From NCBI GenBank assembly GCA_002049455.2, contig KV919131.1:1-64000 (forward strand): a stretch of 64,000 bases of DNA, written 5' to 3'. The notes below the pieces were generated by a model. It was given only the letters and a program-made list of their open reading frames with translations. It had not been told where the DNA came from and made no database searches. This DNA comes from Porphyra umbilicalis (Eukaryota > Rhodophyta > Bangiophyceae > Bangiales > Bangiaceae). A program made the position numbers and the translations under genes. Shown here one piece after another: positions 1 through 64,000 of the stretch; the stretch's first letter is position 1, and each line of letters opens with the position of its first letter.

Positions 1-349
1 AGAGGTCCCAAGCTATCAAAGTACTCTGAGCCACTCCGGAAGTTGTGTACAACCCCTGCAAGGAATGTATCCATGGTATGCCGCCCCCCCACCGACGTGT
101 ATACGGCAACTTAACGATTGCTCCTTCCGGCTACGGAAGGCAACAAAGTCATGTGGCGGTCAACAACACACTTTTCAAGGTGCGTATACACATGTAGTAG
201 CACAGAGACTGTGCGGGCTCCATAGAAGTCGCCAGGGAAAAGTACAACACGACATTATACCCCCCCCAACTGACCACACCAAACCAGCCCAGTACCCCGA
301 CGGCACCTGCCCCCGTCCGCCCGAGTCAGGGGGAAGTGGTAGGGACAAA
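1..349. other. Left edge, no gene seen
   Basis: Mixed-composition sequence before the G-rich tract. Open frames here are short or continue into low-complexity sequence. I see no recognisable domain, splice pattern or repeat. Confidence 0.5.
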
Positions 350-1440
350 GGGCACCCACCTGTGGCGCGAGCCGCCGCCAGGGCGGCGCCAACGAACGGC
401 TGCAGCAGCCGCCGCGCGGACGGCAGCAGCCGGCGGCAGCGGCAGCCGGTGGTGGCGGCGGCGGCAGGCAGCGGCGGCAGCAGGGGGCTGCGGCGGCAGA
501 GGTGGTGGCCGGGGGCCGCGGTGGCGGCACGCAAGGGCAGCGGCGGCAGGGGGCGGGGGCGGCGGCACCAGGAAGCGGCGGCAGGGGGCAGCGGCGGCGG
601 CGGTGGCGGCAGGAGGCCGCGGCGGTGGCACGCAGGGGAGGCGGCGGCACGGGACGGCGGCCGCGGTGGCGGCGGCAGAAGGCGGCAGCGGTGACACGCA
701 GGGGCGGCGGCGGTAGAAGGCAATGGCAGCAGCGGCAGCGGCGGCAGGGGCCGTGGCGGTGGTAGCAGCGGCGGCGGACGCCGCTAGTGGCGGCGACGGC
801 AGGCAGGGAGGGCGGCGGCAGGAGGTAGCGGCGGCTCCGGCAGCGGCACGGGGCGGCGGCGGCGGCAGCGGCGGCAGGGGCTGGCCGGAGAGAGGGCGGA
901 AGGGGTGGCGGCGGCGGCGGGGGCGGCGGGGGCGGGGGCGGGGGCGACGGCAGCGGCGAGGACGGCGGGGGCAGCGGCGGCGGGGGCGGCGGCTGCGGCG
1001 GCGGGCCGCGGGGGCGGGGGCGGGGGCAAGGCCAGGGGCGGCGGGGGCGGCGCGGGGGCGGCGCGGGCGGGGGCGGCGGGGGCGGGGGCGGGGGCGTCGG
1101 CGGCGGGGGCGGGGGCGGCGGCGGCGGCGGCGGAGGCGGGGGCGGCGGGGGCGGGGGTGGCGAGGGCGGGAGCGGTGGCGGTGGCGGCGGGCGGGGGCGA
1201 GGGCGGGGGCGGCGGGGGCGGGGGCGGCGGGGGCGGGGGCGGGGGCGGCGGGGGCGGGGGCGGGGGCGGCGGGGGCGGGGGCGGGGGCGGGGGCGGGGGC
1301 GGGGGCTGCGGGCCGCGGGGGCGGGGGCGGGGACGGGGGCAGGGGCGGCGGGGGCTGGGCCGGCGCGGGCGCGGTGGCGATGGCGGTGGCGTGGTCGTCG
1401 TGCCCGTCATGACGGTCACGGTTTACACCCGCAGGCGAGG
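350..1440 (+). repeat. G-rich simple-sequence tract (GGCGGC / GGGGGC)
   Basis: About 1.1 kb made almost wholly of interspersed GGC, GGCGGC and GGGGGC units, with the G-rich strand on plus. From about 1130 to 1310 it becomes nearly pure GGGGGC/GGCGGG. All six frames stay open because the triplet-like units rarely make a stop, so the long Gly/Ala/Arg or Pro/Arg frames here are composition artefacts. The dense runs of three or more G would allow G-quadruplexes on the plus strand. Confidence 0.9.
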
Positions 1441-2731
1441 CCTGTTGGTGGGGTCGTGGGTAGTAGTGTAGGGGGGGGGCAGTCATGGATTCTGGTCATG
1501 CCCGGTCACGCCTACGGTGCGGTGATTACTCATACACGCGTGCATCCGAGGAGGGTAGGTAAGTATCGAGCTGGGCACGTGGCACTGTTGGGTGTCGTGG
1601 CAGGTCCCGCCGCCGGGCCGAGGAGCGGGCCCGGGCGCGGCCGGGCGCGGCCCGCTGGGCGGGCGCCGGGCGCTGAGAGCGCGTCTCCGCACCAAAAAAC
1701 GGTACGTGATCGAGACTTCCAGATACTACATGCTCGCGCCCCCGTCACGAGGCCGATTGGTGCTGCGGTTGGCGCGGTGCCACAGCCGGATCGTCTGAAC
1801 CCTGTGCAATGGGACGGCCGCTGCAACCGCCGCGTCGTTTGCGGACGGGCTGAACGTACAAAAGCCGGTGCCGCGGTTAGTTCGTGAACGGCCGCCTGAA
1901 CAAATCAAGATTTGGTCTAATACACAAGCACGAGACCTGCGCGAGACTTTTTGGGATCGCCTTGTATAGCTCGAGACACACCTGCGTGGTAGCGAGACTC
2001 CCACGAGAATGACGTTTGTGCGAGCCAATGGGTGGTCACTACGTGGTCTTGAATCGTACTAGGCGCGTTTGTCCAGACTCTTGACTGAGCGTCTTAGGCG
2101 AAGCCAAGTCTTCGTTTCCGAACGGTAGGGAGCGCCCGCCTCGGTGACGAGAGGCAACAGGTTTCAGCTCAGGACAACGCTGACGGGGAGGTCGGATAAT
2201 GTGGACGTGCACGCGTGGAAAACGTGGAAGCCGGGGACTGTGCTTGACGCCACATTGCCCGTAGGAGCTACAGATAGATAAAACAGAAGGGACCCTCATG
2301 GCCTCCGCACTGTCTTTTCGATCTGTTTGTGTCTCTTCATCGTTTTCTTCACAGTTCCGGGTGCCCTTCTTGAGCAGAACCGTCCTGAGCCACGCTGACA
2401 CTGGCACGAGCGAACTACAACACACACCACCACGCTGACACGGCCACGGGGGAGCGAGAACGCACACCACTATTACTACAAACAGAAAGCTATCAATGCA
2501 GACAAACAGAAAGCTATCAATGCAGCACGGCAAGTCGCCTCACCGGCCCCACGCTAACAAGAAACAAGCGCCAGGCATTATACGAGCAGTGGTTTGCCCA
2601 ACGCCAGACGGCAACGTCCAGAACTCAAGTAGAACGCGGTGTGACGGCTACTCCATCACCAGGCGAAAATGAGTCTGACCCCACGATACCCACCCCATGC
2701 CCGCCCCACAACACGGCCATCATGATTCTCG
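1441..2731. other. Intergenic, no gene seen
   Basis: Near-average composition between the G-rich tract and the 3' end of the transposase gene. No frame resembles a known protein. A direct 24-bp duplication lies at 2478-2525. A CACTA pentamer at 2037 is discussed as a possible element end but is not supported well enough to annotate. Confidence 0.5.
2478..2525 (+). repeat. 24-bp tandem duplication
   Basis: Two exact adjacent copies of a 24-bp unit containing the core AAACAGAAAGCTATCAATGC. No function is evident. Confidence 0.9.
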
Positions 2732-5700
2732 TCAAAGCCCCGGAGACAGCTTGCGAGAAATCCACGGATAGAACGCATTCGTAAAGAAGCGCGCGTCGTG
2801 GCGACCGGCCGCCGTCTTCTCCAAATCCTCCGGCAGCGCCTCGAGACCGTACTTGGCACCAAGGTGGTACCAGTCCACCTGAACGTCCTCCAAGCATACA
2901 ATCTTGGTCATGTCGACGACGTCCAGCGCAGGCCACCCGTCAGAAGGATGGTTGAACGCCCAGGCCAGGCGCACGCACTTAAACTTCGAGAGTACGCAGT
3001 GGGGGCGAGCTGGCACTTGGCGCAAGCGTTGAAGGATGACACAGCACGTTCGCTGCGTAGCTACGGCGCGCAGAATGAGGCGCACGCGACCCCATGCTAC
3101 TTCTTCACCGTTGCCCGTGCTGTACTTGACGAAGGAGAACCACGGCTTCTTCATGAAGTTCTCGGTGGCGCGCACGTACTGCACATGGCGCTGGTAGCCG
3201 CAGTCGAGGCGCGCGGCGATCCGCACCGTCTTATGAAAGGAGACCTTGTCGTCGTCTTCAAGCGAAAGAAGGTTGGCGAGACCTGCCAGACCCCAGAGCA
3301 GCGCGAGGTCACCGATCGCCGCCTTGCGCCCTCGGCCAGTCACCGACACTCCCCCTGTTGTCATCAGCTCCTGGCGCGTCTGCGTGTCGTCCTCGTCGCT
3401 GGCCACGCCCTCCATGGGCTGCTCGCCCTGCTCAGTGGCGTCGATGTGGGAGAGCTCTAGGAGAATCTGCGACTGCGTCTCTTCGCACCTCATCATCTGC
3501 AGCGCAACATCCGGGCCGCGCTTGTTGCTGCGCCTGTACATGCGCTTGCAGGCGCCGTGAAGGCGCTCGTTGATGGATGTGTCGCCTTCCCACAGATTTC
3601 CGCGCTTCCGCAGCTCGTCCCCGAGGTGACGCGCAAGACGGTGCAGCTTGGTCGTGTGGATTTTGCCGTAAAGCGTCTGCACGTGGTCGATGGCGAGGGA
3701 TGTCGCCGCGTGCTCGAGCTTGTCAATGTCCTCGTCGAAAAGGACGTTGGGGTCTAGGACGTTGTCGCCAAACAAGAGGTTGTTGAGCTCTGCTGCCTTG
3801 CAAAACATAGTCAACACAGCGTCATGGATGGGCACGTTCTTGTACACCTTCCGATACTGCTCCGAAGTTGCCAGGTCGGGGCCGGGAAGCGCACCCATGG
3901 GCTCCTCGGCGACTGCAAACACATCTCCGTCCACATCGCCCCACCCGTCGGTGAAGTACCCGGCGTCATTCTCCGTGTTCGGTGTCGGTGATGCGAGATG
4001 CGAGTTTCCTGCGACTGCAGTCGCCCCCCCCGCGGCGTCGTCAGCGTCGGTGGGTGGTCCGACCACGCCCGCGACCATGAAAGGCCAGTACGGGCAGAAG
4101 TGACGCCAGTTGCGCCCTGTCATCGTCGCTTGTTTGACCGCCGGCGGCACAAAACACCTGAGATAGCAGCGATAAATGACCGAGAAAAGGATACGGGGTA
4201 GACATACAACGTTGAGGAAAAAACAACAGGGGGGGACACGTTGCGTCAGGGTCGGCGCATGGGTCCACTCAGACTTGGATAGGTACTCACAGTGAACGCG
4301 ATAATCGCATTGCCGCCCAGACCCACACGTAGACTAACACGTCAGCGCATGTAGAACAAGTCACAGAGAAACGTACCCAGGCGTGGAGGGCGATGCTTTG
4401 CAAAGGCGTCCGAGGTGGAAGCCCCGTTGGTTGATGGTATCCATCGTCACCTGCACAGAGCCGAGTCGGGCAGGCATGGTTTTCCCGCCGCAAACCGACT
4501 CGAGGAAGGCCGGCAGCCGCTGCGCCAGCATGCGAAGCACGCCCAACTTCCATACATGCAGGACGTCGAAAGAAACGATGTCGTACAAGTTGCAGCCGCC
4601 AGTGCTCAAGCCATGCATTGCTCCAAGAACCGGGACAAAGGCCAGCGCACTGTGTGCGTCGCCAATCGCCTTGCGGAGGCCCGGTCGTGGGTCATCCCGC
4701 CGGACGAGCGCCGCCGCAAGCTGCGCCTCAAGGACTTGCACCACCGGCCGCCTTTCGTTGGCGGACCGGTTCTGGCCGCCACCGGCCAGGCGGCTGATCA
4801 TGCAGTGGGAGCAGTAGAAGTTGCATTGATTGCCCATGAGACAGAGCAGGTTGCGCTCCTCCACCTGGTCGACGACCAACCCGACAACACGGGGTACGAG
4901 GCGCATCATGCCGTGCCCTGCGACTTCCGCAGACACGCCTGTCGCACTGGCCGCAATCAGCTTTTGGAGAGCAATCGCCAGGCAACGCTGCAGGAGGTCA
5001 TTGCGAATGTCGGAAACTTCGAGCCGCGCCGCTGCTGAACTCTTGTCCGCCTTTGGCACGTGCTCAACGTAGCCAATCGTCACCCAAGCGCCCCCATCAT
5101 CCAGCACGTTGGCATACCTGGCACGCACAGGGAAGATGTGATGGGCGCCGGACCAAGACACAAGCGCCTCGTCAGCGTGCAACAGGATGGCCATCACACG
5201 AACGTTTTCTCCATGGATGCGCTTCACGTCCTTGGCCTCGTTGCAATAAAGGTCCGAGTCGAGTGTGCCCCGACGTGGCCAATGCTGTCGTGTCCCACTC
5301 GATCGTGCCGTCGCCGGACGCGGCTGCCCTAGAAAGCGCGTTTCTGTGGAGGCACGGAATGCCGCCACCGAGGCTCCCGACGCGGCGGCAGTCCCCGGAG
5401 TTGTCCCAGTGACGATGCTGCCGCTGCCGCTGCTAACGATAGTCCGTCGGCTGCGCGGCAACGGCATGATCTCCTCGTCGCTTCCGCCGTCGCTACCGCC
5501 GAGACCTTGCATACCGCTCGATCGTGACACAGCCGCAGCTCCCATGCCACTGCCGATACCAGTGCCGTCGCGCACAGCGGCGTCGCCGTCACCAATGGCG
5601 TCGCCATCAGAGACATTGGCGGTGCCTGACGAGCCACATGCAGGTCCAACTCGTCCCGACATCTCCCAGGCCGGAGGGGGGCAGTCGCTGCGCGTGAGCC

Positions 5701-6670
5701 GCGACATGCTGTCGCCCTCCAGGGTCTGGCGTTCCTCTGGTCCAAAGGAAACCTCAGTTGCGCTCTTCAGCGCGTCTAGACCAGCGTCAAGCGCATCGCG
5801 GAAGTAGAACTTGAAGGTACGCTCACCCAGGACGATGGGGACTTTCATCCACTGCCTCAGAGCGAGCACGCGACGCTGCTCGTGCTTCGTCTCGGTGAGG
5901 AAGCTGTTCGCCGTAGGAAACGTCGCCGTGAACGCTCCAGCAGCGCCGCCAACCGTCGCGGCAGCCTCAATATCGAAAAGAACGTGCGCCAGCGCCAGAT
6001 GGTCGCTCTCTGACATGCCGCACCCGCCGGCCGTCAGGGAAAAGGCGAACGCGCGTCGCAATGCCTTCGTGGAGAAGCGTGACTTGCGCTCGGCCCACGC
6101 GGGGTCGACGACCGGCACACATTTGGATACCTCCGGCAGGTCGTTGTAGTATTCTCGGATGCGCGCTGCAATGCTCAGGTACTCTGCCACCATGTTGTCG
6201 TCGCCTCCATTCGCCGACCGCCGTAGGACCCCCGCCCCAATCCGGCCGCGCTCCATCCCATCGGCCCCAACGTAGGCGCCAGTAAGGCGCCCGGCACCTG
6301 CCGCGGCACGAGTGTGGGTTGGATGCTTCTCTTCAATGTCCATGAATTGTCCGCCGTCGGCAGCTTGTCCGCCGTTGGCAGCAACACCCCCACCATCACA
6401 ACGAGGAGGCGAGTCGGCGTCGACCACGATGATCTCGCCCGACGCGGCAGCGGCAGTGGCTCCCGCAACGCCAAGCCGACGAGTCGAAGGCTCTATGCTG
6501 GTCCCCACCAGCCGGTTTAGCGAGGAGTGGGACGCCTGCATGTGCCGCCCCCGGTGGGCGTCGCAGGAGAAAGACATGTGGCAGTGCGTACACGGGTACG
6601 ACGAGCGCGTGATACGCCCCCCACTCAGACGGCCATTGTCATCGAGGCGTGCTTGACCCGGGCTCGACAT
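2732..6670 (-). CDS. CACTA-clade (Plavaka-like) transposase, four exons
   Basis: Probable DDE transposase, about 1,233 residues, read as join(2732..4014, 4076..4157, 4291..4333, 4377..6670) on the minus strand. Donors are GTACGT after exon 1 and GTGAGT after exon 2. The exon 3 donor (GTCGCG) is weak and that 61-bp intron is tentative. All phases fit. The ATG at 6670 starts just before a C2H2 finger (CTHCHMSF..., Cys27/Cys30/His43/His48). The middle has the block VMAILLHADEALVSW...FPVRARYANVLD. Then come a Cys pair (FYCSHCMISRL) and FDVLHVWKLGVLRML, the Asp-His-Leu-Gly block typical of Tnp2/Plavaka proteins. Exons 2 and 3 supply GLRVGLGGNAIIAFT and VFCAAGGQTSDDDRAQLAS. The C-terminal exon (TKLHRLARHLGDELRKRGN, TSINERLHGACKRMYRRSN) is less familiar. 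Family assignment rests on these patterns and not on a search. An upstream in-frame ATG at 6835 is less likely. A divergent gene starts at 9066. Confidence 0.72.
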
Positions 6671-9065
6671 GGAGCGCCACTCCGTGGAGAAGGCGACAGC
6701 GAGAAGATTGATGGTGGAGACGCAGAGAGGGACGAAGGGCACCGCACCAGTTGTGGAAGGGCGGACGACGCGGTCGCCCGCAACTGCGAGCGTGGAGACG
6801 GTGGAGGACGTCCGGAGCAGCGACGAGACGACCATTCGCAGCTCTTATTCTGTCCTGTGCCGCTTGGTGAGGCGATGTTGCGGGGAATGAAGGAGCTCAA
6901 AAACCACAGGCGCCGTCTGCATCTGGGGCTGGCCCTTCCCGAGAGGGAGGGATTCACAGTGGACCACCTAAAACAGCTCCAGGGAGGAGCAAAGAACGGC
7001 GAGTAAGACCGGCGGTTAGATTGGCACCGAGCGCGGCACACAGGGCGGGCACGTGGGTACTAACACAGGCACAGCACAAGAGAACAAGCACTGTAGCGGA
7101 CTCTCCACAACAACGTTTCAGGACGATCGAGAGCCAGACACCCCGAGGCCGTGCACACCAAAGAATGAGGGGGGGGCAGCAGAATATCGCTTACCACCCG
7201 TAGACCAGCAGAGCGGGGCCGGCTGTCACGGTGACCGCCGCCCCAACGATGCGAAGTGGCCAAGAGAAGGCGCCCAACGACCAGAAGTCACAGGCCGGCG
7301 GCCCGCACCGCTACAATGACCTTGGAGTAGCCTGCACCAGAGGCGCTGCCAGCCAGGCGCTGCCTGCGCTACGGTGCGGCGTACGCCACGGCCGCCCAGG
7401 GCACTCTGCGCTGTCTCCCGCATCGGCTGCTCGAGGCAGTTCGGGCGCGAAGAAGCCGATCCGGTGGCAGGGAAGACGAGGGAGTGAGATTACGGGTTCC
7501 AGCAGCGACCCTTCGAAGTACTGGTCTCCGGCCGATCTACAGTCCAGGATTCGTGACCGAGGCCCCCCAATTCGTGCGCAACGCCCTACAATGGGTTTAC
7601 ATCATCGGAAGTAAAGCGGGGGCCACCAGGAATATAACTTTACGCAAATGTCACAGGTCCAACGGACTCGGCTGTTCACACATCGTAGCCCCTCTGCCAA
7701 GGAGTCGTCAAATTTGCAGGAGGTTGGCGTACGTCGTCTGTGCGGCCTTTGCCTGCACTTTTAAGGCTGTCAATTGAATTGAACGTGGCCAATCCGCCAT
7801 TGCCTCACCTCCTCGTGTATGTCGCTCATCTGGCTGACTGAAATTCTTCCGGGCATCGTCAGCGACGTCGTCGACGTCGCGCCCACCATCGTCGGCGATG
7901 CCGCCACCGATTCGGTGTCTTCGTCGATTGTCGCTGCCCCCCGCTTGGCCGCTGTCCCTCTGGCCTGACATGGTTCCGTGACCGCTGCGGCCATGAGTCA
8001 GAGGCGCACTGTCTGGTGCAGCGTCGTGGTCGACTGCATTGGTACGGGACCGGGTGTGTGGGGGGGTGCACGGCTTCTGGTATGGCTGCTATGGGTCGAC
8101 GGCAGAGTGCTTTGGTCCCCCAACGGATTGCTCCAAAGTCGGGGGGGGCGCTTGTCCTCGATTCCTGACGACGGCTACGGTCTTGGTGAGCGCACCGACG
8201 CTTCAGCTCTCGGACGTTGAGCCCGGTTGCGAGGTGAGCGTCACACATTCTAACCGCCCATGGGGCGATTGTGTTGCATGCAGCTGTTTGCGGGGAGCAC
8301 ACTTGCAATGGCAAGCAGACAACATGGTTGACGCCGCCGCGGTAATGGTGATTGAGCGGACACGTGCATGTCGTACTATCATGCGCCTTGCGCACGCGAA
8401 TTTTCTTCCGTGCGTGGAGGCTGCGACGCCACTGGTACTCCAATGCCAGCATCCACAAAGATGACTCATGGTGCGGCTGGAACGTGAAGGGGCAAAGTAT
8501 GGCGTAATCCTATGCTCGTGGCCTGGTCGGTGAGCACTGGGACAGAGAGGTATTGCTGGGTAATGAGGGGGTCACTATAGAGCAAGACGAGAGCCCAGGG
8601 AACGAGCACAAGCTTCCTGCATCGTTGAGCTGCTGTTCTATGGGGTCACATCTGACCGTGTATTGCTGTCTGTGCGGAGCACCACACGTGTTGCGCACGC
8701 TCTGCACCTGCCGCCTGTTGCATGCCCTTTGTAGCCTTTCTGTGGGCCACTTGCGTGAGGTTCGCTGTTGCCACACGTTGGGAGGGGCGGGGAGTGGTCC
8801 ATGCGGGCGGGCTCCAGAGGGAGGTGTGCGGCGGGAAGCACCCCAGCGAGTGTCGGTACCGCCACGCGCCTCATTGCTCCTGCCTTGTATAAGAGGTCTG
8901 CTGCTTGGTGCTGGAGTAGCCTGACCTTTCCTAGCACCCGACCTTCCGCTACGCGCTGCCCCCGCTGTTTCCGTCGTCCCCCTGGTCCACCGTCGACTTT
9001 CTGTCCACGACCCTCGTCCCTCTCTTTCCACCCTCCTCTTTGGGCTCGATTCTTCCGTAGACGTG
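6671..9065. other. Intergenic between two divergent genes
   Basis: About 2.4 kb separates the transposase start (minus) from the unknown gene at 9066 (plus). No frame looks coding. A TATA-like TTGTATAAGAGG lies near 8884-8895, roughly 170 bp before the plus-strand start. If both genes belong to one element, this would be its bidirectional promoter region. Confidence 0.4.
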
Positions 9066-11808
9066 ATGGTTTTCGCGTTTACGAACCCCTCGGCGCGCGC
9101 TTTCTTGAACGTGCCGCAGCAGCCGACGCCTAACTCGTACAACAACGCCGCTGCCGCACCGTGGAGCTTGAATGTGGGAGGTGCCGGGGCCGGGTCCGTC
9201 CCGGCGCCCGACGCCAACAATCGTCTGCCGAGCTTCACGACCTCACCCTCTCCTCTCGGCCTGGGGCCGAGTCTGGCGCCCGTATGGTACGCGGCTACCG
9301 GACATGCGGCTCAAGTGGGCGGCCAGCAGACGCTCGCGCCCTCCCTGCCGTCGGCGGCTGCAGCCGGCGTCAACAACCCAGGCGTGCATGTACGTGCACT
9401 GGAAGGGCCGCACGCTTCCGTGGCCCCCTCCATTGCCACTGCGGCAGCCCACCGTCGGGCAGGCGAACCTCCGGCGCCGCACGCCACGCCAGGCGGCACA
9501 TCTGGCGCGCGATGGAGCCGACCGGCGTCTCCCGTGGCGACGGACGGCTCGTCTGCCACGGAAGCCGCTCAGTTGACGGGTCTTGACGCCCGCCGCGCTG
9601 GAGCTCGTTATGGTGTCATCCCTGCGTGGGCAACCGAGTCAGGGGCACAGCGGGGGCGCTCGGGTCGTCGGCCGCGGACTGCCAACCAGCGTCGGTCTCC
9701 TAGCCGCTCTCCTACCCGCCAGAGGCGCGATGGGAGCGACGAATTGGCGTCGGCCGTCCCCGTTCGGTCCCGAGATGGGACGCACGACGCTGGCGAGCGC
9801 GTCGAAGACGCAAGGATTTCGGACCTTATCTACTTCGTTACATCGACATCGGTGGGCACGCGCCGAATGCTCAACCGAATGGAGCAGCAGTTGGTCATCG
9901 TGGGCAACCAGCAGCGACAGGTGCAGTGCGTGCTCAACCGTATCGCCGTTCACGGAGACATGGCCGTGAGGGCGCGCCAAGAGGCCAGTGAGAGTGCGGA
10001 GGCCATCAAGGAGAAGCTGGAAGCCATCACAATGATGCTAAAGGAGAAGCTGCGGGACGACGACAACGACGAGACGGATATCACGGAAGAGGACAAGGCG
10101 GCCTGGGTACTTGATGTCGCGGTACGTTGGTCTCCTTGTCTTCGCGTCACTGTTCTCACTCACAATTTCTCTGCTGCAGGGCCCTTCCTCTATCTCATGT
10201 GTTCATCTGTGCGGCGGCTAACTCGAGCCTACACTTCTTCATCCCCTGTACTGTCCTTTCCGTTGTTTTGTCCTGTATGTTTCGCCTCACTTGCCTCGTT
10301 CGAACCCTTTTCAACTTCATCAGAAGGCGCTGGACGAGTGGCTTGAGGTGCGCTTCCTCACGGGCGTATGCGCCGCCGATGTCTGGCCGGATCACTCTGA
10401 GATTAATTGGCAGGTGCAGCAGTGGACAATGAAGCGCGTGGCCGTTGACGCGGCAACGTCTATCCGGCTCCTGCAGGAGAAGTGGTGCCTGCCGGCCCGC
10501 TCTCCTGTTCCTGGGCGGGACGGTGACGATACCGGTCACGCAAAGGCCACCACACGCGCCTGCCGCTACCTCAACCGGCGCGTATCGCACTTTTTCCAGA
10601 GGATTGGAGACCGTGTGTCGGCGGCATACACTATGAAGCTGTTTCACTTGACGGGGATGGGCGTACTGCGTCGTGCGCGGGCCGACCGTCCGAAGATGGA
10701 GGTATTCCTTTCGAACAACCTGGCTGCCGATCTACTGGCGGACGACGAGCTCATCACAGATGCAGACAGCCGCACTGCCCTCCTGCACGCCTCTCTCGAA
10801 GTTTTCAAGTCCTTTGGAGAAGGAAACCGCTTCTCCGAGGCGTGTCAGACGCCCACCGGCCACTCGACGGGCTCGATCGCGCTGGTTTGTCTACAAGCGC
10901 ATCTGGCCGTCTTTACAACGAAGGTGCGAGAGCACTTGAAGCTCCGCCAGCGCGTCCCGGGCACCGGGCCGCGCTCCAACTTCAATACGGGACACCGGCA
11001 GATGTGGGAGGCCGAGCTGGAGGTCGTTGATGAGCACCTCATGAGCCAGGGTGCTCGCCAACGCAACGGTCTTCGCCTGATTGACGGGAATAAGGACTAC
11101 CGCGCGCTCAGCGTGCGGCCCGCCGGCATTGCGGAGCCCCTGGTGCCGCTGTCTATTAATAGTGCCCTTGAGGCCTTCGGCGCTGCCGATCGCGTCTGGA
11201 ACGCGTATGCGTCATCTCGTCCGTGCGGCGTGGGTCCAATTACTCCCCAGCAGGGCTCTCCTGGTCGCGGTGCGGGGAACGTTGCTGATGTGGGTGCTGC
11301 TGTGGGTGTCGGCCATGCAGCTAGCACTGAGACTGCTGCTGTGGACGGTGATCAGGTGAGGGCCAGCACCCCAGCGGCGGGGGGCTTCGTGGCGACATGC
11401 GGCTCGACGGCGGCGGGAGGCTCGGCGGTGGCTGGCGGCTCGGCGGTGGCTGGCGGCTCGGCGGTGGCTGGCGGCTCGGCGGTGGCTGGCGGCTCGGCGG
11501 TGGCTGGCGGCTTGACGGCGGCAGCGGAATCGACGCGAGCGGCGGGCTCGATGGTCGCCCCGGGCCCTACGGCGCTCGCGTTCTCTGACGCGGGTGCGGG
11601 CTGGGCGGCGGGCGCGGCGGCGGGCGTGGCGGCGGGCGCGGGCTTGATGGCGGCCGCGAGCTCGACCTTGGCAGCGGGCTCAGCGATGGCGGCGGGCTCG
11701 GTGGCGGCCGGCGTCTCGTATGACGCTGGTGGGCCAGATGGTGATGGGGCGCACGGGTCAGGCTCGCAGATGCGTGATATGGGCGACGTTCTCGGCCGGC
11801 GCTCGTAG
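9066..11808 (+). CDS. Two-exon gene of unknown function, possible transposon accessory gene
   Basis: Not recognised. Best model is join(9066..10121, 10324..11808), about 846 residues. The donor is GTACGT at 10122 and the acceptor is TTCATCAG ending at 10323, phase 0. The ATG at 9066 opens a Ser/Pro/Ala-rich N-terminal half with an Arg/Ser-rich stretch (RSPSRSPTRQRRDGSDE). A probable coiled-coil or helical region follows (TRRMLNRMEQQLVIVGNQQ through AIKEKLEAITMMLKEKLR). Exon 2 encodes a well-formed globular-looking block (KALDEWLEVRFLTGVCAADV to about SINSALEAFGAADRVWNAY). It ends in a low-complexity tail with Gly-Ser-Ala-Val-Ala-Gly repeats. It lies divergent to the Plavaka-like transposase and 2.4 kb away. 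A TnpA-like accessory role is inference only; a host gene is equally possible. Confidence 0.6.
11420..11510 (+). repeat. 18-bp coding minisatellite
   Basis: Five near-perfect copies of GGCTCGGCGGTGGCTGGC, encoding Gly-Ser-Ala-Val-Ala-Gly in the tail of the upstream gene. Period 18 keeps the frame. Confidence 0.9.
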
Positions 11809-13762
11809 CTCTTCCGTGTTCCGGTCGCGTTGCTGGTGATCGACCTCACCCGGTGTCATACAGTGTGCTGGCTGCTGGCTGGTCCGCGACGACGGACATC
11901 ACGTTGCTGTTCTTCGACATGTAGTGGTACCTCTCTTTTCTGTTGGCATGCATTCCTACGGGATCTGCGTGCGTCCTTCTAGAGTTAGGGTGTAGCTGTT
12001 CTAGACGATGATCTCTCGTTTACTGTTCATTAACGACGTTGTCTAGCACCTGGATTGCTTCTTAGTGGTAGGCACGCGACACGTCCCGCAGCTTAGGTTG
12101 CTGAGGTCCGACCAATTTTTAGGTCAGTCACGAGAGTCCCGTGACTGGGACCATGCACCACGACGGCACTGTGACGGAATCCTGGAAGTCCAGGGGTTCG
12201 TTCAGGATCCGCCAGAGGACGGCCGCTGTACATCCAACTTGGCCGTCGCAGCAGGCCAGGGTTCAGACGATGGGGGTGGGACGGGGGGGGGCGGCGTCCA
12301 GCTTACGAGGCGGCAACCGACCGCAGTGATTGCCACGGTTCCGGCAGAGGCACTCTTCGTCCTGGGCAGTGGGAAAACATATGGATTGACACCTCCCCAC
12401 CTTGCTGGCCGGTCCGACGCGGCGGCGAGGCGGCCGCGGGGGGGGGGGGGGGGGCGGATCGCGAGGCGAGCCGCGTCACTCCGCAGAGGCAGGCCCACGG
12501 TTCTTGTCCTTGCAGCGGTGAGCGGCCGTCGTGCTGCCCTCAAAACGCGTCCGTCGCGTGAGTGCAGCGCGCATCGCGTCACGATGGTTGCGTCAGCCGC
12601 TGCACCACCCCACCAGTCCCGCGACGTTTGGCCCCGTCGGTCACCTCTGGGTGATCTCCCCAAAGCCACCGCCGTTGCATTCCCGACGACAGTCAGGAAC
12701 TTTAGGTGCCGACGGCTCTTCACAGGGCCGGACCACCGCGGTCGCCCACCCCTGCGACGAGCCGTCGGCACCCCCCCCGCTGCGGTTCCTCCGTTCTCGG
12801 AACCACACCTCGAGCCGCGGCTGCCAGCGACGGTGGCGCCTCTTGTGGGGCGGCGCCGCCACGGACGCGCATCCCCGCGGGCCGGCGCTCCCCACCGACG
12901 CCGTCGCCCCCGTGCCGGCGGGGCGCACCCAGACCCGCGGGCCTGGGCGGGCAGCCGCCCGCCGCCGACCGGCGGCGGGCAGAGGCGCCACCGCCCCCGC
13001 CCAACAGTCCACAAGGGTACCATGGGGGGGGGCGGTGGCCCGCGCAATGCCACGGACGCCGCCCCGACGCGGTCCGGCGCCGTCCGGCGGCGCACCCCGA
13101 GGCGCACCCGACGGGCGGCCGACGCGCGGCGCGGCGCGTCCGCACCGCGTGGGCGCATGCGCGCGAGCGCTCGCGCGGGCGCACGCCTCGACACTCGCGC
13201 GTCGAGCAGGCAAAAAAAAAAAAAAAAAAAGTCCGAGTGAGACCAATCTATGTACACGGTCCACGCAGCGCCCGCCGCGGGGCGTGGACGGCAAGGGCGC
13301 CCCCACCGCCCAGGCGCCGTCGGACCGACGCGCCGCACGCGCCCGGGGCAGCCGCTCGGCCGTGGCGGCAGGCGGCCCGCGACGAGCCGCGGCGACGCCC
13401 ATACGGTGCCACAGACCGCGGCGGTGCCGCCGCGGCCGCCCGCCACGACCGCCGCCGGCCGCCAGCCGCGGCAGCGGCCGCTGACGCGCGGCACACCGCC
13501 GACCGACGGGCGTCAGAGGGCACACAACGCAACGCGAGGGCGGGGAGGTCGGCGCCTAGGGGTCCCCACACGCCGCACGCCGCCGACCCAAGCGGGTCGG
13601 GCGAGCGGCACGACGCGCGCCGACCATACACCACGTCTGGTGGGGGGATGGCCTGCCACCGCGCCCGCTCCTGCCACGCGCAACAAACCACACACGCAGC
13701 GGACCCGCCTTCCCTTCCCCCTGCCCCCCCCCGCCTCCGCGCACTCCTCCGCCGCGCCCCCC
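11809..13762. other. Intergenic, GC-rich, no gene seen
   Basis: Sequence to about 12.1 kb has moderate composition; beyond that it is strongly GC-rich with a G run near 12440. A run of 18 A lies at about 13213-13230. Long open frames on both strands are composition effects, with Arg/Pro/Ala strings and no conserved motif. The 3' end of the exchanger gene may extend slightly into the right side. Confidence 0.5.
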
Positions 13763-14116
13763 TCACTCGGGCGCCGGCGGCGGCGGTGGCCGCGACGCCG
13801 AGCCCCCCCCCCCCCCCTTGCGCGCGCGCGAGCCGCACGCCGTCCGACGCCCCCCGCAACGACGGGGGCACCGCCCCCGCCGGCGCCGCGAGCACCGCCC
13901 CCATCTCCTCTGGGCTGAGCATCGCGTCGCCCGCGGCGGTGAGGCGCGCGAGCGCGCGGCTGTCGGCCGCCGCGCCGCGGTGGGGCGCCGCGAGCAGCAG
14001 CGGCTTGACGTACGTTTCGTCGAGGCGCTGGAGGAGGGGCAAGCGGGAGCGCAGGTAGCGGCCCGTGGCCGCCGCGCCACTGGGCACCGCCGACGGGCCG
14101 CCGTCGCCGCCGCCGC

Positions 14117-14147
<31 letters not shown>

Positions 14148-16351
14148 AAGGTCACCACCGCCGCCGTCGGCGTCGCCGACCCACCGCGGGGACCGGGACG
14201 GCACGTCGCCGCCGAGGAGGTCGGCCGACGCGGCGGCGCCCGCTTCGCCGCCGCGCCCGACGGCGGCGAGGGCGGCGGCTTCCCCGTCGCCACCGCTCCC
14301 GCTGTCGCTGTCGTCCAAGCCAAAGCGGGAGGCGGGGCGGGACGGGTCGCGGCCGCCGCCGCGCAAGCGCCCGCGGCGGTCGGTGAGGGACGACGCGCTG
14401 CCGCCCACGCCGCTGCCATTGCTGCCGTCGCCGCCCCAGTCGCCGCCTCCGCCCTCCGCGTCGCCCCGCCCGCCGGGGGCGTCCATCGACACGGCCGGCA
14501 GCGGCAGGAAGGCGCTGCTGTCCCCCGCCGGCGCCTCCCCCTCGGCCGTGTCGACGCGGAGGAGGCGGAGGAGGGGCATCGTCCCCCCCCCTAGCACTAT
14601 GACCGTGAACAGAACGATCGCCAGCGTCGTGCTAATGACGACCCGCCGCGTCTCCCCCGACCCGTCTTCCGCCGGGAAGGAGAGGGAGAGCGCAAACGCA
14701 ATGGCGCCGCGGAGGCCCGAAAACCACATGACGACGGTCGTCTTGCGGCTGATCGGCTCCTCCCGGTAGCGGTTGGCGACGGCGGCCAGGGGAAACACGT
14801 TGGCCGCGCGGGACACGAGGACGAGGAGGATCCCCCACCCGACCGTCAGCAGGTGCCAGCTGTGGTTGAACGTCGTCAGTGCGGTGCCGAGGTACACAAA
14901 CACAAACGTTTCGGCGAGGTAGGCGAGCGTCTTGAAGTTTTGTTGGGCGCCCAACTGCGCGACGCGGGACAGGTTGGGGAAGGCGTAATGCGCGAGCGTC
15001 ACCCCATTGGCGAGGATGGCCATGATGCCCGACATGCGAAGGCCGTCGCACAGAAAATAGGGGAGGTAGGCAAAGACGAAAAAGACGGCCATCTCCAGCG
15101 ACGGCGTGCGGTACAGGGACGTGCGCTTGAGCGTCCACGCCGCCAAGCCCCCATTCGCCGCGCCAATCACCGCCGAGCCGACAAAGACGTAGACAAAGTC
15201 GGCGAGGGCGCCCGCGAGCGTCGGCGACGCCGACCCGACCATCCGCGCGCACGTGCGGTAGAGGACGATGGAGACGGCGTCGTTGACGACCGACTCGCCA
15301 AACACCAAAAAGTGGAGCGTCTTGTTGACGCGCAGCGCCGAAAAGACGGCCATGGTCGCCACCGGGTCGACCGCCGAGATGAGGGCGCCAAACGCCATCG
15401 CCTCCCAAAACGAAAAGGTGTAGGCCGCCCCCGTGATGCCAACAACAAACATGCCCACCCCGTACACGGCCGTCGACACGACCGTGCCGACGAGCGCAAA
15501 GAGGCAAATGGGCGCCGCCTCTTGCACGAAGTCGGCCTTGTTGAGGGAGAAGCCCGCCTCCAAAATGATGGGCGGTAGGATAAAGAGGAAGAACTGGGAC
15601 TGGTTGGGCAGCGCGTACCCGACCGCCGCCGACACGCCCGACAGGCGGAGCACCGAGCCGACGACCACCCCAATGAGCACGTACGCAATGCAGTCGGGGA
15701 GGAAGGTCGCCCCCGCCCGCGCCAGCCCGTAGCTGACGAGCGCGCAGCCGACGAGCGTGGCGGAAAAGATGGCCATCCCAAACCCGAGGACGCTCTCCCC
15801 ACTGTCGTCGTCGCCCCCCCCCCCCCCCCCCCCCCCCCGCCGCCGGCCCCCCCCCCCACGCCCGCCCCAAAGCCCGGCACGACCCCCCCGTGGCCGTGCC
15901 GCCGACGCCGAGCCCCGGCGCCGCCGGCACCGCACACGTGCACTCGGGGCACCGAAACGCAATGAGGCGCGACGACCACAGCGCAAACGATAGGGAGAGG
16001 ACGAGGAGGGAGAGGAAGGTGATGACGGCGGTCGTGCGCGTCGGCGCGCGCGCGCGGTGCTCGACGTACTCGCCGAGGTCGGGGAGGTTCATCGACGCAA
16101 AGCGGCGGGGGGGGGGGGGGGGGCAGCGCCGCTGCCGGCGGGGGCGGCCGCGGCGGGGCCGCCGCCGCCGCCGGCCGCGCCCCCCCCGCCCGCCGCCGCC
16201 GCCGCCGCCGCGTCGCCGCCGCCCCCCGCCGACGCGCCAGCGGCGGCGGCAGGGCGACCGCCCGGCGCCCAGCCCCCCCCCCCGGTGGCAGGGGCAAGAG
16301 GGGCACGCCCGGCGGCTCGGCGTCCCCGTCGCCGCCGCTGGCTCCATTCAT
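13763..16351 (-). CDS. Na+/H+ exchanger, NHE8/NHX5-6-like, frame-broken at C/G runs
   Basis: Monovalent cation/proton antiporter (CPA1 type), predicted in an endomembrane or plasma membrane. The uninterrupted core, about 15790 down to 14590, has roughly a dozen hydrophobic segments. It includes the TM4 amiloride-region motif FFLFILPPIILEAGFSLNK, the ion-site block SAVDPVATMAVFSALR, FGESVVNDAVSIVLYRT with the essential Asn-Asp, and the late signature FSGLRGAIAFALSL. The tail has LLQRLDETYVKPLLL, resembling the LD.NY..P block after the membrane domain in the NHE8/NHX5-6 group. The N-terminus (possible ATGs at 16351 or 16092, then MNLPDLGEYVEHRARAP and a first TM) is in another frame; the change falls in C runs at 15815-15860. 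A second run near 13803 decides the C-terminus; stop 13763 assumes a one-base shift. The Gly/Asp-rich cytosolic linker is unusually long. Divergent from the CWF19-like gene. Confidence 0.85.
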
Positions 16352-17110
16352 GGCGGCGCGCGCCCGCCGGCGGGCCGCGGGCCACCCCCCGCCCGCCGCC
16401 GTCGGCGCGCCGCCCGCCCGCCGGCGGTGGGAGGCACTAGAGCAGCAGCGGCAGCGGCGGCAAACGCACACGCGCGGGGAGGCGGGGAGCCGGATCTGGA
16501 CGGGGGTGGCGGTGACGCGCCGCCCCGTCCGCGCGCGACGCGGGGGCACGGACGTCCGTGCGCGGCCGCGTCCAGACGCGGCCGCGCGCACACCCATCAA
16601 CCACAACGGAGCCACATGCAAGCCGAAAGTTTAGAGTCCACCAATCAAGCTTCGGTGGTTTGTATCTTGCAACCAAAAGTCAGCAACCAAACACCCGTTG
16701 CAAGGACACGGGACGTGCGGATCGCCTCCACTGGTGCTTTGGTCGGTGGGTCGGTCCGCCGCCGTGACCCGCTTGTCGGCGGTCGCGGCCGTCGTGGTCG
16801 CCACCCCGCTTCTGCCGCTAGCACGGCGGGCCTCCCTCGTTCACCCCCCCCCCCCCCCCTCGTTCTCCACCCCCCCCAGGCCTTCACGTCACCCCCCCCC
16901 TCTTTCTCACCCCCCCCCCCCCCCCCCTCTCTCTCGCCCTTCCCCCGCCTCTCTTCACGCCGCCCCCCCGCCCCTCCCACCACCGTCATCCCGCGCCCCC
17001 CCGCTGCCCCCCCGGCGCCCCGCCCCCCCCCGCTGCGCCGCGCGCCGCCGAGTGCACCTCGCACGCGCGCACCCCACACCCCCCGACACGACCCCCACGG
17101 CGGCCGCACG
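16352..17110. promoter_or_regulatory. Divergent intergenic region between exchanger and CWF19-like genes
   Basis: About 0.75 kb between the two divergent starts. It contains a lower-GC patch at about 16610-16740, unusual for this neighbourhood, and pyrimidine-rich C runs from 16840 to 17000 on the CWF19 side. This suggests a bidirectional promoter. No specific factor site can be assigned. Confidence 0.35.
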
Positions 17111-17404
17111 ATGCCCCCCCCCCCCCCCCGGCGGCACCCGCGCCGACCGCAAAGCCGCCCGCGCGGCCGTCCGCGCCGCCCGCTCCGCGCGGCGGTCGGG
17201 CGGCACGGCGGCGGCGGCGGCGACGGCGGCGCCACCCGCCCCCGCGGCGCCCGCGCCGCGGCGGCGACCGTCGCCGCCGCGGCGTGCCCAGCCGGCGGGG
17301 GTGTTGGCCCCGTTTGCGTCGCCGCCCCCGTCGCCGCCGCCACACGAGGCGGGGGGGGGGGGCGCCGCGTCGGTCATGGCGGCAGTGGCGCCGCCGCCGT
17401 CGGG

Positions 17405-17444
<40 letters not shown>

Positions 17445-17485
17445 GTGACGGCGGCGCGGCGGTCGAGTGGGGGGGGCGGCAGCGG

Positions 17486-17540
<55 letters not shown>

Positions 17541-19099
17541 AATGCGGCGTCTGCCGCCGCCCTGCGCGCGCGCCTCCTCGGCGGCGGCCGCCCCCCGCCG
17601 CCGGCGCCCACCAGGCCTGTAGGGGGCGGCGGCGGGGGCACCAACACCGCAGCAGCGGCGGCGGCGCGCGACCGCCTGCTCGGCGTCAAGCGCCGCGCGC
17701 CGGCCCCCGCCAGCGCCGTCGACGGCGGGGGCGCGGCGCCCGCGGGCGGCCGCCCGGCGCCGCTGCCGCCGCGGCCGCGCGTCGGCGGGGGGCGGGACGC
17801 GTGTCCCCCCCCCGGCAGCGCGGGCGCGGGCGCCCGCCCGCACGCCGGGCTGGCGGTGGACCCCCGCACGCTCCTCCCCCCCCGCGGCAGGCCGTCGGCG
17901 GCAGCGGCGACGGGGGGGGCGCCCCCCCCCCGACCGCCGTGCCGCGCGACGACGACGCGGCGCTCGCGTTGGGGCGACCGGCAGACCCCCCCCCCGCCCT
18001 GTCCTTTCAAGACCGCCTCCGCGCGGTCGCGCGGGCAGAGCGCCTCGCCGGGCCCACTGGCGACGCGGCGGCGGCGGCGGCGATTGTGCGGCGGGGGCGC
18101 GCGTACGGGCGCGGGGGGGTGAGCGACGAGGAGGAGGATGACGCGGCGGCGGTGGGGGGGGGGGGGGGGGGGGGGGGGGGGAAGCGCCGTCGTGGGGGGG
18201 GGGGGGGCGCCCGGGGGGCGCCCCGCGCGCCCCCGCGGCGGTCGACCCCGCCGCCGCCGCCGCTGTCGCCGCCGCCGCCGCGAGGGCGGCGGCGGCGCCC
18301 TTTGGCGGCGGCCGCGGCGGCGGTGACCATGACGTCTGCGGGCGGTGCCTCGCGCACCTCCCGCGCGTGCGCCGCAAACACACGCTCGTGGCGCTCGGGG
18401 ACCACGTGTACCTCGGGGTGCCGGATGTGCCCCCCCTCCGCCGCGGGCACCTGCTTCTCGCGCCCGTTGTGCACGCGGTGGGCGGGTCGGTGGCGCTGCC
18501 GCCGCCGGCCGCCGCCGAGGTGCGGCGCTTCCGCGCGGGGCTGGCGGCCATGGCCGCGGCGCGGTCGCCCCCTGAAGGGATCGTCTTTGTCGAAGCGGCG
18601 CTGGGTGGGGGGGCGGCGGCGGCCGCCGCGGCGGCGGCGGGCGACCGCCGACCGCCGCCCACACGGTCGTCCACGCGGTGCCGGTGCCGGTCGCGGCGGT
18701 CGCCGCCGCGCGCGCCTTTTTTTGGCACGCCCTCTCGACCGCGTCGGGCGGCGGCGACGGGGACGGGGAGGGGGAGGGGGGCGGCGCCAACGCGCGCGTG
18801 CGCCGGTGGGACGGCTGCCGGGCGCTCGGGTCGGTGCTCCCCCGGGGGCTCCCGTACGTGGCCGTCGCGTTTGGGGAGGGGGGGGGGGGATGGCGCGCGT
18901 CGTCGACGCGCCTCGGGGGTGGTCCCCCACCTGGGGGTTGGAGGTGCTCGCGTCGGCGCTGGCAGAGGAGGGGGGGGGGGGGGAGGGGGGGGGGGCCGAC
19001 CCGGGGGGGTGGACCTACGCCGCGCAAGTGGCGGCCATGACCGCGGCGGTGGCGGAGTGGCGGCCGCACGACTGGACGGCGACGCTCGACGGGGCGTGA
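17111..19099 (+). CDS. CWF19-like (CwfJ family) protein, frame-broken at poly-G
   Basis: The CwfJ/CWF19 family acts with late spliceosome complexes and intron-lariat turnover. Three consecutive stretches in different frames match the family order. First is the CwfJ_C_1 core (DVCGRCLAHL, then KHTLVALGDHVYLGVPDVPP, RRGHLLLAPVVHAV and EVRRFRAGLAAM, about 18329-18600). Next is HTVVHAVPVPVAAVAAARAF with RALGSVLPRGLPYVAVAFGE (about 18660-18880). Last is the CwfJ_C_2-like end (RVVDAPRGWSPTWGLEVLAS through EWRPHDWTATLDGA, stop at 19099). Changes of frame coincide with G runs, the longest being 28 G at 18154-18181. The N-terminal half is Ala/Gly/Pro low complexity with short ARDRLLGVKR and FQDRLRAVARAERL helices. 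The start at 17111 is a guess because it runs directly into a C homopolymer. Confidence 0.78.
18154..18181 (+). repeat. 28-nt G homopolymer inside the CWF19-like gene
   Basis: Uninterrupted run of 28 G between an acidic stretch (SDEEEDD) and the conserved CwfJ domain. Replication or sequencing slippage here would change the frame of everything downstream. Confidence 0.9.
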
Positions 19100-19626
19100 C
19101 GGGGGCGCTGGTAGGGTGGTGGGCGCACCGACAACGCCGCCGTGGCCGCCGGTGGGGCTCGGTCGCAGACGGCTGGCGGCGGCGCGTCGGCGTGACGGCA
19201 CGTCCGTTTGCGCGCATCGATTTTCGTCCGCACCGCTCCCCGGGCACGGGCACGTGTAAGGGGCGGGACCGACAAGCACAGCCGCCGCCGTGCACGCGAC
19301 CGCCCGTTCCACCCCGTGGACGGGTCGGCCGACGGCGTGGCGGTGGCGTCGCCGCCGCCGCCGACCGACGGCCACGGCGGTGGCCGAGCACGGCGGCCGC
19401 CATCGCCGCCGTGGCCACCGCCGTGACGGCGCGGGCGGCCGGCGGCCGTGGCGACGCCATCGCTTGCCGATCGCCGCCGTCGGCGGGCCGGGATGGCGCC
19501 GCCGCTGCCGCGCGCTCGCGCCGGTGCCAGTCCGCGCGCGCGGGCTGCGGGGGTAGCCGGGGTTTTGCGGACGGCGCGAGTGGCTCGTCGACGTGGACAG
19601 TGGGACGGCGTCGACGGCGGCCGTCT

Positions 19627-19663
<37 letters not shown>

Positions 19664-21629
19664 AACAGCGGTGGCGACGGACCGCTGCACGGCGTCCAAC
19701 AGTCGGACCGGTCGACGAGGGCGGTGGCTCCCCGGTCGACGGTGGCAGGCGCGGCTGGGCCCATCGCCGGGCGCTCCATGGACGGCGGTCGGCCGTTGGG
19801 GAACAGGGGGGTGTGCGGCGGCGGGGGGGCCGACACCCCCACCCACGTGCGTGACGGCCAGTACAGGACTGGCGCGCCGCCGCCGCGAGCGCGCGTCGGT
19901 GCTGGGTGGCGGCGACCGGAGCTGCGATCCGCACGCGTGGGTCCGCGCGGGCCGTCTGGTTCCCCACACAAACAGTCGATGGCAAGTGATGCAGGCGACG
20001 CTCTGCAGCGGGCAGGGTCCAAACAAAGGTGCCCTCTGGCGACCCAGACGTGCCCCAATGGCCTGCTCGTGAGCAAGAGCGCGCTTCACCGCTGGCACTT
20101 TTGTGCCCTGCAGACACTGGACACGCCCCGCGATGAACGCGGCGCTGCGGCCACGGGCGGTGAGGGGGCGCCCCCCGCCGCCCCCCACCGCCCTCCCCAG
20201 CCTATCCGCCGTCACCACCCCGCCACGCGCAGCCAGTGCGTCCGCCGCAGTGTGCACGCGCCACGGCGGCGCCGGCGGCTGCGTGGGCGGCGGCGAAACG
20301 TACCACCCGCCACGCCGCCCGTTGCAGGCGTTGGCCGCGGTGGCCGCTGCCGCTGACCGGTTGCGCCTGGGACCGCCGCCGCCGCAGCCACGGGCACACG
20401 CCGGCGCCCCTACCGCTACTGGCCACAACGCCGCTGCCGGTACGTAGGCGGGCGGGGCGCCGCAGTTGCCCCGCCCCGCTCCCGCTCCTCGCCGCCTCAC
20501 ACGTGGCGCCGCCCCCCCTCTCGCCCGCACGACTGACGGCGGGCGGCCGCCGCAGAGCCGCCGCCCGTCGCCGCCGGTCTGTTGCGGCGGTGGTGGCGCC
20601 GGCCGACGCCCGCAGCCGCAAGCGCGGGTGCCGCCCACACGTACTATTGCATCTCTACCATCTCAGCCGGAACCGACCGCCCGTACCAACGGCAGGACCA
20701 CAGGGGCAGTCGATCCCCCACCCCTCCAGTGCCCACGTGCAGCCAGCCGCGGGGCGACAAAGCCAAGCGCCGCACCCCCCGCACCGGCACGGCAGTTGGC
20801 AGTGGCCCCGTCCGCACCGCCGTCCCCCCACCGAGCGTCCGTCGTTGGCGCGCTTTCGCGCTTGTGGCGGCGGCGGCACGCCGCTGCCCCAGAGCACCGC
20901 GTCGACCAAGATGAGCCGCCAAGAGTGTCAGAGCCCCCGCGCGCGGCAGCGCGCCAAAGGGCGGCGCCCCGCCGCGAGTGCCGTGGGCGGCGCCAGCCCG
21001 GCGCCCGCTGCCGCAGCGGAGCACGCCCGGCACCCGCCACCGCGGCGGTCCGTACAACCGCCTCGGCGGTAGCAACGGCAGCAATGACAGTGACCGTGGT
21101 GGCGTCACTGGTACGGTGGAGGTTGCGGTGGCGGCTGTTGCGGTGGTGGTCGCGGCGGCGGCCGCGGCGGCGGCGGCAGAGGCAGCGCCCACCCCTCGCC
21201 CGCGACGGCGTCGGGGGCGGCGGCACCACTCGCAGCAGCGCTGCGGGCACCCCCATGAGCTCGTCCTCCGTGCCCCCGTCTGCACATGGCGGACCGACCG
21301 CCGCTGCTCTGCATCCGCGGCGGGGCTGTCGCATTCGGGCCGTCTGACGGGTGACCCTGCCGGCGCCGCGCAACGCGCGCCGCGGCGGTTGCGCCCGGCC
21401 GCCGCACCGGACCCAAAGTCGCGTGTCCGCCTTGGTGGCATCCGGAACGCGTCTTACAAATCGCGCGCGGTGCGGCGGCCGCAAGCCGCAACCGCGTCGT
21501 GCACGGCACAACGCTCACCGCTGCGCTGTCGGCCACGGATCCGCTCCGTCCGTTGTTTTCCACATGTCTTTCCTGTCCTCCGCTTCTGTGTCCCCCTGCC
21601 GCTGCCCCTGGCCCCGCCGCCTTTCCGCC
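19100..21629. other. Intergenic, GC-rich, no gene assigned
   Basis: GCC/GGC-rich sequence with very long open frames on both strands but no motif I recognise. Composition drops slightly around 19970-20130 without a recognisable gene. Nothing else is supported. Confidence 0.45.
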
Positions 21630-21690
21630 ATGTCTGTTTCCTGTGCGTATGGACTGCACCAGGGCGTGCACGTCTTCCACATCCTGCTGC

Positions 21691-21826
21691 TACAGCCGTT
21701 CTCCCAAAAATCCCGCACTCCAACAATTGCAAAAGAGTTCCAAATCGGCCTCTATGACCCCGCAGAGGCCGATTTGGAACTCTTTTGCAACAGTTGGAGT
21801 GCCGGATTTTTGGGAGAACGGCTGTA
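21691..21826. mobile_element. Palindromic MITE, copy 1
   Basis: A 136-bp near-perfect foldback. It begins TACAGCCGTTCTCCCAAAAA and ends with the reverse complement, with TA at both ends and a loop of about 10 bp. TA duplication and CAG-type ends fit a Tc1/mariner-type MITE. Two further full copies lie at 21992 and 38716. Confidence 0.88.
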
Positions 21827-21991
21827 CTGCTCGTGGTCGGCGGCACGGCCATTGCTCACGCCCGCGGGTGGCCCCTGACCCTCCGCCCCGCCGCCTTGGT
21901 CCTCCCCATTGCAGCCGTCACCGTTACGGGTGGTGGCCTCCTGTGGACGGCGAGCCCCCGGCGGCATCCGCCGGCCACACATTGGGCCGTC

Positions 21992-22127
21992 TACAGCCGT
22001 TCTCCCGAAAATCCCGCACTCCAACTGCTGCAAAAGAGTTCCAAATCGGCCTCTGCAGGGTCGTAGAGGCCGATTTCGAACTCTTTTGCAACTGTTGGAG
22101 TGCGGGATTTTTGGGAGAACGGCTGTA
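21992..22127. mobile_element. Palindromic MITE, copy 2
   Basis: Same 136-bp foldback as copy 1 with a few substitutions (for example CCCGAAAATCCC near the left end) and a different loop. Flanked by TA on both sides. It lies 165 bp after copy 1. Confidence 0.88.
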
Positions 22128-22888
22128 GGGCCACTAAATGTAGCTCGCCTACGCTGTCACGGGCGTGGTGTTTGTCGCCGTCCATGGCGTCGTGGCCGTG
22201 GTGAGCTTCACACTCTGCGTCGATTGGGCGCGTCGGCCCGACGAGTGGGCGCCGACGGAGCGATGGGTGCCCCTCACGTCGGGGCTGGCCCCGCTCGCCC
22301 CGGCGGCGTTGACGTGCGTGGACGCGGCGGCCGCATGGCAACTGGTGCCGGCGGTAGGAGGGGGTGTCGCCGCCGTCGCGGGTGGCGTGGAGTGCCCGGC
22401 GGTGGCGTCGACGGGCGCCAATGGCGAGGCGACGGGGGGGGGGGGCGGCGTGGGAGAGGGGGAGGGGGGGCGCACCCCTTTGTGCATGAGATTTCGGGCG
22501 TTGCGAAAAGTGCCACAGGTCGAATAACATAGGCAATGTCAATCAAATGGCAATGTTGACCTCGGTTTCATCGATTATCGATCGTGCCCGCACCCGCAGG
22601 CTCCCAACGCCCTGTATCCCCGCCGTGGCAGAGACAGCAGTCTCACGCCAGCAGCTCCGTGGCAACCGCACCCGCCAGCGCGTAGGCGTAGGTGGTTGCC
22701 TGAACAAGCACTAAGCCGCGGCTCACGGCCCGGCGGATTCCCTCGGACGAGTAGGCGCCGGCCAATACGACCGGTACCTCCGTGTCTCCCGACCAAAGGC
22801 GCCGATCCCCGTAGCGGACGAGGACGGCGGCAGCCGCCACAAACGGCCACGGGATATCGGCGTCAGCGGCGGAGGCGTCGCTACCACA

Positions 22889-22908
22889 GGGGGGGGGGCG
22901 GGGGGGGG
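22889..22908 (+). repeat. Paired G runs at a frame break
   Basis: Ten G, one C, nine G. The C-terminal coding frame of the interrupted membrane-protein gene changes here: Pro/Val-rich linker before, VLVRYGDRRLWSGDTEVPV after. A one-base length error or slippage would explain it. Confidence 0.8.
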
Positions 22909-23630
22909 CACAGCCGCGGAAGGCGATGGCACAGACAGTAGAGACGCGTGTGATGACGGCGGCGGCGGTGGCGACGGCGGTGGCGCCATCACCGGTGACG
23001 GCGGCTGCACCGCCACCAACGCGTTGCGGACGGCCATGCGATTCACAACGTTCTCCGCGGCGTAGAACGCGGCCGCCGCCTCCCCGGGTGGCCGGTAAAT
23101 GCGCTCGAGGGCGGCGAGCGCCGCTGTCCCTCGTCCCGCCGCGCCCGCCACCGTCGCTGCCACCGGTAGCGTCAACAAATCCTCGGCATAGACGAGCTCG
23201 TTGATCCATTCGTTGTAGCGCATGAGCGTGGCGCCGTCGGTGGGTTGCCGGTCGGACTTGTCGGCCAGCCCGTCGAGCACCATCCCGAGGGTACCGAGCG
23301 CATACAGGCGGTCAAAAAGTGTCTCGACGCGGCCGGTAAAGATGTGGGTGGAGGCGCTGCCTCCGGACGTCGACGCGCTGTTGGAGCGAGGCAGCAACGG
23401 CGTGCCATTGGTGGTCGCAGAAGGAGGTGCGCGGGTCGCACCAGAAGCCGGCGCTGGGACTGACGTGGCTGTGTTGATGGTAGAGCTGGCGACGCTACCG
23501 TTGGCAGACAGACTCGTAGGAGGGCGGTCCAGTGCCTGTTGCAGCACCTCGGAGAGGGCGATGAGCGGCGGGCGGCTGCTCGCCGTACTGTCGCTTGCAC
23601 CCTCCGACCCTACTAGAACATCTAACGAGA

Positions 23631-23817
23631 AATCCCAAGTTTTATGGCCCATAATACCAGGTGAAGTGGCACAAAAAACCAGGTTGTGTGGCTCAATATC
23701 CCAGGTCGAAGACCTTCACAGCCCTGAAAAAAGGACCTCAAGCTCAGGCGGAATACCAGCTTGCCTGGGATCTTCGGGCATCGCTGGGGCTTAGAATCCC
23801 AGGTACAACCTGGGATT
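23631..23817. repeat. Left subterminal repeats of the CACTA element
   Basis: Repeats of the core (A)TCCCAGGT and variants at about 23632, 23659, 23680 and 23699, an inverted copy near 23764, and a tight inverted pair at 23795-23817. Clusters like this bind TnpA-type proteins in En/Spm elements; that role here is by analogy. Confidence 0.75.
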
Positions 23818-24127
23818 GTATGGACTTTGGTTCGCTCACAGGCATCCACGTTGCATAGATGGGTGGCTGAGAGCAATGCTGTCAGACAGCGCAATGGTCC
23901 ATATTCAAGTATGAGTGCAGTTGTGACTGCACATTCTTACACTGGGATACCTTCAAAGAATGTTACATATAAGAGTGAAGTACGGTATTACGTACTGGCA
24001 TATCAGTTTCTGCTGTACGCTGTGTTCGAGTATACTTGACAGCTTGCTATAATAGCAATATTCCGTTTAGTCAAGTATTCATTGATTAGACAATGTTGTG
24101 AACAGGTCGGATGGTTGTGTTTATTAA

Positions 24128-25149
24128 CTAGCGATGAGAAGCAAAGAAATCCTCGGCCGACTGGGCACCCGTCGCACTGTCAACGGTTGCGTGATCGCTG
24201 GCGTTAGTTCCCGATCTGACCCGTGCAGCCGGTGACGAGGGTCGCACCGACCGATTCGGCGGCGGTGGCAGCGGCCGTGTTGGCGGCGGTGGCAGCCGCC
24301 GTGTCGGCGGCGGTGGCAGCGGCCGTGTCGGCGACGGGAGCGTTGCCCCGCCCGCCGTCGCCGCCGCGGCCGCCGCCTGCCCGGCCTGCCCCTTCTTTGC
24401 GAGCGCCTTGTGATAGGCCGCGCTGTTGTTGGCTACCTTAGACAGTAGACAGCAGGCACCCCAGCTCCGAACGCAAACGCCCAGCCGCGGCTCGAACCGC
24501 TCAAGGTGCCGGACGGCCACGTCAAATTCCACTCGCGCCTGTGCGCAGAAGGTGACGAGGGGGTCAAACACCTTAGCGGCCGACTTTGCCAGCCGCTTGA
24601 TGTGTATCACGTCCGGCCCAGAGATGTTAAGGACCTGAAAAACTGGCAAGCGGTTGACGGCGGCTGCGGGTATCGCCACCGCACGCCGCGCGGCATCCGG
24701 GTCCGGGTGAAGATCGAATCCGCACCGGCCGTTCGTGGTGCCGCGGGTCCTGCCCGCCCCACGTGACCGAGATGGGACGGGCAGAACCACCAGCGGGCGC
24801 TCCGAAGAGCCGTTCAAAACCGCCGCAGGCCCAGCAGGGCTCGCCGGAACGGCCGCAGCCTCGGCGCTGCCGCGCCCGTTCGGGCACGCGGAAGTAGCCC
24901 CCGTCGCCGAAGAGCTTGGCGCGCCGGCACCGCGAGAAGAGAGACGCGTTCGCACGGGGGGCGGGGGCAACGCCTCGCGGGGAGAGGACAGCCGACGATT
25001 CGGCGGTGGTGGCGGCGTGGCAACGGCCGCGCGCCGGCGTCCCGAAGTTCGATTCGGCTGCGCTCGCGGGGGTGACGATGCGTCGTTCGACGCGCAGGGA
25101 GCCGCCGCCGGCAGTGCTGCAGCCGCCGCGACGGCGGCGGCCAAATTGC
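24128..25149 (-). CDS. Second gene of the CACTA element, last exon
   Basis: Not recognised by family. The 3' exon runs from a good acceptor (TTTTCTTTCCAG ending at 25150) to the stop at 24128, about 340 codons. Its conserved-looking core (LPVFQVLNISGPDVIHIKRL, then SAAKVFDPLVTFCAQARVEF and HLERFEPRLGVCVRSWGACC) is flanked by Pro/Arg low-complexity sequence. That includes a LPPPPTR repeat near the C-terminus. The upstream exon is unresolved; a GTACGT donor at about 25472 is a candidate, but the frame before it was not settled. Because it lies between the transposase and the element end, a TnpA-like DNA-binding role is plausible but unproven. Confidence 0.55.
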
Positions 25150-26123
25150 CTGGAAAGAAAACGAAATGGATCGAAGAGAAGGATATCGAGCACAAAGAAA
25201 CACAACGCAAAGGAAAGCACTCAAGTATTTCGGTCTCGTCAGTCACCATACCAGTGTGCATTCCCCCCGTATGTACACCATTCTGTGCCGAAAAAAGACA
25301 GACGAGGAGGACCGCGTGTCCATACAAAGATGGGACAGCATATCACACACATATAACACGTGGCCGTACGGACAAAGAGCATAATCACGCTCAGAACGGG
25401 GGATGTTGGGGGGAAGTGGGGGGGTGGGGGCAGTGGATATACATCAGATCCAAAGAAACGAACAACACGTACCGCTAGCACCACGCGCTCGCTTGCGGCC
25501 GGCCGCCATGTTACGGGAGCTCGGGAAAGGATCGGTCCAGGGGTATCGGGGAAGGAGCGTCGAGAGTGCGACACAGATGACAGGTGCAAAAGGGGCGGGG
25601 AGTGTGCGTGCCTTTGTGAGACGCGACGGTGAAGGCGACGTTGGATGCGACGGGGTGGTGCCTGCGACTGCGGTGACCGCGTCACTCACACCGTGGTAGT
25701 CAGTGTGGCCAGGTGTGCGCTGGCATCGTCTGGGCCGTGGCCAGAATACTCACAGTGCGCAGGCTCTGAGCGCCCCCCTTCCGTAGAGCGCCCACGAAGC
25801 ACTGGTGGCGGAAAGCTGCCGCCGGGCGGTGCTGGTGAACGGGCACCCCCGCCAGAGGCCATTGGAAACCAATGCCGCCCCCTCGACCGCTCTTCCGAGA
25901 TCGTGCGGCCCAGAGGCCTCCGTGGGCCCTGGGTCCGGTCGAGATCCGGTTGGCGTAGAAACGTCACTGGAATGAATCAGAGCTGCAATTGTTTGCGTGT
26001 ACAAAGTAAATATGGCAGTTGTTCTTGTCTTCGTCACTGCTTTCTATTATTTTTAGGCAGTTACACGCTTAATTAAATCCAATGACAAGTGGTTTGCGTC
26101 CTCTTAGCCCACCCCTTCTGGTT

Positions 26124-29084
26124 CTACAGGTCCTCAGAAAACGGCTCCCTATTAAACAACACAAAATGGAGGCCCTCTCTCCCAATTGTGGCGACAACTT
26201 CGGCCACGGCGCCGACTGGTACGTATCCGCACGACCCGCCTAGCCCGAGGATACACTCAATCCCGTACTTGGTCGCCGCGTAACCATACCGGCCGGGGCG
26301 GTCCTTAGCCGACTTAACGCGCTCTACGTAGGCGAAGGCCATTGCTTGGCCATCAATGAACACGGCCGCGTAGTGTAAGATGGCCCCAAACGTTGAGACT
26401 GAGCGCTCCCCCACGGAACCGTCGGGGAGGAAGAAATCTTCTCGGGAGTTGATCCGTACCAAGTAGTTGCGGCGCCGGCGCTTGTCGCAGTCCGACCCGA
26501 CAGGCCTAGATCCGGCAATTTTTCCGGACGCCAGCTTAGCTCGGTAGTACTTCTTAGCCAAAACCTGAAGAGGCACTTCGTCGGCGTTTTCTTGGATCAG
26601 CACTGCCCGCATACTGGAAAGCTCCGCCCCTTCAAGGCCCACCGGCTCGCTCCTAGGTGGTAGCAGCGCGCAGTCAGCGCCGACATCCTGAGGTACCTTC
26701 AGGCTGCCGCGAGGAAGACCGGGCGCCGGCCAACGTTTCTTAGTTGTTTCTGCCCATTCGGTGGGTAAGTATTGCTGGCCAAAGGAAGTAATGAGGTCGG
26801 CCTTGCATTTGCGCGTGACATTCTTGACGAGGGTGGCGTGCGGTCTTGAACTGGAGCGGATCAGCTTTCCCAGCGTCCCAATTTTCCGCTCCATCGGAAA
26901 CTGCCAGACGACCCAGGCTGGGCCGCACGCGCGGAGCAGCGGAACAATGTCTAGAAGAGAAGAAATTGTAGACAGGCAGAGCGGTAACCGCTCGGCCGAT
27001 CCGCGGTATATCTTATCGTAGTAGTTGGTCACGAAGTACTTGAGATCGTTGTCAATCGACTGGATATCCGCCTCAGATACGCCCCTAGGTCGGAATAGCA
27101 GACGGCAGGCGCGGCTTAGTGCCATGAAGATCTTGTAGAAGGCGCTTGGAATCCGACTTGCCAGCAGTACTTCTCCGCTGCACAGGATAAAGTGCATCCA
27201 GTCGACCGCCTTGAAGGACTTTTGATGGATGTCGATATTTCTCAGAGATCTGGCCTGGGCCAGGGGCACCGTCTGGCGCGCCTCCCGCAGCTCCCGGCCG
27301 ATGAGGGCCACCGTCGCCTTCGGTAAGAAGTAGTCTTCGTCCTTCTTGTTGTTTACCAGCTTAAGCCCAGCTAAGAGCTTCCACAGGTGCGGCACACCGT
27401 TTAGGAGCACCAAGTGCATGGTATCGTAGGGGGCGGCGGTAGGACCCATTGTCCATAAGTGTTTCAGGTGCGGGTAGGCGGTGCGCATTGCTGGGCTGGG
27501 CGCGAAGAACAGGGAGTAGCCCTTGACGCCACTCTTCTGCTGCAGCCTTGTCTGGTACGCGACCGATCTGCCTTCTGCACGCGCGTCCTCCACTTCAGCC
27601 GCACTTACGGCGATACTTGCGGCCGTGCGTCGCGGTGCAATGCAGTCACGTACTTTGAACAGAGACTTGCCGCTTAGATCCTTAGGCGGGAAGTAGACAT
27701 GGCTACTTGCAGGAGCGTAGATTCCCTGGAAGAGGCGAAAACGGTTGTAAATGTAGCTGCTGACGCCAGTTAGCTGACAGAGCTTGTCGCCGCCCGGCTG
27801 ATCCGTCGTAAAGTTGAGCACTCCGGCCCTTAACACGACTGGGGTTGGCGAGTTGGCTACTATTAGACCGGGAACACCCTTGGCCAGCTCGTTTAACTCC
27901 GCCGCAATGGGGTGTAGAAACGATTCGAGGTCGGCAGGTTGTCTTGGCCCAGGCGTTACGACCAGCAGTAGCTGATACTTCATGCGCGTCCGTTGGTTAG
28001 GGCTCAGGCTCAGGGGTGTGACCGTTACCGGCCAGCCTTCGAACCCGTTCTGCCGAAAGAACTGAAAGCCGTCGGTTCCACAGTTAACTGGTACGAAAGG
28101 GCCGTGATCAAGTAGTCCTGCATCGCGGTAGTGACGGAAGTTTGAGCGGTGGGGGTAGTCGTGGACCCCGTCGGCCACTTCATCCACAGCCTTGCGCGCC
28201 GCAGCCATGTTCTCCATCATTGACTTCCCAATTATGGGGTCGCTGAGAAGGTGAGCCAACCAGGATGTCAAGGACCAGTACGTGACCTGTTTGGCCGGCT
28301 TGCCGTTGGCTTTGAAGCGCGGTGATCCGCAAGCGTCGCACGTGGTCTGTTGCGCGCGCGTATGGGTGAAGGCCACGCACCCGTGGACGCAACAGTCGAC
28401 TAACCTTGTCTCCAAGTTGACGCTTGCATCGACGAAACGCTCCATAAGGTGGGGCGTGCAGTACGTGGCCGCGGAGGAGCTTAATTGAAGTAGATCCGCA
28501 ATCGACGCTTGCGTCAAATCGTGTTGAACTGTAAAGGCATGCAGCGCAAGGTCTGCTCTGCAATCCTTAAACTGGCCCACCGTCAGACGCACTTCGTTCG
28601 TGCTGACGGTTGGTTGGTAAATCGGGATTGGTGGAGCCCCAATCTGATCTTCTGGCTCCGGATCAGCGATGAAATCCGGTGGTGGCACGTCGTTTGACCC
28701 GTCTGATCCGTCTGATCCGTCGTTTGACGTGGAATCGCTCGATGCCACACTTGCGTCCGGCGTTTCGTCCGCATCGCATCGGCGCCGGTCCGCCTCGACG
28801 GCCGCCTGTGCGCTGGCGCCGTCATCCCCTGGCGGTTGTCCACCCTGGCCGCCCGACGGCACCGAAAGCCCGTCGCCCGCTGATGGTCCCCCCCCCCCAC
28901 CATTGGGGAGTAGGGCATTTGCTGGACCGCCACCGTGGCCGCCATGCTCCAGACGACGGCGCTTTTCACGCTGTCGGTGGATAAAAAAAGTTGACCGACA
29001 CACCGAGTTGGGACCACTGCGGCCGTCGTCCGTGCAGGATGGGCAGTAACAGGCGTACCGCTCGCCGACGCCAGAGGGTACCAT
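26124..29084 (-). CDS. CACTA (Tnp2-type) transposase, uninterrupted
   Basis: Transposase of the 6.36-kb element; cuts and joins DNA at the CCCTAC ends. 986 residues without a stop or intron from ATG 29084 (context GGCCATGG); an in-frame ATG at 29246 is less likely. The N-terminus has a Cys-rich motif (YACYCPSCTDDGRSG...VCRSTFFIHRQREKRRR), as in Tnp2 proteins. An acidic/Pro linker follows, then a second Cys cluster (CCVHGCVAFTHTRAQQTTC). The catalytic region has LLVVTPGPRQPADLESFLHP and GVLNFTTDQPGGDKLCQLTG, and the hallmark AAPYDTMHLVLLNGVPHLWK. The part after VDWMHFILCSGEVLLASRIP through WVVWQFPMERKIGTLGKLIR matches the DUF4218-like C-terminal region. Family naming is from motif memory. Being intact, it could also act on the two smaller related elements nearby. 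Confidence 0.85.
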   Translation of the reverse strand: MVPSGVGERYACYCPSCTDDGRSGPNSVCRSTFFIHRQREKRRRLEHGGHGGGPANALLPNGGGGGPSAGDGLSVPSGGQGGQPPGDDGASAQAAVEADRRRCDADETPDASVASSDSTSNDGSDGSDGSNDVPPPDFIADPEPEDQIGAPPIPIYQPTVSTNEVRLTVGQFKDCRADLALHAFTVQHDLTQASIADLLQLSSSAATYCTPHLMERFVDASVNLETRLVDCCVHGCVAFTHTRAQQTTCDACGSPRFKANGKPAKQVTYWSLTSWLAHLLSDPIIGKSMMENMAAARKAVDEVADGVHDYPHRSNFRHYRDAGLLDHGPFVPVNCGTDGFQFFRQNGFEGWPVTVTPLSLSPNQRTRMKYQLLLVVTPGPRQPADLESFLHPIAAELNELAKGVPGLIVANSPTPVVLRAGVLNFTTDQPGGDKLCQLTGVSSYIYNRFRLFQGIYAPASSHVYFPPKDLSGKSLFKVRDCIAPRRTAASIAVSAAEVEDARAEGRSVAYQTRLQQKSGVKGYSLFFAPSPAMRTAYPHLKHLWTMGPTAAPYDTMHLVLLNGVPHLWKLLAGLKLVNNKKDEDYFLPKATVALIGRELREARQTVPLAQARSLRNIDIHQKSFKAVDWMHFILCSGEVLLASRIPSAFYKIFMALSRACRLLFRPRGVSEADIQSIDNDLKYFVTNYYDKIYRGSAERLPLCLSTISSLLDIVPLLRACGPAWVVWQFPMERKIGTLGKLIRSSSRPHATLVKNVTRKCKADLITSFGQQYLPTEWAETTKKRWPAPGLPRGSLKVPQDVGADCALLPPRSEPVGLEGAELSSMRAVLIQENADEVPLQVLAKKYYRAKLASGKIAGSRPVGSDCDKRRRRNYLVRINSREDFFLPDGSVGERSVSTFGAILHYAAVFIDGQAMAFAYVERVKSAKDRPGRYGYAATKYGIECILGLGGSCGYVPVGAVAEVVATIGREGLHFVLFNREPFSEDL

Positions 29085-29816
29085 GGCCACTGCTGGTGGG
29101 GGGTGGAGGTTGGGATAGGGGGGGGAGCTGGAGCAGCAGGTCGATGACGAGGCGGCGAAGAAGGAGCACCGGCGGTGGCAATGCGAGTGTCGATGGCTGA
29201 TGGAACACATCGTCGGTAAGGCCATGGGAGACTCTTTTACAGGCAAACAGGGCGAAGCAGTGCCCTATCAAATGGCAGGATTGCACGGCTGACAGTGGAA
29301 TGCTCTGGAAGCTTCCATCGGCATCTAGATCTCAACGGTGGAAGGCCAGACTGGAAGCAGCTCGCTCGTCATAAGCCTCAGGTGTTTCGACCAGGTGGCC
29401 ACAAGTCTCACTTTTCCCTTCCAGCACGCACACGAGAGGGGCTCAATGCATCGCTGTGTTGGCCACCTTCCACCCGCTGCACCCCCCCCCCTGCTCCAGT
29501 CTGACAGCTCGAGGCATGCTGGTCCTGATGTCCCCACATGCCGGAATGGTCGCTTGGCGGCGGCCCAGAGCGCCGCCGGCCCGCGTCACCGGACCTTCTG
29601 TATCGGGGCACAAGCCCAGCCGGGGATACCCTCCCTCCCTGAAGCCTGACGTGTCACTACGCCGCGGTGGCGATGGGGCAGGCCGAAGGTCGGGAATGTA
29701 TGAGGACACGGCCACTTCACAATTTGTTCCGAGCTGGCGGGGATTGTTGGCGTGCGAAGCGGCATGAGCAGAGAGGCTGAGGATCCCATCCAGGCCGATC
29801 CGCGACATTGGACTCG

Positions 29817-29947
29817 AAATCCCAGGTCGATCCGCACGGGCCAGGTCGCCGTTGCACGGAATCCCAGGTAAATCGCTCCATGGAAGTGGGTTTGGCTCGG
29901 TATCCCAGGCGACCTGGGATTTCGAGGCAGAAAACCTGGGTTTTTCG
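29817..29947. repeat. Right subterminal repeats of the CACTA element
   Basis: Copies of ATCCCAGGT at about 29819, 29859 and 29901, and inverted copies (ACCTGGGAT) at about 29912 and 29933. The pair at 29901-29920 forms a short hairpin. They mirror the left-end cluster. Confidence 0.75.
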
Positions 29948-30136
29948 GTCAAATTTTCTTGTAGGGCGAGTGCGGCGCCGCGGCATCGAGTTCAGCGTCG
30001 ACGCCTGTCGACTCACCAAGCAGCGCGGTGAGCATTGCGCGGTGGCTCCACCTCCGCGCCGGACGCGTGCGGTCGTGCTCCCACGCCACTGCGTGAGCGC
30101 CCGCGTCGGCGGCGGCCGACGCGTAAAGGGCGGCGG

Positions 30137-31934
30137 CCCTACGGGAAAAATTTCCTGGATATCCAGCCACTTTGAAAAGCGCCGATCTGACACTCACAGG
30201 AGTAATATTTCCATCTGTAGGCTCCAAGTCGATCCGCCGTATTCCGGTCGCGGGGGCCCTACCGTCGTCAGGGATCCAGGAAAAAACATGGATCAGGTTG
30301 CACTTTGGTTGGCTCACAACGCTCCTCACTGTACTGTAAGCACACACATGATTGGTTCTCTGCGTCCTCTGACACTGTTGCTTATAGTAGTTGATTTGAA
30401 TGGTATTTATTATTGCTGATCCCCGAATTTAGTCCTGGGGGACAGAGACAGGGACTGACTATGAATAAGAGCACTCTATTGGTTTAAAACGACAGTAAGA
30501 AGGCATCGAAGCCAATAGAAAGCCCGCGTTCGGAGCTGGGACCTTGCATCCGTCAGAACTCACTGTTTGTTGCGTTTGATTCGCATTTCTTGGCACGGAG
30601 CAAGCTGGCCACGCGAGATCTTGAGATTTTCTACTGTCTTCTCGCCAGAAGTGCAGAAAAGAAGAGGAGCTGATGTTGATTTCCAGGCTGCATGGGCACA
30701 TGTAAGCAATCAGGAGCACCAAGTCAGTCCCAGGGGCGCATCTGATTGGTGGAGAGAGTCCGTCCGCAAGTCAGTCTCTGTCCACCAGGACAAAATTTGG
30801 GGATCAGCAATAGTGCTGACATGTGAACCTACAGTCAAGTGCAATCGAGCAAGTGGAAATTAACATGAGCCGGTGAAGCGAGCGGCCCGAGCCCCCGCCC
30901 GCTTCCCCCCCTTGCAAAGAAAAGGCAAGGCACAAGAAAAGCAGACAGATGTAGACAGAAAAAGTACAGGAACATACGGTAAACACCACAGCAGAGAATA
31001 AGGTGCAGAAGCAGAGCGAAGTGCAGAGCAGCGTGTACAGGCCAGTGGCCAGTTCAGACAGAACTACCCGGCAGTCGGACACTCCCCACTTACTCACCCC
31101 TCCAACGGAGAGGGATCTGCGTGGTCGTGAAGCGGGTGGTCGTGACGGCGGCATCCAAATGGGCCAAGCCGACGAGAGAGGTCGCGGGGGCGGCGTCCGG
31201 CTGTACGCCGATGGTGCGGACGCGGCGCAGCGAGAGATGCCCCCGTCCCCTGTCTCCATCCCCTCTCCTCTTCCACCTCCCTCGTACTCCTCCCGCGCCT
31301 CTCTCCCGTCCTTCCCTCCCGTCCCCCCGAACATATCCAGCTCAAAGGTTGGCATAAAAAAAATCACAGCAAGACGTCTCACATGCGTCCACATACCTTC
31401 ACATAGGGCACGCTCCAAGGAAGCAAGGGGGGGGGGATACGTGCCTGGGACAACGGCAAAGACGGGGACAACAGGTGTGCGCGGGGGGGGAGGGGACGAC
31501 CAAGATCCGGTCGAGAACCGAGCCGTACGGTGGTGCTGGCAGCGAGCGCTGTTGCAACAGCGCAGAGGCAGCCGATCTGGTTAAACGACGGGGGGGCGGG
31601 CGGCACACATCAGGAATGGGCGTCTGGGGGGGGGGAAGCTGCCCAAGCGCCGGCGATCTGGGCCACACACCGCGGCGCGGAAGATCGCCGAACGTGCAGC
31701 GCGTGTCGGGCGACAGACCGCCCGAGATCCTGGATTTTCTGACCAGCTGCAATTGTGGGGGCTGGCTCAGATGGCTTGGAATGATGCTTGCTGTTTGGCC
31801 CGCTCCAGCGAGCCGCTGGATCAGTCGAACGGCCTCTGTTTCCGACCGAAATGGACTTCAAGGCCACCGGATCCGGTTTTTTCCTGGATCCCGGGGCCAA
31901 AAAGCTGGATATCCAGCAAGTTTTTCCCGTAGGG
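30137..31934 (-). mobile_element. Non-autonomous CACTA-type element, copy A2, carrying a nested MITE
   Basis: Ends are CCCTACGGGAAAAATTTCC on the left and CCCTACGGGAAAAACTTGC on the opposite strand at the right, with shared CTGGATATCCAG just inside. CGG is duplicated at 30134-30136 and 31935-31937. Apart from a 398-bp insertion (30413-30810) it matches copy A1 in reverse orientation over nearly its full length. No transposase motif. It interrupts the membrane-protein gene. Confidence 0.88.
30413..30810. mobile_element. 398-bp MITE nested in element A2
   Basis: Inverted ends TTGCTGATCCCCGAATTTAG (left) and TTGCTGATCCCCAAATTTTG (right, opposite strand) continue imperfectly for about 35 bp. TA flanks both sides. 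The other element copy keeps the empty site (ATTTATTAGTG on the matching strand), which proves an insertion rather than a deletion. No coding capacity seen. Confidence 0.85.
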
Positions 31935-32448
31935 CGGCAATGTCGGCCAGGGGGAGGACCTCCCAGTCGGGGAGGCGGAGCGGGGGGGACGGCCGGCGGC
32001 CCGACGGGGCGTCCAACCGAGCCCGGCTACCGTTCGCGCCCGGCTTAGGGAAGGAGCTGGTGGCAGGTGGCTCGACCGCCAGCACGGTCGGGTTCCCATC
32101 GCCGCCACCGCCGCCTGCGACCGTCGCCGTCGACGGCGCCTCACCCGTGCGCTCGCTCTCCTCCTCGACTGGCACCGCCGCCAGGAGCAGGCCGTCGTCC
32201 CCGGCTAGCGTGTACGCTTTGGCTGCCCCAAACAGCCCCGGCAACAGCAACAGCCCGTCACCCACGTCCTCCCCCATCCGCGACGGGGACGCCCGCAGCG
32301 CAGGGCGGAAGGGGTGGAGCCACGCAGCAACAAACGCCACAACGTTGGCGGCGAGTGCATCCCAGGTCTCCGTGACGCCCATTAGCGCGAGCCCCCCGCC
32401 GGCAGCGCCGATGCCACCCCCCACCCACCGGAGGGGAACCGAGTGCAC

Positions 32449-33812
32449 CCCTACGGGAAAGTTTTGCTGGATATCCAGCTTTTTTGGCCCCGGGATCCCG
32501 GAAAAAGCCGGATCCGGTGGCCTTGAAGTCCATTTCGGTCGGAAACAGAGGCCGTTCGACTGATCCAGCGGCTCGCAGGAGCGGGCCAAACAGCAAGCAT
32601 CATTCCAAGCCACCTGAGCGAGCCCCCACAATTGCAGCTGGTCAGAAAATCCAGGATCTCGGGCGGTCTGTCGCCCGACACGCGCTGCACGTTCGGCGAT
32701 CTTCCGCGCCGCGGTGTGTGGCCCAGATCGCCGGCGCTTGGGCAGCTTTCCCCCCCCCAGACGCCCATTCCTGATGTGTGCCGCCCGCCCCTCCGTCGTT
32801 TAACCAGATCGGCTGCTTCGGCGGCGTTGCAACGGATCTTGGTCGTCCCCTTCCCCCCTCGCGCACACCTGTTGTCCCCGTCCTTGCCGTTGTCCCAAGC
32901 ACGTATCCCCCCCCCTTGCTTCCTTTGAGCGTGCCCTATGTGAAGGTATGTGGACGCATGTGAGACGACTTGCTGTGCTTTTTTTTATGCCAACCTTTGA
33001 GCTGGATATGTTCGGGGGGACGGGAGGGGGGACGGGAGAGAGGCGCGGGAGGAGTACGAGGGAGGTGGAAGAGGAGAGGGGATGGAGACAGGGGACGGGG
33101 GCATCTCTCGCTGCGCCGCGTCCGCACCATCGGCGTACAGCCGGACGCCGCCCCCGCAACCTCTCCCGTCGGATTGGCCCATTTGGACGCCGCCGTCACG
33201 ACCACCCGCTTCACGACCACCCAGATCCCTCTCCGTTGGAGGGGTGAGTAAGTGGGAAGTGTCCGACTGCCGGGTTGTTTTGTCTGAACTGGCCACTGAC
33301 CTGTACACGCCGCTCTGCTCTTGGCTCTGTTTCTGCACCTTATTCTGTGCTATGGTGTTTACCGTATGTTCCTGTACTTTTTCTGTCTACATCTGTCTGC
33401 TTTACTTGTGCCTTGCCTTTTCTTTGCAGGGGGGGAAGCGGGCGGGGGCTCGGGGCGTTCGTGCCGCTCGCTTCACCGGCTCATGTTAATTTCCACTTGC
33501 TCGATTGCACTTGACTGTAGGTTCACATGGCATCACTAATAAATACCATTCAAATCAACTACTATAAGCAACAGTGTCAGAGGACACTGAGAACCAATCA
33601 GGTATATGCTTACAGTGAAGTGAGGAGCGTTGTGAGCCAACCAAAGTGCCATCAGATCGAGCTTTCTTCCTGGATCCTTGACGACGGGAGGGCCCCCGCG
33701 ACCGGAATACGGCGGGTCAACTTGGAGCCTACAGACGGAGATATTTCTCCTGTGAGTGTCAGATCGGTGCTGTTCAAGGTGGCTGGATATCCAGGAAATT
33801 TTTCCCGTAGGG
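32449..33812 (+). mobile_element. Non-autonomous CACTA-type element, copy A1
   Basis: 1,364 bp with CCCTACGGG ends and CAC duplicated at 32446-32448 and 33813-33815. Inverted with respect to A2. In this orientation it contains an intron-like stretch: GTGAGT donor at 33244 and TTTCTTTGCAG acceptor ending at 33429. It also has a purine-rich frame (GEMETGDGGISRCAASAPSA and neighbours). This may be a captured host-gene fragment; no family could be assigned. Confidence 0.88.
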
Positions 33813-34347
33813 CACCCACGTGCGGAGCGGTCCCGCCTCGGCGGCGGCCGCCCACGACGGGTGTGCGGGGATGGGACACACGGCAACAACCAATCCGAGC
33901 AAACCAACAGACGGGAGGAGGCGCCCCCAAGCGGTGCCTTCCCCGGCGCCCACTGCCCAGTGGCCAGCCAGTGCCAGCGTCGACGCCACCGCCATGGAGA
34001 GGGCGAGGAGCCACGCCTCGGCGGCGGCCGCGGTGCGGACGCGCAGCGGCTGCGCCCGCAGCGACGCCTTTGGTCGGTACGCCGCCCGCGATGCACCGAC
34101 GGCGGTGACGACGAGGCCACCACCGAGGATGGCGGCTGCCGCGTACCACGCCGCGTCGGTCCGGGTGGCGACGACGACCTCGATGGGGGAAGGGTCGGGG
34201 GATGGGCCAAGGGGGGTCGCCATCGAGGCGCGTGGGCGTAGGGGAGAAACACAGGGCACGCGTGTCAAGGGAGTGCCAGCGTCGGGGGGAGGCGAGTGCG
34301 CCCTCATCTGATTCTGCTGGACGGCTGTCGCCCGATCCTTTTATCTG

Positions 34348-34379
34348 ACGGGAAGGGGGCCGCGGCCCCCTTCCCGTCC
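34348..34379. repeat. 32-bp perfect palindrome
   Basis: Perfect inverted repeat with no loop, arms GACGGGAAGGGGGCCG. It lies about 125 bp upstream of the interrupted gene's ATG and 130 bp from the hAT end, so it could be promoter DNA or an insertion-prone hairpin. Confidence 0.85.
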
Positions 34380-34945
34380 ATGGCAACGCTGGGGCGACCG
34401 GCGAGGGGGGCGCGGTGCGCAACAATGCACAGCGGCAGCACGGCGGGAGCAGCGTGGAGGCCTTTGCGTACCTCGCCCTACCGGGGGGTGCCTGGCGCGG
34501 GTGCCAATCAGGGTTGCGAGATTCAACCAAATATCTGGGCGGGCGATGCATTCAAGGTAAATTCAAGTAAACGTTAACGTTGAATTCTATTGAATACTTG
34601 CAAAGTGCCCATTGGCAACTCTTGTGACACGCAGTCGCGTATTCAAGGTTGGACTGGCCCCAGTTGGACGCTTGCCACGTTCTCCCGCCAATCCTGCCGT
34701 GGACCGCGCTTTTCCACTGCCGCCGCCAAGGATCTGGCCTCGCAGACACCTCTGCCGCTCCTAAGTGATGGCGGGAAACCCTGCCATCCGAGACCTGTGT
34801 GACGGGGCGCACTGGTAAGGACACACAGCCTTCTCCTGTGCAACGCAGAATGACTGCCGACGCGTGGCCGCGCACACCCCGCTACCCACACTGCTGCCAC
34901 CCCGATTCTCCCCCTCCCCCATTATTGATCCGTCACGTGCGCACA

Positions 34946-37036
34946 ATGTCTGACCCTGTGCGCGCCTACATGGTAGTGTGCTCTGACTCTAGACGTGCTG
35001 TTTGCAACTTTTGCGAGAAGGAGCTGTCCTCCAACGTCACATACTTCAAGCGGCACATCGTCTCCCGCGCCTGCTGCGCCCCCGACGACGTCAAGAGCAA
35101 GCTGGTCGGTCTCCTGCTGTCGGGGCAACACAACGTCTCCGCCAACACTGATCGCTTGCAGCGGCTGAAGCGGACGCTGGACGATGTGGCCGTTGACGTT
35201 CACGCGCCGGGCATGTTGGCCGGCGGGAAACGACCAAACACCGGCACAGGGGGCGACCAGTCGACTGTGGATGCCTACGTGAAGGTCATGTCGGAGAAGG
35301 AACGGGACTCCACCGACGAGCTACTAGCGCGGTGGGTGTACAGGGAGGCCCTCCCCTTTCGCTTGGTCGAGAGCTCCAATTTCCTGGCCTTCACGCGGTC
35401 GCTGAACCCAGCCTACAAGCCGCCATCCAAGCACTCTATGGCCAACCGCCTGCTCAAGAACGCTTTTGTTGCGCAAAAGGCCGTGGTGGAGCCGCTGCTG
35501 CGGCAGAGCAAGGAGAACGGCAATTTGGTGATCGGCGGCGACCAGTGGTCGGACGCGAATCTCACGAGCATCAACAACATCGTGCTTTTCACCCCCTTCC
35601 CCGTCTACATGGAGACGGCCGTCTGGCCAGAGGAACGACATACGGCGGACAACACCAATGCCTTTTACGTCAAGCGCATCGAGGAGCTCGGACCCCGCAA
35701 CGTCTTTGCGTTCGTCTCTGACACCGAGAACAAGATGCAGGCCGTGTGGGCGGCGCTGCAGCTCAAGTACCCGTGGCTGGTGGTGTTACCTTGCGCTGGG
35801 CACGGCTACAACTTACTTTTGGCGGACCTGTCTAAGCACACGCTACTGGCAAAGGGTCTAACTTTTTGCAACAACATGACCCAGTTTTGGCGACACCATT
35901 CGACGCCGAAGCAGATTTTGGAGCGGTGCCAGACCGTGGAGTACGGGTCCGTGCGCCAGCTGGAGCGGCCGGTCGCGACGAGGTGGAAGTCCCAGGTCAC
36001 CGCCGCCGAGTCGCTTTACAAGACGCAGACAGCAATGGAAAAGGCTGCCGTCGACAGCAACTTCCGGGCGCTGTGCTTGAGGTCTCCCACGGCGTCGCAG
36101 CGGGAGGCGGCAGCGGCGGCGGTCATGCAGATCAAAGACGAGGCCAATTGGGACGCACTGAAGCTTGTCGTGGACCTGCTCAAGCCGGTCGCCAAGGCGC
36201 TTGACGTCGCGCAACGGGACGGTGGGGGACTTGGTCTGGTCATGCACTCCTTCTTCCTGATGGATGAGCACTTTACCAATTTCCAGTTCCCCATGACGAC
36301 TGCGGGCAGGCAGCTTAAGACCCACTCTCTGTCCTGTTTGTCGCGCCGTCGGTCGTACCTGCTGCGTCCAGTGCATATGCTCGCCTACCTGCTCGATCCC
36401 TGCTTCTCTCGCGCCGCATGCCAGCCCAGCGGGGCGGAGGTGGGCGAGGCCGTGGCTCTCCTCAAGTCGTTGGCCGAGGCTCATGACACGCGGGCGGCTC
36501 TGTGCGCGGCCAGGGAGACGGACGAGACCAAGTTGCCCAACGACTACCCGCGCCCCACCCGTACCAACATTTTGGGTGAGTACACGGACTTCCGCTCACG
36601 CACTGGCGGCGCCTTCTTCATGGACACAACGTGGGAGGAGGGGACGGTGCGCAACCCACTTAGCTGGTGGCAGGCGTGGGCGGCGCACCTGCCGGCGCTC
36701 ACGTCTGTCGCACTCAAGGTGATGAAGCTGCCGCTGTCGTTTGCTGCGGGCGAGCGCTCTTTTTCGAATGCTGCGCACATCCAGGGCAAACTACGCACTC
36801 GGCTCACCCACGAGCGCCTCCACCAGCTTCTCTATGTGTACTACAACTCGCGCTCTCTTTCCCACCTACCTGTAGGCATGGGTGGTCACGTGGCGGCTGC
36901 GCCTGAGTTGGGCGAGGGCAGCAGGGGGGAGGCCGCTGAGGACGCTGACACGGTCGGATCTGATGGCGAAGGCGGCCTGGATTTGCTAGCAGCTGCAGCG
37001 GCAATGGAGACAATTGCTCATGAAGGGATGGAATGA
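34946..37036 (+). CDS. hAT transposase with BED finger, apparently intact
   Basis: Cut-and-paste transposase of the hAT superfamily, 696 residues from ATG 34946; an in-frame ATG at 34799 adds 49 residues without likeness to the family. BED-type finger at residues 10-44 (CNFCEKEL, Cys20/Cys23/His37/Cys43). A DUF659-like region follows (PFRLVESSNFLAFTRSLNPA through DQWSDANLTSINN, first catalytic Asp). Then come FAFVSDTENKMQAVW (second Asp) and CAGHGYNLLLADLSKH, a pattern hAT proteins share. The C-terminus has WWQAWAAHLPALTSVALKVM and LPLSFAAGERSFSNAA with the catalytic Glu. It ends in a dimerisation block (LRTRLTHERLHQLLYVYYNS) and an acidic tail. No stop or frameshift. Lies wholly inside the CAGGG-ended element. 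Confidence 0.92.
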   Translation: MSDPVRAYMVVCSDSRRAVCNFCEKELSSNVTYFKRHIVSRACCAPDDVKSKLVGLLLSGQHNVSANTDRLQRLKRTLDDVAVDVHAPGMLAGGKRPNTGTGGDQSTVDAYVKVMSEKERDSTDELLARWVYREALPFRLVESSNFLAFTRSLNPAYKPPSKHSMANRLLKNAFVAQKAVVEPLLRQSKENGNLVIGGDQWSDANLTSINNIVLFTPFPVYMETAVWPEERHTADNTNAFYVKRIEELGPRNVFAFVSDTENKMQAVWAALQLKYPWLVVLPCAGHGYNLLLADLSKHTLLAKGLTFCNNMTQFWRHHSTPKQILERCQTVEYGSVRQLERPVATRWKSQVTAAESLYKTQTAMEKAAVDSNFRALCLRSPTASQREAAAAAVMQIKDEANWDALKLVVDLLKPVAKALDVAQRDGGGLGLVMHSFFLMDEHFTNFQFPMTTAGRQLKTHSLSCLSRRRSYLLRPVHMLAYLLDPCFSRAACQPSGAEVGEAVALLKSLAEAHDTRAALCAARETDETKLPNDYPRPTRTNILGEYTDFRSRTGGAFFMDTTWEEGTVRNPLSWWQAWAAHLPALTSVALKVMKLPLSFAAGERSFSNAAHIQGKLRTRLTHERLHQLLYVYYNSRSLSHLPVGMGGHVAAAPELGEGSRGEAAEDADTVGSDGEGGLDLLAAAAAMETIAHEGME

Positions 37037-38182
37037 CGGTACCGTCAATGCGAGATAGCACGTTGAAGCAAGATTGCAAACTTTTCTAAATTCCTCATTT
37101 TGTTAAAGCTTGCCCAAGCGATGGTTGGTTCGGCGTCCCGGTCGTTCAAACGCCCCACACCCATCGTGGACGTGCGGGCAGCCCTTCTTGCCGACTAGGA
37201 GCGCAGGGGACACCAAAGAGCGTGCAGAAAAGCGCGCAGGCGCGGGCAAGGGTAAAATGTCATGTACGCTTGCGAGAAAAGAGTCACACCACACCCTTTT
37301 TCCCCCTGCCTGAGCGCCGTCCAAAGCGACTACGTGCCAACGCGAAAGATATAAGCTGACAGAGACGTGTAGGACGGTACTCAGAGTCGAAGTTCAAAGC
37401 TACTGACCTCCAGGTGCCCCCCACCCCCCCCCCTTTCCCGCCGCCCTCTCTTTACCACTCCTCCCGCCAACATCCCCGGGGTAACAAGTGACATCGGCCA
37501 CAGCAGGTTGGACGTGGCGGACTCACCAACGCCGCAACGTTCCTCGGGTCGGCCGACATGCACAGGAGTAGAAGCGCGGTAGGCCCCGTGGGCACGGAGA
37601 AGACGGAGTAGAGGTAGAGCATGTGCCCCTCGATGAGGCTTGGAGGGGCAAGGGGGAGTAACAATACAAGCGCGGGCAGGCACAGGACGACACGGAAACA
37701 GAGAGACGAAAGAGCATATCGCCCTAGCAGAGTCAACGTGACGTTGCGCATTATGGTCATGGACCGAAGGAGCAGGTACACGGGGGCACGAGGGCGCCGG
37801 GGCACGAGGGCGCGGGGGCGCGGGGGCGCGGGGGCGCGGGGGCGCCGCATCTCAGGGGCGCCGAGGCGTTGGGGCGTGGCGTCGCATTGTGGTGAGTGTG
37901 CGGCTGTGGCAGCGGTGCGGTTGGTGGTTCACCGTCTGGACTGGCTTACCTCATGTGAGCGAGAAGAAGGCAGCCGACTGTAGCTGAGAACAACCAGACT
38001 ATTTACTTCGGTTGCCTGCACTGAGGCGCCAGAATGGCACCTCGTTAAGCTAAGTCCATCTTATGCTGACACGTGGACTCCACGTGGATGTTGAATTCAA
38101 CCTACCGTCGTCTCAGACCGTTGCATTCAATGTAAACGTTTAGTTGAATTGGGTTTGATTGAATGCACCCCTCGATACCCTG
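37037..38182. other. 3' part of the hAT element, no complete gene
   Basis: Noncoding except for an exon-like minus-strand block (37527-37760) described separately. A 9-bp GGGGGCGCG minisatellite lies around 37790-37850, and the AT-rich terminal region is from 38000. Confidence 0.5.
37527..37760 (-). CDS. Exon-like fragment of a membrane protein inside the hAT element
   Basis: Begins MTIMRNVTLTLLGRYALSSL and continues through two strongly hydrophobic segments (FRVVLCLPALVLLLPLAP and TGPTALLLLCMSA) to codon 78. A consensus donor (GTTG|GTGAGT) follows at 37526. No downstream exon could be joined convincingly. It could be a captured host exon or a first exon of an element gene; unrecognised. Confidence 0.35.
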
Positions 38183-38622
38183 CATTTTTTGCACTGCCAA
38201 TGACGACGCGGGTCTGGGTCTGTTCGGGGGGCGCGCTGTTTGACAGTTTGGCCATGCGATTGGCCAAATCGACAGAGCCTCGGCTCTGAAGAAGGCGGGC
38301 GCTGGGGCGCCACGCGGGACCAGACCAGCGGCGCCTTGGTCCGCCACAGATGCTGTCAGCCGCGCGGTCCGTACCAATGTAGCAAAACGTTCCACCGGAC
38401 AGGGCCGCTCCATCTCTGCTGGTACGGCTGCGCGGTGCTTGGGCGGCGGTCAGGCAAAACGAAACAGAGGAAGTAGTTTTCCTCTACCATCTGCACCCGA
38501 TCACAAAGAGAAGCGACGGTGTCCAATAGATGCATCCAACAGATACAAAAACACATCGAACCACGCGCACACGGCTTCGACCACTCGACCTACGTACTGT
38601 AGGGACGTGGAACTGACGACAA
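38183..38622. other. Intergenic between hAT and nested inverted-repeat element
   Basis: About 440 bp of mixed composition. No gene, RNA or repeat recognised. Confidence 0.5.
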
Positions 38623-39432
38623 TAGAGAGCGTCGGCAAGTCGGGCGTGGGTATCAAATGTGGGTAGAATGTGGGTCGCCGACCCACGTCAGAAGTACCCA
38701 CATCTTACCCACATTTACAGCCGTTCTCCCAAAAATCTCGCACTCCAACTGTTGCGAAAGAGTTCCAAATCGGCCTCTGCGGGGTGGTAGAGGCCGATTT
38801 GGAACTCTTTTGCGACAGTTGGAGTGCGGGATTTTTGGGAGAACGGCTGTAGCGTCGGCAAGTGCCCAAGCAACGGTCGACACGATTTGAGCTCTCCACA
38901 TCTACCGCAACGGCACAGCAGCGACCTCTGTGCGAGCAACACCTTCCAACTGACCTCCACCCCAAGCACCATCACCCCCACCCCCCCTGGGGGGGCGCCC
39001 CAGCCGACCATATGACAGGGACGGCGGCGGTCGATGGAGATGGGGTGCAGTGGGCAGAGTGCGAGTTCTGGGTGGAGGGGCGCCGGCAGTTAAGGGCGTG
39101 GGGGGGGGGGGGGTGACGGCATCGGGGGGGCCATGGTGCCGGTTGGCAAAGGCAGCTTGTACGGTGCATGATGATGCGCCTTCTCGATACACACGGAACT
39201 GGAGACACAAGCGCACGTGGTGGGCGCCCAGCCCGGGCTGGGACGAGTGGTGGTGGCACAACTAGCGCCACGTGTGTGGCCACAGCGGTCTTCACCGACC
39301 GGTATTTAGCGTGGGTCGGATGACCCAGATAGCCACAAATGGGTTCCAAATGTGGGTAGCAGATGCTACGTGGCACGAAACGTGTCGCCGACCCTCGCCA
39401 CCGACCCACATTTGACTTGCCGACGCTCTCTA
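38623..39432. mobile_element. Inverted-repeat element with 19-bp perfect ends, nested with a MITE
   Basis: Left end TAGAGAGCGTCGGCAAGTC, exact reverse complement at 39414-39432. Both ends are TA-flanked and followed inside by AAATGTGGGT-type repeats. A third partial copy of the end (GCGTCGGCAAGT) lies right after the MITE at 38852, so this may be two related elements or one rearranged copy. No coding capacity. Confidence 0.65.
38716..38851. mobile_element. Palindromic MITE, copy 3
   Basis: Same 136-bp foldback family as at 21691 and 21992, with TA at both ends. It sits inside the left part of the 38623-39432 inverted-repeat element, so it inserted later. Confidence 0.88.
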
Positions 39433-39482
39433 ATGGCTCCACGAGAACTGTTTCCTGAAAATGCAAGAATTTGGACCCTGTA

Positions 39483-39620
39483 CTGTACATAATCGTTCTC
39501 TCAAAAAAAAAAAGCCCGCGCTCCAACTGTCGCAGAACTCTTCCACATCGGTCTCGACGCCCTCGTGCAAGCCAATTTCGAACAGTTGTGCGAGAGCTCT
39601 CGCCGTGTTGTTTTACGATT
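39483..39620. mobile_element. Degenerate copy of the palindromic MITE
   Basis: Recognisable order of the family blocks with many changes: CGTTCTCTCAAAA, GCGCTCCAACTGTCGCA, ACTCTTCCACATCGG. The right arm is diverged. An old copy of the same family. Confidence 0.6.
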
Positions 39621-40565
39621 TTTGGCCCACTCGAACAGGAACAGGACGAGATCCTCACGTGATCTAATTGGTGCACCTCAGCTCTTTGTCTCGCTCATTG
39701 GCGGAGGCTGCTGATGCCCGTTGCTTTTCCTTTTCACATTGGAGAAGAATCTGGAAACAGCGAAAGTTGCAGTCGGCAACTGGAACGGCCAGATAGTAAT
39801 TCGTACGTGCTGGAAAACACGAGCAATTCCAGGCACGTGCGTGCAATACCCTTGCCGTAAGGGCTGTAGCGCGCTTGGCGACGCATCGACACCGGGCACG
39901 CCGGCCGGCTCCATAGCCGCGAGCGCGCCCGGGGGCACGTACAGCCACGCTGCCGTGACGGGGAGAACGTGGGGCGGAGAAAGGGGTTCCGCCGCCGCCA
40001 CCGCAGCGGCGGCGGCCCGCCGGCGTCGCGCGACGCCCACAGGAGGGGCCGTCACTCCGCCGCGCAGCGCACCTGCGCACGGCGGGCAGGGCGGCCGACA
40101 CGGCACACGGGCGGGCGGGTGGGACTGATCGCCGCGCGACGGGACACCTCTAAACGCGCCGCTAGATGGCGTCAGCAACCGCCGACGTGCCGCCGCAACA
40201 GAAGACGGCGCGCAGGCACGATCACCCGCGGGTCATTGTGGGCGCGTCGAACCCCGGAAGGCGCTGCGCGCGGTCGCCGCGCGCGACTCGGGGCGGTGGG
40301 GGGGATCAGAGGGGCAGACGCCGTCCGGGCCCTGTGACCCCTGTGGCAGGACAGTCCTTCTCAGCCACGTAACTCTATTCGCTTTTTAGCGTAATCGCGA
40401 CCCTTCCAACGCTGACACGCCCTCAGATGCCTGAGGACACGAATGCAGACTGCCACCTCTGAAACGGAGATCAAGTCCCGTTATATAAGTATATGTGTGC
40501 ATCACTACACTTTGAGAGCACCCTGTCCTAAAGGCCAGGGAACAACACGTGTTCACAGCCACCCC

Positions 40566-41047
40566 GCGCAGCGGGCCCAAAATCGTCGTCAAAAGCACGT
40601 CTGCTTTTGCGTGTTTTGGAGCGAACAGAAAATCTGCAAACCGCCCTGCGGCTCTGTCAAGGCTGGGTTTTCCCAGAAAGGGCGCCAAAATCATCTGTTC
40701 GCCGGGATCGATGCCTCTCCACTCGTTAAAAGAGAGACACAGCATGAGACGTATACACTTCAGAATGAGAGAGAGACGGAGAAGCATCATCTATGGCCTT
40801 GCTAGCAGGCGCTATGTGTGGAGTGAGGAACGATTCCTGTTCTCGTTAACACACAAATATGCAAGGACCTTGCATTTGCAAGGTCCTTGCACCATGCGCA
40901 TGGGATGGCCTCTGAGAGCCTGTCAAGGGGGGTCGATCTGTTTTTGGCACAGGAGTTCTGTTTCTTCAAACAGGAACACAGGCCGCCAAGCGGCTCAAAA
41001 CAGGTAAAAACAGATGTGCTTTTGACAACGGTTCTGGGCCCGCTGCG
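40566..41047. mobile_element. MITE-like element, 482 bp
   Basis: Inverted ends of about 40 bp. Left begins GCGCAGCGGGCCCAAAATCG, right (opposite strand) GCGCAGCGGGCCCAGAACCG; both continue GTCAAAAGCAC. No clear target duplication. Noncoding. Confidence 0.65.
40861..40890. repeat. 30-bp hairpin
   Basis: Perfect 13-bp arms GCAAGGACCTTGC around ATTT, inside the 482-bp element. Confidence 0.9.
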
Positions 41048-41189
41048 CCGTCATAGCGCACTCGCCCACAGAACGGCGCCGTCTCAGCCCAGAAAGACCG
41101 CCGGCCCAACAGCGGTCGGATTTGCAGCCTGCTGTCCCACCCCTGTGCTCTCCACCGCTCCCTTGGGGACCACCTCGCCGCGCCCATTA

Positions 41190-42005
41190 TCACGTTTCGC
41201 GCCCCGGCACGACCGACGCACAATCAAAGGGGAGCCCCCCCAGGGCCAACCGCTGCCCCTTGAGCGACGCCGCCGCCACCCCACCCGTCACCGATGAGTG
41301 CGTCGCGCGCACAGCCGCACGCGGCGCCAGCAGCCCCCCTTTCAGATCCGCGCGGTGGAGCACCACCCGCGTCACGCCGCACGCCACCCACATCGTCTGG
41401 CGCGGCGTTACCCCCTCCACCCGCACGTCGGTCAAGCGCAGCGCCGCCGCCCCGTCGCCAGGCTCCCCATACACGGCGATGAAGAGCGCGTGCGGCGCGG
41501 TGCCGACGAGCCGCACGACACGCGCGTGGCGCAGGGCGGCGGTCGAGACGGCACACTCCACGTCGTTGGTCGTGCCGTTGGCCGTCAAGCGCACCTCCCG
41601 CACGCCATCGGCGACGATTGCGGTCGTTGTCACGCAGCGGGCGACGGGCTCGTTGCAAGTCACGTCGGCGAGGCCGGCCGCCGCGTCGGCCAGCCCGTCC
41701 GTGTCTGCCGAGCGGCCAACTGTGAGGGCTGGCGGCGCCGCTGCGTCTGCGCCCGCGGGCGCGGGCGCAGTAAGCGTGACGGCGGCGAAGCACGCGACGC
41801 CACCGATCGCCGCCAGCCCGTCAATGGTCCCGCCCGCCGCCCCCGCCGAGCCCGACGTGAGGAGCGCGTAGGGGGCGATGCGCGCGCAGGCGGTCGTCTC
41901 GACGGGCGGTGGGTCGGGGGGGTCCGCCGCTGCCGCCGACGCGGCGGCTGTGACGGCCAACAACGGGCCGGCGAGCAGCAAGAGGAGCACGGCGGGGACC
42001 CCCAT
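41190..42005 (-). CDS. Secreted protein of unknown family
   Basis: ATG 42005 begins MGVPAVLLLLLAGPLLAVTA, a clear signal peptide with cleavage likely near the Ala-rich end. The frame stays open another 45 codons upstream without useful sequence. The mature 240 or so residues have several Cys (ETTACARIAPYALL, ADVTCNEPVARCVTTTAI, NDVECAVSTAA, MWVACGVTRVV) and a regular alternation of short hydrophobic strands (VREVRLTANGTT, ARVVRLVGTAPHALFIAVYG, VTRVVLHRADLKGG). This would suit a beta-rich, perhaps beta-helix, fold. No catalytic motif recognised. It ends abruptly at 41190 after a Pro-Phe-Asp-Cys segment, so a 3' truncation is possible. Confidence 0.55.
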   Translation of the reverse strand: MGVPAVLLLLLAGPLLAVTAAASAAAADPPDPPPVETTACARIAPYALLTSGSAGAAGGTIDGLAAIGGVACFAAVTLTAPAPAGADAAAPPALTVGRSADTDGLADAAAGLADVTCNEPVARCVTTTAIVADGVREVRLTANGTTNDVECAVSTAALRHARVVRLVGTAPHALFIAVYGEPGDGAAALRLTDVRVEGVTPRQTMWVACGVTRVVLHRADLKGGLLAPRAAVRATHSSVTGGVAAASLKGQRLALGGLPFDCASVVPGRET

Positions 42006-42764
42006 GGTGCCGCGGGCGGACACGGGCAGCGGCGGGGGCAGCGGCGGTGGCGAGCGCGGTGGCGGCAGCGGGCGCGGCGGCGGCGGCGGTCGCGGTCGGC
42101 CACCGGCGACCGCCATGCGCACGTCGCCGGGTGGCGACACCTACAAATATGTCCACCGCCGGGTTCGCCCGCCCCAGTTTGGTGCCCACCGGGCAGAGCA
42201 CGTGAAAGAAGGTCATTCCGGCGTAAAGGGGGGCCCGACGGCCGCTCTGCGGCAGCGGGGGCGTAGGGCGCGTTGCGCGCAGCGATCACGCGCGGGATTA
42301 GCGCGTGTCGCCGGCCGAGGCACTGCCACGTTTGGGGTGGAAGGGCAGAGATTTGCTGCTCAACCGAGTGTCTACTTGTGGAAGCAACCTCCACACACAA
42401 CTCGTACAAGACAAGTCGTACTTGCCGATGCTGATCGTGTCGTGGTTTGCCGTCCAAGAAGTCACCTTCACCGAAATGTGTCTTCAAAGGTTATTTTGCT
42501 GTTCACTACATTCCGCAGCTCGTTGCAAGTCATGTGCTTTTCAGACGTCGTGGCCGGCCAAGTCCTCAACCACAACCCCCCTCGCCGCCCGAGATACGGC
42601 CATCCGCCGCCCACCCGCACCGCCTCGCACTGCTCCCCATCGTCTTGGCGGTTCTGGGCGCCGACCGAGCCGATCGCCGCCGCCTTCGGGGCGCCCCGCC
42701 TTCCCATTGTACTGCTTTGTTGAGCGGCGAACCAGACCTGCTGGGTGCGGCTGCGGTCCTTGTC
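42006..42764. other. Divergent intergenic region before SRP54
   Basis: Between the secreted-protein start (minus) and the presumed SRP54 transit-peptide ATG (plus). Moderate GC from 42340 to 42560. No gene seen; likely promoter DNA for both neighbours. Confidence 0.4.
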
Positions 42765-44569
42765 ATGGAACCCGTGGTGGCTCGGTGTGGCGGCGTGACG
42801 GCGTTTGCGACGACCCCGTGGGCGGCGGCGGCGGCGGCGGCAACGACGCCGACCGCCGCCCTGACCCGCGCCCGCCCCGTGTGGCTGACCGGCTCGACGG
42901 GCGTCGGAAAGGCGGCTGGCGGTTGTGCGCTGCTTGCGCCCCTGCCGTCGGCGGCGATACCACAAACGCGGCGGCGCCATGGGTCCCCGAGCGCCCCCCC
43001 CCCCCCCCCCCCCCCCCGGCGCGGCGCCGCTGTCCATGATGTTTGAGTCGCTCGCAGAAAAGATGGACCAGACGGTGCGGAAGCTCCGCGGCACCGACAA
43101 GATGACGGAAGCCAACATTGGGGGCGCCCTCAAGGAGGTCCGCCGCGCGATGCTCGACGCGGACGTCAACCTCCGCGTCGTCAACCAGCTCATTGCGGAT
43201 GTGCGGGAGCGGGCCGTCGGGCAGGATGTGGTGGCGGGGGTGGAGCCCGGCCAGCAGTTTATCAAGATCATTTACGAGGAGCTGACGCGCGTCATGGGCA
43301 AAGATGCCGCCCCGCTGTCGACGCGGGCGGCCGGCGCGGGGCCGACGGTCGTGCTGCTGGCGGGCCTGCAGGGCGCCGGTAAGACGACGGCGGCGGCCAA
43401 GCTGGCGCTCTACGTCAAGTCCCGCAAGGCCGAAAAGCCGAGCGCGGCGGCGGCGCTCGAGGCCAACCCGCCGCCGGCGCCGCCGGCACCGACGGGCCCG
43501 CCGCCCAAGGTGCTCCTCGTCGCCTGCGACGTGTACCGGCCGGCGGCGGTGGAGCAGCTGCAGACGCTCGCGGGGATGATTGACGTGGACGTGTTTACAG
43601 ACGACCTGTCGCTCGGCGCGGTGGAGATTGCGCGGCGGGGCCTCGCGGTGGCGACCGAAGGCAAGTATCACACGGTCATTATCGACACGGCCGGCCGGCA
43701 GGTCATCAATGACAAGCTGATGCGGGAGCTCCGGGATGTCAAGGCGGCGGCCAAGCCCGACGAGACGCTCCTCGTCGTGGACGCCATGACAGGCCAGGAG
43801 GCGGCCAACCTCACCCGCGCCTTCAACGACGATGTCGGCATCACGGGTGCCATCCTCACCAAACTCGACGGTGACACGCGGGGCGGCGCCGCCCTGTCGG
43901 TCCAATCCGTGTCGGGCAAGCCGATCAAGTTCGTCGGCACGGGCGAAAAGGTCGAGCGCCTCGAGCCCTTCTTCCCCGAGCGGATGGCGTCGCGCATCCT
44001 CGGCATGGGCGACGTGCTGACGCTCGTCGACAAGGCGGAGGAGGCGATGGACGCCAAGGAGGCCGAGGCACTGACCAAGCGCATGGTCGACAACACGTTT
44101 GACTTTGAGGACTTTCTCAAACAGTCCAAGATGATTTCCACGATGGGGTCCTTTGGCGGCCTGATGAAGATGCTGCCGGGCGTCGGCAGCATCTCGGGGC
44201 AGCAAATGGCGGCGGCGGAGCAAAAGCTCAAGCTCGCCACCTGCCTCATCAACTCGATGACGCCGACGGAGCGCAAGCAGCCCGACCTGCTCGCCAGCGG
44301 GGGGCGGCCACCTCCCGCCTCACCCGCATCGCCCGCGGCTCGGGGCGGACGGTGGCCGACGCCAAGACGCTCGTGTCGGACTTTCAGCGCATGCGCACGA
44401 TGATGGCCAAGATGAGCAAAAAGATGCTGGCGGAGCAAGCCGGGGGGGGGGGGGGCCGGGCGGCCTGGGCGGGCCGGGCGCCGGGGCGCCCGCCCTCAAC
44501 CGCGCGCAGCGGCGCAAGGCGAGCAAGAAGAAGGCGCAAAGCGCGCCCAAGCGAGGCTTTGGAAAGTAG
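42765..44569 (+). CDS. cpSRP54 (ffc-like): Chloroplast SRP54-type GTPase, 5'-complete copy, frame-broken
   Basis: GTPase of the plastid signal recognition particle, which delivers proteins to the thylakoid. From MMFESLAEKMDQTVRKLRGT (ATG 43036) the N domain has ANIGGALKEVRRAMLDADVN. The G domain has G1 GLQGAGKTT, then DVYRPAAVEQLQ, DTAGRQ, TKLDGDTRGGAA and GTGEK. The M domain follows (RILGMGDVLTLVDKAEEAMD, GGLMKMLPG). A Pro/Ala-rich insert of about 25 residues sits between G1 and G2. A likely transit peptide starts at ATG 42765 (MEPVVARCGGVTAFATTPW) but is separated from the N domain by 24 C (42994-43017) and one frame. A short start at 42979 (MGPRAP) needs no shift. At about 44300 a run of 6 G instead of 7 puts the M-domain end out of frame; the in-frame stop of the other copies is at 44567-44569. 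Tail RRKASKKKAQSAPKRGFGK is basic. Confidence 0.9.
42994..43017 (+). repeat. 24-nt C homopolymer in SRP54 5' region
   Basis: Run of 24 C between the transit-peptide-like frame and the N-domain frame. A one-base length change joins the two. Confidence 0.9.
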
Positions 44570-45479
44570 GGGGGCGGGGGCGGGGCGGGAGATGTGTGGG
44601 GACGACCGCAGAGCAAGCTGCTCTGCCGTCTGTGTGCGTGCCGGGCGCTGCTGCCCCCTTTTTGTTTGCTGCCCGCCACGAGTGGGGAAGCACCCGTCGG
44701 AAGGACGACAAACGCTCCGTCCTTGTGGCCGGCCAACTCTGATATTCGCAGCTGCAGCCGAAACTCGATGAGAAATCTCATACAGTGTGCCGCACGTTTC
44801 GAGCGGGCAGGATCCTCGGCCGTTGTGCGTCTGGCTTCCAGACGTTTCGTGCTCACTCGGGCAAGGCACCCGGACCGGCGCGGAGCGGCGCTGTTTGCTC
44901 GTTGCGTAGCCCGCCACAGACACCACCAGCTCCCACGGGCGGCCGCGAGATCCCGGGCAGGTGCTTGAGTGGGAAAATCTGACTCGACGCGGGACCTTGA
45001 TGACCCCGCACGCGACGGCGCAGGGGTCGGGGAGGCGCCCTGAGATTTTCCGTGGCGCCAACACGGCTGTAGGGAATCCATAGACCGGTCACGCGTCTCG
45101 ACGTCCAGGAGGACAAGGGCCAGCGGGCGGCTCGGAAGCCACCCGCACCCCGTGCAGGAGCGTCTCGCATCGGGCGAGGTCCCAGTACCGCCTGGACGCA
45201 TCGTTGCGTCCGTTGAGAGCCCCCCCTGACGCGCCCACGGCGCCGAGAGCGCCGGCGCCTCGGGCGGGGTCTGCCGGCCGAACCCCTCGCCGTCAACGCC
45301 GGCACTGTGGCGGCCCAATTGACGGGAAAAACGGCCGTGCTGAGCGACCCTACCAAGGGGCGTACAGTCGACAAACCGCCACGCAGGACGGATCTGCAAC
45401 GAGCTCCCGCGGCGGCCGCGCGCACGTGCGCCACGGACCGCCGGCGCCGCTCCACGGCGTGCGCACGCCGTGGAGCGCG
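44570..45479. other. Spacer DNA of the array unit
   Basis: The 0.9-kb 3' part of unit 1, repeated after each SRP54 fragment. Starts with a G-rich stretch after the stop codon. It has an inverted motif (GTCTGGCTTCCAGAC) and ends in the palindrome junction. No conserved gene seen on either strand; long open frames differ between units only through homopolymers. Confidence 0.5.
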
Positions 45480-46360
45480 CCGGCCGGCAGGTCATCAATG
45501 ACAAGCTGATGCGGGAGCTCCGGGATGTCAAGGCGGCGGCCAAGCCCGACGAGACGCTCCTCGTCGTGGACGCCATGACAGGCCAGGAGGCGGCCAACCT
45601 CACCCGCGCCTTCAACGACGATGTCGGCATCACGGGTGCCATCCTCACCAAACTCGACGGTGACACGCGGGGCGGCGCCGCCCTGTCGGTCCAATCCGTG
45701 TCGGGCAAGCCGATCAAGTTCGTCGGCACGGGCGAAAAGGTCGAGCGCCTCGAGCCCTTCTTCCCCGAGCGGATGGCGTCGCGCATCCTCGGCATGGGCG
45801 ACGTGCTGACGCTCGTCGACAAGGCGGAGGAGGCGATGGACGCCAAGGAGGCCGAGGCACTGACCAAGCGCATGGTCGACAACACGTTTGACTTTGAGGA
45901 CTTTCTCAAACAGTCCAAGATGATTTCCACGATGGGGTCCTTTGGCGGCCTGATGAAGATGCTGCCGGGCGTCGGCAGCATCTCGGGGCAGCAAATGGCG
46001 GCGGCGGAGCAAAAGCTCAAGCTCGCCACCTGCCTCATCAACTCGATGACGCCGACGGAGCGCAAGCAGCCCGACCTGCTCGCCAGCGGGGGGGCGGCCA
46101 CCTCCCGCCTCACCCGCATCGCCCGCGGCTCGGGGCGGACGGTGGCCGACGCCAAGACGCTCGTGTCGGACTTTCAGCGCATGCGCACGATGATGGCCAA
46201 GATGAGCAAAAAGATGCTGGCGGAGCAAGCCGGGGGGGGGGGGGGGCCGGGCGGCCTGGGCGGGCCGGGCGCCGGGGCGCCCGCCCTCAACCGCGCGCAG
46301 CGGCGCAAGGCGAGCAAGAAGAAGGCGCAAAGCGCGCCCAAGCGAGGCTTTGGAAAGTAG
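45480..46360 (+). pseudogene. Truncated SRP54 copy B
   Basis: Lacks the N domain and G1-G3. Begins at GRQVINDKLMRELRDVKAAA and keeps TKLDGD, GTGEK and the whole M domain. Seven G at the first run and 15 G at the second keep the frame to the basic tail and stop 46360. The first in-frame ATG would be Met in KLMRELRD. Without the P-loop it cannot be a working GTPase; a stand-alone M-domain protein is conceivable. Confidence 0.85.
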
Positions 46361-47271
46361 GGGGGCGGGGGCGGGGCGGGAGATGTGTGGGGACGACCGC
46401 AGAGCAAGCTGCTCTGCCGTCTGTGTGCGTGCCGGGCGCTGCTGCCCCCTTTTTGTTTGCTGCCCGCCACGAGTGGGGAAGCACCCGTCGGAAGGACGAC
46501 AAACGCTCCGTCCTTGTGGCCGGCCAACTCTGATATTCGCAGCTGCAGCCGAAACTCGATGAGAAATCTCATACAGTGTGCCGCACGTTTCGAGCGGGCA
46601 GGATCCTCGGCCGTTGTGCGTCTGGCTTCCAGACGTTTCGTGCTCACTCGGGCAAGGCACCCGGACCGGCGCGGAGCGGCGCTGTTTGCTCGTTGCGTAG
46701 CCCGCCACAGACACCACCAGCTCCCACGGGCGGCCGCGAGATCCCGGGCAGGTGCTTGAGTGGGAAAATCTGACTCGACGCGGGACCTTGATGACCCCGC
46801 ACGCGACGGCGCAGGGGTCGGGGAGGCGCCCTGAGATTTTCCGTGGCGCCAACACGGCTGTAGGGAATCCATAGACCGGTCACGCGTCTCGACGTCCAGG
46901 AGGACAAGGGCCAGCGGGCGGCTCGGAAGCCACCCGCACCCCGTGCAGGAGCGTCTCGCATCGGGCGAGGTCCCAGTACCGCCTGGACGCATCGTTGCGT
47001 CCGTTGAGAGCCCCCCCCTGACGCGCCCACGGCGCCGAGAGCGCCGGCGCCTCGGGCGGGGTCTGCCGGCCGAACCCCTCGCCGTCAACGCCGGCACTGT
47101 GGCGGCCCAATTGACGGGAAAAACGGCCGTGCTGAGCGACCCTACCAAGGGGCGTACAGTCGACAAACCGCCACGCAGGACGGATCTGCAACGAGCTCCC
47201 GCGGCGGCCGCGCGCACGTGCGCCACGGACCGCCGGCGCCGCTCCACGGCGTGCGCACGCCGTGGAGCGCG

Positions 47272-48152
47272 CCGGCCGGCAGGTCATCAATGACAAGCTG
47301 ATGCGGGAGCTCCGGGATGTCAAGGCGGCGGCCAAGCCCGACGAGACGCTCCTCGTCGTGGACGCCATGACAGGCCAGGAGGCGGCCAACCTCACCCGCG
47401 CCTTCAACGACGATGTCGGCATCACGGGTGCCATCCTCACCAAACTCGACGGTGACACGCGGGGCGGCGCCGCCCTGTCGGTCCAATCCGTGTCGGGCAA
47501 GCCGATCAAGTTCGTCGGCACGGGCGAAAAGGTCGAGCGCCTCGAGCCCTTCTTCCCCGAGCGGATGGCGTCGCGCATCCTCGGCATGGGCGACGTGCTG
47601 ACGCTCGTCGACAAGGCGGAGGAGGCGATGGACGCCAAGGAGGCCGAGGCACTGACCAAGCGCATGGTCGACAACACGTTTGACTTTGAGGACTTTCTCA
47701 AACAGTCCAAGATGATTTCCACGATGGGGTCCTTTGGCGGCCTGATGAAGATGCTGCCGGGCGTCGGCAGCATCTCGGGGCAGCAAATGGCGGCGGCGGA
47801 GCAAAAGCTCAAGCTCGCCACCTGCCTCATCAACTCGATGACGCCGACGGAGCGCAAGCAGCCCGACCTGCTCGCCAGCGGGGGGGCGGCCACCTCCCGC
47901 CTCACCCGCATCGCCCGCGGCTCGGGGCGGACGGTGGCCGACGCCAAGACGCTCGTGTCGGACTTTCAGCGCATGCGCACGATGATGGCCAAGATGAGCA
48001 AAAAGATGCTGGCGGAGCAAGCCGGGGGGGGGGGGGGGCCGGGCGGCCTGGGCGGGCCGGGCGCCGGGGCGCCCGCCCTCAACCGCGCGCAGCGGCGCAA
48101 GGCGAGCAAGAAGAAGGCGCAAAGCGCGCCCAAGCGAGGCTTTGGAAAGTAG
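47272..48152 (+). pseudogene. Truncated SRP54 copy C
   Basis: Same extent as copy B. Seven-G and 15-G runs, so the M domain is in frame to stop 48152. Its spacer carries G rather than A at the GCGC(A/G)GGG site near 48605. Confidence 0.85.
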
Positions 48153-49063
48153 GGGGGCGGGGGCGGGGCGGGAGATGTGTGGGGACGACCGCAGAGCAAG
48201 CTGCTCTGCCGTCTGTGTGCGTGCCGGGCGCTGCTGCCCCCTTTTTGTTTGCTGCCCGCCACGAGTGGGGAAGCACCCGTCGGAAGGACGACAAACGCTC
48301 CGTCCTTGTGGCCGGCCAACTCTGATATTCGCAGCTGCAGCCGAAACTCGATGAGAAATCTCATACAGTGTGCCGCACGTTTCGAGCGGGCAGGATCCTC
48401 GGCCGTTGTGCGTCTGGCTTCCAGACGTTTCGTGCTCACTCGGGCAAGGCACCCGGACCGGCGCGGAGCGGCGCTGTTTGCTCGTTGCGTAGCCCGCCAC
48501 AGACACCACCAGCTCCCACGGGCGGCCGCGAGATCCCGGGCAGGTGCTTGAGTGGGAAAATCTGACTCGACGCGGGACCTTGATGACCCCGCACGCGACG
48601 GCGCGGGGGTCGGGGAGGCGCCCTGAGATTTTCCGTGGCGCCAACACGGCTGTAGGGAATCCATAGACCGGTCACGCGTCTCGACGTCCAGGAGGACAAG
48701 GGCCAGCGGGCGGCTCGGAAGCCACCCGCACCCCGTGCAGGAGCGTCTCGCATCGGGCGAGGTCCCAGTACCGCCTGGACGCATCGTTGCGTCCGTTGAG
48801 AGCCCCCCCCTGACGCGCCCACGGCGCCGAGAGCGCCGGCGCCTCGGGCGGGGTCTGCCGGCCGAACCCCTCGCCGTCAACGCCGGCACTGTGGCGGCCC
48901 AATTGACGGGAAAAACGGCCGTGCTGAGCGACCCTACCAAGGGGCGTACAGTCGACAAACCGCCACGCAGGACGGATCTGCAACGAGCTCCCGCGGCGGC
49001 CGCGCGCACGTGCGCCACGGACCGCCGGCGCCGCTCCACGGCGTGCGCACGCCGTGGAGCGCG

Positions 49064-49943
49064 CCGGCCGGCAGGTCATCAATGACAAGCTGATGCGGGA
49101 GCTCCGGGATGTCAAGGCGGCGGCCAAGCCCGACGAGACGCTCCTCGTCGTGGACGCCATGACAGGCCAGGAGGCGGCCAACCTCACCCGCGCCTTCAAC
49201 GACGATGTCGGCATCACGGGTGCCATCCTCACCAAACTCGACGGTGACACGCGGGGCGGCGCCGCCCTGTCGGTCCAATCCGTGTCGGGCAAGCCGATCA
49301 AGTTCGTCGGCACGGGCGAAAAGGTCGAGCGCCTCGAGCCCTTCTTCCCCGAGCGGATGGCGTCGCGCATCCTCGGCATGGGCGACGTGCTGACGCTCGT
49401 CGACAAGGCGGAGGAGGCGATGGACGCCAAGGAGGCCGAGGCACTGACCAAGCGCATGGTCGACAACACGTTTGACTTTGAGGACTTTCTCAAACAGTCC
49501 AAGATGATTTCCACGATGGGGTCCTTTGGCGGCCTGATGAAGATGCTGCCGGGCGTCGGCAGCATCTCGGGGCAGCAAATGGCGGCGGCGGAGCAAAAGC
49601 TCAAGCTCGCCACCTGCCTCATCAACTCGATGACGCCGACGGAGCGCAAGCAGCCCGACCTGCTCGCCAGCGGGGGGGCGGCCACCTCCCGCCTCACCCG
49701 CATCGCCCGCGGCTCGGGGCGGACGGTGGCCGACGCCAAGACGCTCGTGTCGGACTTTCAGCGCATGCGCACGATGATGGCCAAGATGAGCAAAAAGATG
49801 CTGGCGGAGCAAGCCGGGGGGGGGGGGGGCCGGGCGGCCTGGGCGGGCCGGGCGCCGGGGCGCCCGCCCTCAACCGCGCGCAGCGGCGCAAGGCGAGCAA
49901 GAAGAAGGCGCAAAGCGCGCCCAAGCGAGGCTTTGGAAAGTAG
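49064..49943 (+). pseudogene. Truncated SRP54 copy D
   Basis: As copy B but with 14 G at the second run, so the frame leaves the native tail. It reads into RAAWAGRAPGRPPSTARSG and on to a stop at 50145. Confidence 0.85.
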
Positions 49944-50854
49944 GGGGGCGGGGGCGGGGCGGGAGATGTGTGGGGACGACCGCAGAGCAAGCTGCTCTGC
50001 CGTCTGTGTGCGTGCCGGGCGCTGCTGCCCCCTTTTTGTTTGCTGCCCGCCACGAGTGGGGAAGCACCCGTCGGAAGGACGACAAACGCTCCGTCCTTGT
50101 GGCCGGCCAACTCTGATATTCGCAGCTGCAGCCGAAACTCGATGAGAAATCTCATACAGTGTGCCGCACGTTTCGAGCGGGCAGGATCCTCGGCCGTTGT
50201 GCGTCTGGCTTCCAGACGTTTCGTGCTCACTCGGGCAAGGCACCCGGACCGGCGCGGAGCGGCGCTGTTTGCTCGTTGCGTAGCCCGCCACAGACACCAC
50301 CAGCTCCCACGGGCGGCCGCGAGATCCCGGGCAGGTGCTTGAGTGGGAAAATCTGACTCGACGCGGGACCTTGATGACCCCGCACGCGACGGCGCAGGGG
50401 TCGGGGAGGCGCCCTGAGATTTTCCGTGGCGCCAACACGGCTGTAGGGAATCCATAGACCGGTCACGCGTCTCGACGTCCAGGAGGACAAGGGCCAGCGG
50501 GCGGCTCGGAAGCCACCCGCACCCCGTGCAGGAGCGTCTCGCATCGGGCGAGGTCCCAGTACCGCCTGGACGCATCGTTGCGTCCGTTGAGAGCCCCCCC
50601 CTGACGCGCCCACGGCGCCGAGAGCGCCGGCGCCTCGGGCGGGGTCTGCCGGCCGAACCCCTCGCCGTCAACGCCGGCACTGTGGCGGCCCAATTGACGG
50701 GAAAAACGGCCGTGCTGAGCGACCCTACCAAGGGGCGTACAGTCGACAAACCGCCACGCAGGACGGATCTGCAACGAGCTCCCGCGGCGGCCGCGCGCAC
50801 GTGCGCCACGGACCGCCGGCGCCGCTCCACGGCGTGCGCACGCCGTGGAGCGCG

Positions 50855-51734
50855 CCGGCCGGCAGGTCATCAATGACAAGCTGATGCGGGAGCTCCGGGA
50901 TGTCAAGGCGGCGGCCAAGCCCGACGAGACGCTCCTCGTCGTGGACGCCATGACAGGCCAGGAGGCGGCCAACCTCACCCGCGCCTTCAACGACGATGTC
51001 GGCATCACGGGTGCCATCCTCACCAAACTCGACGGTGACACGCGGGGCGGCGCCGCCCTGTCGGTCCAATCCGTGTCGGGCAAGCCGATCAAGTTCGTCG
51101 GCACGGGCGAAAAGGTCGAGCGCCTCGAGCCCTTCTTCCCCGAGCGGATGGCGTCGCGCATCCTCGGCATGGGCGACGTGCTGACGCTCGTCGACAAGGC
51201 GGAGGAGGCGATGGACGCCAAGGAGGCCGAGGCACTGACCAAGCGCATGGTCGACAACACGTTTGACTTTGAGGACTTTCTCAAACAGTCCAAGATGATT
51301 TCCACGATGGGGTCCTTTGGCGGCCTGATGAAGATGCTGCCGGGCGTCGGCAGCATCTCGGGGCAGCAAATGGCGGCGGCGGAGCAAAAGCTCAAGCTCG
51401 CCACCTGCCTCATCAACTCGATGACGCCGACGGAGCGCAAGCAGCCCGACCTGCTCGCCAGCGGGGGGGCGGCCACCTCCCGCCTCACCCGCATCGCCCG
51501 CGGCTCGGGGCGGACGGTGGCCGACGCCAAGACGCTCGTGTCGGACTTTCAGCGCATGCGCACGATGATGGCCAAGATGAGCAAAAAGATGCTGGCGGAG
51601 CAAGCCGGGGGGGGGGGGGGCCGGGCGGCCTGGGCGGGCCGGGCGCCGGGGCGCCCGCCCTCAACCGCGCGCAGCGGCGCAAGGCGAGCAAGAAGAAGGC
51701 GCAAAGCGCGCCCAAGCGAGGCTTTGGAAAGTAG
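50855..51734 (+). pseudogene. Truncated SRP54 copy E
   Basis: Last copy. Seven G then 14 G, so the tail frame is altered as in copy D and runs on to 51936. Its 3' spacer ends in the full palindrome and unique flanking DNA, so this end represents the original 3' side of the locus. Confidence 0.85.
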
Positions 51735-52597
51735 GGGGGCGGGGGCGGGGCGGGAGATGTGTGGGGACGACCGCAGAGCAAGCTGCTCTGCCGTCTGTGT
51801 GCGTGCCGGGCGCTGCTGCCCCCTTTTTGTTTGCTGCCCGCCACGAGTGGGGAAGCACCCGTCGGAAGGACGACAAACGCTCCGTCCTTGTGGCCGGCCA
51901 ACTCTGATATTCGCAGCTGCAGCCGAAACTCGATGAGAAATCTCATACAGTGTGCCGCACGTTTCGAGCGGGCAGGATCCTCGGCCGTTGTGCGTCTGGC
52001 TTCCAGACGTTTCGTGCTCACTCGGGCAAGGCACCCGGACCGGCGCGGAGCGGCGCTGTTTGCTCGTTGCGTAGCCCGCCACAGACACCACCAGCTCCCA
52101 CGGGCGGCCGCGAGATCCCGGGCAGGTGCTTGAGTGGGAAAATCTGACTCGACGCGGGACCTTGATGACCCCGCACGCGACGGCGCGGGGGTCGGGGAGG
52201 CGCCCTGAGATTTTCCGTGGCGCCAACACGGCTGTAGGGAATCCATAGACCGGTCACGCGTCTCGACGTCCAGGAGGACAAGGGCCAGCGGGCGGCTCGG
52301 AAGCCACCCGCACCCCGTGCAGGAGCGTCTCGCATCGGGCGAGGTCCCAGTACCGCCTGGACGCATCGTTGCGTCCGTTGAGAGCCCCCCCCTGACGCGC
52401 CCACGGCGCCGAGAGCGCCGGCGCCTCGGGCGGGGTCTGCCGGCCGAACCCCTCGCCGTCAACGCCGGCACTGTGGCGGCCCAATTGACGGGAAAAACGG
52501 CCGTGCTGAGCGACCCTACCAAGGGGCGTACAGTCGACAAACCGCCACGCAGGACGGATCTGCAACGAGCTCCCGCGGCGGCCGCGCGCACGTGCGC

Positions 52598-52659
52598 CAC
52601 GGACCGCCGGCGCCGCTCCACGGCGTGCGCACGCCGTGGAGCGGCGCCGGCGGTCCGTG
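52598..52659. repeat. 62-bp perfect palindrome at the array end
   Basis: Arms of 29 bp (CACGGACCGCCGGCGCCGCT then CCACGGCGT) around GCGC, itself self-complementary. Internal array junctions keep the left arm and centre but lose the right arm after CACGCCGTGGAGCG, where SRP54 coding sequence begins. The palindrome is therefore the breakpoint of the tandem duplication. Confidence 0.95.
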
Positions 52660-53149
52660 CCGCTGGGAGCGCGCCGCGGCCCCGCTTCGTCGCGCGCACC
52701 CCAGGCTGTGTCGCGTTGGGGCGCCCGTACAGTACAACCTGTGTTCGGCAGCAGCACTTTGCAGGTCGCACCACCGCACGGGGGCGCAGAGGCGCGCCCC
52801 CGCGTCGCGGTGCTGCTGCCGCCACAGGGGGCGTCCACAGCCGGGCGGGTTGAAGACTGGGTGCGGGTGCATCTGCACCTGGGCTGGGCGCGCTGGACGC
52901 ACCCTGGGTGGGCGCGGTCCGTGTTTTGCAACGCGCACCCGCAGACGAGCCCCCAGGTGGCCACGCGCGAGGGCGTTTGCCGAAACGGCTCTTGAGCACC
53001 GCCGCACCGGTCACCTGCGTCGCAAGGTGGTCCTCGTGCCCACACCGCCCACCCGCCACCGCCCTCTGCCCCGCCGACCGCCGGCGACGCGTCATCGCCC
53101 CCACCGACGTCCGCCACCACGCACGCGCCCGCCCCCTGCCGCACCAGCC
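52660..53149. other. Unique DNA between array and membrane-protein gene
   Basis: Frame open throughout on plus but without recognisable protein before the ATG at 53150. Ends in a C-rich stretch just before the start codon; probably promoter and 5' UTR. Confidence 0.45.
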
Positions 53150-54322
53150 ATGGCCGACGCTGGCGCACCCGTACCGTCGGCGCCGCCCCCCGCCGACGGG
53201 AGCAGCGACGCGTCGGCGGCCGACAATGGCGCCATCAAGAAGAGCCCGTCGATGCTCAGCCGCTACTCAACGCGCTCCACCGCGGCGGCGTTCAACCACG
53301 GGCTCTCCCGCCGCCGCACCGAGGCGGCGGGCCTCTTCACCCTCTGGTCGGCGTTTGTGCTCATCGAGGGCCTGATCCGCTTTGTGCGGAGCGACGCGAC
53401 GCGGGATTTGCTGCCCGACGGCCGCCCGTCGGACGTCATCCCCCCGCTGCTGCCCTTCCTCGGAGGCCTCTTTGAAGTCATTTTTGGCTTCACGGGCCTC
53501 GTCGTGGGCATTATTGAGCTCGCGTTTGCGAGCGGCGGCATCTTTGCCACCATCTGTTTCCTCATCATCCAAGTGCCCCTCAGCTGGTTCACCTTCATCG
53601 TATATGTGTTTATGATTCCGGCCTACCGGTGGCGCCTCGACCTGGTGACGGTCGTGGCCGGCACGACGCTGTCCGTGTCGCGCACACACGGCCTCATTGC
53701 CATGGGCGTCGTCACGTCGGTCGCGTTTTGCGCGGCGCTGCAGGGCGGCCAGTTTGTGTTTGCCCTCCGCCTCCTCGCCTACCAAGCGCAGCAAGCCCAG
53801 GAGCGGCCGTCGGCGGCGCTGACGACGGCTCTCACGCACGCAAGGCCGCGCGCGATCTTTTGGTGCGCCCTCTTCACCCTCGGCGGCGCGTCGACGCTCG
53901 CGGCGGGGGCGGTGCTCGCCGACGCCCTCGGCAGCGGGCGCGTCGACGCGCCCGCCTTTTACGCCTTCCCCCCACACGTTGGCGTGTACCCCGTCATGAC
54001 CGCCGTGACGGGGGGGGTGATGACCGTGTACGGGCTCGCGAGCGTTGCCGCCGCCGCGGGCGTGGGGGCCCTCGTCGGGCCGACCGTACACGCCCTGCCG
54101 CTGGTGTTTGCGCTCATGTTTGTCAACTTTGCGCTCGTGCAGGTGGCGTCCATCGGGTCCCCGGCGGCGGAGGTGGCCAACCTCCCGGGCCGCCTCGCGT
54201 TTGCGGCGGCGATGCACACGGGGCTGACGCTCGTGTCGGTGGTCATTGGGCCCTACTTTGTCGTGCGAGTCGGCAAGGAGGCGGACCCGGGGGGGGCACC
54301 GCCGGTGGTGGCCGCCGCCTAG
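53150..54322 (+). CDS. Multi-pass membrane protein, family not recognised
   Basis: 390 residues from ATG 53150 (context CCAGCCATGGCC). A Ser/Ala/Pro-rich cytosolic N-terminus (about 65 residues, with SMLSRYSTRSTAAAFNHGLS) precedes eight or nine hydrophobic segments. These include LFTLWSAFVLIEGLIRFV, LPFLGGLFEVIFGFTGLVVG, FATICFLIIQVPLSWFTFIV, HGLIAMGVVTSVAFCAAL, FWCALFTLGGASTLAAGAVL, PVMTAVTGGVMTVYGLASV, HALPLVFALMFVNFALVQVA and AMHTGLTLVSVVIGPYFVVR. The first two segments are separated by an acidic loop (RSDATRDLLPDGRPSDVIPP). Intron-less, no frame break, codon use like the other host genes. No transporter signature could be identified. Lies just beyond the SRP54 array. Confidence 0.8.
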   Translation: MADAGAPVPSAPPPADGSSDASAADNGAIKKSPSMLSRYSTRSTAAAFNHGLSRRRTEAAGLFTLWSAFVLIEGLIRFVRSDATRDLLPDGRPSDVIPPLLPFLGGLFEVIFGFTGLVVGIIELAFASGGIFATICFLIIQVPLSWFTFIVYVFMIPAYRWRLDLVTVVAGTTLSVSRTHGLIAMGVVTSVAFCAALQGGQFVFALRLLAYQAQQAQERPSAALTTALTHARPRAIFWCALFTLGGASTLAAGAVLADALGSGRVDAPAFYAFPPHVGVYPVMTAVTGGVMTVYGLASVAAAAGVGALVGPTVHALPLVFALMFVNFALVQVASIGSPAAEVANLPGRLAFAAAMHTGLTLVSVVIGPYFVVRVGKEADPGGAPPVVAAA

Positions 54323-57187
54323 AGGGGGGGCGGGGCCGCGCGGTGCGGTCATGAGCGCAACGGGGTTGTGGGTTGGCGGGGTGGGGAGGGGTGGGGCGAC
54401 GGGCGTGCCTTGTGTCTTTGTTTGCAGGGATTGGCGCAGCGTGCCGTTTTCCGAAGGCACAATGGCCGCTCCGGTTACTCTTTTGTTTTTCCCGTACCAT
54501 GGCGCCCGCGTCCACCAGTGATGGTCGCTGGTGCCCCAAAGCGCCCCCTCCGCGCGGACCGCGGCCGCACGCAACCACCATGCATGGTCCCATGCCACCA
54601 TGGTCGTGCATGCACGCGCGACTCGGGCGGGCCGTTCGTCAACAGCAAACAGCCGCGGGCGTGGCACCGCAGCGGGCAGCCACACACGCCGGGCCGTGCG
54701 GGCGGGGGCAAACCTCGGGGCGGGACCCCCACCCCCGCGCCACGCGCCGCCACAGCCGCGCGTCGTCGGCGGGTGTTCACGCGCCCAAATCACTTTTCGC
54801 TGCCGAGCATCGAGATGTGGGTCACTGCGTCGACGGTTGGGGCGGCCCCGAGGCCCCCCCAACCCCGCGCGCGCCGCCGCCGTCGCCGCCGCGCGCCGCC
54901 GCCGTCGCCGCCGCGCGCCGCCGCCGTCGCTGCCGCGCGCCGCCGCCGTCGCCGCCGCGCGCCGCCGCCGTCGCCGCCGCGCGCCGCCGCCGTCGCGGCC
55001 GCCCGCCGCCGCGCCCGCGGCGGCGGCGGCGCCAGCCCCCGCGCCAGCGCCTGCACCGGCGGCGGCAACGGCGGCGGCGGCCGCACCGGCGGCGGCGGCG
55101 GTGGAATGCCGTCCAGACTTCCACGCAGCACCGATGACACCGCATTTTCGTCGCCTTGCCACGTCGAGGTACCGCCTGCAGCGTCATCAGCGGGCCGTGG
55201 GCTCCACAAAAAGGCGTTCAAGACACCGGTGGGACGCCAGAAAAAACGTCCATCTCTCAAGCCTATCGTCGTAGCCGCTTGAAAGTGTGTCATCAAACAG
55301 CTGATGGAGGAGGCTCCAGGATGCGTCCATGCGGAGCGCCAACGCTCGTTCCATTGCCGAGTTCTGTGCGCGCCCGTATGAGTCGCGCTCATGCGCCTGA
55401 ATGTGTGGAAACGACCTTCCGGTGTGGGCAGCGGCGGTCCCGCGGCGTGCACGGGGTACGCCCCCCCCCCCCGGCACCCACCCCGCCGCGGCCGGCGGTG
55501 CGCGGCGCGGCCGCGCGGCCGCCGGCGGCGCTGCACCGGCGCGCCGACGGGCGGCGCGGCGGCGGCTGCCGCGTGGCGCGGCGCGGCGCGGCCGTGCGCC
55601 CGCGCGCGGCCGTGCGGCGCGCGCCGGGGGGGGGGGGAGGGGGCGCCCGTCGGCGGCCGCCGCCGCCACCGTCGCTGGGTGCCGCCAACATCCCGGTAGG
55701 CGGGGGCGGGGGGGGGGGGGGGCGGCGGCCCACCGCCGCCGCGGTGGGGCGGGGCGGGGTGGGGGGCGGGGGGGGGTGGCGCTGGGCGCGGCCGCACGCA
55801 CGCGGCCGCGTCGGCGTCCGCGTGGGGTCGTGGTCAGGTGCTCGGTGGTGGGGGTGGCGGCGGCCGTGGGGGGTGCTCGCGTGTCTTTTTTTTTTTTTTT
55901 GGTGTGTGAGCCGGCGCGGGGGCGGCGGCGCACGGGCGGTCGTGTTTGAGCACTGGGGCGCCGCCGGTGGGGGTGGGCGCCGTCTGACTTTGTGTGTGCC
56001 CCCTGTGCGTGCCCCTGGCCGACCCACGCGACGGCGGCGCGGCGGCGGCGGCGGCGGCGGGCGCGGGCGTGGGCGATTGTTTCTCCCGGATGCACGCCGC
56101 CCCGCTGACCGTCCTCCCCCTCGTCTCCACGGTGGGGGGAGGGCGCCGTCGCGTCGCTGCCGTCGGCGGTGCGCCATTCGACGCGCGGCGCGCGTCGCAC
56201 GAGCCGGCGGGTCGGTGGCGCGCGGCGAGGGCGCCGCCGCTGCCGTCGGGCCGCCGACGCAACGGCCGTCGACGAGGCGTGTGCCCCCGCCTTGAGGTTG
56301 AAGCGGAGCGTCATTGGGGGCGTACGCGTCGTCGCGCCGGTACCCGCCCTCGCTGCCGCCCGCCCGCCCGTGCCGACGTGCCACGGGGCGTCGGGCGCGC
56401 GGGCGCGGCCACCCTGTCGTGCGTACGCACACCCCCCTGGCGCACCGTCCCGACCGTCCACGGCGCCGTGCGGCCGACCCCGTGCACGCACGCGCGCCGC
56501 TGGCCGCGGCCGCAGCCTCCCACGGGGCGCCGGCGAGCGCCGCCCCCGCGGGCGGCGTGCGTCCCCCCTCCCCCGCGGGGCCGCCGGCGGCCACGATGCC
56601 CGTGGCGCCGGGCCGCTCGGCCGGCGGCCGGGAAGAAGACGGGGTCGTGTGGCGGCAGCGTCTGCCGCCACACGCACCCCTTCCGGCGGCGCGGGGCGGC
56701 TGCCTGCCGGACGGTCGGCGCGCACAACGGTGGGGGGGGTTGGCGCGCGGTTGGCGCCGCCCTGATCGACGGGCGGCACGTGGGCGGGCGCGTCGGTGAC
56801 GCGCGCGACGCATGGCGGGGCGGGGGTGGCTTGGGGGGGGGGGGGGGGGGAGGGGCGCGACACGGCCTCGTCTTTTCTTGACGACACGGCTCCGTGGGCA
56901 CATCCCGCCCGAGCAGCGTGAGGATTCTATTTCGAGGCCAACCAGCCACTCACACACGCCGCGCACGCCCTCCACCCCACAGACCCGGTGCCTGCCGCCC
57001 CGGCGCGCGCGCGCCGTTGCGCTGGCGGCTCTGCCAGTACTGCGGCCCGCCGCCCGCCACACTGAAAACGACGCCGCCCGCCCACCTGCTCGCATGCACG
57101 CCAGCGTCTCGCCTGCAGACGCCAGCTGGCGGCACCACCGTCAGGCCCGCGACCAGTCGAGGCCCAGCCGCCACCGCGACGGGAACG
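54323..57187. other. GC-rich intergenic region with minisatellite
   Basis: Very GC-rich, with a 22-bp minisatellite (54870-54992), G runs near 55630 and 55710, a run of 14 T near 55887, and many long but meaningless frames. A lower-GC island at 55090-55400 has an ordinary-looking minus-strand stretch (MERALALRMDASWSLLHQLF) but no recognisable domain. No gene supported. Confidence 0.5.
54870..54992 (+). repeat. 22-bp minisatellite
   Basis: Five to six copies of GTCGCCGCCGCGCGCCGCCG plus two bases, spaced exactly 22 bp. Because 22 is not a multiple of 3, each frame cycles through the same three peptides (APPPSPP, RAAAVAA, RRRR), so the open frames across it are artefacts. Confidence 0.85.
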
Positions 57188-57760
57188 CTATCCGCAGGAG
57201 GTCCCCAAGTACCGACGCGGGGTGGAGGGCCGCCACAGTGCCCACCAGCCACGCGCCCAAACCTCCCCCGCGTCGCAACTGCAGGGCCGGGGCGGGCGCC
57301 CCGCGCCTCCGCGCCCTCGTGAGGGTGCCTCCTCCAAGTCAACAATGGCCTCGCGAATAGCAACCGCCTGCACGTCCTCATTTCCTTTGCAGCCGACCAC
57401 AGTACTGAGAGCAAGTTGCAGCTGCGCCCGCGCGTTGTCCGGCTCCCCCAGACCCCGCAGCACCATGGCCAGCTCGTGCTGGGACCGCGCCACGTCGAGG
57501 TGTTTGTCGCCCAGCGCCGCCACCTTTTTCTGTACCACCGCCGGCAGCAACGCCCGCGCCTCGTCTAGGCTCCCTTTCTTGCGCAGCACCACGGCCAGCT
57601 CGTGCTCGGACCGTGCCACGCAGAGGTGCCTCTCCCCAAACGTCACCGCCTCCTTGCGCACCACCGCCGTCAGCAGCGCCTGCGCTTGGACTAGCTCCCC
57701 CTGGCTCCGCAGCACCAACGTCAGCTCAAACTCGGACCGCGCCACGTCGACGTGTCCGTC
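57188..57760 (-). CDS. TPR protein (kinesin-light-chain-type repeats), partial model
   Basis: Three consecutive 42-residue tetratricopeptide repeats of the TPR_10/12 type: HVDVARSEFELTLVLRSQGE, HLCVARSEHELAVVLRKKGS and HLDVARSQHELAMVLRGLGE. Each is followed by a second helix (ARALLPAVVQKKVAALGDK and equivalents). A fourth partial repeat (NARAQLQLALSTVV) and a short helix (VQAVAIREAIVDLEEA) end the domain. TPRs bind partner proteins; no specific partner can be named. A plausible acceptor (GTGTGAGCAG) precedes the exon at 57761. The upstream exon was not resolved; the frame is open to 58072 without likeness to anything. The last 45 residues before the stop at 57188 look non-native, so the true end may be earlier or spliced. 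Confidence 0.65.
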   Translation of the reverse strand, partial: DGHVDVARSEFELTLVLRSQGELVQAQALLTAVVRKEAVTFGERHLCVARSEHELAVVLRKKGSLDEARALLPAVVQKKVAALGDKHLDVARSQHELAMVLRGLGEPDNARAQLQLALSTVVGCKGNEDVQAVAIREAIVDLEEAPSRGRGGAGRPPRPCSCDAGEVWARGWWALWRPSTPRRYLGTSCG

Positions 57761-58333
57761 CTGCTCACACGCAGAAAAGCATGCCCCCACAGGATCCGCG
57801 GCCCTCGTGGTCGACAGCAGCAATGCACGCGGACACGCGAACAAACAGCCATACGAAATCGGGACGAATGACCGCAGAGCCGCGACCTCGATGGACGAGT
57901 AAGCACTGACGCAAATGCGTCGTCGTGCACTTACAGTCGCCGCACAACTTAAGCCCACTGCTACAGGGCCGCACCGATAAAAAAAAGATATTGACTGTAA
58001 CAAGTACTCTCGATCCGAGCGCAGCGGGTTCGCAGAGCCTGCGCAGATCGCTGCCCAAACGATTTCGGTCACTCACAGGCGCACACGTTGCGCCCTGAAA
58101 CGGTTGGCAGATGGTTCGCAACCGACGTTGGTGGGTGTGCTGGTGGTCCCACGGCGCCGAGGCATTAAGCGTCGTCCTTTGCGGAGCGGCAGGCCCGACG
58201 GGCGTGCGCGTCCCTCCCCTCTCAACAGGCAGAAAAGAGGAGACACAGGGAGCAACAACGTCACGCAATGAAAAGGCAGAAACGATGGGCGTGTGTGCGT
58301 GCCGCCCCCCGGCTCCGCGCCGCCGCGCCGCCC
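57761..58333. other. Region between TPR exon and fructosamine kinase gene
   Basis: May hold the 5' exon(s) of the TPR gene (minus) and the 3' UTR of the kinase gene (minus). Moderate GC. No other gene seen. Confidence 0.4.
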
Positions 58334-59451
58334 TCACAGCCGGCGGAGGAGCGAGCCGATGAGCCCCGCCGCTTGGGAGCGGTAGCCACCCCCAAACAGG
58401 TTCGCATGGTTGAGAATGTGGTACAGCGTGTAGAGGTCTTCGCGCTCGTCCGCCCCCGCCGCGCGGGGCATCCGCGCGTGGTACGCGTCGTAAAAGGCAG
58501 AGTTGAAGGAGGCACACCATGACATGCCCCACTCGGCCTACACAACCGCACCACAATGAAGAAGACAAGGAGAGGAAGACGAGCAACGCGCAGCCGTGAG
58601 AGCGTCAGCGATATGTCGGACGTGTGTCGCCCAAACGCGCCACCCCCCCCCGTACCCTGGGAGGCGAGCAGCGTGCACGGTACGCCCCTCTCCTGGCAAG
58701 AGTTCCCCCCCCTCGGCACCCCCCCCCCAAAACATACCTCTGCGTGGCCATAGTAGGTGGCCGGGTCGTAGAGCACGGGCACCCCCTCCGGCGTCGCCCC
58801 ATAATTCCCACTCCACAGGTCCCCATGCAAGCACACGGGCGCCGGGGCGGGCTCGTCTGCAAACAGCGCCGCGACGCCCTCGCACAGCTTCCCCCCCTCC
58901 CGGATGAGCGCCGCGTCACGCGTCGCCGCCAGCTGCGGCCGCAGCCGGCGCTCCACCCAAAACGTCACCCAATCGTCCGCCCACGCGTTGCGCTGGACCG
59001 ACCCCCCAATGGTGCCGACGCCCACCCCAAAGCCGTGCCCCTTGCCCGCCACCCCCGCCGGCAGCGGCGCCGCGTGGATGGCGCCGACCGCGTCGCCGAG
59101 GCGCCGCATATCCACCCGCCCCCCGAGGGGCACCGCGTCCATAACGAGGAAGCTGCCGCCGTCCGCGCCGTCGCGCGCCGTGTAGGCGGTCGGCACGACG
59201 ACGTCGGCGCCGCCGGCGGTGGCGGCGGCCGACAGGGCGGCGAGGCCCGCCGCTTCGGCGGTGAACATGGCGGCGGCGGGGCGGGCGGCGGTTTTGACAA
59301 AGAAGGAGCGCCCCGACGTGGTGGGGATGACGGCCGTCGACGCCCAGCCGCTGCCGCCGGCGGCGCCTTTGGGGGGGAGCACCGTCCCCACGTCGGGGAT
59401 GGAGGCGGCAATGTAGTCGGCAGCCTCAGACGTCAGCGTCTGTATCGCCAT
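58334..59451 (-). CDS. FN3K-like: Fructosamine-3-kinase-like protein (FN3K family), two exons
   Basis: Protein-repair kinase that phosphorylates sugar adducts (fructosamines or ribulosamines) on protein lysines. join(58334..58537, 58738..59451), 305 residues, normal family length. Donor CAGAG|GTATGT, acceptor TTGTGTAG, phase 0. The joined text reads YYGHAEAEWGMSWCASFNSA, which closely follows plant FN3K. Visible: Lys53 in FFVKTAARP, Glu66, catalytic HGDLWSGN at 209-216, Asp229 in VLYDPATYYG, and the C-terminal DLYTLYHILNHANLFGGGY. The nucleotide loop reads AAGGSGWASTAV; the Cys found in this loop in plant and many other family members (GGGCIN) is Ser34 here. ATG 59451 (CACCATGGCG on its strand) is the natural start; open frame further upstream is low complexity. 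Confidence 0.93.
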
Positions 59452-60022
59452 GGTCGGGGTGAAGGGGGATAGGGGGGCGTGGGGCTGCCGCCAAGAACGG
59501 GGAAGGGAGTGACCCCTCGAGCGCGGGGGGGGGGGGTGGCCCAGAGGGCCCGCGCCCCACAAGCGGCCCCACGGCCGGGCACGGCGGCGCCGACCGACAG
59601 GGGGGCAGGCACAGCAAAACAGGGCGGCGGCGGCAACATGGTCACGGCTGTGCCGACGGGCGGGGGGGTGCAACGGGGCCACCGGGGGGGGGCGTGGAAG
59701 CGGGGCTCGCGCACTCGCGGATCCCGTTTCGGCGGGGGGGGGGGGGGGGGCGGGCGAGCTCCCGCCGCAGAGGCGATGCAGCCAGCTGGGGTGCAGCTTG
59801 ATGAAATCGGCCTCTCTCTGCAAGCACCACCGCTGGTGGGGCGTTCCGGGCCCAATGTTCAATGTCGACAAAAAAAAGGAACGAGGACACGAAAGGCTGT
59901 ACAAACCGAGAAAACAAAAAAAGACGGAGACCCGTCGCGACGGCACACACAAGCACCGAAAAGACCCACAGGCGCGCAACGCGCCGCCCACGGCACCCCC
60001 CCACGCCCACACGGGGCCCTAG
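59452..60022. other. Intergenic between two minus-strand genes
   Basis: C/G-rich with homopolymers near 59525 and 59735, then an A-rich patch around 59865-59925 (probable 3' UTR side of the next gene's terminator region or promoter of FN3K). No gene. Confidence 0.45.
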
Positions 60023-61813
60023 CTAGGCGCCCCCCGCCGCCTTGCCGCCCCCCGAGGCGAGGTCGTCCCCCGCCCCGGCCAGGCTGTTGCCGAGCTCCCG
60101 CACGCACGCGGCGGCGGCTTCCGACATGGCCGCGTACGACGCGTCCGCTGCCGCCTTGGCTTCCACAGCCTTCTGCGAGGGGGGGGGGAGTGAGATGGGG
60201 GGGGGGTGTACACGAGGGCAGAACCCACGACGGACGCAAGCACCCGCCGCAAACCCACCGGCGGTCGACCCCGCGAGCGGTGGCTGTGTTAGTGGTTGTA
60301 CCACACGACGGCGCCGCGGCGCCGCCGTCGGCCACGGCAGACAGCAAGGGCAGCTGCCGACGCCCTCGTCCGGCCGCCGGCAAGCACCCGCTCGGGCGGG
60401 GACCCCCCCCCACGGCAGTTTGGCAGACCGGCGCCCGCGACCACGGCGTGTGGCCGACGGCGCGCCCGACAACACGGCGTCGGGCGGCGCCCCCCCCCCG
60501 CGCCCGTCCCCCAGTGCCGCACAGGGCCACGCCCACGGCGGCAAGCGGCGTGCCCCACCCCCCCCCCCCCCCCCCCCCCCCCTCCCCTCGCAGCCGCGGA
60601 GCGGCGCCCCCAACGTACCCGGCGCACGTCGGTCGGGTGGAGCTCCCCGTCGCCGGCGGTCATGTACAGGGCGCCGCGGGCGGCGAGGAGCTCCGTCGTC
60701 CGGTCGAGCATCACCAGCAGGTCCCGCGCGTCGGCTGCGCCGCAGGGGGGTTCCGCCCGTGCGGCACCCGCGCGACACGGCGTGTCGGTGCGTCGCCGCG
60801 GGGACACGCGCGGCGGCAACGGCGCGGCGGCGCCCGGCGGGTGCACAGCAAAACAGGGGCCAACAACGCACCGCGTTAGTGATGAGCACCAGGCCGGTGC
60901 CACGCGTGGCGCGGGGGCCCCCCGCAGCCGCGCTCCCGCGGCGGCGGGTCGACCACCCCCGCCACACGCGGCGGCGACGCGGGCCCCGTCCACCCCCCCG
61001 CGCGGGCGCACGCCCCGCCCGCCCACAGGCGCGCCGTCGGCACCCCCAAGCAGCCCCCCCCCCCCCCACGACGTACAGCGTGCGAGCGCCTGATCATAGG
61101 GCACCACAAATGCGTTGAGCCTGCACCGCCCGCCGTCCGCCCCACCGGCAACCCACAAGCACCCGCACCGCACGTGCCAGACGGACAGAACGAGCACGGG
61201 GCGTCACCACCTCCACACGTGTCAGACGCGCCCGCACAGACGCCCACGCGCTCACACGACCCCCTCCCCCGTGCGTGGTGGCGCCCACACGACCGATCGA
61301 CGAGGGCGCACGCCCGACGTTGGCGCCACGAGGCCGCACCACCGCCCCCCCCGCCCGAGCGGCGGCCGTTTGCACGCGCCTTCAGACCCCCCCCCCCCCC
61401 CACGCCACACCCCCCCCACGGCAGATTCCCCCCTCCCCCCAACCCCCCCCCCCCCCCCCCCCCCACCCGCCACCACCAGCGTCAACGTACAGGCCAAAAA
61501 AAAAGGTGTCGGTGAGCTTGGTGCCCTCCCCCACAAACTGGTACAAGCCGCGGTCCGCCGGGTCCCACTCGCGCGGCAGGGCGGGGGGTGCCGCCGCCGC
61601 GCCCGCCACCCCCGCCGCCGACGGACCCCCCACCGAGGGCGGTGCGCCCACGCCGCCGGCGGCCGAGGCGGTGGCGGTCGCCGCGGCGGCGGTGGCGGCG
61701 GGGGTGCCGACGCCGGCGGCGGGGCCGCCCCCGGCCGCGGCGGCTAGCGCGCCCGACGGTGGGAGGCCGGCGGTGGGGGCACCGCCGGGCGGTGGTGGTG
61801 GTGCCGAAGCCAT
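60023..61813 (-). CDS. Four-exon gene, 210-residue protein of unknown function
   Basis: Not recognised. Model: join(60023..60172, 60619..60734, 61077..61120, 61491..61813). All three donors are GTACGT; acceptors are GGTGCAG, GCGCAG and CTCGCAG; phases 2, 1 and 0 agree, which strongly supports the model. An Ala/Pro/Gly-rich N-terminus (about 75 residues, possibly a targeting peptide) leads into REWDPADRGLYQFVGEGTKL, TDTFFFG and LLNAFVVPYDQALAR. Then come DARDLLVMLDRTTELLAARG, DGELHPTDVRR and a helical C-terminus KAVEAKAAADASYAAMSEAA...CVRELGNSLAGAGDDL. No membrane segment. Introns contain C runs up to more than 20. The second exon is only 44 nt. Confidence 0.7.
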
Positions 61814-62971
61814 GGGTGGGGGGGGGGGGGGGGGGGGCGCCCCGTCGAGGCGCCGCCGCGGGGCACGGAAGGTCGTCGTCGCGGGCGGGGCGCGCGCTCG
61901 CAGAGCGCCGGACGGGGGGGTCCCGCAGGACTGTGGCGACGCGCAAGATTTTGGCGCCACGAAGGAGCCTTCAGAGCAAGCCCAGCGGTGCCCGCCAACG
62001 CCATAGTAAAGCGTTTTCAACTCGATTCGTGGCGCATTGTGAGTGGCCCCTCCAAATTATGGAGCGGCCGATGGTCGATGTCTTCCAGCGGTTCGGGCGC
62101 CAGAGTATAGCGGAAAATCCGAATTCTTCGGGACCGCGCCAGGAAGTGGAGGAGGAGCCCCGCCTGCACCATCCCAGCTGCAAACCATGCGTTTTCTGCT
62201 GGCGGAGCGCCCGCTGCGGAAGTGTAAAGATATGTACTCCCTCCCCTCTCTATTCGCATATTGCCCCCCCGCCCTGCACCCCCCCCACATGAGTTGAAGG
62301 GCGTATTTTGGGGGACTCGGCCATCACGCTCGCCAGGAAGAATGCATGGGTTCAGCGCCGCCCCCCCCCCGACCCTCGGCCAGCTGAAACAAACTGAAGA
62401 TGTCGACGAAGAAGCAGACGTATTAGATCGCTTCTCTGTTTATGTGGAGCACAGTGGCGGTGACTGGCAAAAAGACGACAGCATTTGAATCCTCCCTGTT
62501 GCACAGTGCTTCCAGGAGGAGGGAATGTATGGTCGCTGGCTTCGAAAGCGACGTTGCAGCTGGCGTGTCTTGTGGTCATTGGTCAGGCGATTGAAAGAAA
62601 CCACATGGCCACGTCGAAGTGTCACCTGTCCTCACATTCGAGATGACCTTTCGATTCGCAGCGGCATGTTTCCGCCATATGGCTCCGCCAAACGTTGGGA
62701 TGGCGTAGATCTCACGCCATACCACCGGAATATAGCGTCGGATCTCCGCCATCCCAACATTTGGCGTGGATTCCGCGCCATAAATCTGACCGCTGGGCAC
62801 CCCTTTCCGCTATAATTTGGCGTTAGCGGAGATTCTCCGCCATAATCCGAACCGCTGGGCTTGCTCTCAGCGACGAAAATGGGGCAACAGGGCCTCAAAT
62901 CACTATCCAGCCGAGGAACTCGGCTGTACTCGGCAGGATATGGCCAAAGAAAGCCACTGGAGCCAGCACCA
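61814..62971. other. Low-GC intergenic stretch with foldback
   Basis: From about 62000 to 62970 the GC falls to near 50-55%, unlike its surroundings. No gene recognised. A hairpin-forming repeat lies at 62684-62770, and related fragments (CGCCATAA..TCTGACCGCTGGGC and ATAATCCGAACCGCTGGGC) follow to 62860. This suggests old mobile DNA. Confidence 0.5.
62684..62770. repeat. Imperfect inverted repeat
   Basis: Left arm contains CCAAACGTTGGGATGGCG, right arm (opposite strand) CCAAATGTTGGGATGGCG, about 28 bp each with few mismatches, around a loop of some 30 bp. Confidence 0.75.
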
Positions 62972-63670
62972 TCAACGCCCGCAGCGACGCGGCCACACCC
63001 ACGGGGGAAGGGGGTCACCGCCGACTCCTCTGACGTCCAGTCGCGATCGCCAGTCAGCGCCAGGCGCGTCAGTCCCGCCAGCAGCGCCGCCGGCTCGGCG
63101 GGGAGCGCCGCCATCACCGTCTCGACTTTTGTCCCGCAGACAGCGCACCCGCAGCGCCGCAGGTGGGGGTGCGGCGGCCCGGGCGCAGAAGAGGCCGGTC
63201 AACACAGACGCGGACCGGGCTTTGGTGGCGACCGCGTCCAACGTGGCGGACGGCGCGGGCCGCACGCGTGCGACGGTGCTGACTTTGAGGTCGTCGACCA
63301 GCGCCAGCCGCACCAGGGGCGGGCGGGTGCCGCCACGGAGGGCGTGGCCCCCCCTGCCGCCGTCGATCGGGGGGAGCCGGCGAGGGCGGCGAGCACCGCC
63401 CGCGCACCTGTCGGTTCCACCCACGCCCGTGCAAGTCCACGTCCACGAGCGCCGGGACGGCCGCCAACGACACGAGCGCGGGCGCCGCCGCGCTCGGCTG
63501 TTGGGAGAGCCCCACCCGCTGGAGGGCGGGCGCACGCCGCACGCCAACGCGTCGACGGTCGACCGCCGCACGTCGGTGGGGAGCGTCCGGGAGGTCAGGC
63601 GGGACTTTGGCGGGGGCGGCGGCGGCGGCGGCGGGCGGGGGGGAGGAGGATGGAGTGGCACAACGTCCAA
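62972..63670 (-). CDS. Possible leucine-rich-repeat-like gene fragment, frame-broken
   Basis: Three successive minus-strand stretches in different frames have the regular Leu/Val spacing of an LRR or similar repeat: VDALACGVRPPALQRVGL with PALVSLAAVPALVDVDLHGR, then RPPLVRLALVDDLKVSTVAR, then AALRVRCLRDK. They end near 62972. Frame shifts are needed between them, with no clear introns. Low confidence; could be chance in GC-rich DNA. Confidence 0.3.
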   Translation of the reverse strand: MDVVPLHPPPPRPPPPPPPPPKSRLTSRTLPTDVRRSTVDALACGVRPPSSGWGSPNSRARRRPRSCRWRPSRRSWTWTCTGVGGTDRCAGGARRPRRLPPIDGGRGGHALRGGTRPPLVRLALVDDLKVSTVARVRPAPSATLDAVATKARSASVLTGLFCARAAAPPPAALRVRCLRDKSRDGDGGAPRRAGGAAGGTDAPGADWRSRLDVRGVGGDPLPPWVWPRRCGR

Positions 63671-64000
63671 GGCGGCGGTGGCGGCGGCATTCCACTCCTC
63701 TACCCCTCCCCCGCCGCCGCAGCAATCCTATCCATCGCTCTCTCTTCCGCCACACGCAACGTGGAGCAGTTTGGGGGGAAACGCGGCGCCGCCCGCACCG
63801 CGCACCGGCGGCAGGCACGGCACCGCCGGCGCCGCCGCCGCCGCAGCCGCCGCGGCCGCGGCTGCGGCCCGCCGGGGCAGCACCCCCCCCATCTGCTCGC
63901 ACCCCCCAGGGCGGGGAGAGCCGCGGGCACCCCGACCAGCCCAACGACGGCCGCGTGGAGCGCCCGTCGCGGGCACGTCAGCGGAGCGCCTTGCGTCAAG
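63671..64000. other. Right edge, no gene assigned
   Basis: GC-rich. May contain the 5' end of the minus-strand fragment to the left or of a gene beyond the window. Nothing recognised. Confidence 0.4.

Follow-up and report, generated by a model that had tools for sequence, protein, structure and literature searches.

The cpSRP54 locus and its tandem units

The window analysed here, 64,000 nucleotides of a Porphyra umbilicalis contig, carries on its plus strand a gene that its sequence assigns to the plastid-type SRP54 of a red alga (cpSRP54; 42979..44403), and the 3' part of this gene opens an array of five head-to-tail units, as assembled, of approximately 1.79 kb each (43690-52651). The units start at 43690, 45479, 47271, 49063 and 50854, with spacings of 1789, 1792, 1792 and 1791. 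Unit 1 (43690..45478, 1789 bp) runs from SRP54 codons that we take to be the G3 motif to the 3' end of the gene, and on through a 3' non-coding part to the left arm and core of a palindrome. Units 2 (45479..47270, 1792 bp), 3 (47271..49062, 1792 bp), 4 (49063..50853, 1791 bp) and 5 (50854..52651) hold SRP54 fragments open to 46360, 48152, 50145 and 51936, respectively, each with a whole M domain; in unit 4 the SRP54 tail lies in another frame (14 G versus 15 G), and unit 5 continues into the full palindrome and 3' flank. The first unit is itself the 3' part of the sole copy having a 5' half, and the joins therefore number four. The five-fold tandem amplification of the SRP54 3' half proposed in a preliminary description of this DNA, with units of about 1.79 kb ending in the left half and centre of the palindrome, is thus confirmed in the assembly.

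To the left, the array runs on into the cpSRP54 5' half, of which no second copy was found, and to the right into the right arm of the palindrome and downstream sequence, likewise present once. The array is interior to a contig of 71,020 bases and ends approximately 18 kb short of the contig end. A search of the genome with positions 43690-45500 listed 10 matches, namely the five units (5/5 on the plus strand) and five short minus-strand matches that represent the palindrome matching itself; none of the matches listed placed the unit on another contig. An origin from a transposon or dispersed repeat was consequently rejected, the unit having no listed copies elsewhere and the palindrome weak matches only. 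Up to the join, the units differ by three homopolymer lengths and by one A/G substitution in approximately 9 kb (45022; A, A, G, A, G in units 1-5).

An open frame with hydrophobic stretches lies downstream (53150..54322, plus strand; no Pfam match), and Rfam returned nothing in 42000-54500 at gathering scores. A second gene within the unit, as a selected cargo, was also considered and rejected, given that Pfam, at a threshold of 0.001, matched none of four reading frames taken from the many in the non-coding part.

Coding capacity of the full-length and truncated copies

Pfam finds SRP54_N, SRP54 and SRP_SPB together in one protein encoded by 42979-44298, for which in-frame ATG codons exist at 42979 and 43036, separated by 19 proline-rich residues, a stretch considered with regard to a plastid targeting peptide. 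Among the best 60 of 81 solved relatives, the highest-scoring are bacterial-type SRP proteins (7o5b_g, 8.8e-110), chloroplast SRP54 scores 5.7e-84 (5l3r_A), and weaker relatives include 5l3q_A (5e-53), 4ue5_D (6.8e-53) and 2j37_W (1.2e-51), which we take to be mammalian cytosolic proteins. Judged by match scores, the gene is therefore nearer to bacterial and chloroplast SRP54 than to cytosolic eukaryotic SRP54, and a second SRP54, of cytosolic type by eye, is a separate gene on another contig (C419).

As assembled, the frame of unit 1 breaks within the M domain, at or beside a G6 run at 44299. Owing to this break the SRP_SPB match on 42979-44298 stops at profile position 58 of 91, the remainder matching in another frame, and the M-domain match is divided between frames at 44295/44307. 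Three-frame translations, judged by eye, likewise show frame changes on or next to G6/G7 runs in the genes for FtsY (L028) and SRP receptor alpha (L029), with the FtsY switch point approximate and a short intron possible in both. Three of the four SRP-GTPase genes thus share this pattern, the exception being the cytosolic-type SRP54, and an assembly error is consequently the likeliest explanation for the break in unit 1, which is most likely the working gene. If the break were instead real, the assembly would hold no intact cpSRP54, and a working gene would arise only where unit 1 had recombined with one of the later units, reuniting the 5' half with an unbroken M domain in some cells or nuclei; the array would then act as a switchable or self-correcting locus. 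We consider this extremely improbable. Given the same frame shifts at G runs in three of four genes, homopolymer differences between units were set aside as an unreliable record of their history. Neither the A, A, G, A, G pattern nor that of G14/G15 fits simple stepwise copying, which counts against the expansion favoured below, although homopolymer lengths in the assembly look unreliable.

Units 2-5 lack the cpSRP54 start codon, N domain and P-loop. Their GTPase matches begin at profile position 90 of 196 in all four cases, and Pfam found no SRP54_N in units 2 and 4, the two scanned. On these sequence features, copies 2-5 are most likely by-products without SRP function. An alternative hypothesis is that they are kept for useful M-domain products or transcripts, given that the M domain reads through in 4/4 truncated copies, that a short frame with an M-domain match alone is encoded elsewhere in the genome, and that an SRP RNA gene lies on contig C665, which is probably plastid. 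However, intact frames are expected of recent copies, the open frame runs for 55 codons, into what remains of the G domain, before its first in-frame ATG, and the copies are too alike to test selection; we regard such retention as very unlikely. For annotation, the four copies without a 5' half should not be taken for cpSRP54 genes, and the broken look of the full-length copy is probably due to homopolymer errors.

The array could also be, in part or whole, an artefact of assembly, with fewer units (perhaps two, or one plus a join-carrying molecule) and a loop that was walked repeatedly. The near identity of the units would agree with this, as would the interleaved A/G at 45022, which could reflect two mixed alleles, and the signs of homopolymer error seen by eye elsewhere in the assembly. 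Yet the join, identical four times, must come from reads, the units carry separate small differences, and the array sits inside a 71-kb contig with its own flanks. Another long-period array also exists in the assembly, though it could share the same doubt: in a control of 15 stretches of 10 kb, taken at stepped contig numbers and hence non-random, three (L036, L037, L044) had 60 or more shared 25-mers at a single spacing within 300-5000, of which only L036 is filled head to tail (period approximately 4.19 kb, 97%). By the same measure, one (L026) of six other fetched stretches passes, five of these lying around hits and one being the end of this contig. We consequently judge an artefact unlikely.

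The palindrome and the joins between units

Approximately 2 kb 3' of cpSRP54 lies a perfect palindrome of 62 bp with 31-nt arms and no loop (52598..52659, centre 52628/52629), which is whole only at this place. It is embedded in an extended quasi-palindrome (52574..52684) that is 86% self-complementary; compared with 200 shuffles, its DNA fold of -67.1 kcal/mol has a z of -8.1. Among the window's other perfect palindromes without a loop, the longest arms measure 16 nt, and when the window was simulated 100 times with a first-order Markov model the arms reached at most 12 nt versus the 31 nt observed; the palindrome is far beyond chance. Allowing up to 2 mismatches and a loop of up to 10, with low-complexity sequence filtered out, the window contains four palindromes with arms of at least 25, versus one in 21 other stretches (L025-L045).

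Elsewhere in the genome the palindrome has weak matches only, two of 73-75% and one of 71% in L040. Those on C7 and C232 sit in GC-rich sequence, the C7 place matching on both strands (72-75%) and thus being loosely self-complementary, and the two stretches fetched around them hold no palindromes with arms of at least 25 (up to 2 mismatches). There being no close copy elsewhere, the join is not one between dispersed repeats.

All four joins fall at the same point in this palindrome, as the preliminary description had placed them, and unit 5 alone passes through the whole 62 bp, again as it had claimed. Internal units retain the left arm in full together with a core of 30 bp with 15-nt arms, such that every join is still a short palindrome. 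By length, a coincidence of breakpoint and palindrome has a chance of approximately 0.2%, a figure to be read in light of its having been noticed after the fact. The first join, from the right arm of the palindrome into SRP54 (45470..45491, plus strand), is a 22-mer repeated at 47262, 49054 and 50845. With up to 2 mismatches allowed, the 83.8-Mb assembly contains four occurrences, all exact and all inside the array, none outside it, and none of the reversed control pattern.

The overlap at the join is best written GCCGGC, 6 bp (52646-52651 and 43690-43695). The join is not clean, since it has only a single G where the palindrome reads GG at 52643-52644, and the overlap consequently requires an adjacent 1-base deletion; a short GC-rich overlap had indeed been proposed, but its form there, CGCCGG, needs this revision. 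This deletion is common to all four joins, which points to one event that was then copied on. Direct copies, one shared join and a short overlap, counted with the adjacent 1-base deletion allowed, are seen here as in microhomology tandem duplications of FoSTeS/MMBIR-like type.

The same join can be read without a gap, as zero overlap and one extra base. This reading favours an alternative in which the palindrome broke on one chromatid and the SRP54 G domain on its sister, non-homologous end joining then sealed the two breaks and added one base, and the overlap is fortuitous, the later expansion being the same. Random breakpoint pairs at the locus share 6 bp or more, with no gap, in 0.35% and 0.40% of cases (two runs). 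Under a null shaped like the actual join (random breakpoints plus one inserted base, one adjacent 1-base deletion allowed), an overlap of at least 6 arises in 231 of 200,000 trials (0.12%), which argues against a fortuitous overlap; this matched null was used in place of an indel-allowing control (0.69%) that was not shaped like the observed join. End joining is also the route favoured by the authors of a study of yeast CUP1 arrays, for arrays with junctions mostly sharing up to 3 bp (Zhao et al. 2014, PMC4232551). We see it as a distinctly less probable explanation.

Origin of the array and known systems

The explanation that we favour, with slightly better than even confidence, is that a 1.79-kb piece was recently duplicated in tandem through one illegitimate join and that homology-driven expansion followed, from what was presumably a single-copy ancestral state. 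If a fork stalled or the DNA broke in the palindrome, which can form a hairpin, a right-arm end would be freed; it may have been ligated, or have primed synthesis anew, at GCCGGC within the G-domain part of SRP54, on the sister or same chromatid. Such joining would lose one base and leave one head-to-tail repeat, and unequal exchange or break-induced copying between identical repeats could then yield five units and keep them alike.

The earlier proposal of fork stalling at a hairpin with template switching, then unequal exchange, stands as regards a single founding join in the palindrome and later spread by homology. Fork stalling and template switching are only one route, however, since end joining of a hairpin-provoked break, or reinsertion of a circle, leaves the same sequence; template switching and break repair are likewise indistinguishable, as both leave the same product. 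In the circle scenario, 1.79 kb would have been excised as a circle with the palindrome/SRP54 join as its closure, then multiplied and reinserted by homology at its own locus. Circle junction and tandem join are the same sequence, and in yeast, cells that first had circles later had tandem duplications, which the authors suggest may be in dynamic equilibrium with each other (PMC3521702). We nevertheless think a circle improbable, as the linear route is simpler and the array bears no circle-specific sign.

Events of this kind are known, and the array looks like a tandem duplication that arose by ordinary accident and grew afterwards. Among the matches listed from the open-licence literature (titles and starts of abstracts), no paper concerned this array or tandem SRP54 copies in a red alga. 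The array offers a clean natural case, in a red alga, of a direct tandem array whose sole join type lies in a long perfect palindrome and, if copy number varies among individuals, would give a measure of the seeding of tandem duplications by hairpins outside yeast and mammals.

Palindromic amplification, fold-back priming and ODIRA (PMC7999016, PMC10766183) share with this locus a breakpoint that falls at a palindrome or short inverted repeat. They yield inverted repeats, however, whereas here all five units are direct; inverted amplification (ODIRA, fold-back) is ruled out, all units being on the plus strand. FoSTeS/MMBIR tandem duplications, which arise by template switching at microhomology and are mentioned in PMC3521702, are alike in the short overlap at the join, the small adjoining extra change and the direct orientation, but here there is no complexity beyond one join, and the mechanism is inseparable from end joining. 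The closest parallel is provided by the yeast CUP1 arrays of Zhao et al. 2014 (PMC4232551), in which head-to-tail units of 1.2-2 kb arise from one copy, each array is explained by one junction per repeat type, and some repeat types end the unit inside a neighbouring gene (CIC1, RSC30). Those authors consider fragile sequences, including ones that form secondary structure, a possible cause of the breaks. CUP1 units nevertheless contain a whole gene in selectable copies, whereas the units here carry a gene without its 5' half and with no known selection, and CUP1 junctions share up to 3 bp, whereas here a long perfect palindrome contains one of the breakpoints.

Structure of the array and repeats elsewhere

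The tandem array claimed in the preliminary description is borne out, with five direct copies in the window starting at 43690, 45479, 47271, 49063 and 50854, in the interior of a contig of 71,020 bases. Each unit runs from codons for DTAGR, which we take to be the G3 motif, through the end of SRP54 and about 0.9 kb of non-coding sequence to the palindrome. Because the units begin at these codons, copies 2-5 are without start, N domain and P-loop; the M domain is whole in all four, and 55 open-frame codons precede their first in-frame ATG, which falls within the G-domain remnant.

Aligned up to the join, the units vary at four places in all: a G6/G7 run at 44299 and a C7/C8 run at 45220 (each short in unit 1 alone), a G14/G15 run at 44442 (14 in units 1, 4 and 5; 15 in units 2 and 3), and an A/G substitution at 45022 (A, A, G, A, G in units 1-5). 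The G14/G15 and C7/C8 differences are open to the same doubt of miscounting as the cpSRP54 frame break discussed below, leaving A/G as the single trustworthy substitution, the interleaving of which suggests either that units have exchanged sequence or that two alleles are mixed. Long homopolymers are present in the window (e.g. at 15814, 18154, 42994, 60558 and 61443), with 33 runs of at least 12 bases and a maximum of 28, 31 being C or G (five of the latter are array copies).

The matches listed for unit 1 against its own genome are the five array places and five short minus-strand self-matches of the palindrome. One of 15 stepped 10-kb samples (contig C72, 30001-40000) is filled by another array, with units of ~4.19 kb that are 97% alike and no Rfam match at gathering scores; long tandem arrays therefore occur elsewhere in the assembly. 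The cpSRP54 array is distinguished by its near identity and palindromic join, the C72 array being compared by period and identity alone. At 21729-21788, 22030-22089 and 38754-38813 the window also holds a 60-bp hairpin that is nearly perfect, with arms of 25 nt around a loop of 10 nt. An 88-bp query around the first matched all 40 places scored, its own among them, at 95% or more; these came from 523 first-look candidates, and we read this hairpin as a dispersed, MITE-like element. A further tandem repeat lies at 57442-57746 (period 126, 2.4 copies, 73% matches).

Gene identity and the frame of unit 1

Along the frame from 42979 lie SRP54_N, the GTPase domain of SRP54 and the beginning of the M domain. 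Among the solved structures listed, the closest to it are SRP proteins of bacterial type, and chloroplast SRP54 (5l3r_A, 5.7e-84) scores well above chains that we take to be mammalian cytosolic SRP54 (5e-53 or weaker). Among the matches listed, four of 12 to phycobilisome linkers fall on contig C665 (the other eight across seven contigs), as does the sole match to bacterial-type SRP RNA; we infer a red alga whose plastid is C665, and that the window gene is its cpSRP54. Our own reading of frames suggests a cytosolic-type SRP54 (C419), FtsY (C121) and SRP receptor alpha (C484) as other SRP genes. An M-domain-only frame also exists on the minus strand of C138 (2800-3500; SRP_SPB 1.3e-7), with no GTPase domain in the 170 residues scanned; its weak solved-structure matches include 6z1p_AT, 'Signal peptide-binding domain protein' (E 0.073), presumably from a ciliate mitoribosome. 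PMC10269134 reports that red algae possess cpSRP54 and that, in diatoms, cpsrp54 mutants are sensitive to light.

The M-domain match of unit 1 is divided between two frames at 44295/44307, and no second copy of the 5' half (42979-43689) was found in the assembly, the sole other match being short (64 query bases, 82%, on C6). At face value, an intact cpSRP54 is absent from the assembly. The simplest cause would be homopolymer miscounts, since FtsY and SRP receptor alpha also change frame, by eye, within a stretch holding a G6 run (4029-4034 of L028, the FtsY stretch) and at or beside a G7 run (4612-4618 of L029, the receptor stretch), respectively, although short introns may lie behind these two changes.

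The join and its possible origin

The junction 22-mer occurs four times, always exactly (reversed control: 0). The palindrome right arm reads GTGGAGCGGCGCCGGCGG, the join GTGGAGCGCGCCGGCCGG and SRP54 ACGGCCGGCCGG. A short GC-rich overlap had been proposed here and stands in part: 6 bp are common to both partners, but they read GCCGGC and need one G lost. Because the same deletion is present in all four joins, a single ancestral event is most likely. When breakpoint pairs are drawn at random in the collapsed locus, 0.35% or 0.40% of them (two runs) overlap by at least 6 bp; under a null that inserts one base and is given the same latitude in reading, 231 of 200,000 do. With two breakpoints counted, the perfect 62-bp palindrome (52598-52659) accounts for 0.2% of the collapsed window, a post hoc comparison.

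A single illegitimate join would have produced the first tandem repeat, with homology then enabling growth to five units. Template switching caused by the hairpin had been suggested, and the breakpoint does coincide with the palindrome, and it is from this coincidence that we infer a causal role. An identical sequence would be expected whether the route was template switching, two breaks repaired by end joining or circle reinsertion. Of the described cases consulted, the nearest is yeast CUP1, with repeats of ~1.2-2 kb, each explained by one junction; its authors favour end joining, most breakpoints having little or no homology, and state that most break-induced replication relies either on extensive homology or on microhomology of 5-20 bp (PMC4232551). 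At 6 bp, the overlap here inclines us towards a microhomology route for the cpSRP54 array.
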